From contig NBAY01000007.1 of assembly GCA_002794775.1 (NCBI GenBank), positions 1,168,649-1,232,648 on the forward strand: DNA of 64,000 bases, given 5' to 3'. The translations under genes and the position numbers were made by a program. This stretch comes from Porodaedalea pini (taxonomy: Eukaryota > Basidiomycota > Agaricomycetes > Hymenochaetales > Hymenochaetaceae). Position 1 is the stretch's first letter. Each line of letters opens with the position of its first letter. The notes beneath the pieces are model-generated. The model worked only from the letters and a program-made list of their open reading frames with translations, was not told the origin of the DNA and ran no database searches. Shown here piece by piece: positions 1 to 64,000 of this stretch.

Positions 1-652
<652 letters not shown>

Positions 653-1579
653 CATTGCAGGTGAACTTTACGGAATGTTCAGCCTTCCACACTAGTTGCT
701 AGCGCTCGCTTCTTTCCATGATCATCAGTTTGCTGACAGTCTTGACGTGGCGTCTCCCTTCTTGCCAGACATGTCCTGCATTCACATGCATTGGATATCC
801 TCGTACAGCGGAGCATCACCAGGCGTGCAGGGATTGAACAACAATAAGCAGGCAGTTGAGACGCAAGCCAATGCACAGGGAGGCATTGTCTGAGAGGGCG
901 TTTCAGAATCAGTGGTAGTGAGCTGCTCACTTATAACTCGCATATAGTTTTAGGCCGCTAACCCAACCCTTTTTCTCGACGGCCAAGTTGAGTGAATAGC
1001 GAAGGCGGCGCATGGGCCAGGAATAGTCTGTGTGAGAACTTCGAAAAACAAACAGCACTCGGCTTGACGAGCCGAAGATAAGAGTGTAGAGAAGATAGAT
1101 ATGAGCAGAAGTGTTGTTGAAATGAAGTGCGCGGATCAGCATGAAGGATGAAGAGAAGTCTAAACTCCGATAAGGCAGCCGCATTCGGGAATGTATCGTC
1201 ACGCGTTTGGAAATGCAATCGACGTATTTTTCAATCAAACTCAGGATACAAGATATAACAAGACCTAGCAGATCTCTCCATCCTGATCTGGTGCACTCAA
1301 CATCCGACGAAACGCTAGATGCGGCAGCAAGATTGCAAGAAAAGCTCTCCAACTTCCATCCATACAAACGGACGATAGGAAGCATCAATGGCCGCTGAGA
1401 ATGCAGAGGGGTAGAAGCTATGACGGTATGCACCTTTATCTCATTGGTAAACAAAAGCGGGACTTATAGATCCTGTGGGATTTGAAGCAGTCGTATTTTA
1501 GCTAGCTCTTCTTTCGGCCTGCTCATGGCCAGCGCATCCTGCCCACGCTCCACGGCAACATACGTGCTCTATCACCACC
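653..1579. other. Intergenic region upstream of the glucanase gene
   Basis: No gene is supported. A 175-codon open frame on the - strand (927-1454) has no recognisable domain, no clear intron signals and drift-like composition, so I treat it as chance. The last few hundred bases should hold the promoter of the downstream glucanase gene. I see no convincing TATA box. The context just before its start codon (CACCACC) is a good eukaryotic initiation context. Confidence 0.4.
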
Positions 1580-4047
1580 ATGTCGGTACGCAACTCGACG
1601 AACAACTTGTTCGAGGACCAGCAGGGCTCCGCCAGCACGCCTGCGACACCCGGACCGGATAGCACTGCGTCTCCGAGTCTGAGTCCATCGGAGTCGAGTG
1701 CGTTTCTTGGCAATGAGCAGCTCATGCCGCCAAACCCACGGCGGTTCTCTTCGTTATCTCCATCGCTCACGATGGATTCCCCCCACGATTCCGTGCTGTC
1801 CAATGACGCCGACGAGTCTGCGGCCGCGCCCCTTGCAGCTGCCGGCGCGGCGCTCGCCGGCTCAAAAACAGAGCGAGGCGTTGATGGCGAGGAAAAGGAG
1901 ATGGGCATTGCCATGGGACGCAAGCGTGTCTGGTGGATCGCGGGCATTGTTGCCCTTATTGTCGCCGCTGCCGTTGCGGTGCCTCTAGGTGTCATCCTTG
2001 GGAAGAAGAACGGATCTAGCAGTGCAGGCGGCTCGGGGAGCTCGGGGAGCTCAAGCAGCAAGGGAGCTATCACCGGCGGGGATGGGTCGATGGTCACAAC
2101 AGAAGATGGCCAGACGTTCATTTATAGCAATAAATTTGGTGGATTCTGGGTCAACGACCCTTCGGATCCGTTCAACAACAATGCACAGCCGAACAGTTGG
2201 ACGCCGCCGCTAAACTCGAGCTGGACATGGGGTGTCAACAAGATCGCGGGTACTAACCTGGGCGGGCTCTTTGTTCTTGAGCCATTCATCGTCCCGGCGC
2301 TTTTCCAAAAGTATCAGAATGGGTCAAACACCGTCGTTGATGAATGGACGCTATCAATGGCGATGGCTGCGGACACTTCTCCTGGCGGTGGGCTCTCACA
2401 GCTTGAAGACCACTACAATACTTTTATGTGTGTCTCACTCTCTTCTCAATCTTACACTAGCTGATTTTTCTTCTTCGATGCAGCACAGAGCAAGACATCG
2501 CACAGATCGCAGGGGCAGGACTCAACTGGATCCGCCTGCCCGTTCCCTTCTGGGCTATCGATAAATGGGACACAGCCTCCGCACCAGAGCCCTTCCTCGC
2601 GCGCACCTGCTGGAAGTACATCCTGCGCGTCCTTCGCTGGTCGCGCAAGTATGGGTTACGCGTCAACCTCGACCTGCACACTGCCCCCGGTTCGCAGAAC
2701 GGGTACAATCACTCGGGAAAATCTGGCCAGATTAATTTTATGAACGGCATCATGGGCTTTGCGAACGCGGAGCGTATGCTTGAATATATTAGAGTCTTCA
2801 CGGAGTTCATCTCACAGCCAGAGTACACGGATCTCATACCGATGTTCGGAATCATCAATGAAGGTACGCGCTTTTCTCCTATTTTTCCCCGCTATCATCA
2901 TTGAATTTGACCTTCGCTTCAGCACTGACAGGAATAATTGGGCAGGATAACATATCGCATTTGCACGTTTTCTGCTACTTCTTTTCCTATTAGCATTGCT
3001 AATTTGCTTTTCAGTTACCTTGCCGCATATGACATGATACGTAACATCACTGGCATCGGTGAAGGGAAAGGCCCATTTATCAGCATTCATGATGGTTTCC
3101 AGAGTCTTTCCGATTGGGCAAACTTCTTCCCTGGTTCAGACCGTATCAATCTCGATACGCACCCGTACTTCGCATTTGGCGGCGCCGCTCAGGACTTAGA
3201 TCCAATAGGAGCTTGGCCACAGAAGGCTTGCTTGTCATGGGGACTTACTATGAACCAGAGGTGCGAGCGTCTACGTATCTGCTGACTTTCTTTTCTAATA
3301 TTGTTATCTCTAGCCAGATTCAATTTGGTGTTACTATTGCAGGCGAATTCAGTAACGGAATCAATGACTGTGGGCTGTACCTCAATGGCGTGGGCAGTAC
3401 GTCAAGCTACCCGGGCGGCTGTGACTTTTGGAATGACTACACGCAATGGAACGATACGCTCAAAGCGGGTCTCAGGGACTTCGCACTCGCTAGTATGGAT
3501 GGTCAGTCATTGTCCTCTGCAGCAACAACCATGTTCTCATAATATGGACAGCGCTTCAAAACTATTTCTTTTGGACGTGGAAGGTCAGTCATTGTTCTCC
3601 GTAGCAACGACCACGTTCTCACAACACGGACAGATCGGGAACTCCTCTGAGACGAACTCCGTGCAGGCGCCGCTGTGGTCATACCAGCTCGGCCTCGAGA
3701 ACGGCTGGATGCCGGATGACCCGCGCTCTGCAACGGGCATGTGCGCGAGCCTCAGCGTCACCGGCACTCAGTTCGACGGTTCGTTCTCCGCGTGGCAGAC
3801 GGGTGGACCGGGGGCGGGTACAATATCGCCTGATGTGCGCGAAAGCTTCACTGCGTGGCCACCGACGACGATCAGCGGTGCGACGGGTGCTGTGAGCTTG
3901 CTCCCAACGTACACGTCGACGGTCGGGCTGTCGACGCTCCCGCCAGACACGTTTACGGCCGCAGCGAAGACAGTTAGTCTTGGGAACGGCTGGGCGGATC
4001 CGCAGGATACAGCGAGCGGCGTGACAGAGGTTGTTGGGTGCAGCTAG
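1580..4047 (+). CDS. Membrane-anchored GH5 glucan 1,3-beta-glucosidase (exo-beta-1,3-glucanase), 7 exons
   Basis: Family role: removal of glucose from beta-1,3-glucan ends during cell-wall remodelling, with the catalytic domain outside the plasma membrane. Exons read 1580-2427, 2484-2863, 2923-2962, 3015-3260, 3314-3501, 3552-3583 and 3634-4047, giving 715 codons with an intact frame. The protein has a Ser/Pro/Ala-rich cytoplasmic N-terminus. One membrane helix follows at about residues 117-140 (WWIAGIVALIV..., preceded by RKR and followed by GKK). After a Ser/Gly linker comes the GH5 domain. The acid/base Glu is E409 in FGIINE, and the nucleophile is E516 in IAGEFS. The layout matches fungal type II membrane exo-glucanases. 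Oddities are intron 3, which needs a GC donor, and introns 5 and 6, which are near-copies of each other. This is the only host gene in the window that looks fully functional. Confidence 0.9.
2963..3014 (+). other. GC-AG intron (intron 3 of the glucanase gene)
   Basis: A 52-nt intron with donor GCACGT and acceptor TTTTCAG. Using the nearby GT at 2967 breaks the frame, while the GC donor restores it and gives HFYLAAYDMIR, the expected GH5 sequence. The donor differs from a good fungal donor (GTACGT) only at its second base. Confidence 0.7.
3502..3551 (+). repeat. Intron 5, duplicated-intron copy 1
   Basis: A 50-nt intron (GTCAGT...GGACAG) that is 42/50 identical by hand count to intron 6, which lies only 32 nt downstream. 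All eight differences are transitions. Splicing it keeps the GH5 frame (ATG GAT G | CG CTT). Confidence 0.85.
3584..3633 (+). repeat. Intron 6, duplicated-intron copy 2
   Basis: A 50-nt intron with the same start (GTCAGTCATTGT) and end (GGACAG) as intron 5 and the same length. The flanking exon bases also resemble each other (ATGGATG and GTGGAAG). The 32-nt exon 6 between them encodes ALQNYFFWTWK, which is real GH5 sequence and not part of the duplicated unit. Confidence 0.85.
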
Positions 4048-4871
4048 TGAGTGGCATTTATCTAATGTGAACTGGACTTCTGTGCTGAAAAAGTGTTGTA
4101 TGACTCTAGTCCACCTGCCTGGATGGCGCTTGGCCTGCCTTTCCCGACAACGACCTGCACTGGAAGCGCAACTGCTGCACGGATGGCGAGGGACATGCTT
4201 GTCACTCCGCCGCCGGCAGCATGATGAAATGCACTCTGGTACACTTGTAGGCGTTTGAATCGACGTGCTTTTTTCTTGTCCGTCTCCCTTGGCTCAAAAC
4301 TTCAACCGGGATTTTTGGATGTATTGTCGTTATTCCGGTGGCCTTCGTCTACCGTTGGGCTCTGTCGTGCTTCCGTCCCACGTCTTCTTGATATCCATTT
4401 ATCGCTTTCTGCTTTCCTCACTCACTTGATTATAAAGACTTTAACGACATTCCCAGTCACTCTCTATTCATCTTGCCTTTGCTTCCGACTCGACGTACAT
4501 TATCTGCAGAATGCTCATATGGGTTGTTCTTCTTGTTTACCTAGAGGACGGACAATTCCTCTTATACTACACCACTTCTGTCCACTCTGGACTCATATTG
4601 ATCGCTGCACGCTTTCATCTCTTTGGTCTTTGGTTTATAGACATTTCTGGACATACTGATCTGGTCAGGACTGTTAATACAGCTTTCCTCTGTACGTAGC
4701 TCGGGAGAGAATGCACTTGTTCTTTGAGCTCTACAATGACACTTTGCGATCATTGTTGTAGAGACGGATGAGCAATTGTACTTGCCTGAGCCACTCCAAA
4801 TCATCAACTGGTGGAAATTGGCTCGGCGCGCAATAATGCTCAGGGAAACGTTCAACAAAGACACCACGTGT
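4048..4871. other. Intergenic, no gene seen
   Basis: 3' flank of the glucanase gene. No gene is supported: the open frames are short, without motifs, and their composition is not codon-like. Confidence 0.5.
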
Positions 4872-5612
4872 TCAATATTTCCATTGTCCAGAAGCCAGAT
4901 CAGACATCATCGATGAAGTATCAAGAAAAAAAATGCTTACAAGGAACTCAAAGGATCCAACCATACCCACGAGCGCTAGTGCATGCGCAAAGAACGCCAT
5001 AACCGATCCAAACTTCGGCACTACCGTATCAAGCATCGGACCCAAGAACAGCGATATCAAGAACAACACAAGCAGCACCACCGCATTCCACACAATCGGT
5101 CCCAAGCTCACAATCGCAAATCGCACGAGGGTGCTCGTGTTCTCCTTTCCGCTGACCTGCGGGAAAGACTATATGAAAAGCTATGCGATAATGAACAAAA
5201 TCGCCATGCAGATCAGGAACACGATCTCAGAAAGCAAGATGGTGCGCCAGCCTGCATGCGGTGTGTCTCCGCCCGTCGATTTGTCTGACGGCTGGCCCAG
5301 CTTCTTCTTATTGTATCCTGTGATCATCGTACGCGACAGCCTGCAGTATCCGATCCACGTGTTCTTATGTGCGCGCACATTGCCACGCGACACTCAGCGC
5401 AGGCACTCTCTGTAGTCAATGATGAAGTCCGCGAACGAGAACTGGTGGGGGTTGAAAATGAACGGCGCCAAGCACAGCGCGAGCGTCGTGATCCAGAAGT
5501 AGATCAATGCGGGATCCACAGCGTCATGGTCACATAAAGCAGCATAATGAGCGTAGGCATTCACCGCGTTCCCGGTAGATGTGCTGTAACGTAGTATAGT
5601 GTAATCTGGCAA
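4872..5612 (-). pseudogene. 1,3-beta-glucan synthase (FKS1/GT48) C-terminal fragment
   Basis: Three - strand segments read as consecutive parts of fungal FKS1. The first is [34 protein letters not shown]. The second is SRGN..HKNTWIGYCRLSRT..ITGYNKKKLGQPS, ending SEIVFLICMAILFIIA. The third is VSLGPIVWNAVVLLVLF..PKFGSVMAF. FKS1 is the plasma-membrane catalytic subunit that makes cell-wall beta-1,3-glucan. This is a small C-terminal part of a roughly 1,800-residue protein. It is broken by a one-base deletion before LIYFW, by TGA in place of the Trp codon before SRGN (5394-5396), and by two TAG codons just after FIIA. It has no N-terminal part. Its orientation matches the gene-fragment block starting at 7058, so it may derive from a similar capture (inference). 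Confidence 0.85.
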
Positions 5613-5897
5613 TATATGTGATTAGTTTATCCGTGTGAAGTTTTTGTCAGATCTGAATTTAAAGCCTGGAATAATATGGAACCGCCGCTTACCGGACCAT
5701 ATGATAATAGATAAGATGAGATAGTCAAGGATGATCGGCGAGGATCTGCATCAAGGACTTGTTAGGCGATATAGATTACAATCAGACTCAGTACTCCTGA
5801 CATGATCTGTCACAACGTGTCCCAGGTGCTGGACTTCGTGGATTCGTGATGAGCGGCACCCCTGGCACATACTTGTGCCTCTCATCACACATCCACA

Positions 5898-6871
5898 ATG
5901 GCCAAGGCTAATTCTGTGAGTTCAATATAGTCCTTTACTAAATAAAATATATTAACTTTTAACAGAAATCGAAATCAAAGCGCATGGCCTGGTGCTCATG
6001 CAAGTTGTGCATCGTGGTCTTGCCAAAGGGATGCTATATCAAAGCCTCCACGCAATGCTCCCATGTCAAGCACTTCACTGCTGCTTGAGTGAAGGACACA
6101 CAAGATTTGAAGGATGTCAGTGCAGCTGGCACCTCTGCTGTTGCTGTCGTTGCTGCTGCTGCTGCTGGTCTTGTTGTTGCTGCTGTTGCTGCTGGTACTG
6201 CTGTTGCTTCAGGGCTTGCTGCTGCTGCTGTTGGGCTAGGGACAGGTGGAAGCACTGGTACACAGGACAAGGCAGCTGTTGGGAGTGACAGGCACTTTTT
6301 GCCTGAAGACATGTCTGATGACCACATGGACATCGATGATGACGGACTTGATAACTTTTGGCATCTGGATGATGATCTCAATGAACTTACACATGAAACA
6401 GAGCAGCAAGAACTTAAAGGAAGCCCACCGCCACTGCCTGTAACTCAAGATGCAGCCAACTCGAACAAATGCAACAAGCTTTGGCATGTCATTTTGCTTC
6501 TTGTTGCATGCCTTAATCTTCACTTCCATCTGCCGTTTTGCAGCTGTAACCTCATTCTTTCAGTCCTCAAGTGCCTTATTTTTAATCTTGGCATCTTCTC
6601 CCTTGATTACAAGCCTATAATCACACTCAAGACCACATTCAAAGCACTAGGGCTCCAAGATTACTTCAAGGTCCTTCCTATGTGTCCTACATGCCAGCAC
6701 GTCTTTCCTGCAGACTCCAAGTGTGACCTGAGGTGCAAAGTTTGTGATATACCCCTCTTCAAGACCAAGATGCTCCTATGGGGTGATTTTGATGAAATGG
6801 CAGATAGAGAAGAGCATCAAACACAGATGCCTATCCTCCAGTCACTGTTCTGGGAATGGAGGAAGTGCTAG
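5898..6871 (+). pseudogene. First ORF of a CACTA/Plavaka-like DNA transposon
   Basis: Exon 1 is 5898-5915 and exon 2 starts at 5966, with an intron of GTGAGT...AACAG. The N-terminal CxCxxC (CSCKLC) followed by a spaced Cys/His pattern, an acidic linker and a second Cys cluster (CPTCQ...CKVCDIPLFK) resemble the N-terminal part of basidiomycete CACTA/Plavaka transposase genes. An in-frame TGA at 6086-6088, probably from CGA, splits it. A CTG-rich tract adds an Ala/Val run. The frame ends at 6871, seven bases before a MITE, and no catalytic part follows. I recognise the family from motif spacing only, so a different DNA-transposon superfamily is possible. Confidence 0.5.
6135..6233. repeat. CTG/TTG trinucleotide repeat
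   Basis: About 100 bases made mostly of CTG and TTG triplets with a few interruptions. In the transposon frame it encodes an Ala/Val-rich run; on the opposite strand one frame reads almost entirely Gln. It probably arose by slippage. Confidence 0.85.
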
Positions 6872-6877
6872 AGAGCT

Positions 6878-7057
6878 ACTTGAGGTAGTGGGCCATTGGG
6901 ATGGCAAGCTACAATTACTGTTTTCTGTGTCTTTCATTTTATATGAGAGGACTAAAGCTTGCAAATTATACTAAAATATTATTCTCATTAGTGAATTATT
7001 TACTATTCAGTAAACAGTAATCATAGCTTGCCATCCTAATGGCCCACTACCTCAAGT
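6878..7057. mobile_element. 180-bp MITE, copy 1
   Basis: The ends are inverted: ACTTGAGGTAGTGGGCCATT at the left and its complement at the right, with further inverted homology inside (GGATGGCAAGCTAC, ATTACTGTTT). A second copy of exactly the same length lies at 39325-39504. It sits between the transposon ORF and gene-fragment block A. No clear target duplication is visible. It has no coding capacity. Confidence 0.85.
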
Positions 7058-7298
7058 ACTAACTAAAAACCAGCAGCATTCAAAAACTGATTAAAAATTT
7101 CTCCAAAAGGTGCAATTCGAGAATCCAGAGTGATATGATTGAGTAGACAAGAGAGGAATATGAACATGCCAACAAGTGATTTCAGTGATAAGGGCATCTG
7201 TCCAGAGCAAGGAGTGACTAAACATGGGAGTAGGGTAAAAGAAAGAAAGAAAGAAAAAGAAAAAGGGCAGGAATCCGAACTTAAATATGTTCCAAGAT

Positions 7299-8010
7299 TC
7301 ACAAGCCCGAACCGACAGCATCTACAACATACAGCACCTGCTGTGGCCTCACAAAGAGACCTCGATACTCTGCGTTCGACATGTCCGACACTGACGGCGA
7401 ACTGCTACGGAAACACTTCTTGCGGTCAACGCTGAGCTGCTCCCCCTCGCGCTTCGTGCCCTTCCAGCCACTAATAACACTAGTTCCACAGTTATTCGTC
7501 AAATCAACGCATTGCCGGCTGGTCATGCATTCGTCGTCACCCCATTCCGATGCCAAAGTAGCGCACGCCACCCCATGAGCCGTCATTCCACTGGCGGCCC
7601 TCAAGCTGATCGTCTGCCCAAGCATCACCCACGGGCATCTCGACACCGACCCATGGCCCGCTCTCACCCTCAACCTCGCCGATATAACGGGCAAACGCAC
7701 GGAACCGCTTCTGCCTTGAAGTAATGATACATGGAATGCCGATGTCCAATGTAGCGCCACGGGGTTGCAGCATGTCCGTCTCCCCCGCAGGCACTCGATT
7801 GAGGGTAATGGTGTCATTCGATTCCTTGTGCCGCAATGTAGCGAGAGTTGTATTTGATCCGTTGTCGCTCGATCGCAGAGATCTGTCGTCTGCGATGATG
7901 GCATCCATCCGCCCTTTCCCCTTCCCCTCCCCTTTAATCGTCAATGTACTGCCTGTATTGGGAGGATCTTCAGGGTCAATATTTTCCTTAGATGGCATTT
8001 TCGGCAATGG
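7299..8010 (-). pseudogene. CAP-Gly domain protein fragment (copy A)
   Basis: Reads [15 protein letters not shown], then a basic low-complexity stretch, then a CAP-Gly core (ARYIGEVEGESGPWVGVE...LEGRQWNDGSWGGVRYF) and a C-terminal part ending QQVLYVVDAVGSGL with TGA. CAP-Gly domains bind microtubule tips and EEY/F tails. Compared with copy B, a 14-bp deletion near 7560 between two CTTTG repeats throws the C-terminal part out of frame. Upstream it is fused to RPB1 near 8010, at the same junction as in copy B. The parent gene is not identified beyond the domain. Confidence 0.75.
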
Positions 8011-9320
<1,310 letters not shown>

Positions 9321-10335
9321 ACGGCCAACACCTCTCGTTGTTATACCCAATAATGTTGTTGTTTGTTGGATCCAGATTCGCGTTGAGGTAACGTTGTATA
9401 AGGTCGCGTGATTCCTCGGCGGTGAAGCGGAATAAAATATGCAAACGTTCAACATAACGAAAATAGAGACGGACTGGATGGCGTGTCTCGGTCGCAGAAT
9501 CACGGTACTGCAGGAAATTGTTGGGCAGTTGTGGGGGACCCGCCATTTCACTTGCGCGTTGCAAGCCGAGGATGAGAAGATCGAGGACAAGACCATAATA
9601 TTGGAAGACAAAGGCAGAGAACTGCAGACCGCGGATCATCCCGTATGTGTTCGTATGTGCCATATCTTTGTAGGTGAAAACACAGTTATTATTCGCTGTG
9701 ATATAGTCCGCAAGATTATGGTCGAGAATAAGACGAAGCAAACGGTTGAGAAGGGTCAAGTCAATCTTTTCGTAGACCTTCGACAGTACGGTCTCCATCA
9801 TCACTACGCATTCGCCCTCGCTTGTCTCCCAGATGTCCGTCAAGTTATTGATACCCTGACAACACTTGTACACCAGAAGGGGAGGAGGTTCAATGTCCGC
9901 AGGCTTGATCCATGCCGGGAATAACCCGCGCCTGTCAGCCTCAAAGAATAAGAACTGGTCAAGATATGTGTCTGTAATCTTCTCAACGGGTTCGATGTCG
10001 TAGCAGGGGATGAGCTTGCCATATGTGTCGAAGAACTCAATGCCTGCCTCTCTGAAGGCTCGCCGAGCGAGCAAGAGACGCTTGATCCTAGACAGACCTG
10101 CACGCGAATCGATTAGCTACACCCTACGACCAATTAGAAAAAAAACATACATTCGCGTGGATTGTCATACGCCTGCTCAATGAGAGCAAGCTCCTCACGC
10201 TGAGATTGGTTAAGACGACCTTTGACGCTGTGCGCGTCATGCTTGTACGAAAGGGGACTGTATGGAAACATCAGTGAGAGCTATTGAAAGGCGTAGTTAT
10301 TTGGATCTTACGGGAATGGGATGGGAGCACCGCGC
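9321..10335 (-). pseudogene. Spliceosomal PRP8 fragment (copy A)
   Basis: Starts with PIPFPPLSYKHD, continues [22 protein letters not shown], then crosses an intact intron (10098-10150, donor GTATGT). It continues [14 protein letters not shown] to [12 protein letters not shown]8 is the central U5 snRNP scaffold and this is the middle of the protein. Relative to PRP8 of other eukaryotes a stretch after KHD is missing. A 289-codon frame runs uninterrupted through the main exon and then reads across the junction into RPB1 in the wrong frame. Copy D carries a different, more N-terminal piece of the same gene. Confidence 0.9.
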
Positions 10336-11755
10336 GCGGCGTAAGCTCCTCACGGCCATGTACGTGCGGATCGTGGTGATGATGGTGTTCGCGCGGTAGG
10401 TTGATGTTCCGTGTGTTCAACGTGAGAGTATTTGTGCGTGTGCGCGGCGTCGCATCGATAGCACCGGGAGCACCTGGCGGGGCACCCATAGCGAGGTAAT
10501 TGTTTACGTTTTGATCGAGTGCAACAATCCCATCTACGACGTCATCGTCCGCTGCATTCGTCTCGATAATGATATGTGCATCCAAATCGACATCGAGCGC
10601 ATCAGATGTACCCGCGACACCTACATCGGCTGCACCGGTCGCCGCTGGTCAGGGAGAGTCTGCAACGATTCCGACGGTCCGACGTCCGTGGAGAAGTGAA
10701 GGAGGCGGGAGCAAGTCTTCGTCCATGTCCTGGTCGTGTGATGTCGTCGTCTCCATCTCGACATCACCATCCGCATCCGGCTCGCCATCATCCTCCGTCT
10801 CTGTGTCAGGCCTCGAAGTTGATGTCGAGGGCGTTGCCGCTTCTGCCACCATCCGGCGCGAATTGTTAGAGAGCGCGCCATCGACGCACCCGCAGTTGCC
10901 TGCTCGCGTGCATTCGGCTGTGTGTCCCAAACTCGGCGCGCCACGACTTGCATGATCTGTCACGCCCTGGTACAATGACCGTACTTGTTGGGGTACCTGA
11001 GCCAGACCGCGTCGCATTCGCAGACGTGTCAGTCGAGACGAACGTCTCAGCATCCAATGTGGCAATGCTTTAAATTTGTTCTTCCTGAAAGGCCCTCAGA
11101 TCAGTCAGCCAATAACAAAGATGATGGATGACTCACCTCGGCGTTCGCAAGGGAACGTTCGATAGCGAGCAGTCTGACGAGTTCTTGGGCCTGCTCGCGC
11201 TGACGCTGTTCTAATTGCTGCTGCCGTCGTTGCTGACGCTGTTCACGGGTCTCGCGTGGTATGCCGCTCGCACTCGTGCTCGGCCCGACAACAAATCCTT
11301 TTGACTCCAGCCATGCCTCCAACACGCACCCAACGACCTCGAGAGTACCCGCCTGGACGACGCGGCTCCGTATGAGCTCTGAGCCACGCACACCGATGTT
11401 GGCCACACATTGGAATGCAAGGGAGAATCGGTAGGCGGCGTGCCGGTCGAACGACTTTGGGTTCAGGGCTGGCACAAGTGCTGGACGTGGAAGGCCCGAG
11501 GGCGACAGATCAAAGATCGCCGATGGATTCTCAGGCGGCGGAGGGGAGAGGCAGAAATCGCGAAGGAGGAGGACAAGCACTCGAGGCCACCGTCGCACGT
11601 GAGGATCTCTCGGATGCGTGGTGAAGTCGAAATGAGATATGTGAGGTGCGTGAGCGAGTTCAGCAATGGCAAGGGAGACGTAGTATCGAGCGCTGTGTAC
11701 GATGAGCAGTCAGTCGAGCACACTGGCGGCGGCGATGAGCAGAACAGATCAATAC
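10336..11755 (-). pseudogene. MUB1/SamB (MYND zinc-finger protein) fragment
   Basis: The clearest part reads LLNSLTHLTYLISTSPRIREI followed by LAFQCVANIGVRGSELIR, hallmark sequence of the N-terminal armadillo-like region of fungal MUB1/SamB. MUB1 partners with the ubiquitin ligase Ubr2. After a Gln/Arg-rich coiled-coil-like stretch (11110-11270) come acidic and His-rich low-complexity parts (about 10340-11060) spread over several frames, presumably further MUB1 sequence with introns and frameshifts. I cannot see an intact MYND finger. The 5' side is fused to NOT1 near 11755 and the 3' side to PRP8 near 10335. Confidence 0.7.
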
Positions 11756-12062
11756 CGAAGGGGATATAGTCAACTAGCTGTTGTTGTATGATAGATCCGA
11801 ATAGATGGCCCGTCATCGCGAGTTCGCACGGCAGGTAGAACGTCTGGAAGAATTTGGATTCGTCGAAGAGGAAGTGGTGCATGCAAGGGAAGATTTCGTG
11901 GTCGCGCGGTTAGTAGATTTCTTACTGCATTGTAGCACGATGATGACTTGGTCGATCGTGATCTGTTCGCCATACATCTGCTTTAAAATGCCGTCGACCT
12001 CTGCTTCAATGTCAGAGGAATAGCTGATGACAGTGAATGTAGGCTCCGAGTTTCCGGCGCCA
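11756..12062 (-). pseudogene. NOT1 (CCR4-NOT scaffold) fragment
   Basis: Reads EAEVDGILKQMYGEQITIDQVI, then in another frame FACM..-like sequence: MHHFLFDESKFFQTFYLPCE and LAMTGHLFGSIIQQQLVDYI. This is the MIF4G-region signature of fungal NOT1, the scaffold of the CCR4-NOT deadenylase. Only about 90 residues remain, with one frame change near 11890. One open frame (11463-11882) runs from NOT1 straight into MUB1 sequence. Confidence 0.75.
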
Positions 12063-12790
12063 GGATAGTCTTCACGATTTCGATGGAGATGTAAAGAGAG
12101 CTCGGAACGATGTTCTGAAATGCAATCAAGCAAGACCTACAGTCAAAGATCAGTAAGCGATCGCAGAGGGAACCATAAAGACACTCACACGAAAGTAACG
12201 ATTGCATTAACGGCCGAAGAGCTCGACGGATCGCTACCCTGTTCAAAGAAATGTGCACTAGTATCCGACTTACTGTCCATAACGCCATTAGCAATGCCCG
12301 TCGCAAGACACATAAGAATCAGAAAAGTTCGTCTCCCGTTCGATTTTGCTCCGTTTACTAGGCGTGCTCCCACTGTTCAACATAATCTTCATGTCCGCGC
12401 CAGTGAATGCAACTAAGCCAATAATCCACGTTGTGTTTCGCATTGAACATCCACGGAATAGCATCTCGTTGATGGTCGCCGGCTCGACTTTCTCTGCCCC
12501 CGCCTCGTGCTCGCGGTATCTCAGCACGCCATTTTAAAGGTACAGATTAGCGTGCGGCGGTTCGGAGTCCAGGACGAAACTTGCATGCTCAATGTCTTCC
12601 TCGCTCTGCAGAGATGATGTCGCCTTCAATGACCGATGAGGCTTCAGATTCGTTTCGCCATCCAGGTTCTTCGTCTCCAAATAGCATAAGCCATCCTCTT
12701 CCGAAGTAGAAAGGACAATGATGTCGGCCGGCACTTGATCGTTATTGCGCAACAGAACAATGTCTCCGATTCGAGAGTGTGCGTTCCCAA
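12063..12790 (-). pseudogene. P4-ATPase (aminophospholipid flippase, Dnf/Drs2 type) fragment
   Basis: Contains the A-domain region GDIVLLRNNDQVPADIIVLS, YLETKNLDGETNLK and DSEPPHANLYL, then NGVLRYREH..., MLFRGCSMRNTTWIIGLVAF and the membrane segments FLILMCLATGIANG and SCLIAFQNIVPSSLY. Flippases move phospholipids to the cytosolic leaflet. The piece stops before the phosphorylated Asp (DKTGT), so it has no catalytic core. It is broken by TAA replacing a Tyr codon at 12534-12536 and by a deletion after ETNF. Its start is fused in frame to the BTB gene near 12790. Confidence 0.9.
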
Positions 12791-14230
12791 CGTGCCGTAC
12801 CAGGTGCCCGCCCATTCCAATCGACGACGCCAATGGACTTACGCGAAAGAGTGGTAACCACTTCATGCACCAGCCCTCTCCGAAAAGACCAACAAGGGCG
12901 CGCCGCACGCCACGCTCAAGGTATGTGTTCTGCACGTCTGGACGCACGGAAAACGCGAGCGTATGCGGTGCGCGACGTGCACACTGGCGGCAGCGAGACC
13001 CACCTGTGCCCCAGCGACCTCCAGTGATACGTTCATACTCAGCAAATTCGAGGAAAGCGTGGAAGAGCCCATGGAGCATCTCCTGCACGATGCGTGCCTG
13101 CACCTTGTCATGGAGCGTCTGCAATTGAAGATAGTTCGCGGAGCACAGGATAGCGAAAGCGGTGTCCAAGTCATATGGACGGTCGCTGAAGCTGAGCGTT
13201 TCGGTGTATGAGTATCCTAAGGAAAAGTGCAGCGCTGGAGGAACAAAGGGAGGTGAGGGAAGGCAAAGGGTCGTGAGCTCGCCGGGGCCAGGGGTATTCT
13301 TGAGACCATAGGTGATGAGTTGATCGCAGAAATACGGTGCACGCGTTACAAGAACAAAAAATCGATGTGAGCAGAAGACGGCGGTCGTCTCTTCTTCATT
13401 GGAAGGAGCACCTATTGTTGGCATATCGCTGTGTAGTTCAATGCGAACGTCAGAATACAGACGAGACCTCCACACGAACACAAGGTCCTCGCGAAGCTTG
13501 TCGACGCGTGCCTCTTCCACATTGGCGTCGCCTTCCCGGCCCTCCTCATTCGCATCGAACAAAAACTCAAACACATCCCCAAATCCCTTTCCTGTATAGA
13601 GATACTCGAGCTCGTTGGTGAATAACACGGGATTATGGTTGAGAGATATGCGCGTGAGGGAGCCGATTACAGAGGGCGCAGGGGAGATAGGCCAGAATTG
13701 GGAAGGTGAAGTGGAGCACATTGAGGCGGTAGGGGAACTCAACGCCAAGGTTGAGAGAGTGTGCAGATGTTGTCGGCATTGGAAGTGACAATGTCGGAGA
13801 GGCAGCGAAAGGAAGTGGGGACACGATAGGTGTCGGGCGGAACGAGAAATAGTGCGCCTGGGAACTGAGTAGTGCACGAGCATAAATGATAGCTAGCATT
13901 TGTTAGTCTCAAGGACAGGTGGTAGGTTCTGCGCTTGTGCTCACCTTTATGTCCCCGAACCTCCGAGTCCGCGTTGCGGCCTTTGTCCATCGCGTCCTCA
14001 TCCATTAGATCCCAGACGTCGTCTGGGAAGCAATCCTTCGCGCGATGAAAGAGCGATTGGAGGTCCTCTTGCCATGCTGTTGTCGACCTCTTCGTTGCCT
14101 CGAGCAGTGCAGTTGGGCAGGCAGGCAGCTGTGACGGGACGGCTACCAAGACAAGCAGTGATGTAGTGTGATAAAGAAAAAAGCAGAGAAATCCCAAGAG
14201 AAAGGTGAAGGAGACAGACTCGTCGACGGT
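12791..14230 (-). pseudogene. BTB/POZ domain protein fragment (copy A)
   Basis: The 5' part has FHRAKDCFPDDVWDLMDEDAMD and, across a GTGAGC...GCTAG intron, a HKAIIYAR-type BTB core. The second part has FTNELEYLYTGKGFGDVFEF..., LYSDVRIELHSD, FCSHRFFVLVTRAPYFCDQL and YDLDTAFAILCSANYLQLQT, typical of large fungal two-BTB proteins. Copies B, C and D carry shorter pieces of the same gene, so this is the longest version here. From 13883 to 12534 it forms one 449-codon open frame together with the flippase fragment. The function of the parent gene is unknown beyond the domain. Confidence 0.75.
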
Positions 14231-14607
14231 GCCTCCCACTGAGGTTGGAGATCATGTTGGCACTGTCGTCAACTTTGCTTTCGATCCATTTTTAATTCAA
14301 CCAGGCCACTTTATTTTACCAAAAATACATAGACAGACAAAGAATTGTCTGAAGTTTTTTTACATGCCTCAAGCTTGAGAATCGGATGGTTGAATAAAAT
14401 TAAATATGCCAACAAAGAAAGTGAGCACTGTACAGCCACAAAAGCAGTGAATGACTTCATCGCCACTGCTCAATTTAGCAGAAAAGGGGTCCAAAATTAA
14501 CATATATGGTATGCCATCAGCTTATAAAAGCTGACAAAAACCCAAATTGGGCTCCCTAACTTTGCCCATAACAAAAGACGATACTTCGTAAACTCAGTAA
14601 TCGTAAC
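14231..14607 (-). repeat. Shared terminal segment, copy A
   Basis: Non-coding segment starting GTTACGATTACTGAG at 14607 on the - strand and running toward lower coordinates. It is nearly the same as the starts of copies D (22802), C (25772) and B (33953). It contains small potential hairpins, including ACGAT(T)ACT paired with AGTATCGT and a CAGCTT...AAGCTG palindrome. It inserts next to a transposase remnant. Confidence 0.85.
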
Positions 14608-15075
14608 AAGAAGGATATTATAGATGGGGAGGTCTGGAATTCTATGGAGACTGCTAACAGCAACAATTTTTTTAGTCTCGGTTCTCAGGACGAGCTTCGG
14701 CTCACCCTTGTTCTTTTCTTTGATGGGTAGGTTATTTTTTCTTTTCTTTTCTTTTCTTTATTGCTTTCATTTCTCCTTCTTTTAGCTTCAGCGACAAGCG
14801 AGGGAAGAATGGACTGATCTACAGCTCCAGAGTCCTCTTGCACTGTATCACAAATCTTCTGGTGCATCTAAAGTGAGTCAGCATTCATTTATTGAGCATA
14901 ATTAACTATGGTATCTTAGGTATCAGCCCTACAACCTTCTCCTGATGGAAATCGTACTTGGTCCAAAGGAAGCGACAGCCAACGAGCTCCAGCACATCCT
15001 CAAGGTCAATATAGATGAAAAGATACACCTCTATGAGTAGGGTATCATCATCCCTATGTCAAAGTATCCAGGAGG
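14608..15075 (+). pseudogene. CACTA/Plavaka-like (Tnp2-type) transposase remnant
   Basis: Reads DELRLTLVLFFDG, an intron with a C/T-rich tract, FSDKRGKNGLIYSSRVLL, a second intron, then YQPYNLLLMEIVLGPKEATA, followed by NELQHILKVNIDEKIHLYE, TAG, GIIIPMSKYPGG. The order of a LxxDWF-like block, RYxPxNxxL and GPKEPxxxxLxxxLxxxxDEL matches basidiomycete CACTA-type transposases. The TAG at 15040-15042 and loss of everything downstream make it non-functional. It is truncated at its 5' side by copy A. Confidence 0.65.
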
Positions 15076-15247
15076 TAAGCTCTCAACACTCTCTGTATCC
15101 CAGACTCTGACTCTCTTTGGGAGACAGGCTGTTTATGTCGATGTAGATCCTGACTTGGGGGTGTCTGGGACCAGCGGTCCTTTTGGGGATGTGATCACAT
15201 GCTCTGGGTGGTTAGGGGTAGACTGTAGTAAGATCAATCGACATACT

Positions 15248-15287
15248 GGTATGCGTTGGTACGCTTCGGTATGCACCGGTACGTGTT
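15248..15287. repeat. Four-unit 10-bp repeat, GGTAYGNNNN
   Basis: Four consecutive 10-bp units start with GGTATGCGTT, GGTACGCTTC, GGTATGCACC and GGTACGTGTT. Scattered GGTACG motifs also occur at 15338-15375 and 22612-22790, on both sides of the gypsy insertion. Confidence 0.7.
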
Positions 15288-15416
15288 GATATTGAGAACT
15301 AAGGTCAGAAACTCCTGCCAGGTCCGCTCTTGACTGGTACGGAGTCGGTACGCATGGGTAATCAACACCGGTACAATGCGATTACTACGAGTGACAAGGT
15401 TCAAGTTATGGAGTAT

Positions 15417-15506
15417 GGGACAAGAGATGGTTTTGAGAGACAAGAGATGGTTTCAAGAGACGAGAGATGGTTTCAAGAGATGAGAGACGGTTTCGAGAGA
15501 TGAGAT
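15417..15506. repeat. 20-bp minisatellite
   Basis: About 4.5 tandem copies of a 20-bp unit close to GAGACAAGAGATGGTTTCAA, differing by single transitions between units. Non-coding. Confidence 0.9.
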
Positions 15507-15843
15507 ACTAAGACGAAGATGGAACAACTACAAGGTTTACGAGAACTAAGACAGATCACACTTAAGTAACCCTGTTCTGAGGGAGACTCACAGATAGAAC
15601 TGACCTTTCCTCTACCTACGACAAAGGGTGCATATTTATACTAAGTCCAAAGATCTATCTACAACTAATAATTTCCATACAGGCATAATGTGCATATCAG
15701 TTGAAACATAGAGATGTTGAAAGGAAAAGTCATAGGTCATAGAGGCACACATAGAGAGCGTAGAAATCAGAAGAACATAGGAAAAACATAATTCAAAATG
15801 AGGAAAAATGTCCACATCGCGTCCAACCATACCGGCACTCCAC

Positions 15844-16730
15844 TGTCAGGACTCGAACTTTTCCCTTCTTTCAATTACCTTTTATCATTTCTTTTCTTTT
15901 AATCGCCCCTTTTCATTATATCATCTTTTCAATCATTTCCCATACCCCTTTCACATGACCTTCATTCGTTCCATTCCGCTCCCTTTATGTAATCCTAGAC
16001 AATAGGGCAACCGGTTCTCACGAGGTGATCACTGTATATAAGGAAGAGGAATCGCATCTGAACACCTGTTCTGCTTTTCCTCTTACCTCTGTGATGACCT
16101 AGGTGAGACCACGTTCCCCCTCCTGTAGTAGAGTACATTGTATTAATCCTCTTACCTCCGTGATGACCTAGCCTGAGTACAGTGTGTCCCAAGTCCCCGC
16201 TCGAGTATAGCACATCCCTGTTAGAACTTGAACTTTCACCTTTTCTTTTATTTCCCCTTTTACCATTTCTTTTCTTTTAATTGTCCCTTTTCATTATATT
16301 TAATCATCTTTCCAATCACTTCCCACACTCCATCCACATGACCTTCATTCGTTCCATTCTGTTTGCTTATGTAACATTAGGTAATATAGTCTCACGGTCG
16401 TTGCTATATAAGGTCTCAGGAATCGCATGAACTCCTTGTTCTGCTTTTCCTCTTACCTCCGCGACGACCTAGGTGAGGCTTGTCCCCCTTATATTAGTTT
16501 AGTCTTGTATTAATCCTTTTACCTCCGCGACGACCTAGTCTGAGAAAACCTGCTGCCCGAACTTCGCATTCGAGATACAGCCCGTCCCAGACAATGTCCG
16601 TGTCACTGTCAGGTGCCGCACGTTGAGGTTGCCTAGTCTGAGTTCCACCCAGACTTCTGCCTAACAGTCCCAGACAACAGTCAGCTGAGGCCTGCCCAGT
16701 CCGAGCTGTCTCCTGGACTCCCGCCTAACA
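15844..16730 (+). repeat. gypsy-1 5' LTR, split by a solo LTR
   Basis: The 5' part is 15844-16218 (375 bp, starting TGTCAGGACTCG) and the 3' part is 16672-16730 (59 bp, ending CCTAACA). Together they make 434 bp, the same as the 3' LTR. A TATATAAGG box and the priming motif GTTCTGCTTTT (16068-16078) lie in the 5' part. Confidence 0.9.
16219..16666 (+). mobile_element. Solo LTR of a related gypsy family
   Basis: Starts TGTTAGAACTTG and ends TGCCTAACA, with perfect terminal inverted TGTTAG/CTAACA. It is flanked by ATCCC (16214-16218) and GTCCC (16667-16671), a 5-bp target duplication with one mutation. The host sequence in the other LTR reads GTCCC. The family is close to gypsy-1: the TATA box (CTATATAAGG) and GTTCTGCTTTT (16438-16448) are conserved. 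Internal sequence was lost by LTR-LTR recombination. Confidence 0.85.
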
Positions 16731-16731
16731 T

Positions 16732-16742
16732 AAAAGCAGAAC
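16732..16742 (+). promoter_or_regulatory. Self-priming primer-binding site of gypsy-1
   Basis: AAAAGCAGAAC begins one base after the 5' LTR. It is perfectly complementary to GTTCTGCTTTT in the LTR, about 30 bases downstream of the TATA box (22344-22354 in the 3' LTR), where the transcript should start. This is the arrangement of Tf1-type self-priming chromoviruses, in which the folded mRNA 5' end primes reverse transcription instead of a tRNA. I see no tRNA-like match here. Confidence 0.7.
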
Positions 16743-17315
16743 CCCACCTAGGCTCATCCCCAGCATACGTTGTCGCTGTCGACTCACCTTCACTCAGTCT
16801 AGAGGAGCACTCCCCTCGATGGACTTGACGTGTAAACCCCCTAAATGACAACCCTCAACCCTGCCCAGACATTTTTCAGACGTCCGTGTATTACATAATA
16901 CTACCCAGCAACCTTTCCCGACCCTGGCTCTCCGCATCTCCCTTTGGTGGAGAAACCACTTGACTTGGACGTGGGTGACGTTACGAGTACAGTCGTCAAC
17001 ATCATTGTTGATTGTTATCTCCGCCGTGTCCTTCCGCCTCATCATCAACTTCGCCGACGAACCCATCCAACGTTGGCGTAACCCCGGATCGAACGCACAA
17101 CCCATCCCTGTTCCTCCACCGTCGTCAAGATAGATCTCACTGACGAACAGCGACGGGCCCTTCCTGCATCGGCGCGTTGGAATCCAGATCGACCAGGCTA
17201 CATCACGACCAACAACAGCGGCGTCATACACAATATCTGGTGGAGTGAAGTCCAGCACAGCTGGTATTCATCAGACAAACAAGGAAGGAGAGCAAGGTGG
17301 CCCCCAGCTGCTCCA

Positions 17316-18524
17316 TTGTCACCGGCACCATCAACGTCCACGGTGCTTCTACCTCCAACTCCAGGCCCTTACTGTGAGGCTCGTAGAGACCTTTCACCAC
17401 CAACCCCCCCTGAACCTTTGATGCCCATGCCCAAACCCGCAATGTCAGCAGGAGGTTTCAGTCAGCAGCAGATGGAGCAGATCGCGGCCATCGTCGCAAA
17501 CGCCTTCACCCATCAGGCGAACAACGCCCCAGCACCAGTCGCAGCAGCTAATCCCCCGACCCCCAGCATCGACGTCGCCCGGCCACGTGAATTCACTGGC
17601 GGCAACGATTATTTAGACTTCAAACGAGAAGTCCTTCTTTTCGTCTCAGCAAACCCAAACCGATATCCCACGTCGGAGAGTAAGATATACATTGCTCTCT
17701 CCTACTTAAAAGGAGGCAATGCAGAGACGTGGGCACAGAATTATGTGGAGGAGTCGACATCGGCAGGCATTGTGACCTTCACTGACAGTTGGACGAGGTT
17801 CCAAGAGCACCTAGACGCCTCGTTCGACAATCCGAACCAGAAGGAAAAGGTGCTGGCAAAGTTCTGAACCAAGGTTCAGAAAGATCTCACTGCCGATGAG
17901 TTCTTCCAGGACCTTGATGTCATCATCACAAGAGCGGGACTGACAGATGACAGCATCATCTGCAACCGCCTGAAGAGGGCAATGAACATCGAGGTGGTGC
18001 GTGGAGTGCTGAGGTCGACGCCGGTTCTGACAACGTATGACGACTGGAAGAAGAAGGCCATCGAGATCAACCGAGGCGAACAGCAAATCTGCGCAATCCA
18101 GTGGGGTCGCGCATTCCCGCCCCCACTGTGTCAGCAGCAGCAACAGGCACCCCCAGCTCGCCATCAGATTCCCACCCCCCACGTCAACAAACGTGATGCA
18201 ACCAGCGTTACCTTTGGAGGCGCCAGCCAGCTGATGGATGTCTCAATGAATGAGGTGCAGCGCCGACGCACGTGCTGGATCTGTGGCCAGCTTGGTCACT
18301 TCAAGGATGCATGCCCACAAGGGAAGACGATCGTGCAGCGTATGCTGCAGATGATGGTGCCCGGCAAATGTTGCCTCCTCACCGATGAGCTAGGGGCAAT
18401 GAAGGAATCGGCATTTGAGGAAGTCGTAGACACTCAAAAGGCAACAGTGGAGGACTATGTAGAGGAGGAAGGAGATGACGAAGAGGTCGTTGACTCGCAG
18501 GATTTTGCGAGTGGTCAGGCGTAG
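17316..18524 (+). pseudogene. gypsy-1 Gag
   Basis: Pro-rich N-terminus, Gag core (REFTGGNDYLDFKREVLLFV...KIYIALSYLKGGNAETWA), a Gln-rich linker and one CCHC zinc knuckle (CWICGQLGHFKDAC). It forms the virus-like particle and packages RNA. An in-frame TGA at 17865-17867, probably from a Trp codon, splits it. The true start codon is uncertain: 17316 is TTG, and the first in-frame ATG I see is near 17420. Confidence 0.85.
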
Positions 18525-18655
18525 CCATCGGGGCGACTGACCGAGAAGAACAAAGGGCTTCGTATCCGGACTCGATAAAATATAACCAACCGTCTGTACA
18601 ATATGTAGATGCAAACGATGTCGATGGTTTTCCCAATTACGAAGTCCTCACCGGT

Positions 18656-19141
18656 GTGAACGAGAAAAACGAGTACAAGCAATTGTTCATGAGGGGAACT
18701 GGTGGACGCCAGCTGGACCTCCTCCTGAATGTCGGATGTAGCATGGAGGGTGAGATGAGGGAGGTGGATGCACATGCCCTTGTGGACTCAGGGTGTACGG
18801 GATCATGCATTGACATGAGGTTCATCGAACAATATGGATTAGAAACCAAGCGATACATCCGACCCCTCGCAGTGCTCAATGCAGACGGCACGCACAACGA
18901 GGCCGGGTTGATCAAAAACTACATTGATGTCGAATTAATGATCGGGCACCACAAGGAAAGGATTGTCCTTGCGGTAACATCCCTAGCGTCATCAAACATA
19001 TTCCTTGGTTACGACTGGCTTCAACACCACAATCCAGAAGTCGACTGGAAGACGGGTTCAATTAAATTCACCCGCTGTCCAGAGGAGTGTGCGATCGAGA
19101 AGGAGGTTGCAGAAGAGATGAGGAGGGTGAGAGAAGTGTGA
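18656..19141 (+). pseudogene. gypsy-1 protease
   Basis: Retropepsin with active-site VDSGCTGSCID and downstream IFLGYDWLQHHNP, as in Ty3/gypsy proteases. It is cut from the reverse transcriptase by a frame change at about 19100-19141 (the next frame opens upstream of this stop), so Pol is not made as one chain. Confidence 0.85.
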
Positions 19142-21414
19142 ATGGACAAGGCGTCCTGGCCCGCATATCTCAACGACTTCGCGATGTCTTCAGCGAAAAA
19201 GGCTTCGAGAAACTGCCGGAACATAGACCCTGGGATCACGTCATCGACTTGAAACCCGACTTCAAGCCTAGCGACTGCAAAATCTATCTGCTGACACCGA
19301 CAGAACAGGAGTCGCTGAAAGATTTCCTTGAAGAAAACCTGAAGTCAGGTCGCATACAAAAGTTGATTTCGCTGATGGCATCGCCCTTCTTTTTCATCAA
19401 GAAGGCCAACAAATCGCTGCATCCAATCCAGGACTACCGTAAACTCAACGAAGGCACGATCAAGAACAAGTATCCTCTCCCTCTCATCGATGAATTAGTC
19501 GACAAGGTCAAAAAGGCAAAGTTCATCACCAAGCTTGACCTTCGCTGGGGATACTACAACGTCCAGATCCAAGAAGGCAATGAATGGAAGGCGGCGTTCT
19601 GCATGAACATGGGTCTCTTCAAACTGACAGTCATGTTCTTCGGTCTTTGCAACGCACCGGCGACATTCCAGGCTTTTGTCAACCACATCTTCAAGGGATT
19701 GATCTATGACAACTTGATCATCGTCTACCTCGACGACATACTGATTCTCTCGCAAACTCTCAAGGAACATATTGAGACATCGAGACATGTCCTCCAGATC
19801 CTGCGAGAGAACGGCCTGTACCTGAAACTGGAGAAATGCAAGTTCGATGCCAAAGTTGTGAAATACCTCAGCCACATCGTCGGTAATGGCGAGATCAGGG
19901 CGGACCCGGCGAAGATGGCAGCAATCGCAGACTGGCCAGTCCCACAAAACCTCAAACAGCTGCAACAATTCCTTGGCATGGGCAACTGGCTGCGATGGTT
20001 CATCAAGGACTACAGCAAGGTAGTCCATCCGCTGACATCGCTGACAGGCAAGAAGGACTGGGTATGGGAGACCGAACAGCAGGAGGCATTCGAGGAGTTG
20101 AGACGACATCTCTGCTCACCTCCAGTCCTGGCCATTGCAAACAATGAGGGCCCTTTCCGCGTTGAAGCAGACTCATCAAACTTCGCGCTTGGAGGTGTGT
20201 TGTTGCAGAAGCAGGAAGGCAAGTGGAGGGTAGTCGCCTACAGGTCAGAAGCACTCCTACCAGCAGAACGAAACTATGAGATCTATGACAAGGAGATGCT
20301 CGCAATCGTTTTGGCACTCAAGGAGTGGAGACAGTACCTTCTCGGCACCCGTCACCCTATCAAAATCTGGTCCGATCATGCCAACCTTACTTACTTCAAG
20401 TCGGCGCAGAAGCTGAGCTATCGACAAGCTCGCTGGCAAACAGAGCTCGAGGAATTCGACTTCCACCTTGAGCACAAGTCAGGGAAGACAATGGGAAAGG
20501 CGGACTTACTGTCGCATAAGACAGGCTATGACGAGGGCAAGGATGACAACGACAGCGTCGTGTTCATCAAGGAGAAGTGGCTGAATCGTGGAGTGGTGAG
20601 GACGTTGCATGATGAGGTGTTGGACAGAGTAGGTGAAGCGCAGAGGGTGCAACACGAGTCGGAGAGGCCAACAGGAATGATGGAGGTCGATGGGTTATGG
20701 CGAATGAAGGGCAAGATATACGTCCCATCGACGGTAAAGGAATCTGTGTTGCAAGAGTGTCACGACTCGGTACTGGCAGGGCATCCAGGAGCGTCAAAGA
20801 TGGTGGAACTTGTTCATCAAGACTTCTGGTGGGTGTCAATGTTCTCTGACGTCCGAGCATACGTCCGAGGATGTGATCGCTGTCAGCAAACAAAGGCTCT
20901 GAGAGCATCAAGGTCGAGACCACTCCATCCGAATATGGTCCCCAAAGCCCCTTGGGAAATCGTCACGGTCGACCTCATCAGAGAGCTCCCAGACTCGAAG
21001 GGACACAATGCGACCTGCGTCTTCGTAGATAGATTCTCGAAGCAGATGCACGCGATTCCGATGACGACGAAGCTGTCAGCAGAAGGCATGGCTCAGTTGT
21101 ACCGCGACCACATCTTCCACCTCCACGGTCTACCAAAGAAGATCATCCATGACTGTGGCACGCAGTTCGACGCATCAATGATGAAGGAGCTGTACAAACT
21201 CCTGCACATCGAAGGCAACCCGTCGACGGCATATCACCTGCAGACAGACGGTCAGACTGAACGTGTTAACCAAGAGCTCGAACAGTACCTTAGACTCTTC
21301 GTTAACCATCAACAGTCGGACTGGAAGGACTGGCTCCCCCTCGCAGAGTTTGCATACAACAACTGCGAACACTCGGCAACAAAGATGTCTCCCTTCTACG
21401 TGAACACCAGATGA
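19142..21414 (+). pseudogene. gypsy-1 reverse transcriptase, RNase H and integrase
   Basis: RT has the PFFFIKK..LHPIQDYRKLN block and the catalytic YLDDIL. RNase H has ADSSNFALGG, NYEIYDKEMLAIV and IWSDHANL. Integrase has the HHCC zinc domain (HDSVLAGHPG...CDRCQQTKA) and a DDE core, with VDLI and a mutated second block DCGTQFD where DRGxQF is usual. The frame ends at TGA 21412-21414, where Trp is expected (NTR[W]HP). The nonsense codon and the altered integrase block make it inactive. Confidence 0.9.
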
Positions 21415-22038
21415 CACCCTATGAGCTTCGATGCAGTATGAACTTCCTCTGCCAACATGTCAGCGGAAGAATTCATGAAGCACATCAAGGAGACTCATCA
21501 TGTTGCGAAAGACAACCTGGTCAAGGCAGCAGAGGACATGAAGCGCTACCATGACCGGACAGCAGGAACATTGATGGAGTACCAGGCTGGCGACAAGGTC
21601 TTCCTCGACGGACGAAACATCAGTACAGACTCGCCAACGAAGAAGCTTGCTGACAAGTGGTACGGTCCCTTCGACATTGTTGACAAGGTGGGAGCAAGTG
21701 CGTACAAGCTCAAGCTCCCAAAGCGATGGAAAAAGGTCCACCCCGTCTTCAACGAAGCTCTACTAAAACCCACTGTCGAACCAGCCTTTGAAGGCCAGAA
21801 ACAGCAGCCACCGCCACCACTGGAGATTGTTGACAATGAGGAAGAATACAAGGTCAAGGAGGTCATCGACTCATGTCTGCATTGAGGAAAACTGCAGTAC
21901 CTTGTCAAGTGGGTCGGATACAATGAACCGACTTGGCAACCTGAGACAGACTTCAGTGAGAATGCAAAAGAGGCGATCGCTGAATTCTATCAGAAACACC
22001 CTGGCACTCCTCAAAAACTCGACATTCCTCGCCAATGA
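21415..22038 (+). pseudogene. gypsy-1 integrase C-terminus and chromodomain
   Basis: After the stop, the frame resumes with the GPY/F-like segment (YGPFDIVDKVGASAYKLKLP, then HPVFNEALL). It is interrupted by TGA at 21883-21885, probably from CGA. It continues GKLQYLVKWVGYNEPTWQPE, a chromodomain, ending at 22036-22038. Chromodomains of such elements direct integration to heterochromatin. Confidence 0.85.
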
Positions 22039-22119
22039 CTCCGTCCACTCTTTGTCGACACCAAGCCAGACGACCGCGATCTTGGTTGGTCGGGACGCCC
22101 AACCTTGAGGGGGGGGTAA

Positions 22120-22553
22120 TGTCAGGACTCGAACTTTTCCCTTCTTTCAATTACCTTTTATCATTTCTTTTCTTTTAATCGCCCCTTTTCATTATATCAT
22201 CTTTTCAATCATTTCCCACACCCCTTTCACATGACCTTCATTCGTTCCATTCTGCTCCCTTTATGTAATCCTAGACAATAGGGCAACCGGTTCTCACGAG
22301 GTGATCACTGTATATAAGGAAGAGGAATCGCATCTGAACACCTGTTCTGCTTTTCCTCTTACCTCTGTGACAACCTAGGTGAGACCACGTCCCCCCTCCT
22401 GTAGTAGAGTACATTGTATTAATCCTCTTACCTCCATGACAACCTAGCCTGAGTATAGCGTGTCCTGAGTCCCTGCTCGAGTATAGCATGTCCCAGATGA
22501 CAGTCAGCCGAGGCCTGCCCAGTCTGAGCCATCTCCTGGACTCCCGCCTAACA
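22120..22553 (+). repeat. gypsy-1 3' LTR
   Basis: 434 bp, TGTCAGGACTCG to CCGCCTAACA, preceded by a G-rich polypurine tract (GAGGGGGGGGT, about 22107-22118). It contains TATATAAGG at 22311-22319 and the self-primer motif at 22344-22354. Followed by TSD TCCAC. Confidence 0.95.
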
Positions 22554-22801
22554 TCCACCAGAACTCAGATTGTCCAATTAGTACATGGCTCCCGTCGTCG
22601 GACAGCAGTCTGGTACGTGTCTTGGCTGTATGTTCCATGTGACCGCATCCCTAATCATCCAGATAAGATCTCTGGTACATTCTGGTATACTTTTGGAGGC
22701 CTCAGAACGTGTTGCTGACATGATCGCAAGGTTCTGATTTGAAACCGGACCAATCAGATTCAGTCCAGTACTGATTGGTACGCGTTGGAATCCATTCTTG
22801 A

Positions 22802-23160
22802 GTTACGATTACTGAGTTTACGAAGTATCGTCTTTTGTTGTGGGCTAATTTTTGGAGCCCAATTTGGGTTTTTGTCAGCTTCATAGGCTGATGGCATACC
22901 ATATATGTTAATTTTGGACCCCTTTTCTGCTAAATTGAGCAGTAGCAATGAAGTCGTTCACTGCTTTTGTGGCTGTACAGTGCTCACTTTCTTCATTGAC
23001 ATATTTAATTTTATTCAACCATCCAAATCTCAAGCTTGAGGCATGTAAAAAAACTTCAGACAATTCGCTATCTGTCTATATACTTTCTGTAAAATAAAGT
23101 GGCCTGGTTGAATTAAAAATCAGTCGAAAGCAGAGTTGACGACAGTGCCAACATGTGATC
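22802..23160 (+). repeat. Shared terminal segment, copy D
   Basis: Starts GTTACGATTACTGAG. Same order of blocks as the other copies: GCATACCATATATGTTAATT, CACTGCTTTTGTGGCTGTAC and GTGGCCTGGTTGAATT. The flanking base context (CTTGA before the terminus) differs from copies A-C. Confidence 0.85.
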
Positions 23161-23825
23161 TCCAACCTGGACGGTCTGTTTTGCTGCAGCAAAGACACTT
23201 GCTTCACTCCCTCCACTTGAGCTGAATCATCTCCTTCACTTTTCTCTTGGGCTTTCTCTGCTTTTTTCTTATTCACACAACATCACTGCTTCTCATGGTA
23301 GCCGTCCTGTCACAGCTGCCTGCCTGCTCACCCATGCTGCTCGAGGCAATGAAGAGGTTGATGACAGCATGGCAAGAGGACCTCCAATTGCTCTTTCATC
23401 GCACAAAAGATTGCTTCCCAGATGTCGTCTGGGATCTAATGGATGAGGACACGATGGACAAAAGCAGCAATGTGGACTCGGAGGTTCAGGGACATAAAGG
23501 TGAGCACAAGCACGGAACCTTCTACCTGTCCTTGAGACCAACAGATGCTAGCTATCATTTATGCTCGTGCACTACCCAGTTTACAGGCATGCTATTTCTC
23601 ATTCTACCCAGCACCTATCGTGTCTCCACTTCCTTTCGCTGCCTCTCAGACACCGTCTCTTCCAATGCCGATGACATCTGCACTCTCTTTCAACCTTGGC
23701 ATTGAGTTCCCCTACCTGTCCTCCATGTGCTCCACTTCACCTTCTCAATTCCGGCCTATCTCCCCTGCGCCCGCTGTATTCGGCTCCCTCACGCACATAT
23801 CTCTCAACCATAATCCCGCTTGGAC
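23161..23825 (+). pseudogene. BTB gene 5' part (copy D)
   Basis: Contains LLFHRTKDCFPDVVWDLMDED, an intron (GTGAGC to GCTAG, about 23500-23550) and then IIYARALPSLQ..., the start of the BTB core. It continues to SLTHISLNHNPA, where copies A and B go on into the rest of the BTB gene. Here it switches to eIF4G at about 23825. Confidence 0.65.
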
Positions 23826-24822
23826 CGCTCGACCTCTCCTCAACTCACAAATCCATCCCTCAACCTCTCCCATCTGCCCTTGCTACCACTTGCCACATCC
23901 AAGATGTTTACCAGGTCCGGTATCTGGAAGGCATCAAGAGTCCCAAGCTAGAGCTTAATACGAACATGAAGGATGGCAAATTCCAGTTCGTATTTATTGT
24001 CTCGCTTTCTTTCCATGACTAACAAGTTAACACTATATTTCTGCGATTAGCTATGATCGAGACTTCCTTCTCCAATTCATGTCCATGTGCAACGAAAAGC
24101 TGTACAATCTCTCTCCTCTTAAGGCTATCGGTCTCGAGTCATCCGACCAATCGCACTCTATGGGATGGGGTGGCTCTGGACACCAAGGTGTATCTGGTAG
24201 TATGGGCCAGCCATCTTCCACTGCTTCAAGGCAAGCATCAATTGGGCTTGGCATGGGTGCTTTGAACGGCTTCGGCAGCGAACCTGGTTCAGGCTTTGCA
24301 ATGAGCAACTTCTCTGCACTGAACAAATTGTCAAGTGAAGAGTGCTGCATGCACTCGATGTCAATGAGTGATGGGCCCAGTGGCCTTCCATTAGCAAGTG
24401 GGCACCCATCACCTATTGTTCGCTCTTCCAGTCAGGATGGTGCGGGCGCTTTGGGCAACAAGTGTACGTGTAGCAAACGTGGCAACTCAACATGCAATGA
24501 GTCAAACCAAATCTGCACTTCTGCCAATCAGTTCAACATGAATGCTGCTTCCTCCATCAAACCTGTCATGCCACTCGAGCAGTCTGCGAACTGCTGGGTC
24601 ATGGGGAGCATGTCCAGGTGTGGGACCTCGAATGACCCAGACCCACCCAAGATCGTGGACAAGAAGGTCCGTTCACTGCTCAACAAGCTCACTATGGAGA
24701 AGTTTGAGTCTATCTTAAACCAGATCATTGTGTGGGCAAACAAGAGTGAGAGCAAGAAGGATGGGCGTATGCTTATTCAGGTCATCCGGCCTGTGTTCGA
24801 GAAGGCAACAGATGAGGCGGCT
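23826..24822 (+). pseudogene. eIF4G (translation initiation factor) fragment
   Basis: Reads LPSALATTCHIQDVYQV..., an intact 65-nt intron (23986-24050, with CTAAC branch site), then [16 protein letters not shown]. After a Ser/Gly-rich stretch come the MIF4G start [29 protein letters not shown] and [16 protein letters not shown]. eIF4G is the scaffold of the cap-binding complex. The frame from 24079 is open and runs without break into PRP8 sequence at about 24822. Confidence 0.85.
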
Positions 24823-25771
24823 GGAGTAACCCTGTCTCCTCTCATGGTTTCCAACCAAAGAATGCACCTCATTTCTCATGAGGATGAAATCTTCGGACCC
24901 AATGGCGCGGACGAGGATGGATTCGAGCTACCAGATGAGGTTGAGCCATTCCTATTGGATAAGGATTTGGAGAACGAGAGCACTGCGGACAGTATTGCAT
25001 TATGGTGGGTGCCGGCATCTTACAGTCGCCACTCGGGACACATGTGCCATGCACAAGATGTACCATTGGCGAAGAATTGGTACTTGAGGCACTGCCCACT
25101 GAACCAGCCTGTAAACATTCACATGTCGTACCAGAAGCTACGCAGGTGCTTTGTTCTTAATGAGCTGAAGACGAGGCCGGAGAAGCCGATGACAAAAAAG
25201 AACCTGTTCCATCAGTTGAAGGTGACAAAAAATTTCCAGACCACAAAGCTGGACTGGGTGGAGGCTGGCTTGCAAGTGTGCAGGCAAGGATGCAACATGC
25301 TGAACTTGCTCATCCGTCGCAAGGTATGATCCTTGGGAAAGCTGTGTTATATCATTCTGACTTCCAATCCTTCTAGAACTTGAATTACCTTTATCTCGAT
25401 TACAAGATGAATCTGAAGCCAGTAAAGATGCTCATGACGAAGGAACGCAAAAAGTCTCACTTTGAAAATCCATTCCATTTGTGCCGTGAAATTCTTCACC
25501 TCATGAAGCCCGTTGTCGATGTGCATGTCCAATTCCAGCTAAGCAATGTGGATGTCTTCCAACTGGCGGATGCATTGCAGTATATCTTCGCACATATCGG
25601 CATGCTCACCGGCATGTACTGTTACAAGCCAAACATATGTGTCAGGTCCAGATGTGCAAGGATCTCAAGGATCTGATCTACTATCGCTTCAATACGGGAC
25701 TTGTTGGTAAGGGCCTAGGCTGTGGGTTTGGGGCTCCAGGCTGGCGAGTGTGGCTCTTCATGCGTGGAATT
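24823..25771 (+). pseudogene. PRP8 fragment (copy D)
   Basis: Reads [55 protein letters not shown] and, after a GTATGA...TCTAG intron (about 25326-25377), [17 protein letters not shown]. It goes on to [20 protein letters not shown]. The last part is frameshifted but recognisable ([17 protein letters not shown], then [11 protein letters not shown]). This is N-terminal of the piece in copy A. Many substitutions fall at strongly conserved PRP8 positions, so it has been drifting. Confidence 0.9.
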
Positions 25772-26150
25772 GTTACGATTACTGAGTTTACGAAGTATCG
25801 TCTTTTGTTGTGGGCCGAGTTAGGGAGCCTGATTGGGGTTTTTGTCAGCTTCATAAGCTGATGGCATACCATATATGTTGATTTTGGACCCCATTTCTGC
25901 TAAATTGAGCAGTGGCTATGGACCGACTCACTGCTTTTGTGGCTGTACAGTGCTCACTTTCTTCATTGACATATTTAATTTTATTCAACCATCCAAATCT
26001 CACCCTTGAACCATGTAAAAAAACTTCAGACAGTTCTGTATCTGTCTATGTATTTTTGGTAAAATAAAGTGTCCTGGTTGAATTAAAAATCGGTCGAAAG
26101 CAGAGTTGACGACAGTGCCAACATGTGATCTCCAACTTGCAGTTGTCGAC
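25772..26150 (+). repeat. Shared terminal segment, copy C
   Basis: Starts GTTACGATTACTGAG right after TGCGTGGAATT of the PRP8 fragment. Same block order as in the other three copies. Confidence 0.85.
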
Positions 26151-26356
26151 GAGTCTGTTTCGCTGCAGCAAACACACTCGCTTCATTCCCCACTTCCGTT
26201 CACTGCCTCTCCGACACCGTCTCTTCCAATGCCGATGACATCTGCACTCTCTTTCAACCTTGGCGTTGAGTTCCCCTACCCCGGCCTCCATGTGCTCCGG
26301 CAAGCTCAGCTTCAGCAACCGTTCATATGATTTAGACACCACTTTCGCTATCCTGT
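26151..26356 (+). pseudogene. Short BTB gene pieces (copy C)
   Basis: Two non-adjacent BTB stretches are joined. One reads PLPFTASPTPSLPMPMTSAL in one frame; the other reads LSFSNRSYDLDTTFAIL, jumping over more than 600 bp present in copies A and B. Internal deletion after capture is the simplest reading. Confidence 0.6.
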
Positions 26357-26842
26357 CCACCTCATCCGCCCTCGCGACCGACATCCTCGCTCTCGATTGT
26401 GTCAATGTCCAGCAGCAGGAGCAGGGCTTCAACATGCGAGTCTACATTCAAGACGCCTCGCGAGAATATGACTCCGCGCGACTCTGTTACTCGGTCGAGG
26501 AAAGTCTCGACCACGTCAACGACCTCGATGCGCAGCACCGGAACCTCAAGATCTCCTAAAACGCCGGCGCCGGCGCTACCTAAAGGACGGCTGCATCACG
26601 TCTCTGAAACGAGTGCGGCACCAATTAGTACGGTAAACGTGGCGTCATGCACAGGGAAGGTGTCGCCCAGTACTACAGTGTCTACGAAAACAACAGTGAA
26701 CAAGACGCCCGTCATTCGAAAGTCACCGTCGGCGAATTCAATTCGATCAGATGCATCTGTGGCAACAGCTGGAGGGGAAAAGACAGCGATGAAGAAGTCC
26801 CCTGCAGTTGATGAGAAGAAGCCTTCTCCGGCGAGGCCTCGC
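26357..26842 (+). pseudogene. Ser/Arg/Thr-rich fragment of an unidentified gene (copy C)
   Basis: Reads MSSSRSRASTCESTFKTPRE, then NMTPRDSVTRSRKVSTTS and a long S/T/P/K-rich run to KKPSPARPR. No domain. It could be the basic N-terminal part of the CAP-Gly protein found downstream in copies A and B, but nothing here proves it. The junction with the BTB gene (FAILS|TSSAL) is identical in copy B. Confidence 0.5.
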
Positions 26843-28715
<1,873 letters not shown>

Positions 28716-28779
28716 GTTCACTTCAGGCTACCCCTCTGAGCAGACCAAGTAGGTCTATTCGTACACACAACTAATTGAC

Positions 28780-29075
28780 CATTTAGGTATTGAGCCTGGG
28801 CGTGCCCAATCCCCTGGGCACTCCCAGTGGGTGCGGGTTGGGTGTGCCCAATTTTTTTTACTGTGGGAAAGTTGGGTGCACCCAGATCATTGGGGCACTC
28901 CCAACTGGGCCTGCCCAGTTTTGGGGCACTCCCAACTGGGCCTGCCCAGTTTTGGGGCACTCCCAACTGGGCCTGCCCAATTTTTGGGCACACCCAGTGG
29001 GAGTGCCCTGGGAGTGCCCAGATATGTCACTGTCACTGACTGTCTGGGGGACTTCTGGGTGCACCCAGTTTCATT
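28780..29075. repeat. GC-rich foldback repeat cluster 1
   Basis: Built from palindromic blocks such as GGGCACTCCCAGTGGG and its complement. The middle holds three tandem copies of a unit of about 30 bp (GGGGCACTCCCAACTGGG, then CCTGCCCAGTTTT). Left and right parts are roughly inverted. Frames across it are repeats, not genes. Confidence 0.8.
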
Positions 29076-29954
29076 TTTTGCTATAAATTCTGGGATCATC
29101 ACAAATGCTGTAATTTTTAGTTTTAGATCCTAAACCTTGGTGTATTTGTTACTATTTAGACTATGAAAAATTGACTGCATGAGTTGACCCTTGCTGTGAG
29201 CTATGTTAGGGTTGATAATGATCTAGGATAGAGATTGGTATCATTTTATCTATGATTATGACTGTAATTTATAGCTATATCCTACTGTTGAGCTCAGATC
29301 ATCATGGTATATAGTACAAAAGGCTCATGTGACAATCAAAATATGCAAAGTGCAGAAAATATATGGAATATATGAGAGACTAATGGTATATGTTGTTCAA
29401 AATTATGGATAGACTTCTTGCAGCAATGATCAAGCTCATCATTCTAACAGTATATGCTTGTATCACTCTAGATAATAAACAGAGAGGCTATGCAAGGGTT
29501 GAATAGGGTTCAAGCAGGAACTCAATACCAAGATGGCAGTGCTTGAACCATAAGTTCCAACTAAACTGTGCTCTACTCCTTCTGGAAACTGTGCAGTCTG
29601 CCATTCTGATCAACAGTGTGTCAAATGGTACAACATGAGGCCCATCATCTCAGTGCCACTGGTACATATTATGCATCAACATGAACCAATTCATGTCTGC
29701 AAACCTATTGGATCCATTTGTGCCTTACTGGGGTAAACCCTATCACTGTACAGCTGCCAGAATATCTGGCTGATTTCCTGTAGCTGGCACATGTCCCTCC
29801 ATTCAGTGCATGTTTCATCTTCTCATTCTGGCAGCCCACACTTACATCTGTCCCACCAAATATGACTAAAGAATTTTCAAGAAGTATACAGGTGTGATCC
29901 AACTTTCTGACCTGCAAAAGACTATCTGACTACTGCACGATGTGGATGATCCTA
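29076..29954. other. AT-rich, no gene seen
   Basis: Low-GC sequence with short frames only, no motifs and no long repeats. Probably intergenic or old transposon DNA beyond recognition. Confidence 0.5.
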
Positions 29955-30120
29955 TTGTTTGGGAGCCCCCAACTGGGAGTGCCCAATTATCTGGGAGTCC
30001 CCAACTGGGAGCCCCCAATTGTCTGGGAGCCCCCAATTGTCTGGGAGCCCCCAATTGTCTGGGAGCCCCCAACTGGGAGCCCCCAATTATTTGGGAGTCC
30101 CCAACTGGGAGTGCCCAAAT
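29955..30120. repeat. GC-rich foldback repeat cluster 2
   Basis: Tandem 18-bp units close to CTGGGAGCCCCCAATTGT, repeated about three times and bracketed by CCCAACTGGGAGTGCCCAA-type blocks. It shares the CCCAACTGGGAGTGCCC word type with cluster 1 but has its own unit. Confidence 0.8.
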
Positions 30121-31289
30121 AACTCACAGAATCACTTCAGAAAAGTTGTTAATCTATTTTTCAACTGGTTCTGAATGTATGTGAACTTGGAGGGCAGAAT
30201 GCGTGATATTGAGGCTGTAGTAGTGAGAATAGGTGTTTTTCTAGCAAAACTCCTTCCCAAAAATTTCCTGAGCTCAATTTTGAAGCTAATAGCATGAAAC
30301 TTGGTGGAGAATGGTCTGTATAATGTATCTTGAATTTAAGATGGCTTATAACAATGCAGGCAGTTTTTTAAAGACAGTCCGAGTCAAGTAAATTTGGGTG
30401 AGTTTGAGAGTTTCAGCACAACAGTCAAGCAGGACAAGAGGAGACATTCACTCTAGTTCATCCCAAGCTCAACATACATTCAGAAGCAGTTGAAAAATAA
30501 ATTTAACAACTTTTTTGAAGTGATTCTGTGAAGAATTGACTGAGATATGGATTTTACAAGTTTTTGAGATGCTCAGATGCTCAAATTTCATGCTCTTCAT
30601 GTGTCTCAAGACTTATGAAAAAAATACTGTAACAAGAACCAGTGAAGAATTGAAATAGATATTGATCTTTGAAGCTGAAAGTACACTCTTAATTTATTTA
30701 AAAAAATGGTGATCATGTGATGTGCATATACTCTTTGAAAATAGCCGTAACAGGTCCACCTAAATAGCCAAGTCTAAGAAAATAAACTAAAAGGACACCA
30801 GAAAAGGCAAAACTTGTGTCTGACGCAATGAAGAGAACAAGAGCACAGCAAGGGCAGACCGCCCAATGAGTTATCTTATAATCTGAGCATAAGGAACCAA
30901 TAGCTGAAAAGACAAGAAAAAAAAATGAACTGAGCTGACGCGTGAGTACTGTATTCAATGAGAGACCGGAAGTCGTCCGAACTGACCAGTGTATGAAAAT
31001 TAAACAGCCTAAGCAGTGCAGAGGCTTTTGAAAACTCTTATGTACCTATCTGCATGAGTAAGTCTTATGGTTATATATGTTTATGCTGTCATTGTATACA
31101 GGTTTTGTGCTAGCTCGGACGGGTGGCAAGTTTGTTTGTATATATTTACAACAATGAATATAGTTTGCAAGCCGCCTGAACGGATTGCCAGAAGTAAAAA
31201 TTAGTGTTTCCCATGCATTAACTGCAGAAGCAGATGTGATATAGATTAGGACATGCTTAGGAATTAGAATTAAGAATTACTTAGCTATC
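30121..31289. other. AT-rich, no gene seen; one solitary repeat unit
   Basis: No gene supported. A single unit of the tandem repeat found at 32186-32610 lies at about 30817-30897 (GACGCAATGAAGAGAACAAG...TCTGAGCATAA). Confidence 0.5.
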
Positions 31290-31925
31290 TTGCTCGTCGT
31301 CAAAGAATTCGTTGTTGTCCTATACCTTCACCGAAACGAAGCTCATTCTCATACAATGGGCAGGATCACACTACCGTCAGTCGCTATCGGCTCGGCGTAT
31401 TACCTCAGCTACTATCCTCGTCGGGACTCCTCGTCCGTGTCGCCGCCGCGATCCTCGCTATCCGATTCACCGAGCTCTTCGGCCATTGACCCTCGCGCGT
31501 CGGGCTCGAGCACCAAGAAAGTGCGCGGTCGGAGGTAGTTTGTCCGCCGAAGTGGGAGGCACTTGTGACGAGTGAGTACGAAGCACTATTTTTTTTTTTG
31601 CGTCCGTCTCGCCCGTTCTCCCCTGTCCGTGGCCTATTCATGATCTCGGGTTGGACATAGCGCGGTCGGAGTATCCCTAACATGGGCTTGAGCTTGGTCG
31701 ATACGCGAACTGGGAACGCGAGAGGTTCGAAGGAGGGGGCTGGAGAAGAGAAGGTTGTGATTGTGACTGTTGATGACGGAGGTGCGGAGGCCGTAAATAT
31801 GGTAGAGGACGGCCGTAATTGCTGAGAGCGCGGTGCATACAAGACCGCGCCGGAGTATGGCATTGAATACTTCTCCCAGCGTCTCCAGCAAGGGCGCGAC
31901 GGATCGAACGACTTTGAATGCAAGC
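31290..31925. other. GC-rich island with open frames on both strands, unassigned
   Basis: This island is clearly richer in GC than its AT-rich surroundings. Longest frames: 31923-31405 on the - strand (172 codons, S/T/P-rich) and 31290-31538 on the + strand (82 codons, with a Ser/Arg-rich tail ending KKVRGRR). A - strand frame at 31891-31634 has a possible membrane stretch (GLVCTALSAITAVLYHIYGL). I recognise no family. It may be another captured exon, as its composition resembles the host-gene fragments. Confidence 0.3.
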
Positions 31926-32185
31926 GTCAGAGATCAGTGGAAGATTATAAACCTAAGAAAAAGGCAACTTTGAAGCACATAATTAAACATCTCTCGCATT
32001 CGAAACCCGAAGGCTAAGTTAAGATGCATACCTTGTTGAGAAGTGGCTGACCGGGTGTCGGAGTAGTCGTAGGTTTCCAGTCATCTGTACTACTTGATGC
32101 TTTCTTTTCCCTCTTTCACTTAAAGTCCTGTACAATTGTATATTTAGTCAGTGAGTAATTTGTGCGTAAGCTGGATGGGCTGCGA

Positions 32186-32610
32186 CTGACGCGATGAAGA
32201 AAACAAGAGTACGGTGAGGGTAAAACACTCGATGATCTCACTTGAAATCTGAGCGTAACAAGTGGTCTTCTAACAAAAATTGAATTCAGATTAACGTGAC
32301 GAAGAGGATAAGAGTGCCGTGAGGGCAGAGTATCCGATGACCTATCTTAATCATCTGAATGTAAGAAAAAGACTCAATGTTAAGACATTAAAAAAAGGAA
32401 TCTGCGCTCAGCGCGATGAAGAGAATAAGAGCACGATGAGGGTAAAGTATCCTATGATCTATCTTAAGTATCTGAGCGTATGACAAAGACTCAATGTTAA
32501 GACATCAAAAAAAAATGAATCTGCACTCAGCGCGATGAAGAAAGTAAGAGCACAGTGAGGGCAGAGTACCCTATGATCTATCTTTATATCTGAGCGTAAC
32601 GAAGGGCTCC
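32186..32610. repeat. Tandem repeat of about 110 bp, four diverged units
   Basis: Each unit has the order GCGATGAAGA, AATAAGAGCAC, GTGAGGGCAGAGT, ATGATCTATCTTA, TCTGAGCGTAA and then an A-rich spacer. Units start near 32190, 32300, 32405 and 32522. A lone unit lies at 30817-30897. No coding function is apparent. Confidence 0.75.
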
Positions 32611-32639
32611 GGAAAAACAGAACCCTGTTAGAATGCACC

Positions 32640-33952
32640 CTAGGACCAATCAAAGTCCTGGCGCATGCTGCGGAAGTGATACCCTTCCTGCTCGTCTCCA
32701 CTGACCTCGCGCTCAGACCCATCATGTTCGTAAATGGTTGGAACACTACGCTGAACTGTATTCTGGCGCGCTCCTGAGGGCCGCGACGAGGAGCCCTGCA
32801 CGAATTCCGGTGGGAAGCGTTGGTTAGGCCTGTCGGAAATCTTTCTTCTCTTCACGGGTCCCCATGGCGCGGTCTCAGATCGATTATCGGAGAGAGATTC
32901 TTGTCAGAGACTTGGCGTTTGGCCTGCACTTTGGATTGCCCGACATCATGAAGATTAAACAGTACAGGCTGGGAGGATGCTCTCGTGGGATGAGACGTAA
33001 GATCAGACTGCTGCGCCAGAAAAGCAGCAGCGCTAGTCTGTGGAACTTCATGAGGCCGTTGTAATGGCAAGTTTGAGTATGGCGGCGTGTCTTGCTGGCT
33101 TGCATGGACGCGGGACTCAGGGAAGTCGAGACGAAGGTGACGACCGGATGACTTCTGCGCCGTAGTTATGCCGCGATGGATGTCGGTTGCATTATTCTGC
33201 CTCGCACGGGAAGGACGTCTCTCGTGCTGATGGCGAAGGGAGTCGACAGGAGTTTCGGATGCATCGGGTGAAAGCTCATGAGACACAAATTGGGTGGTCA
33301 CTACGGGGGGTGAATGCGGCTGTATCATGTTGACAGGTTCACCAAACACCTTCTCCCAGACTTTCATGAATGCCGGCGAGTCTTTGTGTGTCAATAGTGT
33401 CTCAAGCTGATCATCATCACGTATGACAAGTGGGAGGATGGCCAAGTCCTCTAGCTTTCTGCCATCATATTCTAATTAAGGTTGAGTCCAATGTTTGTTA
33501 ATGAATGACACAGAACTCACCCTTTGAAGAATCTATCACACGGATGATCTTACGTCCACCAGGCAGACCAGCTACACGGCATCGGTCAAACTCGATTAAC
33601 TTGTCGTTCATCCAGTGCACGTCTTCACTTTTGAGGTTCTTCACGAAGTCAGGTTTCTTGGGCGCTGTTTCGAAGGGAATATTCTCGGGCCAGACGAGGA
33701 CCATGCGATTATGATAAAAGTGGTCAGTGAAGTTGGTCCAGCTGACACGATACTTGTTGAACTGGAATGATTTGTCACCCTGAAGTCGGCCGCAATCAAC
33801 TACAGAGCGGTGAGCTCATGAGTGAATACATAAGAACGAGATAGAACTGACCTATCTCATTTGCGAGATGCAACCGGACGTTGGAGCGACACTGGTCTTT
33901 AGAATACTTCTCGCCTTCATCAGGATCCCACATCAACTGCGGCCTCGCAAGT
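32640..33952 (-). pseudogene. Conserved fungal hypothetical protein, 5' end cut off by copy B
   Basis: Exons 33952-33852, 33799-33521 and 33471-32852 join in frame: LANEI|VDCGRLQGDKSFQFNKY, then RVSWTNFTDHFYHNRMVLVW, PENIPF and further on EYDGRKLEDLAILPLVIRDD, then a Ser/Gln-rich disordered tail. The RVxWTxF...MVxxWPxxxPF block is one I associate with a large, uncharacterised Agaricomycete family, so no function is assigned. A one-base shift near 32852 separates a basic C-terminal part (KRRKISDRPNQRF to DFDWS, stop 32640) that probably belonged to it. Exons upstream of 33952 are missing because copy B starts there. Confidence 0.55.
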
Positions 33953-34330
33953 GTTACGATTACTGAGTTTACGAAGTATCGTCTTTTGTTGTGGGCAAAG
34001 TTAGGGAGCCTGATTTGGGTTTTTGTCAGCTTTTATAAGCTGATGGCATACCATATATGTTAATTTTGGACCCCTTTTCTGCTAAATTGAGCAGTGGCGA
34101 TGAAGTCGTTCACTGCTTTTGTGGCTGTACAGTGCTCACTTTCTTCATTGGCATATTTAACTTTATTCAACCATCCAATTCTCAAGCTTGAAGCATGTAA
34201 AAAAACTTCAGACAATTCTCTGTCTGTTTATGTATTTTTGGTAAAATAAAGTGGCCTGGTTGAATTAAAAATCGGTCGAAAGCAGAGTTGACGACAGTGC
34301 CAACATGTGATCTCCACCCTTGCGGTCGTT
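33953..34330 (+). repeat. Shared terminal segment, copy B
   Basis: GTTACGATTACTGAG start, with CAGCTTTTATAAGCTG palindrome at about 34028-34043 and the same blocks as copies A, C and D. Confidence 0.85.
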
Positions 34331-35457
34331 GACGAGTCTGTTTTGCTGCAGCAAAGACACTCGCTTCACTCCCCCATGTGATCCTCAGCGGAGGCACACC
34401 TGAGTTGACTTGTCTCCTTCACTTTTCTCTTGGGCTTTCTCTGCTTTTTTCTTAATCACACTACATCACTGCTTCTCATGGTAGCGGCCCCGTCATAACT
34501 GCCTGCCTGCCCACCCGCACTGCTCGAGGCAACAAAGAGGTCGACGACAGCATGGCAAGAGGACCTCCAATCGCTCTTTCATCACACGAAAGATCGCTTC
34601 CCAGACATCATCTGGGATGTACTGGATGAGGACGCGATGGACGAAGGCAGCAACGCGGGCTCGGAGGTTTGGAGACATAAAGGTGAGCACGAGCACAGAA
34701 CCTTCCACCTGTCCTTGAGACTAACAGATACTAGCTATCGTTTATGCTTGTGCACTACCCAGTTCCCAGGCGCGGTATTTCTCGTTCCGCCCGGCACCTA
34801 TCGCATCCCCACTTCCTTTCGCTGCCTCTCCGACACCGTCTCTTCCAATGCCGACGACATCTGCACTCTCTTTCAACCTTGACGTTGAGTTCCCCTACCC
34901 GGCCTCCATACGCTCCACTTCACCTTCCCAATTCCGGCCTATCTCCCCTGCGTCCTCTGTAATCGGCTCCCTCACGCGCATATCTCTCAACCATAATCTC
35001 GCGTTATTCACCAACGAGCTCAAGTATCTCTATACAGGAAAGGGATTTGGGGATGCATTTGAGTTTTTGTTCGATGCAAATGAGAAGGGCCCGGAAGGCG
35101 ACGCCGATGTGGAAGAGGCACGCGTCGACAAGCTTCAGAAGGTCTCGTCTGTATTCTGACATTTGCATTGAACTACACAGCGATATGCCAACAATAGGTG
35201 CTCCTTCCAATGAAGAAGAGACGACCGCTGTCTTCTGCTCACATCGATTTGTTCTTGTAACGCGTGCGCCGTATCTCTACGATCAACTCATCACCTATGG
35301 TCTCAAGAATACCCCTGCCCCCGGCGAGCTCACGAACCTTCGCTTTCCCTCGCCTCCCTTCACTCCTCCAGCACTGCACTTTACCTTAGGATGCTTATAC
35401 ACCGACACACTCAGCTTCAGCAACTGTTCATATGATTTGGACACCGCTTTCGCTATC
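34331..35457 (+). pseudogene. BTB/POZ domain protein fragment (copy B)
   Basis: Same gene as in copy A: HHTKDRFPDIIWD-like start, HKAIIYAR-type core across the intron, FTNELKYLYTGKGFGDAFEF, LYSDICIELHSD and FCSHRFVLVTRAPYLYDQL, ending at DLDTAFAILS. Part of the frame change before LYSD is a small deletion relative to copy A. From 35458 it is joined to the Ser/Arg-rich piece exactly as in copy C. Confidence 0.75.
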
Positions 35458-35940
35458 CTGTCCACCTCATCCGCCCTCGCGACCGACATCCTCGCTCTCG
35501 AATGTGTCAATGTCCAGCAGCAGGAGCGGGGTTTCAATATGCGAGTCTACATTCAAAACGCCTCGCGAGAATATGACTCCGCGCGACTCTGTTACTCGGT
35601 CGAGGAAAGTCTCGACCACGTCAGCAACCTCGATGCGCAGCACCGGAACCTCAAGATCTCCTAAAACGCCGGCGCCTGCGCTACCGAAAGGACGGCCGCA
35701 TCGCGTCTCTGAAACGAGTGCGGCACCAATTAGTACGGTAAACGCGACGTCGCGCACACGGAAGGTGTCGCCCATTACTACAGTATCTACGAAAACAACA
35801 GCGGACAAGATGCCCGTCATTCGAAAGTCACCGTCGGCGAATTCAATTCGATCAACTGCATCTGTGGCAACAGCTGGAGGGAGAAAGACAGCGACGAAGA
35901 TGTCCCCTGCAGTCGATGAGAAGAAGCCTTCTCCGGCAAG
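35458..35940 (+). pseudogene. Ser/Arg/Thr-rich fragment of an unidentified gene (copy B)
   Basis: Close relative of the copy C segment: SMSSSRSGVSICESTFKTPR and on to DEKKPSPAR, frame 35432-36010. No domain. Likely basic and disordered; possibly the N-terminal part of the CAP-Gly protein (inference only). Confidence 0.5.
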
Positions 35941-38204
35941 GTATCGCGTGCGACTTATGCCTTACTCTAGTACATGTTTATCCACCTTTAACTCATGGTA
36001 TGGTCGCTGATTAGTGTATTTTAGCCTTTCGTCTAAATCTTTCCGTCACTCCACCGTATGACGCCGATTTCGATGGCGATGAGATGAACAAGCAGTATGT
36101 CACTTTTAAGATTAGCCTTACATCTCTTTCTCAGCTCCGTCTAGCGTTCCTGAGAGCGAAGAGACGAGAGCCGAGTTCAGTCAAATTGCATAGGTTGCAA
36201 AGCAGATCATCTCGCCGCAGGTGAACAAACCTGTTATGTGCATCGTACAGGACACGTCGTGCGGTGTCCGGAAATTCACTCTGCGAGATAGCTTCCTCGA
36301 CTGGGTGCAGGTGCAAAACATCCTGCTGTGGGTGCCGGACTGGGACGGCACGATTCCGACGCCGGCGATCTTGAAGCGGAAGCCATTGTGGACGGGCAAA
36401 CAGATTCTTAGCATGACGATTCCTCGCGGAATAAACGTATATCGCTCGCCTGATCCGAAATCTTCGAGCCCCGTTTTCGACGATGGCATGCTCATTGAAA
36501 ACGGCGAGATCATCTTTGGTATCGTGGAGAAAAAGACGTTGGAGCGTCGCAAGGCGGTCTTATCCACGTCGTCTTACGCGAAAAAGGTCTCGAAGCGATT
36601 CGTACACCGTTCACTGGTCTCCAGTAGATCGTTAATCACTGGCTGTTCCACAATGGATTCAGTATAGGCATTGGTGATACGGTCGCGGATAGGAAGACAA
36701 TGGCGTACATCACGGAGCAGATCAAGATGCGGAGGCAGAATGTCGTGCAGGCCATTGAAGATGTATCTAACGACCGTCTGAAAGCTGCACCGGGTATGAC
36801 TATTTGCGAGTCGTTCGAGAGTCGAGTCGGACGCGATCTCAACTTGGCGCGTGACCACTCCGGTCAATACGCAGAGAAGAACCTGAAGGAGGAGAACAAT
36901 GTCAAACAGATGATTGTCGCGGATTCGAAGGGTTCGTTCATTAACATCTCGCAGATGTCCGTCTGTGTTGGTCAGCAGTCCGTTGAAGGGAGGTGAATCC
37001 CGTTTGGCTTCGGACATCGCACACTACCTCACTTTACGAAGGATGACTTCAGCCCAGAGGCGCGCTGTCAAGACGGCCGAGACTGGTTACATTCAGCGTC
37101 GACTTGTAAAGGCACTCGAAGACGTGGCTGTCTGCTACGACGGGACTGTACGAAACTCACTGGGTGACCTGATCCAATTCGTGTATGGCGAGGATGGTAT
37201 GGACGGTGCTTTTATTGAACGGCAAACGATCAAAAACGTTCGGTAGCAATGATCGCGAGTTCGAACATCGCTATCGGGTCGACGTCATTTTTTTTCACTA
37301 GTGTTTTGCAAGTCGGTATCGATGACTCATCCCTCGAGCTCCAGCAAAAACTCGACGAGGAATATGACCGTCTTCATGAGGATCGTAAATTGCTCCGTGA
37401 ATTCATTTTCCCGGGCCGCGACAATTCCACTGCCCACTATCTTCCTGTCAACCTGAACCGTATCGTGCAGAACGCAACGCAGATTTTCCATATCGACCGC
37501 AGAAAACCGAGCGATCTGGAGCCTGTGTACATCATTGAGCAGGTGCAGCAGCTGGCAGACCGCCTGATCGTTGTGCGCGGCGATGATCTTTTAATAAAGG
37601 AGGCTGCCGAGAACGCTTCTGTTGCATTCCGCATGCACCTTCGGGCGACTTTTGCCGCGCGTCCAATCCTAGAGGAGTTCCATCTCAACAGAGAAGCGTT
37701 TGACTGGATCTTGGGCGAGGTGGAGACAAAGTTCAACCAGTCGGTCGCTCATCCGGGCGAGATGTGCGGCACACTCGCTGCCCAGTCGATTGGTGAGCCG
37801 GCGACGCAGATGACACTAAATACCTTCCATTACGCTGGTGTTTTGATTAAAAAGTCACGCTCGGTGTGCCGCATCTTAAAGAAATCATCAACGTCGCCTG
37901 AATATCAAGACTCCGTGTACCTGGACCCAGAAATTGCTGGTGTCGACACGAGGGCCAAGTCGGTGCAAACAGAACTTGCGTACACATTGCTGCGTACCGT
38001 TACAGCGGCGGTCGAGATCTACTACGATCCTGATTCAAGTACCACGATCATTGAGGATAAGCATTCTTCGCCATCTCCGACGAGGAAATTGAGTCGGGTC
38101 TTCATCTTCAGTCGCCATGGCTACTTCATCTTGAGCTCAGTCGCTCGAAGATGCTTGACAGGAAACTTACGATGAACTACGTTGCTGGCCGTATCGCGGA
38201 AAGC
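35941..38204 (+). pseudogene. RPB1 fragment (copy B)
   Basis: The most extensive RPB1 piece. It runs from MPYS, intron, [20 protein letters not shown] (Mg-binding loop; the usual first Asn is Asp) through the bridge-helix region to the trigger loop ([19 protein letters not shown]) and [10 protein letters not shown]. It is broken by TAG at 36191-36193 (Trp expected), a frameshift near 36540, TAG at 36625-36627, TGA at 36994-36996, a deletion of about 90 bp near 37063 and replacement of a short segment by a T-tract near 37290. From 37290 to 38175 the frame is open. It has no CTD. Joined to the CAP-Gly gene at 38204 as in copy A. Confidence 0.9.
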
Positions 38205-38952
38205 TTTGCCATTGCCAAAAATGCCATCTAAGGAAAATATTGACCCTGAAGATCCTCCCAGTACAGGTAGTACATTGACGATTAAAGGGAAGGGGAAGGG
38301 GAAAGGGCGGGTGGATGCCATCATCGCAGACGACAGATCTCTGCGATCGAGCGACACCGGATCAAATACAACTCTCGCTACATTGCGGCACAAGGAATCG
38401 AATGACACCATTACCCTCAATCGAGTACCTGCGGGGGAGACGGTGTCTGCAGGCGAGACGGTCATGCTGCAACCCTGTGGTGCTACATTGGACATCGGCA
38501 TTCCACGTATCATTACTTCAAAGTGGAAGCGGTTCCATGCGTTTGCCCGTTATATCGGCGAGGTTGAGGGTGAGAGCGGGCCATGGGTTGGTGTCGAGGT
38601 GCCCGCGGGCGATGACTGGGCAGACGATCAGCTCGAGGGCCGCCAGTGGAATGACAGCTCATGGGGTGGCGTGCGCTACTTTGACGTCTGGACTTTGGCA
38701 TCGGAATGGGGCGACGACCGATGCATGACCCGCCGGCAACATGTTGATTTGATGAATAACTATGGAACTAGCATTATTAGTGGCTGGAAGGGCACAAAGC
38801 GCGAGGGGGAGCAGCTCAGCATTGACCGCAAGAAGCGTTTCCGTAGCACGTCACCGTCAGTGTCGGACGTGTCGAACGTGGAGTATCGAGGTCTCTTTGT
38901 GAGGCCACAGCAGGTGCTGTATGTTGTAAATGCTGTCGGTTCGGGCTTGTGA
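38205..38952 (+). pseudogene. CAP-Gly domain protein fragment (copy B)
   Basis: Open to its natural stop (TGA 38950-38952): [15 protein letters not shown], Lys/Gly-rich stretch, CAP-Gly core (RYIGEVEGESGPWVGVEV...LEGRQWNDSSWGGVRYFDV) and a C-terminal extension ending QQVLYVVNAVGSGL. It is better preserved than copy A, with an extra PAGETV repeat. It could be translated only as part of the RPB1 fusion frame or from an internal Met (38182 or 38221). Confidence 0.7.
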
Positions 38953-39324
38953 ATCTTGGAACATATTTAAGTTCAGATTCCTGCTCCTTTTCTTTTTCTT
39001 TCTTTCTTTCTTTTACCCTACTCCCATGTTTAGTCACTCCTTGCTCTGGGCAGATGCCCTCATCACCGAAATCACTTGTTGGCATGTTCATTCATATTCC
39101 TCTCTTATCTACTCAATCAGATTGCTCTGGATTCTCGAATTGCACCTTTTGGAGAATTTTTTAATCAGGTTTTGAATGCTGTCGGTTTTTTAGTTAGTAC
39201 ATTTGTGTTCAGTTTCTGTACAAACAGCATTCTTGTGCCTCATGCAATAAGTTAGAAGTCATTTTGGAGTATGTTAGCACACAGATGAGTTGTACAGATG
39301 AGTTGTGCATTGCATTTCAATTGG

Positions 39325-39504
39325 ACTTGAGGTAGTGGGCCATTGGGATGGCAAGCTACGATTACTGTTTTCTGTATCTTTCATTTTATATGAGAAGACT
39401 AAAGCTTGAAAGTTATACTAAAACATTATTCTCATTAGTGAATTATTTACTATTCAGTAAACAGTAATCGTAGCTTGCCATCTCAATGGCCCACTACCTC
39501 AAGT
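39325..39504. mobile_element. 180-bp MITE, copy 2
   Basis: Same 180-bp length and same + strand orientation as copy 1 (6878-7057), with differences at only a modest number of sites. It lies in the ninth exon of the gene on the - strand and supplies that gene's stop codon (TGA at 39501-39499). The gene-fragment blocks next to the two MITEs are in opposite orientations, so the two insertions look independent. Confidence 0.85.
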
Positions 39505-42500
39505 GACATCGCCGCCAGCCAACCTCTCCTCAGATAAACTGCAATGGACAAGCTTAACATATGAGAAAACCGGCCCCGATGAAAAGTGGAGCTCACCGGA
39601 TAGCTGTTTCGACTCGCCGTACAAACTTCCGATCCATTGTGCGAGTCGATCTGAAGAACTCTTCCGCGACAGGAGATGGGCCAAAGAGAATCGACAAGGC
39701 TCGCTCGTTCAAGAGTGTACAGACTACAACACCTACCATGTGGAAGCCTAAATCACCCAAGCGCATGGCCTACAAAGGACTCAGCACCGTTTGATTTTCT
39801 TTGGACAATTCAGCTTACTTACAGTTTTGTTCATATTGTCGATGAGCGGCTTAATGGCCGATATAGGGTTCCTATGATCCTCCAAAGCCGCAAGGGAGGT
39901 AGCTTGCAAATGAGCAAACTCCTTTTCAAAAAGCACACGGCGATCCGCTTCTTCGCCATGCGTATCACATACTTCCTTATAAGCAGAACGTGTAAGAGCA
40001 AGTCTCTCTTTCGCATTAACTAGATGTTTCCCCGTCAGCTCATTTTCGATCCGTTATATTGATCACTCACGCTTCTTGAAATCATCATCGTTTTCCCTCT
40101 CTCTGGCGTAGAGGCTTTGGAATGCGTTCCAAGAATTTTCACTGCGGAGCTCCTTTCCAACCCCAAGTTTCGACCTTACATAACTCCTAAGCCGACCAGG
40201 ATGAACACCCTCCTCAGCTTCGATCTTCGAGACGCCCCGTAGAAAATCGCCAATAAGCTCATCCAGCCTCTCATGTATCCTCTCAGGAAGTCGTCCACGT
40301 TTTGCACTCGGCCTTTTGTCTTCTGCATTGCCATCACTGACTCCCGCATACTGGGATGCGTCGCCCTGCTTTCCATTGTCTTTCATCTTATTACGAGCGA
40401 TCGAATTTGTGCGGTAATGACCTACAGCAGAGTTAGATATCGCCGAGCTATATGCTTGAGCAGACTAACCTTTCTTGCGACGTGTATTAGGAGTGCGAGC
40501 CTCGCCATCAACTTCAGGAAGAGCTTCAGCCTCAAGAATGTAATCTTCATCGGCTTCCTCCTCTTCGTCCGATGAAGAGCGGCGCTTGCGTCGTGCCTTA
40601 TCCTTGGTTCTAGTTGTATGGTAGTCTTAACCCGAGCTGTCGTTGGACTGGTCGACATCGTCGCCGTCCTCATCCTCATCAGATCCGCCATCGGACTCGC
40701 TAGCGACCCCGTCCACATTGTCCATGTCGGACCGACCAGACTCGCCATCGATATCGCTGTCGGGATCGTCCTGATGCTCATGCTCATCGTGGTCAGACTT
40801 GACAAAGACCTTGGGATAATATGCCAACAACTCCTCAGCCGTGAAATTCGTAAGGTTCAGTACCATGCATTGACACCAACATCCTAGCGGGATCCCCACG
40901 TACTGCCCATCGTCGTTGTAATAGTGCGGTGCACATTGGAGTAATCGCTTCCGGTTCTTGCAGTTTCTGAAGACTATCGCCTGCATCTCATTGGGACTGA
41001 TGTATGTCACGCCAGGCGGAACAACTTCATTTGGATCGACATAGTCGTCCATCAGCGGGAGCTTCTTCCTCTCGACATGATCGAGGTTTATAGGAAGCGG
41101 CCATGGCTTCTCTGCTTTCAATGGTATGGACTTAGCGTAGTCAGGCTGGACGTGTCTGACGAAAAACCGGGGATAGTAATGAAAGACCAACTCGAGCCTA
41201 TTAATCGAATTGCTGACTTTGTCCTTGTCATGCCGCAGATGTTTGAGCACCTCTGTCAACTTCATGCAAAAGAAGCTTCTGTCCCCATAGTAATAACGCC
41301 CTGCAAGTCTCATCAGCTCCTTCTGATTTCTGCACCCCCTAATTCTCATAAGTTCCACCTCCGAAGGACCAACATATGTCCAATACGGCTTCTGATCTTT
41401 GTCCTGTTCGGTAGGCGTGTCAGACAAGCCGTCCTGGCTGGTAGGAGTGTCAGATAAGTCGACTTTGCCGCACTGCTTCAGAAAAAAGCCAGGGTAATAG
41501 TCGAGTAGAGACTCAAGGTCTACGAAGCCACCTTCCTTTCCTAGGAAGTCATCCTTCGTATAACCGACGTAATGGCCATACTTGTCAAAGCACTGCGCAA
41601 AATCAGCCCTAAATTCTTCGCGAGTCTGGCAGCCGGAAGCAGCGAATGATTCATCTTCCGTTGGGCCCACATATATATAACCGGGAACCTCATAGTCCTT
41701 GACCTCGTGGCCATCGCCACACACTCGACCCTTCTTCTTTCCATTACTTCCACCATTGTCTTGGGCGCCCACAGCCTCGGCGGGACAAGCTTCTTTGACT
41801 TGATTGCGGAACTCTCGAACTTCTTGCTTGAGCACGGACTGGCCCGCAGCAGCCTTGGATTGCTGATCTTTTCCTTTGTTCGCTCCTTTAGCCGGAACCG
41901 AAGGGGCCGTCAAAGTCAAATGGGACATAGTCGAGATCGGGACGCATAAGAACGGGTGTTCAAGATGGCTCTGGCTGCGTTCAGATGCTTTGGAGGGAAA
42001 GCCGGCCATGAGCGCTGCTCGCGTGTTAATAGCAATGTTGGTGGCGTTCATATTTTTCAGCAAGAACTGTTCGCGGCGCAATGACCCTTGCCGAACCAAG
42101 GCCTTCGCCTTCTCCTTCTCCTCAGCTGTTCTTGCACGCGGACCATACACTGGCTTCGGCTTGATCGTGCTGGCCTTCTAGAGTAACGTCGTAAGAGAGG
42201 AGCTTATTAGTGATAATGGAACGTACTGATGTCAGATTCTCATTAACTGAAGCTTGTACACTTCCGTTCACATCGGCTACTTGGACTTGTGCCTTCGTAC
42301 CATTTGCAGGTGGCGGCCCAATACTTGTGATCACCTGCGTGTGTCCATCGGCAATCTCCTGTGTTATGAGCCTTGCATTCTTTTTTTCCAGGGCGCGCGG
42401 GCTCGCAGATGGACGTGCAGACTCTCCCAGATGGACTTGAGCTCCTACAGGTAGAAACGTACTGTCATTGTCCGCCTGCGGGCCCACGGATGTCTCGTTC

Positions 42501-42989
42501 GTCGGCCCACGCTTGACACCCTTAAGTGTCGGATCACTCGCATGTGCAGAGTAAGGAACAGGCTCCCTTGAGACTATCGCCTGAACTGATGCGACCAGGT
42601 TGTTCGCTGCACTGTTTGCGCTCGTTGACTTCGGAATGATCGAGCCTGCATTAGTGTCCTGCTAAAATGAGCTTCGTAAGAGGCAAAGTCGGAACGGCAA
42701 GAGATAACGAGACATACCAAATTCGCCTTATTCTTCCCCGAAGAACTGATGCTGTTCGCCGTTTCTGTAGCAGACCCATTTTTCTGTTCAAGACAAGCTT
42801 AGGAATACTTTAGCAAAAAAGCTTTGTAAATCACACCTTTCCCCTGGTGCGTCTACCGTGTGGTTTCCCAACTGGTCCTTCGCCAGTGACAGGCGGAGGT
42901 TGTATACCTGCTATTTTTCAGCACTCAACCTCATTGTCTATCTGCCAAACGGACATACCTTCTTTTCTATACTGACTGCGAGTAAACAT
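39499..42989 (-). pseudogene. Nine-exon gene with three copies of an unassigned domain
   Basis: Exons (-): 42989-42959, 42907-42837, 42783-42718, 42661-42227, 42177-40470, 40421-40071, 40019-39823, 39769-39597 and 39538 to the MITE. All junctions keep frame and have good splice sites. Three repeats share a Y(I/V)xPxE start, a Cys about 13 residues on, a YYxxDGxYVG-like middle and an LxxYYPxFF(V/L)K end, at about 41679-41473, 41385-41152 and 41010-40795. An acidic tail is followed by an in-frame TAA (40629-40627). The same frame then continues with a basic region, ERIHERLDELIGDFLRGVSK and NSWNAFQSLYARE, a block I associate with a repeated, TE-like Agaricomycete family. No function is known to me. 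Either the TAA is a nonsense mutation or two genes abut. Confidence 0.6.
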
Positions 42990-43378
42990 GAGCTTTGATT
43001 TGAGAGTGAAAACTAGATGGTAGTTAGCGTCAACGTCTGTACTGATAGGCAGTTGTAGACTACCAAATATTTGCGAACTCAGACTTCCGTAATGTTATTG
43101 TTCGGCCGGGCCGATTTTATGCCATCTCCATAGTCATATCCTTAGCGTTCGGCCCTTCCTCCAAGCGTCTCCCAGAAGAATGTTCTACACGCTGAAACAG
43201 TTTAACCATCGCGTAGGTATTTGAAAACTATTGGGACGCGCAAGGGAAACTCCGTACGGAAGGTACATTGATTTGTAGCTAGTGAACTAAATTTTGAGAA
43301 AAGCCAATGAACGTTCATCATCCATGGATTCTGTACTTCTGCGCACTCCTGTCTGAGCATAGCATTCCGGATCATACT
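42990..43378. other. Intergenic, no gene seen
   Basis: Promoter side of the nine-exon gene and flank of the Gypsy-A LTR. No gene, repeat or motif that I can support. Confidence 0.5.
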
Positions 43379-43814
43379 TGTCAGCGACGGACTACGGGTA
43401 CACAAGGGGTAGCCGGGTCACGCGGAACTCAGTCAGAGGAGGAGGGAGAAGAGAGAGAGAACGGTGAGCCAGGGGAACTGACACAGCGCAGAGGTAGGGG
43501 GACAGCTTCTGGACGTAGCCAGGTAGAATTGACCAGGTCGAAACTAAGGGATAAGTACAGGAGGACTACCTACTTATATACCCTGCAGCGGCTGCGCACG
43601 GACCAGGGAATTAGCTACTACATAAAGATAGATGAAAGAATGTCGTGGAACTTTGTAGAACAATAGCGTCATAGTATCAGTCAGCGAATAATGACAGTGT
43701 GAGAAAGGGGCGTAATGGATATGAGTAAGTCGAAATAGGTGTAATTAGTAATGAGTGGATAAGATATGATAAGATAAGATAAGAGAATAAAATAATTAAA
43801 AAGCATCCATGACA
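43379..43814 (-). repeat. Gypsy-A 3' LTR
   Basis: 436 bp on the - strand from TGTCATGGATGC (43814) to CGCTGACA (43379), with terminal inverted TGTCA/TGACA. It is preceded by the polypurine tract AAGGGGAGGGTCA and contains GGGTATATAAG. The end is inferred from the inverted termini because the partner LTR lies beyond the truncation. Confidence 0.75.
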
Positions 43815-43826
43815 TGACCCTCCCCT

Positions 43827-45001
43827 TCAAGGCGAGCGTCCTGATCGCCCTTGTTCCCTACCCTGGAACTTACCGGCCCACCACTGTGCCACTCCTTCCT
43901 GTCTCTCAGGCTCCGTCATTTCAAATACGGGTCGGAACTTCAGCTGTGACATCTCTAGGGTGTTGAGGGCGCGAGGAGCACTGGGAGTCGATTTATGAAA
44001 TTCATCAATGGCTTTTTGAGAGTTCATCAAATTCTCAATTGGCTCCCAGGTGCGTTCTTCGTTCGGATACCCTTTCCAATGTACGAGGTATTTGAGCTTC
44101 CCTCGCACAAGTTTGGAGTTGACAACCTTTTCGACCTCATATTCCGGCACATCATCAATGATCTCAGGTGGGGGTGGAGGATCTTGCTTTTGCAACGTAT
44201 ACTGCGGCTCGTGGTATGGGGAGAGGAGCACTTCATTGAAAACCGGATAGACTTTTTTCCATGTACGTGGAAGTTTAAGCCTATATGCTGACGTGCCGAT
44301 TTTCTTTTCGACGATGAAAGGCCCATAGCGTTTATCTCCCAGCTTCTTCATAGGACGATCTGTCTTTAAGTGAGTTCCTTCGAGCATGACCTTATCCCCA
44401 GGTTTATACTTGATGGATTTTCCCTTCATCCTGTCATAGAAGCGCTTCATGGTTTCGGCCGCATGCTTTAACGCCAATTCGGTTTCCTCCCTGATCTTGG
44501 CCATCCGGTCGGCAAACTGCTTGGTGGACTCATTGGTCGATTCACGTCTAGGATTCGTGCCCTTATATGGGTGTCTCCCATGGTTGACGAAAAAGGGTGA
44601 CGCTCCTGTCGACATTTGTTCTTTGTCATTATATGCGAATTTCGCTAGCGCAAGCCATTCCGCCCAGTCCGACTGATGATGGTTAACAAAGAGACGAAGG
44701 TACTGTTCAATCTCTTGGTTTATCCGTTCTGTCTGACCATCCGTCTGTGGGTGATATGCCGTTGACGGGTTTCCCTCGATGCCCAGTAACCGGTATAGTT
44801 CGTTCATGAATTTGGACTCGAACTGTGATCCTCTGTCATGAATAAACTTGCGCGGTATGCCGTGTAGCCTGAAGACATGATCCCGGTAGAGTCTCGCCAT
44901 TCCTTCCGACGTTATGCTCACAGAGGTAGGGATCGCATGCACCTGTTTACTGAACCTGTCAACGAAGACACAGATTGCGTTATGCCCATTGAACTCGGGT
45001 A
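43827..45001 (-). pseudogene. Gypsy-A integrase (C-terminal two-thirds) and chromodomain
   Basis: Integrase core from PEFNGHNAICVFVDRFSKQV through DRGSQFESKFMNELY and NPSTAYHPQTDGQTERINQE (DDE residues present). Then the YGPFIVEKKIGTSAYRLKLP module and a chromodomain (LKYLVHWKGYPNEERTWEP). It ends GRSGRSP at 43827. The open frame starts artificially inside the copia LTR, and the natural upstream part is at 61645. Confidence 0.95.
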
Positions 45002-45006
45002 GTTCG

Positions 45007-45292
45007 TGTTGGAAGTGTGATTCTGACACTTATTTTATGTTTTCCATGCTTTTCTTGATTTATTCCCACGCCTCTGTTCGCACATGTGCGCGCATGTGCG
45101 AACATCACGTGATTTTTGTCTTATGTAATATTAGCTTCAAAGCGGCTGAGACAATGTATGAGTGTCCCTATCTGTTGCACTCATCCATTGGACTCAGGTA
45201 TGCACTTGTATATTAATATATATCTATCTGTTGCACTCATCCATTGGACTCAGGTGTGAAGTGTGACCCCTTTTGGTTCACTGCTGCTAATA
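45007..45292 (+). repeat. copia 5' LTR
   Basis: 286 bp. It contains a 56-bp expansion relative to the 3' LTR: the segment ATCTGTTGCACTCATCCATT and onward is repeated, with an AT-rich spacer. It also carries the palindromes described separately. Confidence 0.95.
45077..45113. promoter_or_regulatory. Palindromic cluster in the copia LTR
   Basis: TTCGCACATG-TGCGCG-CATGTGCGAA is an inverted repeat with perfect 10-bp arms (45077-45102). It is followed by ATCACGTGAT (45104-45113), a perfect palindrome holding an E-box CACGTG. In the 3' LTR one arm has a C-to-T change. A transcription-factor binding role is inferred. Confidence 0.5.
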
Positions 45293-45309
45293 GGTTATGA
45301 GCCTTGCGC
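45293..45309 (+). promoter_or_regulatory. copia primer-binding site, internal initiator-tRNA-Met type
   Basis: GGTTATGAGCCTTGCGC directly follows the 5' LTR. It is complementary, with one G:U-type difference, to the anticodon stem-loop region of eukaryotic initiator tRNA-Met (GCGCAGGGCTCATAACC). Priming from a cleaved half tRNA is known for Drosophila copia and yeast Ty5. Confidence 0.75.
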
Positions 45310-46279
45310 TCTAACTTCGCACACTGGTTCTGGACTTCGAGAAGCACCCCCTGCTTCAATTATAGACTGATCGGACCTGATCTGCACACCCTACACACAG
45401 TGTTTCGCCAATTGCAACGTTCCTGGTGGTTGGATTGAGCTGGATCTTTGTTGATTGGAAAATCGGTGTGTCTGCCGCGTCTCTGCCAAGTTTCGTGCCA
45501 CCACATCCACTTCCCATTGCACTACACTGCATTCATTCACCACCTGCATCCAAAACCTCTCTATCACCCATCACTCGATATTGGCTTGACTGTTCGCACT
45601 ATACCTTGGCACATTGTTGGGGTTACGTGTGATCTACGTTTGTGCCAACTTACATCGATATTCGACTCGATTTGAGTGTGCTGCAACGTTTTACTGAGCA
45701 ACCACTCTTATTACACTCTGCACTTTGCTGCATCGCGTGGATATCGCATTTTCTGCGGAACCCTTGGTCCGATTCTCTCGAAACTTCGTCTGCGTGCTCG
45801 TGTTCACGCCTCCTCAGTGTGTGTTGATTTGCATTGCAATCGCACCACTCGTTCTCCCTCAGTGTCCCATTTTGCACGGTTACCAGCTCTGGTGTGAGTT
45901 GATTAAGGCCCATTTCACCCCATTCTGTTGTTGTTGGATCAGACTAGCCTATCGTCTGTGAAGCTTGACTGCTCAGCCTTAGTTCGCTGATTGTGACGCT
46001 CTTTTGAGTGTCACTTAAGCCTAGAGCCTCTCTCAGTCAGCGGTGCCTGCGGGGTCTTAGCAGACCAACAGACCAGCACTGTCTTGCGGCGACTCTGTGT
46101 ATACTTCGACGTTTTGAGTGTCTGGTAACCTTCATTGGCTTGCATTGAACTGTCATCTGTAATCGTGTCATTGTGGTCTGTACACACTTTCCTTCACTGT
46201 GCCCCACTCACACATCCAATTCCTCCCAAACATCACACACACATCGTACCCATCGTCCCCTACCTGCCTGTGAAACGTC
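45310..46279 (+). other. copia untranslated leader
   Basis: About 970 bp between the primer-binding site and the Gag start, without a supported gene. It is rich in C/T and TTG stretches. Packaging signals would be expected here, but I cannot identify them. Confidence 0.6.
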
Positions 46280-48983
46280 ATGTCCGAATCTGCCCCTGCC
46301 GACTCACTGTCTTCATTTAACAAGTTGGGTGAAGGCAACTATCCTACTTGGAAATTCGACATGCAGGCTGCCCTTCAGTACAAGAAGCTTTGGCGCCTCG
46401 TTTCAGGCAAGGAGTCGAAGCCATCTTCTCCTCCTGATAAAGTCGAACTCTGGGAAGAAAGGGCTGAGCAAGCAGCTGGCCTTATCTACCAGAAACTCGA
46501 AAACAGCATGCAGATTTTGGTACAATCACACATGGGTGACCCTGTAGAGATGTGGAAAGCGCTCGAGAAACTGCACAAGCAGGACAACCCAGCTGCACGT
46601 TTTATTGCCTATGACGAGTTTTTCGGTATCAGCAAGAAGGAGGATGAGTCTTTGACCGCACTAGTCAGCAGAGTTGAGCATGGACTTCATAACATCAGAA
46701 ATACGTGCACTAGCACTCTCAAACTCGAAGAGTTTGAGGATGAGCTTGCATGTGTTGCCCTGGTTCGCTCCCTGCCTGAAGAGTACTCATCCTTCCGCTC
46801 TGCACTCTTGCTCCTGACAGATTTCAAGTTAAAGACGCTTAAGGAAGCATTTATGCAGGAGCAAATGAACCGTCAATCGCGTGCTGGTGATCAGTCCATG
46901 GCCCTGAAAGCGTCCTCTGCTCCCTCTAAGCCTTCCTCATCGTCTCAGCCTGTTGTCTGCGAATTTTGCGGCATTAAAGGTCATCCAGAGTCGAAGTGCT
47001 TCAAGAGACGTGATGCAATTGAGGCAATTAGGGCCAAGAGGAAGGATAACAAAGGGAAGACTAAGGAGAAAGCACAATCTGCTCAGCAGGACGACTCCGA
47101 GTCTGTCCAATCTGCTGAATTTGCTGGAAATGCAAGTACCTCAGACTTCACCAACCCCCATACACCCCTCATTCTCGATGCAGGAACTGATTGGATCGTT
47201 GATACAGGTGCCACTTGCCACATGACACCCCACCGACACTGGTTTCACAAATATTCACCAAATCGCACCCCTATACGCCTTGCAAACAACGAAATCATCT
47301 ATTCTGTTGGAGTGGGCACAGTGCGATTTCAACCAGTAATCAATGGCAAAGATGGACACTTACTTGAATTTGAACGTGTACTTCATGTCCCTGATTTGCG
47401 AAACAATCTCCTCTCAGTCCTGTATTTAACTCGTGCCAAATTGTATATTGTCACCATTCAGCGTGATAAGATTCTATTCAATCGAAATGGCTCTCTCCTC
47501 TTCACTGCAAATGTCACTCCCAACAATGCTGCATCACTCAATGGCCAAGTTGTACCCATGAGTGCATTCTCTGCACTTACAAGCACTTGTCCACTTGATT
47601 TGACTCTGTGGCATCGACGTTTTGCACACCTACACCATGGTGATGTGAAGAAACTGCTCAATGAGCATTTAGTTGAGGGAATGGTGATTAAGTCAAAGGA
47701 CTTGCCAGATCCGATCTGTGAGCCTTGCATTGCAGGCAAACAGCATCGTTCTAATGTCTCAAAACTTGCATCGCATCGTGCATCAAGTCTTCTTCAATTG
47801 GTTCACTCAGATGTGCATGGTCCTCTTCCCATTCAGTCAAGGAATGGTTACAAGTACTGGATCACCTTCATTGATGATTTCAGTCGCTTCTGGGCAGTTT
47901 TGCCTTTGAAGAAGAAGAGTGACGCTTTTAGTGCTTTTAAGCATTTTAAGGCATATGCAGAGAATCAGTTAGATTTGAAGATTAAGGCCACTCGTGATGA
48001 TAAGGGAGGAGAATACATGCCAAAGGAATGGGATCAACTCTGCGAAAATGAAGGCATTCATCGCCAGCACACTGTCAGAAATGAACCCCACCAAAACGGT
48101 GTTGCTGAACGCGCAAACAGGACGTTAGCTGAGGGCATCACCACTATGCTGAATGAAGCACACTTACCTGCTACTTTCTGGTGGGATGCAGTTGCTGCTT
48201 TTGTTCATGTCCATAATCGCTCTCCTACATCTGCAGTGAATGACAACACACCCTATCAACTCTGGTACAGGTCTAAACCAGATGTTTCTCATTTTCGCGT
48301 TTTTGGCTGCACTTCATATGTGCATGTCCAGAAAGATCAACGCAAACAGTTGCAATCCCACACACAGAAATGTGTCTTCCTTGGCTACCCTGCAAATTAC
48401 AAAGGATGGCTATTCTGGAACCCTGTTACACGCAAGGAGATCATTAGTGACTCTGCTCAGTTTGATGAACGCGTGTTTCCAGGCAATTCTAGGACTCCTG
48501 TTGATTTGCGGGTACAATCTCCTCCAGAGGCAAAAGATCTGCCAGAACAGGTGGGAGTAGAAAGTGATGATGATGATGATGTTCTGCCATCTCCTCCACC
48601 TCCTGTTCGTCCAGTGGACCCTCCTGTACCTCCACCAACTCGTTCCCCTTCTCCGCTTGCTTCTGCACGTAAACACACTGTGTCTCCTCCACCTTCTCAG
48701 ACTCCTCCTGCTAAGAAACCAAGGAGTGAGCACCCTAATCAGACTCAAACTCCGTCATCAGCTCCTCCTCCCAGGCCAAAACCACGCACTACCACTGGTG
48801 CATGGGACAGAATGATCAATCCACTTATGGATTATCCAGGTCGACGCATTCCTAGACCTGATCCTGTTCCCATACCTGAGCCTGAAGTTGTGCATCAGCC
48901 AGAAATGGATGTGCACATGGAGGATGCTGAACAGCACGATGAACTTGATGTCATGTCTGAAGAGGAGATGCAAGCAGAAGCGC
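46280..48983 (+). pseudogene. copia Gag, protease and integrase (5' part of gag-pol)
   Basis: One open frame. Gag is of UBN2 type (NKLGEGNYPTWKFDMQAAL...WKALEKLH). The zinc knuckle is CEFCGIKGHPESKC and the protease active site is WIVDTGATCHM. Integrase has its zinc domain (WHRRFAHLHHGDVKKLL...CEPCIAGKQH) and catalytic parts (HSDVHGPLP, DDKGGEYM, QNGVAERANRTL). A Pro-rich linker leads to the interruption at 48983, where the frame runs a few codons into Gypsy-B and stops. No mutations are seen in this half. Confidence 0.95.
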
Positions 48984-50081
48984 TGTAACACCAACCGGTT
49001 CGTTGGGCACGGAACGAGCGGAACGCACACGATGTACGTCACGAAGTCGAAGAGCCTCGACTCGGCAATCGAGCAAAGCGGTACACCCGGGTCGGCGGTG
49101 ATTACCCGAACACGGAACGCACGCAACGGCCGGATCGCACGCATCAGCTACTCGGACCGACCCCGGTGCACTTATCTGTGCGCGTGTCCACTCGACCCTG
49201 CCAAAGGTTCGTTCATTTGCCTTTGTCTAACGAACATGCGGCAGCCCGGCATTGGTCGTTCCGGCTCCGTACAAAGGATCCCGAAGCTCACCGACGCTAC
49301 GCCAAGTCAACACGCGCCGTCCCCGCCTTTCAGTAGTTCGGATCGTGGAGCCGCTCAAAGGAAACACTCAGGAGGCTCAGTGGTAGGACAATAGAGGACT
49401 CGTCTTATTTTATTTCGCCTTTCATGTTTACGCAGGACACTTGTTTAGTATTTATAGAGCGTCGAATGTTGTAGATAGAACAGCAATTCCACCCCCGAGT
49501 TTCGACGCCTAACTTTGTGTGCTATCTCTCAGGACTGTCTCTAGGTACGCCTCGGTGCCTCAGTGACTCGATTCGCTCACCTCGACTTCGTTTTATTCGC
49601 GTTGCGCCCGTTGCGCTCGTTCCGTCCGTTCTGTCCTTACCTCGTTTCGCTTCGTTCTCGTTATCTCGACTTTGACTCCCTCTCGTCTCTTATCTTCTGA
49701 ATTAAGTCCCGTATCTCGCCCCGCTCTCTGGTACTCCAGACGACGTCTGTTGAGCACAGGGACCAGCCGTCCATCCCGAGGACAATCCCGCTCCGAGAAA
49801 GTCGTGTTAGTATTAGCGCGTCTCCGTGTCTTCCGACACAGCCACCGACGATCCCCCACACATCTTGAGCGCTCCGCCGGCGCTACGCTTCGAACACTTC
49901 CCTATTAGTACGCTTCGTCGATTCCGTTGCCCCTGACACACCGGAACGCACGCAACCCGAATCCTGCGATCCGGAACCCACGGAACTCGACCGGAACAAG
50001 GGTATTGACCCATTAGACACGTCTCCCTCGAACTCAATCATCTGATTCCTATTCACTAACAACCGGAACTCAGTATTATCA
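48984..50081 (+). repeat. Gypsy-B 5' LTR
   Basis: 1098 bp, unusually long for a fungal gypsy LTR. It contains four clusters of the 9-bp motif (about 49010-49030, 49110-49133, 49600-49636, 49940-49998) in both orientations. Confidence 0.95.
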
Positions 50082-50083
50082 AG

Positions 50084-50099
50084 TGGAGCCCACTGCGAG
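50084..50099 (+). promoter_or_regulatory. Gypsy-B probable primer-binding site
   Basis: TGGAGCCCACTGCGAG starts two bases after the LTR and begins with TGG, as expected for pairing with a tRNA 3' CCA end. I cannot name the tRNA from the sequence. Confidence 0.5.
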
Positions 50100-50690
50100 G
50101 GGGTTTCAATCGTGTCACGTTCAGGTCGCCCACCGAATAAGTAGATTCTAGCCAGGCTGGAACGTGAAGCCAGAGAAGCACAGATTCAATCAACAGACTC
50201 AGGTGAAGAAGAAACCGTTGACCGCATCTTATCATCCGATCCGCACAGGTCAGAGGATCTCGACGATCACTCCCCTTCACCTCCATCTTCAGCAGTCCAA
50301 GCCTCGGTATCAGAAGACTCATCAAACCTTCCGTCATCGTTTCCGTCTACGATCTCGTCCCCGTTCTCGTTTCTCGGCTCAAATTTACCTCCGACATCAG
50401 CAGAACCATCCGCTCCGCAGTCCACCTCAGAATCCCGATCCCCGACCGATTCCCAGCAGTCCACCTCGCCGCCAGGAAGCCCTACTCTTCGTCTATCGCA
50501 TCTACAGTTTCCTTCATCCAGTCCCGCCACGGTATTCTCTTCCCCGGTCGTTCCGTCCGTTCCGTCCGACCCGTCCGTTCCGCTAGCAGCTCCTTTAGCG
50601 TCCGGGACTCTTGCCACTCGACAACGTCTTACCTCATCGTTAACTCCTCAGATCTTACGCTCGTCCCTCCACACTATCTATCAGCCACCA

Positions 50691-51911
50691 ATGGCGACGA
50701 GAGCACCACGATGCGGGCAGCGCAATGCCCCGCACTTCGACGGTTCCAACGCCAGGGACCTACCCCGTTACTTCGAGGATATCGAGTTCCTCGCCGACGA
50801 TCTCAATTGGGACGACAGATCGAAAGCCAAATACGCCAGGTACTACGCCTCGGCAGAAGTCGCTGAACTCTGGGAAACCTTGGACGAGTTCAAAGCTAAC
50901 CCGATCGTATGGAACAACATCAAGAAAGCAACCACCGGACTATACCCAAGCCTCGGAGCAGGACGACGCTACTCCCGCGCCGAGTTCGAGCAAATGGTCG
51001 TCGACCGAGCCGAACAAGGGATTCGCTCTCGCGAAGATCTGGGACAGTATAAGCGAGATTTCGTAGTTCGATCCGACTATCTTATCGCGAAAGATAAGCT
51101 CACCAAGCCAGAATCCCAGCACGCGTTCCTGAGAGGAATCACTGGCGACTTACGTACAGCGCTTCTTCGGCGCTTAGAGATCAAGGAGTCCGATCACGAA
51201 GAAGGCGACCCCTACAAAATCGAAACTATCGTCCAGCACGCCGACTTCATCCTCGGAGGAGCGTCATTCAGTGGCTCGACGGCTCAGGCGCCACGTACCC
51301 CGACTTCCAGCAGCTCGATTACCGTCAAAAAGGAGGAGGTCGATCTCAGCACAATCATGGAAACACTCAAGAGCTTCCAAGTCCAGCTCGACGCCATGGG
51401 ACGAGGATCAGGTACGACTAGAAGCAACGCACCAGTCTCGACGTCACCAGCAGCACCTGTACCTTCGCAGCCACGAAACCCAGGGTGCACGTTCTGTGGG
51501 GAGCTAAGCCATTTCATTCGATCTTGCCCCAAAGTCCTTGAATATATCCAGAACGGCAAATGCGCACGCAACGCGGAAGGACGAGTAACCCTGGCCAACG
51601 GGAGCTTCGTCCTGAGCACAGTCCCTGGACGAACGATCATGGAACGTATCGACGGATTCTTAGGAAAAGATCAAGTCGCGCATACAGTCAACTTAGTCGA
51701 AGTCGCCGACTCCGAAACTACATTCCCCGAACCCGTTCTCGTGGCCTCAGCGACGATTGAGGAGATCCCAGAAGACGAATACGAGGTAGAGAGACTCGAG
51801 GTATTGCTAGGAGAAGCTAGGAGGAGGACCAGTGCGGCGCGAAAAGCTAAGTTCGACGGAGTACAAGTTCCCCCTAAACCGACGCGCCCCCTAGAACAGA
51901 TCCCAAGATAA
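50691..51911 (+). CDS. Gypsy-B Gag
   Basis: 406 codons, open. Capsid-like N-terminal part (PHFDGSNARDLPRYFEDIEF, then WELWETL-like helices and RAEFEQMVVDR), a linker and one zinc knuckle (CTFCGELSHFIRSC). The frame ends at 51909-51911 with TAA, while the next frame starts at once with KITPVPAAKPEA. In an intact copy Gag and Pol were therefore probably one frame, with a one-base indel here. Confidence 0.85.
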   Translation: MATRAPRCGQRNAPHFDGSNARDLPRYFEDIEFLADDLNWDDRSKAKYARYYASAEVAELWETLDEFKANPIVWNNIKKATTGLYPSLGAGRRYSRAEFEQMVVDRAEQGIRSREDLGQYKRDFVVRSDYLIAKDKLTKPESQHAFLRGITGDLRTALLRRLEIKESDHEEGDPYKIETIVQHADFILGGASFSGSTAQAPRTPTSSSSITVKKEEVDLSTIMETLKSFQVQLDAMGRGSGTTRSNAPVSTSPAAPVPSQPRNPGCTFCGELSHFIRSCPKVLEYIQNGKCARNAEGRVTLANGSFVLSTVPGRTIMERIDGFLGKDQVAHTVNLVEVADSETTFPEPVLVASATIEEIPEDEYEVERLEVLLGEARRRTSAARKAKFDGVQVPPKPTRPLEQIPR

Positions 51912-54900
51912 CTCCAGTCCCTGCAGCAAAGCCAGAGGCCTCGACCCGCCCAGCAAAGCCGCAGCCCGCTGATGCACCCAAGACGTCATCTACGCAGCCG
52001 CAGTACCGCTACGTGTCCCCCGTCGAAGACGCTGCGGTCGCGCAGACAGTCCTCACTCGCTCTCTCGACTCGAACATCACCATCTCGCAACGAGAACTGT
52101 TAGCTCTGGCCCCCGACGTACGAAAACAGATGAAAGACCTTACCACGACAAAGCGTTTGACAGTAGGAGACGTCCATCTGGTCGGGGCAGGCGGAACGAG
52201 CGCAACGAGCGCAACCCACGGAACGCCCGGAACGCCCGGAACGCCCGGAACCGGCCATCCTGGCTCGTCCTGGTCCACCGAAGGCCTCGTCGCACACAGC
52301 GCATGTCCGGATCACGACGTAGGACCAGCTGCCGAGGAATGTCTGCCGCTACGGACGGTCAAGGCAATTTTCGCGGACGCATTGGAAGTCGAATGTATTC
52401 TTGACCAAGGTGCCGTCGTTTGCCTCATCCGCGAAGACGTATGGGAGAAATTAGGTATCCATCTACGCGCTGACCAGTCAATGACTCTCGAGTCTGCCGA
52501 TACAGGTCGTTCCTCTACGTTGGGGATGATCCAGAATGTCAAAGTATCCGTTGCTGGCGTCGACGTCTCGCTCCAAGCACAGGTGGTTCGAAACGCTCCG
52601 TTCGAGGCCCTACTTGGTCGACCATTCTTCGCCATCACTGAGTGCGAAACAAAGGACTTCCTCTCAGGAGACCAGCATATCACGCTCACCGATCCATCTG
52701 AATGCTGGCGCAAATGCAAGGTCGCAACCGGAGTCCGCACCATCGCTCGCTTCAATAAGCAGTCGGGTTTTCAGTGGTCGAGGAACTGATGTCCCAGCAT
52801 CGGAGAGACGACGAACAGCTCGCTATATGCGCTCCCAAAACTTCACATTCAGTATTTTCAATCTTAGACTCTACGATTCCGGTCTCTATTTATGAACAAC
52901 GCCATCGCCACCTTTTCTTTTCGTCAGATAAATTATCCCTCGACGTCAACGACGCTCAATACGACTCGTGTGTCCTCGAGACCCCAGACGGCGCCGATCC
53001 TGCAGTTCTGGCTTACAAGAAAGTTGCCAATAAAGTTCGTCCCGTCGCTGGAACGCTCCCCGAGGAATTCAGGATCGTGCGACGCAAGCATCCCAGCCCG
53101 CTAGAAGGGATGCCAGTACTCCCTACCAAACCTTTCACTTTTACGCCAACCGGCAAGTTTACGCAGGAACGAGCCGATGCTTTCGACATCGATCCCTGCG
53201 AATTTCTTTGGCCCGAGGAACGAAAACTAGTCATCAACTTGATCATGTTACAAGAAGGTGCGCTAGCCTGGGTAGAAACTGACCGAGGAGCGTTGGACCC
53301 GCGTTGGTTCGACCCAGTACGCATTCCGACAGTTCCGCACGTTCCGTGGGTTCACAGGAACATTCCCATTCCACCGGGAATTCGAGAAGCAACGATCAAG
53401 CTTTTACGCGAGAAGATCGACGCCGGAGTCTACGAGCCCTCGAACTCATCTTACCGATCACGGATGTTTTCGGTTATGAAGAAGGACGGAGTCTCGCTTC
53501 GCTTCGTCCACATCTGCAAGATCTCAATAGAATTACGATACGCGACGCGGCTGTGCCCCCGAACGTCGACACGCTTGCCGAGCAATTTGGTGGCCGTGCC
53601 TGCTACACCGAACTGGATCTCTTCGTCGCCTTCGACCAGCGAACCCTACACGAAAGCTCCCGAGATCTGACTACCTTCCAGACGCCCCTAGGAACATTTC
53701 GTCTCACCGTACTCCCCATGGGGTACACGAATTCGCTTCAAATTCTTCACAACGACCTCACGTTCATTCTGCAAGACGAGATCCCGGAAGTTACGACCCC
53801 CTACGCCGACAACGTTATGGCCAGAGGACCAAAGATGCGGTACGAACTCCCCGATGGATCATACGAAACAATCCCTGAGAACCCAGGGATTCGACGCTTC
53901 GTCTGGGAGCACCTCCAGGACGTCAACCGAATCCTTCAACGAGTCAAAGTTGTTGGAGGAACCTTCTCAGCAAAAAAGCTACGTATATGCGCCCCATACG
54001 GCGTTATTGTTGGTCACAAGTGCACTTACCAGGGTCGAGAACCAGACGACTCTAAGATTCAGAAGGTCCGCGACTGGCCATCGTGTTGCACAGTCACCGA
54101 GGTCAAGGGATTTCTCGGCACAGCAGGAGTCTTACGAGTCTTTATCAAGGACTTTGCCAAGATGGCTCGCCCGCTCATTCGTCTGACGAAGAAGAACATA
54201 ATTTTCGACTGGGGAATTGAAGAACAGGACGCCATGGACGCTCTCAAGGAAGCAGTTACGAAGTGCCCGGCCCTCTGCGCTATCGACTACCAGTCAGATC
54301 TCGAGGTCGTACTCGCTGTCAACTCATCCATCATCGGAGTCGGCTGGACGCTTGGCCAGGAGCACGCTGACGGCCGTCGACGTATCAACAGGTTTGGGTC
54401 CATCAACTGGAACTCGGTCCAAGCTACGTATTCTCAGCCAAAAATCGAGTTATTTGGTCTATTCCGAGCCCTGCGAGCTAACCGTCTCTTTCTCATTGGA
54501 GTTCGCAAGCTCATCGTGGAAATGGACGCAGCGTACATCAAAGGGATGATCAACAACCCCGATTTACAACCTAACGCTACCATCAATAGGTGGATCGCCG
54601 GCATTCTTTTGTTCTCGTTCATCCTACGACACGTACCAGCTTTGGAGTTCACCGGCACGGACGGATTGTCTCGTAGGCGCGCTGCACCAACCGATCCGCA
54701 AGAAGAGGACGACTACGAGGCATGGATCGACGAAGCCTACGCGTTTATCTTAGGTCCAGCTTATTCCGTCGGTTCCGCCTACGCAACAAACGGATCGAAC
54801 GCAACGGACGCAATGAACGGAATGCCCGGAACAGGCAGTCCGGAATTGTTCCTGGCCTCCGACTCGGCGCGTGCCAAGGATCGTCGTCTCGATGACGTAA

Positions 54901-56263
54901 AACGCTTCTTAGAAGACCCACTGCTAATTTCGTCGATCCCAGAGAAGGACATCCCCGCACTAGTCAGGTACGCGACGGGATTCTTCGTCCGAGCTGGAAA
55001 GCTGTGGCGGAAAGCACGGAACGAGCGGCACCAGGTAGTCATCGAACCGGAACGTCGATGGACACTCGTCAAAGCCGCCCACGATGACCTCGGACATAAG
55101 GGAGTATATTCGGTACGAGCCAGACTCCTCGATCGATTCTGGTGGCCTTCCCTTGGACACGACGTCAAGCACTACGTTAAGACGTGCCACGAGTGCCAGA
55201 TCAGGCAGACGAAGCAAGTTCTTATTCCACCAACGGTCCCATCCATCGCTCCCCTATTCTCGAAGGTGCACATCGATATGAAAGTCATGCCAAAGGCAGG
55301 AGGTTATCGCTACATTGTCCATGCACGATGCTCACTTTCAGGATACCCCGAGTTCCGTCTCCTCCGCTCCGAAACTGGCAAAGCAATCGGCCAGTTCATA
55401 TTCGAGGATATACTCTGCCGCTTCGGAGCTTGCCCAGAACTCGTTACCGACAACGGAAAGCCGTTCATTGCTGCGCTGGATTGGCTGAAAGATCGCTACC
55501 ACATCAATCACATCCGTATTTCAGCTTACAACTCACGCGCTAACGGACTAATCGAACGAAAACATTTCGACGTTCAGGAAGCTCTCATGAAAGCCGCAGA
55601 AGGAAACGAGAAGCGTTGGCACGAGCACGCTCACTCAGTATTTTGGGCCGAACGAATCACTATCCTACGAGCCACAGGACTGTCGCCGTACTTCATGGTC
55701 CACGGAGTAGAACCGCTGCTCCCCTTCGATATCTCTGAAGCTACGTATCTCGTACCCCCAATCGAGTCCCCGCTCTCTACTACCGAACTCGTCTCCATCC
55801 GAGCTCGCCAGCTTCAAAAACGCCCCGAGGATTTAGAAGCCATCGCCAAGAAGGTCAGCGATGCCAGGCACGCATATGCAAGACAGTTCGAGGAGGCGAA
55901 CCGACGTCTTATTAAAGACTACGACTTCCAACCAGGACGACTCGTTCTTCTTAGGAACTCACGAACGAAAATGGAACTCAACCGAAAACGAAACCTCGGT
56001 ACCTTGGCCCTTACGTGGTCGTTCGAAAAACGGAGGGAGGATCGTATATCGTGGCGGAACTCAATGGGGCAGTTTCCCGCCTTAGAATTGCTGCGTTTCG
56101 ACTTATTCCCTATTTCCCCCGTCCTAATCTTTCGGTTCCAGTTACCAAACTCATAGAAGACTCCGAGGAAGAGCTCGAAATGATGAACGACGCCCAAGAG
56201 CAAGATGAGGACCAGAACGACGTCTCAGACGTTGATTCCGAGTCTGTTGACTCTGATGACTAG
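51912..56263 (+). pseudogene. Gypsy-B protease, RT, RNase H and integrase
   Basis: A protease-like domain has ILDQGAVVCLI where D-S/T-G is usual, and EALLGRPFF. RT has RMFSVMKKDGVSLRFVH, then TPLGTFRLTVLPMGYTNS and the catalytic box reading YADN instead of YxDD (53802-53813). RNase H follows (no strong motif call). Integrase has HDDLGHKGVYSVRARLLDRF, CHECQIRQTK, TDNGKPF and LIERKHFDV. One-base frame changes at about 52760, 53510 and 56010 split it; the last separates the C-terminal VVRKTEGGSYIVAELNGAVS segment. Several sit in short homopolymers, so assembly error cannot be excluded for the indels. Confidence 0.85.
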
Positions 56264-56624
56264 GCTTCACCTCTGATCCGCTCTGAGGACTCCATGTATG
56301 CACCTTTCTTCTTTAATTCTCCATCATCTCTTCTCGTAATCCTATCCTATTAATCTGCTCGGGCACGCATTCAACTGCAAGCCGTTTTTGAGCGTTCCGG
56401 CCGTTCCGCCGGTTCCGTCCCAATTTATCTCTTCACTTCATTTCGACTCCCCTGGCGTTTCCTTGCCCCATTTCTTTCCCTTAACAAAAACCCTAACACA
56501 AAACTCGGAAAACATTTAATTCAAAAAACAAAATTATAGAAGTACAATTTTTTTTTCTTTTCTGTTTCTTTTTTCGACTAAATAGAGGGTTCCGTGCGTT
56601 GCGTGCGTTCCGCGCGTCCCGACG
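56264..56624. other. Spacer between Gypsy-B Pol and the antisense gene
   Basis: No gene. It holds two 9-bp-motif clusters (56388-56422, 56588-56625) and an A/T-rich stretch with T runs (56475-56580), which may hold the poly(A) regions of the two convergent genes. Confidence 0.6.
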
Positions 56625-58431
56625 CTACCTCGCTTTTCCCTTCCCCTTTCCTTTCCCCGAGCCTTCTTCCCGATCCCGTCTCGACTCCCGAGCCCGCTGC
56701 ATCGACGCAACGTTAGACCGCATGGCGGCTGCTCTATCTCGCAGCAACGCCGCCTGCCGCTCCAGCTCTGAAGCGGTGCGCTCCAGCACTCGAGCGTCCC
56801 GACCTAGGACAGACAACTCCCGATCCGACTCAGCCTCTGACGAATGAACGGACAGCTCCTCAACCCCGTCATCGAACGAGCCGACCCCGACACTAGAACG
56901 AGCCAGACGACTAGGCCCAGCAGTCACTGGACCTGTTGGTGGTCTCGTCGACGCTCTCGTCGGTGCTCTCGCAGGAGCCCTCGTCGACGCTCCAGGAGGC
57001 AGCCTCACTGGAGTACTTGGCGCCGCACTCGTAGCAGGTCTCGCAGACGACCTAGCAGCAGACCGCGACCGAGGAGGGGGAGCCTGCGCAACCCGCTCAT
57101 GCATGACGCGGTTCATCGCCCAGCCATGCGTCGACAGCTCGCACCTGATCCGGAGCCTCCGACAACTCGTGCACGCCTTCCCAGGAGTCCCAGTGCACTC
57201 TATGCCTCGCATCAGGCACTGATCACATCCAGCAGAATGGATGTTGCTGCTGCTGTTGTCCTCGTCTTCCTCGTCCTCCTCGCTATCGCTTCCTTCGTCG
57301 TCGCTTCCTTCGGCGTCATCGTCAACGTCCTCGTCTTCGTCCTCGTCATCTTCGCCGTCGTCGACCTGACCCTTGTTGCTGCTGCTGTTGCTGTACTCGC
57401 CCGAAGCAGCACTCATGGATCGACCCCGCGAGCCACGAACAGTTGAGTCCGAGTTGTTTCCCCCGTAATCTGACTCCCCGCGAAAACCAGGTGGAGGACT
57501 AGCAGGACTCTCGTCAACGAGCATCCGAGTCGACTCTTCACTTAGTGCTCGAGGAGGAAAAACCGGACGACGACGAGCCCGGGCAGCAGCACGAGTCGCC
57601 ATCTCCTTTGCCGCCCACGCCCGTGTCGAAGAAGTACGAGACGCATCACTCTGATCGTCCTCGATCGGTAGATCAGTTTCGTCAGGACCAGATCCCGCCT
57701 GTTGCGCTGGTTGCGGCCGTTCCGTCCGTTCCGTCCGTCCGTTCCGCCCGTTGCGCTCGTTGCGCCAGTTCCGCCTGTTGCGCGCTTCCCGTCCAAGTGG
57801 GACCAGCCAGATCGCTTCCACCAGGAGACCCAAGATCAGGCGCTGTTGGTTGGGCAGACACGCTGCGCCGCATCGACGATACGGGGAGAGACTGTTGACC
57901 ATGACGGATCAGCTCATCAAGCTCCTCAGACTCGCTCGCCTGACGAACTCGTTGGTGCCGCTCGTATGCAGCCATTTCCTGGTCCAACTCCGTACGCCCA
58001 GGACCATTTTGTGCTGCCACCTCCATTTCTGCAGCTATCGCCGCATCAGCCAGGGCGTGCATGGTCTCGTTATCCCGCATCCCGTAGCGATCCCTCGCCG
58101 CATTCAGGTAATCGTGCATCTGCTGCCAGCGACTCTCTGGCAGACGAGTCCACATGTCGAGACGGCGAACCTCGGTCGTTCGGCGACGAAGCTCAGACCG
58201 CATATACTAACGAGAGCGTCAGGGATAGAGTCGCTCATGGTGAACGTTAATACTCACGTCAAACTCGGCCAAGCCGACTATCCAGGCACGTACTACCCCT
58301 GGCGACAACGACCAGAACGGGAACTCCGACCACCGCTCGAGGATGCCTTGCTCCCATTCCCGAACCTCTCGCTCGAGCTGCGCCATCGCCTGGAAGCGCT
58401 CCGCGGAAATTCCAAGCTGGAAAGACGACAT
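56625..58431 (-). CDS. Antisense Zn2Cys6-type protein gene inside Gypsy-B
   Basis: Exon 1 is 58431-58258 (real ATG; MSSFQLGISAERFQAMAQLE...), with an intron GTGAGT...GTTAG. Exon 2 starts at 58206 (YMRSELRRRTTEVRRLDMWT...). Near 57690-57900 the reading changes frame across a 9-bp-motif array; either a second intron or a frameshift lies there. The downstream frame (to 56625) has acidic runs and a cysteine cluster (57227-57142) with the spacing C-x2-C-x6-C-x7-C-x2-C-x6-C, the fungal Zn2Cys6 pattern (CDQCLMRGIEC...CTSCRRLRIRC). A probable coiled coil follows (VLERTASELERQAALLRDRA). A DNA-binding role is inferred from spacing only. It is transcribed against the element. Confidence 0.65.
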
Positions 58432-58572
58432 TTTGATGTCGCGATGGATGAAGGTGAGAGAGGGGGTGCGGACTACACGAGGCCAACGTACGACGCCTTA
58501 TCCCACGAACACGAGAGGATTCAGAAGGACGGAGTGACTAGGGACAGTCACTGTTTAAAACGCCCGAGGAGA

Positions 58573-59670
58573 TGTAACACCAACCGGTTCGTTGGGCACG
58601 GAACGAGCGGAACGCACGCGATGTACGTCACGAAGTCGAAGAGCCTCGACTCGGCAATCGAGCAAAGCGGTACACCCGGGTCGGCGGTGATTACCCGAAC
58701 ACGGAACGCACGCAACGGCCGGATCGCACGCATCAGCTACTCGGACCGACCCCGGTGCACTTATCTGTGCGCGTGTCCACTCGACCCTGCCAAAGGTTCG
58801 TTCATTTGCCTTTGTCTAACGAACATGCGGCAGCCCGGCATTGGTCGTTCCGGCTCCGTACAAAGGATCCCGAAGCTCACCGACGCTACGCCAAGTCAAC
58901 ACGCGCCGTCCCCGCCTTTCAGTAGTTCGGATCGTGGAGCCGCTCAAAGGAAACACTCAGGAGGCTCAGTGGTAGGACAATAGAGGACTCGTCTTATTTT
59001 ATTTCGCCTTTCATGTTTACGCAGGACACTTGTTTAGTATTTATAGAGCGTCGAATGTTGTAGATAGAACAGCAATTCCACCCCCGAGTTTCGACGCCTA
59101 ACTTCGTGTGCTATCTCTCAGGACTGTCTCTAGGTACGCCTCGGTGCCTCAGTGACTCGAATCGCTCACCTCGACTTCGTTTTATTCGCGTTGCGCCCGT
59201 TGCGCTCGTTCCGTCCGTTCCGTCCTTACCTCGTTTCGCTTCGTTCTCGTTATCTCGACTTCGACTCCCTCTCGTCTCTTATCTTCTGAATTAAGTCCCG
59301 TATCTCGCCCCGCTCTCTGGTACTCCAGACGACGTCTGTTGAGCACAGGGACCAGCCGTCCATCCCGAGGACAATCCCGCTCCGAGAAAGTCGTGTTAGT
59401 ATTAGCGCGTCTCCGTGTCTTCCGACACAGCCACCGACGATCCCCCACACATCTCGAGCGCTCCGCCGGCGCTACGCTTCGAACACTTCCCTATTAGTAC
59501 GCTTCGTCGATTCCGTTGCCCCTGACACACCGGAACGCACGCAACCCGAATCCTGCGATCCGGAACCCACGGAACTCGACCGGAACAAGGGTATTGACCC
59601 ATTAGACACGTCTCCCTCGAACTCAATCATCTGATTCCTATTCACTAACAACCGGAACTCAGAATTATCA
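58573..59670 (+). repeat. Gypsy-B 3' LTR
   Basis: 1098 bp, same as the 5' LTR except for about seven substitutions. Right-hand GCGC target duplication follows at 59671-59674. Confidence 0.95.
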
Positions 59671-59674
59671 GCGC

Positions 59675-61386
59675 TCATGTTCAATGGGCTCATGGACTTT
59701 GGCACAAATGCAGGTCTTGAAGACAAGTACATTGCTTTTGATGATGCGTTTGACTATGTCTTCAAGTCTACAAATCGTCTTGAGCATGTATTCTCTGCAG
59801 AAGTGCGCAAGCAATATGGTCCAGAGCCCTACCAGTGAAAGGATATCAAGGGGCGCCCTGATGCCCATCTTTGGGAACAGGCTGCAATGGAAGAGTTCAT
59901 CAGTCTGATTGAGAATGGCACTTTCCAGCCTGTCAGACTTCCAACTGGTCGTAAAACTATTGGTTGTCGCTGGGTGTTCAAACTCAAGCGCAAGGCAGAT
60001 GGCTCTGTGGACAGGTACAAGGCAAGACTGGTTGCAAAGGGATACTCACAGCGACCGGGATTAGAGTTTTCACAGGTGTTTGCACCAACTGCAAAGTGGG
60101 CGGCACTATGTGCAATTCTGGCTATAGCTGCACTTGAGGACCTTGAGCTTTACAGTGTAGACATCTCCACCGCTTTTCTCAATGGTGAGATGGATCATGA
60201 TGTCTACATGGACCAGCCTGAAGGGTTTGAGGAGTATTATGGTGCTGGATTTGTTCTTAAGCTAGTAAAGTCTATCTATGGACTGAAACAAGCTGGACGC
60301 CAGTGGCACAAGAAACTCAATTCAGTACTGAAGGGTATGGACTTCCAACTGGTGCGCTGCGACAACAGTATATGGGTCTATCGCAGAGAGGATGTGCGCA
60401 TTATCATTCCTGTCTATGTTGATGACATGACCATTGCTGCAAAGTCGAAGGAGCAGTACCAGTTTGTGAAGAGTGAGTTGGAGAAGCACTTCAAGCTACA
60501 TGACCTCGGGCCAACTTCATTCCTCTTGGGAGTTTACATTGAGTGTGATCGCTCTCAGCACTCTTTGTCTATATCTCAGCGCCAGTATATCATTGACATA
60601 CTTGAGCGTTTTGAACTTAGCAATTGTGGCACTGTGACAACCCCACTACCTGAAGGTCATAAGCTTAGCAAGTCCATGGCTCCCAAGAATGATGAAGAGA
60701 CTGCCTTCATGAAGACTGTTCCTTACAAGCAGTTGGTGGGCACTCTCATGTATCTTGCTGTGGCTACACGCCCAGACATTGCTTATGCAGTGGGAGTTCT
60801 GGCACGTTTTAGTGCTAATCCTGGCATGGCTCACTGGAAGGCTGCAAAGCACTTGTGTCGTTACCTTCAAGGTACCAAAGACTACAAGTTGACTTATGCA
60901 TCTGACCCCAACTCAGCTGAGCTGTTCACCACATTCTCTGATGCAGACCATGGTGGTGATGAGGATGACAGGCGCTCTACAAGTGGCATGGTGGTTAAAA
61001 TGGGAACTGGTGCAATCAGTTGGGCAAGTCGGTTGCAAACCATTGTGACTCTCTCTACTACTGAGGCAGAATACATTGCTGCTGTACAATCAGGACAAGA
61101 GATCATATGGTTGCGCAACTTACTCACTGAGTTTGGGTATCATTTTGATGCCCCATCTGTTCTCTATGTTGACAACCAGTCTGCATTAGCAGTTGCCAGA
61201 AATCCTGAACATCATGGGCGCATGAAACACCTGGATTTGCGTCATTACTGGCTGAGAGATGTGGTTGAAGCAGGCTATGTGGATGTGAGGTACTTGCCCA
61301 CTAAGTCTATGCCAGCTGATATCATGACCAAAGCCCTTGGGCGCTTGAAAGTGGGAGAGATGTGTGGGATGTTAGGTCTTAGGTGA
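59675..61386 (+). pseudogene. copia reverse transcriptase and RNase H (3' part of gag-pol)
   Basis: Resumes ALMFNGLMDFGTN after Gypsy-B. RT blocks include GCRWVFKLKRKADG, RLVAKGYSQRPG, FLNGEMDHDVYM and the catalytic YVDDM; RNase H has ADHGGDEDDRRSTSG and TLSTTEAEYIAAV. It ends MLGLR, TGA. An in-frame TGA at 59836-59838 replaces an expected Trp codon (PYQ[W]KDIKG), so the copy is dead independently of the Gypsy-B insertion. Confidence 0.95.
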
Positions 61387-61414
61387 CTTACAGATGTGTC
61401 AGATCAGGTGGGAG

Positions 61415-61644
61415 TGTTGGAAGTGTGATTCTGACACTTATTTTATGTTTTCCATGCTTTTCTTGATTTATTCCCACGCCTCTGTTTGCACATGTGCGCG
61501 CATGTGCGAACATCACGTGATTTTTGTCTTATGTAATATTAGCTTCAAAGCGGCTGAGACAATGTATGAGTGTCCCTATCTGTTGCACTCATCCATTGGA
61601 CTCAGGTGTGAAGTGTGACCCCTTTTGGTTCACTGCTGCTAATA
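61415..61644 (+). repeat. copia 3' LTR
   Basis: 230 bp, preceded by a purine-rich tract (GATCAGGTGGGAG). It lacks the 56-bp expansion of the 5' LTR and probably represents the older form. Confidence 0.95.
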
Positions 61645-63880
61645 GTTCGCCGATCAGGTCTGCTGTGACGATTTCCCAAGGACCTTTCGGGATCTCGTTC
61701 AGGTTCAGAGGATTATGCGGTTTTGCTCTGTGTGCCTTGGTACGTTGGCATGCATCACATCCCTCGACATATATTCGAACATCTCGTTGGATTCCCGGCC
61801 ACCAGTAGTTGCGTGTGATCAACTCATGGGTCTTGTAGCATCCTGGGTGTCCTGCGAGCGTGCTGTCGTGATGGTTTCGAATGATGTCTTCTTGGAGTTT
61901 ATGGTCTTTCGGCACGTAGATCCTGCCCTTCCACATCAACAACCCTTCTTCTTCATCCCATTCTCGTTCCTTCCGCTCTAACACCTTCACAACTGCTCTG
62001 TCCCTGTTGTTTCGTACCCTTTTAATTCGTTTAACAAAGTCTGCATCAAGCACTTCTAGCAGTGTTTCGTTTACAAATAGGTCCGGCTTGAGCAAAACGA
62101 TGTCGATATTGTCATTCTCCCCCCTCTCATGATCCGCTCGTCTCGAGAGGAGGTCAGCCTTAGTCATCAGGGCACCTGGTTTATGGAGCAGTTTGAAGTC
62201 GTAGTCCGCTAACTCCTGTAGCCATCTCGCTTGTCGGTGGTTAATCTTCTGGGGTTTTCGGAAATACTGGAGGTTGAGGTGATCCGACCAGATTTCGAAG
62301 GTTTGCGTTGCCCCTAGAAGATATTGTCGCCAGTCATCCAGTGCGCACATGATTGCGAACATCTCTTTGTCGTAGATTTCATAGTTGCGCTCTGCTTGGC
62401 TAAGCGCTTGCGATCGGTATGCGATTGGATGCCACTTTCCGTCAATGAATTGGGACAGAATGGCGCCGTTAGTGAAATGCGACGAATCGGCCTCCACCCG
62501 AAATTGACCGTCATCAGTAGGCACTGTGAGTACGGGTTCTTCACAGAGCTTCTGCTTCAGACGTTCAAAGGCCTCCTGTTGCTCCACCTCCCACTTCCAC
62601 TCTACATCTCCAGTCAACACTGTCAAGGGCTTCGCATAATGACTGAATGCTAGGATAAAGCAGCGGTAATAGTTGCAGAACCCAAGGAAAGACTGTAGTT
62701 CTTTCTTGTTCTTAGGCACTGGCCAATCTTTTACACCTGCCACTTTGGCTGGATCCATGCGAATCTGTCCGTTGCCAAGGATATGCCCAAGATAGTTCAC
62801 GGTCTCTTGAGCGAAGCTGCACTTTTCTGGCTTTAAGAACAACTTGTTTGCTCGCAACACTTCCAGGACTTGTCGGACGAGTTTGTCATGATGTTCGTGA
62901 GTTCGTGCAAAGATCAGAATGTCATCCATGTAGACTATGACGTGTCCATCATTGACGAGTTCTCGGAAGATCTCATTCATGAATCCTTGGAAGGTTGCCG
63001 GTGAGTTTGTGAGACCAAAAAACATGACCGTTGGTTCGAATAGACCGCGGTTTGTCCTGAAGGCGGCTTTATGCTTGTCACCCTCTCGAATCCGAATGTT
63101 ATTGTAACCCCAACGTATGTCAAGCTTCGTGAAGAATTTCGCCTGTTTTGTTTTGTCGATGAGCTCTTGGATTAGAGGTAACGGGTATTTGTTCTTAATC
63201 GTCATCTCGTTGAGCCGGCAATAATCCTGTATGGGGCGAAGCTTGCCATCCTTCTTTTTTATGAAGAAGAAGGGGGATGCCATCTCAGATTGAGAGTTAC
63301 GAATACGGCCAGTTCTCAAGTTTTCAGTGAGGAATTCGTCCAGTGCCACCTGTTCGGATGGACTGAGCGGGTAGATTTTACAGTCAGAGAGCTTTGAACC
63401 CGGCTTGAGTTCAATAGCATGATCCCAAGGGCGTCTCTCTGGTAACTGATCAAATTCCTGTTCACTGAAGACGTCCGCAAACTCTTTGACATAGTTTGGG
63501 ACTTCCTCGAGCACCTGTTGTCTGACCTTCAGCACTTTTCTCGGATCGGACTTAATGTACCTGTCCCAATCGAAGAGGAAGAGCTGATCGCCGTCTTCAA
63601 GTTCCACCAAATCAAGGTTTTCATCGGGGTCTGCATCAATGTCCTCTAGACTACGGATATAGCCGCATACATCGGGGCATCGATCGAATTCGATCGTTGA
63701 TTTTTGCCAGTCGATGTTGGGATTGTGCAGCTTTAACCATTCATGTCCGATGAACACATCTGTTTTCCCTAGATCTGTGACTGCGAAGTGGATGCGCTCT
63801 GAATGATCCTTAATTGTCATGCGCATTTCCACAAACTCTGTGATCGAGCCGTCCTTGTTGAGCGTGCCATCAGCATTATA
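61645..63880 (-). pseudogene. Gypsy-A protease tail, RT, RNase H and integrase start
   Basis: From the - strand start at the telomere junction: YNADGTLNKDG, protease C-terminal part (GKTDVFIGHEWLKLHNPNID), RT (PFFFIKKKDGKLRPIQDY, catalytic YMDDILIF), RNase H (RVEADSSHFTNGAILSQ, NYEIYDKEMFAIM), integrase zinc domain (HHDSTLAGHPG...CDACQRTKA) and the start of the core up to the copia target site. No stops. The protease active site and everything before it are lost at the telomere. Confidence 0.95.
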
Positions 63881-63892
63881 GACTCAGATTGG

Positions 63893-64000
63893 GATAGGGT
63901 TAGGCTTAGGGTTAGGCTAGGGTTAGGGTTAGGGTTAGGCTTGGGTTAGGGTTAGGCTTAGGGTTAGGCTTAGGGTTAGGTTAGGGTTAGGCTAGGGTTT
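63893..64000 (+). repeat. Telomeric repeat, TTAGGG with variants
   Basis: About 107 bases of TTAGGG mixed with TTAGGC, CTAGGG and TTGGG variants, G-rich strand running 5' to 3' toward the window end. The transition from Gypsy-A is at about 63880-63893 (ATTATAGACTCAGATTGGGA), with no subtelomeric spacer. Confidence 0.95.

Follow-up and report, generated by a model that had tools for sequence, protein, structure and literature searches.

Copies of the element in the window

The window, a 64,000-nucleotide stretch of the Porodaedalea pini genome, is the end of contig C7. The genome searched comprises 53.3 Mb in 201 contigs, designated here C1, C5, and so on. The window terminates in degenerate TTAGGG repeats, which makes a chromosome end probable. 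For a window protein with relatives annotated as glucan 1,3-beta-glucosidase, the named hits are mostly from agaricomycetes, with Coniferiporia, Sanghuangporus, and Mycena among the best. The window contains four copies of one repeat family, two of them complete:

6878..14606, - strand: copy 1, complete, 7,729 bp (5' end at 14606, 3' end at 6878)
6878..7057, - strand: 180-bp palindromic 3' terminus (P) of copy 1
7537..10116, - strand: captured fragments of copy 1, named by eye from open reading frames and from DNA similarity to scanned fragments (CAP-Gly-like 7537-8043, RPB1 8387-9307, PRP8 about 9205-10116)
14577..14606, - strand: 5' terminus of copy 1, with a hairpin and an inverted-repeat (ATIR) arm
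22803..25771, + strand: copy 2, 5' end and body, interrupted by copy 3
25773..28720, + strand: copy 3, with its 5' end within the PRP8 fragment of copy 2 and a body traceable to about 28720
33954..39504, + strand: copy 4, complete, 5,551 bp (RPB1 37219-38175, CAP-Gly 38176-38952)
39325..39504, - strand: 180-bp palindromic 3' terminus of copy 4, inverted relative to the element in comparison with that of copy 1

Copy 2 has a PRP8 fragment at 24976-25323 (Pfam) and a MIF4G match at 24661-24819 that is below threshold; copy 3 has an RPB1 fragment at 27195-28752. The first-pass annotation, made from the sequence of the window, named a PRP8 fragment as the flank of copy 3, which the domain match verifies. 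No 3' end of copy 2 or copy 3 was found within the window. The final T of copy 1 is host DNA or is shared with the target, and five other pairs of 5' and 3' ends in the genome are of comparable size (7,722-7,725 bp). A retrotransposon with an LTR stops about 250 bp upstream of copy 2.

The four copies share a terminus, as first reported, with exact matches to GTTACGATTACTGAG at 14593-14607 (- strand) and at 22802, 25772, and 33953 (+ strand). There is no fifth match in the window at two or fewer mismatches, and four copies occurred in 0 of 100 shuffles. The roughly 370 bp described as common to the copies are 91-93% identical. The shared start position also holds, while the leading G that was assigned to the element is host DNA (A or T elsewhere). 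The right border had been placed at 39324; the palindrome comes next, and the element ends at 39504.

Ends, target, and empty sites

The element starts with TTACGATTACTGAG and the preceding base belongs to the host: before TTACGATTACTGAG/TT there are 15 G, 9 A, and 2 T in 26 collapsed flanks. Uninserted flank homologues that reach the insertion point read AT, GT, or GTT there, and the element inserts at N|T, in most cases R|T, with no duplication of the target. The 5' end, R|TTACGATTACTGAGTTTACGAAGTATCGTC, has a hairpin and the first of the two arms of an asymmetric inverted repeat. The first 29 bases fold as claimed, and the CAGCTT..AAGCTG palindrome noted after the hairpin is present.

A search for the other end, proposed in the first-pass annotation, recovers CAGTAATCGTA...CCTCAAG|T, in which 31 nt separate CAGTAATCGTA from the end at CTCAAG|T. 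A hairpin, GCCAT-CCCA-ATGGC (loop CCNA), folds 13 nt from this end. The first-pass annotation saw no terminal inverted repeat; with the 3' end identified, one becomes apparent, TACGATTACTG at the 5' end corresponding to CAGTAATCGTA at the 3' end. The repeat is 11 bp, terminal at the 5' side and 31 nt inside the 3' side, and when the 5' piece was shuffled 20,000 times, this length was reached twice. The absence of TC...CTRR ends was correctly observed (5' TT, 3' CAAG).

Three empty sites were counted, none of them from the two complete window copies:

17877..18262, + strand: empty site of the 6.2-kb copy on C72, in a Gypsy gag gene (ungapped alignment of 386 of the 400 joined bases at 76%)
51576..52176, - strand: empty site of the copy at C1:2988016 (602 of 602 joined bases align, 581 identical)
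50758..51201, - strand: empty site of the copy at C143:24808, in a retrotransposon (444 bp over the join, 98%, no gap)

The C72 copy interrupts the gag gene, which resumes 6.2 kb on. The C1:2988016 alignment has a single gap a few bases before the join, and the join itself is exact. Left out of the count are C133:29148 (truncated 5' end), C75:171165 (3' flank unmatched), and the remaining joined flanks. Because the three joined flanks match uninterrupted sites, the element ends at CCTCAAG|T with one T that is shared or target-derived and with no duplication, in line with the first-pass annotation, which saw no target duplication. A candidate 3' end at C5_1420001:2095 proved to be an insertion point within an RPB1 fragment. 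Two further candidates for simple insertions, C77 2886/11316 and C62 2556/10415, were rejected, as their flanks do not match.

Distribution, recent movement, and exchanged flanks

A genome search with an 18-base piece of the 5' terminus gave 126 matches at one or fewer mismatches, including four from one tandem array of 5' ends (25-bp unit, C77:170607), compared with none for the reversed sequence used as a control. The 379-bp segment from 22802, used for the whole-genome search that had been suggested, matches on many contigs (40 scored matches of 144 candidates). The 100 places listed of the 126 cover 42 contigs, and flanks are mostly unrelated in the copies fetched; the family is thus not restricted to one chromosome end, the pattern that the first-pass annotation associated with plain segmental duplication. 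Copies on C56 and C198 and one on C77 are 99.7-99.9% identical to the C72 copy over the first 1.87 kb despite unrelated flanks, pointing to recent movement.

A reading without transposition would have subtelomeric DNA spread by segmental duplication and ectopic recombination, with the terminus as a recurrent breakpoint. Such a process would fit the bias toward contig ends: on 13 contigs longer than 300 kb, 34 of 44 listed 5' ends are within 100 kb of a contig end (0.25 of the sequence), and for C1, C5, and C7 the count is 15 of 16 (0.11 of the sequence). It would also fit the flanks that C72 shares with C67 and C54 with C128, and copies with one flank in common and the other different. C171 and C143 share the 5' flank and not the 3' flank, C143 has the same 3' flank as C1, and C1 and C41 have only the 5' flank in common. 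We nevertheless consider duplication extremely improbable as the origin of the family. Most fetched copies have unrelated flanks and a sharp border that falls on one and the same base, three empty sites span exact joins, and the family has a conserved inverted repeat and a target preference. In addition, the five listed 5' ends of C26 are an exception to the bias, all being more than 200 kb from the contig ends. Transposition remains our reading of the family as a whole, and the mismatched flanks within copies (C62, C77, C75, C143/C171, C41) suggest, as the simplest reading of these sequences, that flanks were exchanged by ectopic recombination between copies.

Captured genes

Open reading frames of the family include fragments of PRP8 (PROCN), RPB1 domains, and CAP-Gly; matches to MIF4G and E1-E2 ATPase fall short of the cut-offs, and BTB was recognized by eye. 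PROCN has 116 matches in the genome. We take the host PRP8 gene to be C12:642277-649381, which has the best PROCT score. The PRP8 pieces of C5, C54, and C23 give 88-94% alignment to this gene, and the C54 piece sits between a 5' end and a P. The C23 alignment passes through an apparent intron, so PRP8 was captured from DNA.

RepHel genes and probable assignment to Helitrons

The search for an autonomous relative that the first-pass annotation recommended leads to RepHel DNA, found antisense behind the same 5' end. The Helitron_like_N profile has 10 matches in the genome at 8 loci. An open reading frame on C128 (1,369 amino acids) contains DUF6570 and Helitron_like_N domains, one on C54 contains PIF1, and the 120 relatives listed are 44-52% identical, often with PIF1 on the same protein. 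A scan of the C128 and C54 reading frames without the C-terminal part showed no endonuclease domain, and the Rep half has no solved structural relative at E 0.01.

At six of the eight Helitron_like_N loci a 5' end lies 11-19 kb from RepHel and faces it on its helicase side, so that RepHel is encoded antisense to the element. A search with a 401-bp segment from the C-terminal part of RepHel gives 15 matches (all 15 candidates scored), 13 of them at least 200 bp long. A listed 5' end within 16 kb faces 11 of these 13 in the antisense direction, at 7.4-8.5 kb in 10 cases and at 15.2 kb in the other, and one of the 13 in the sense direction; the segment copies on C25 and C106 have no listed facing 5' end. 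Extra 5' ends face RepHel in the sense direction on C62 (11.8 kb) and C77 (18.3 kb). The 5' flank is common to C54 and C128, and those of C79, C62, and C5 each differ; the five RepHel copies with known 5' flanks thus represent four insertions. Long stretches of the blocks from 5' end to RepHel are 97-99% alike among C54, C79, and C5. On C105, RepHel is followed 8 kb on by a P in the expected place, and the contig stops before any 5' end. We found no RepHel copy in the genome with both ends and an empty site.

The family might instead be a TIR element, a Crypton, or another element that is not a Helitron, for which RepHel sequences are passengers or insertion targets. A complete RepHel copy with both ends was not found in the genome, and P-ended copies lie antisense within RepHel sequence, or within body DNA next to it, at C54:208962, C77, C79, and C62, both of which would agree with this. 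The ends, however, are asymmetric and without target duplication, the antisense arrangement recurs at a similar distance in most segment copies, and four distinct 5' flanks are represented among the five RepHel copies. We regard an element of another class as very unlikely.

The second end, asymmetric inverted repeat, hairpins, lack of target duplication, and link to RepHel place the family very probably among non-canonical (Helitron2/FoHeli-like) Helitrons, as a new family whose class is assigned by structural features. It has the general features of Helitrons (RepHel domains, precise joins without duplication, a 3' hairpin) and the asymmetric terminal inverted repeat of the Helitron2/FoHeli type. 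Canonical Helitron1 elements have 5' TC, 3' CTRR, and an A|T target, in place of which we find 5' TT, 3' CAAG, and N|T. The absence of TC...CTRR ends does not exclude a Helitron of the non-canonical type. The first-pass annotation was thus right in proposing a mobile element end and a gene-capturing family, while the structure argues against an undescribed kind of element.

We infer that RepHel is the catalyst and that the chemistry is of the rolling-circle type. RepHel, encoded antisense in long copies, would nick the 5' end of the element; a single strand would be peeled off by rolling circle, halted at the 3' hairpin, and joined into an N|T site with no target duplication. Most paired copies are short carriers of host gene fragments.

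The palindromic 3' terminus

P is the final part of most 3' ends seen, with a core that joins an inverted 3' end to a 3' end. The genome has 109 candidates, of which 40 were scored. A 5' end faces 30 of the 40 within 12 kb, compared with nine that have a 5' end pointing away. Sizes of the paired copies cluster near 5.6, 6.2, and 7.7-7.9 kb, and 28 of the 30 pairs measure 5.5-8.7 kb. With orientation set by the nearest facing 5' end, 17 pairs have P oriented as in C72 and 13 have it reversed; three pairs are assignable to either strand. A single 3' arm without P occurs at C79:33392 and C75:160850, and the C79 arm meets the body at a shared AAACAG.

The same body is ended at different positions. 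The CAP-Gly tail is cut at differing points before the 3' end in C72, copy 1, copy 4, C79, C38:22995, and C42:36879. We counted a body junction if it has a facing 5' end, or recurs with differing other sides, and also has an uninterrupted homologue. There are six distinct junctions: C72; copy 1 with C77/C26/C133/C75; C105:75371 with C54:208962; C25 with C42:132690; C38:22995; and C42:36879 with C143:30284/C75:181735. The last of these was aligned directly to copy 4, BLAST having ended 11 bases short. Among 14 junction pieces, C48:320298 and C5:1415772 have no P border, C26, C133, and C75:179627 have the same junction as copy 1, C54:208962 represents a target side, and C41:46049 and C77:177879 lack a homologue.

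In all six distinct junctions P is preceded by a native A, and the native bases that follow are G, C, C, C, C, and T, a pyrimidine in five of six. Read on the opposite strand, five of six give R|T, the target of the family, so the outer border of P resembles an antisense 3'-end insertion. Five more junctions with A (C106:50482, C106:15637, C38:89978, and a P within a P on C66 and C75; next bases C, T, T, A, and C) are left uncounted because an ordinary target side would show A as well, and they may be of that kind.

P could be an independent palindromic transposon that inserts into bodies, its place at the 3' end being incidental. It occurs in both orientations and at several body positions, beside or inside another P on C66 and C75, and for 10 of the 40 scored P no facing 5' end is listed. 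Yet the outer ends of P are the 3' end of the element itself, and P is at the host junction in all three copies with empty sites. Insertion of such a unit by the same rule predicts T as the next body base, which is found in one of six, and none of the fetched P separates two contiguous halves of one body. We think an independent transposon unlikely, though more probable than the other two alternatives.

Our own proposal, that P is a reusable terminator, goes further and is offered tentatively, at somewhat less than even confidence: a palindromic terminator may make termination independent of orientation, and a copy inserted in antisense may become the new 3' end of the outer copy, giving nested, shortened daughters. 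An antisense copy ending in P would, on inserting into an outer copy, bring a ready terminator for the sense strand. The next transposition of the outer copy would stop at the sense-strand inner arm of P, producing a shorter daughter. Repeated rounds could turn long RepHel-bearing copies into a nested series of shortened gene-carrying daughters, with the terminator flipping each round. Antisense insertion, itself deduced from the junctions, would account together for the exactness of the border, the A and the pyrimidine at the junction, and the occurrence of P in both orientations.

The antisense P-ended copies at C54:208962, C77, C79, and C62 are of the kind expected, and none of the four was seen with both junctions intact; no intact intermediate was found in the genome. 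At C54:208962, a P-ended copy abuts RepHel DNA in antisense, and the other half of the RepHel site was not found beside it. We rejected C54:217109-208962 as a two-ended copy stopping in RepHel, as the palindrome more likely belongs to the opposite copy at C54:201513. That copy (7,629 bp) has a body junction in common with C105:75371 and lies against RepHel DNA.

How Helitrons gain and lose 3' borders is an open step in their gene capture. The family provides a natural series, in which the same palindrome closes one body at several positions and the junction bases are open to testing. It is also an agaricomycete example of Helitrons with asymmetric inverted repeats, many copies of which contain fragments of the essential genes PRP8 and RPB1. 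These copies, often near contig ends, will mislead gene annotation and may drive exchange between chromosome ends.

Comparison with known Helitrons

We did not meet a reusable palindromic terminator in the available sections of PMC5148889, PMC4289320, PMC12730594, and PMC4778049, which does not show that it is absent from print. Helraiser and Helibat, as described in the part of PMC4778049 at hand, resemble the present family in having a 3' hairpin that is a terminator. In these elements, bypass of the terminator and new 3' ends, some arising through insertion beside other Helitrons, drive capture and shortening. They differ in their canonical TC...CTAG ends in AT and in a 19-bp hairpin in place of two opposed 3' ends, and that part of the paper does not describe an antisense-insertion route to a new terminator.

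HELPO1 and HELPO2 of Pleurotus ostreatus are also from an agaricomycete and have RepHel, captured genes, a subterminal 3' hairpin, and no target duplication, according to the accessible text of PMC4289320. They have T[C/G] 5' ends, CTRR or CTTG 3' ends, and an AT target, unlike the elements here, and no asymmetric inverted repeat or palindromic terminator is described in that text.

FoHeli1-5 of Fusarium oxysporum, in the sections of PMC5148889 available to us, differ in their sequences and cargo. FoHeli1/2 start with TCAG or T[c/a]AG, end with ATTTT, and insert between TNAT and A. The present family, TTACG...CTCAAG in N|T, matches neither the TCAG...ATTTT nor the TGCCT...CTCCTGT termini of FoHeli. 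Those sections describe gene capture as limited, and a 180-bp palindromic 3' end does not appear in them. The architecture they describe is otherwise like that found here: an asymmetric inverted repeat with its 3' copy a few tens of bases inside, a 5' hairpin and in some FoHeli a 3' hairpin, an inverted transposase frame (FoHeli4 and FoHeli5), non-autonomous derivatives, and multiple 5' termini in some copies, comparable to the tandem array on C77.

Sequences around and outside the element copies

The window carries repeats shortly past the last recognisable body of copy 3, the element copy whose 5' end lies inside copy 2, and a truncated Gypsy-type pol frame that immediately precedes telomere repeats.
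Window 28883-30150: imperfect repeat arrays of the GGGCACTCCCAACTGGGCCTGCCCA type
Window 63889-64000: degenerate TTAGGG telomere repeats

Elsewhere in the genome, the matches to PROCN, a PRP8 domain, include three of equal score (G000:C3:1602627-1603949, C3:1611767-1613089, and C196:7054-8376), each with the whole domain in a single stretch; the C3 pair is close together and inverted.

The family's 5' terminus also occurs in multiples, within a Gypsy gag gene.
G000:C77:170607-170699: four 5' termini in tandem, with a 25-bp unit
At G000:C75:82570-83400 (L075), approximately 250 bp of 5' end sequence adjoins palindrome pieces, with one more such piece alongside; this arrangement is possibly a minimal element.

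RepHel-bearing copies

Copies that encode RepHel, the putative transposase, have been hit repeatedly by insertions of a separate palindromic repeat (several in C128 alone) that is ~90% self-complementary along its length.
G000:C54:259522-260373 and 264349-265921 (C54_247001 12522-13373 and 17349-18921): ~855-bp palindromic repeat

The RepHel reading frame (L026:6279-9290) runs far past the helicase into a further C-terminal part, reminiscent on visual inspection of a cysteine protease.
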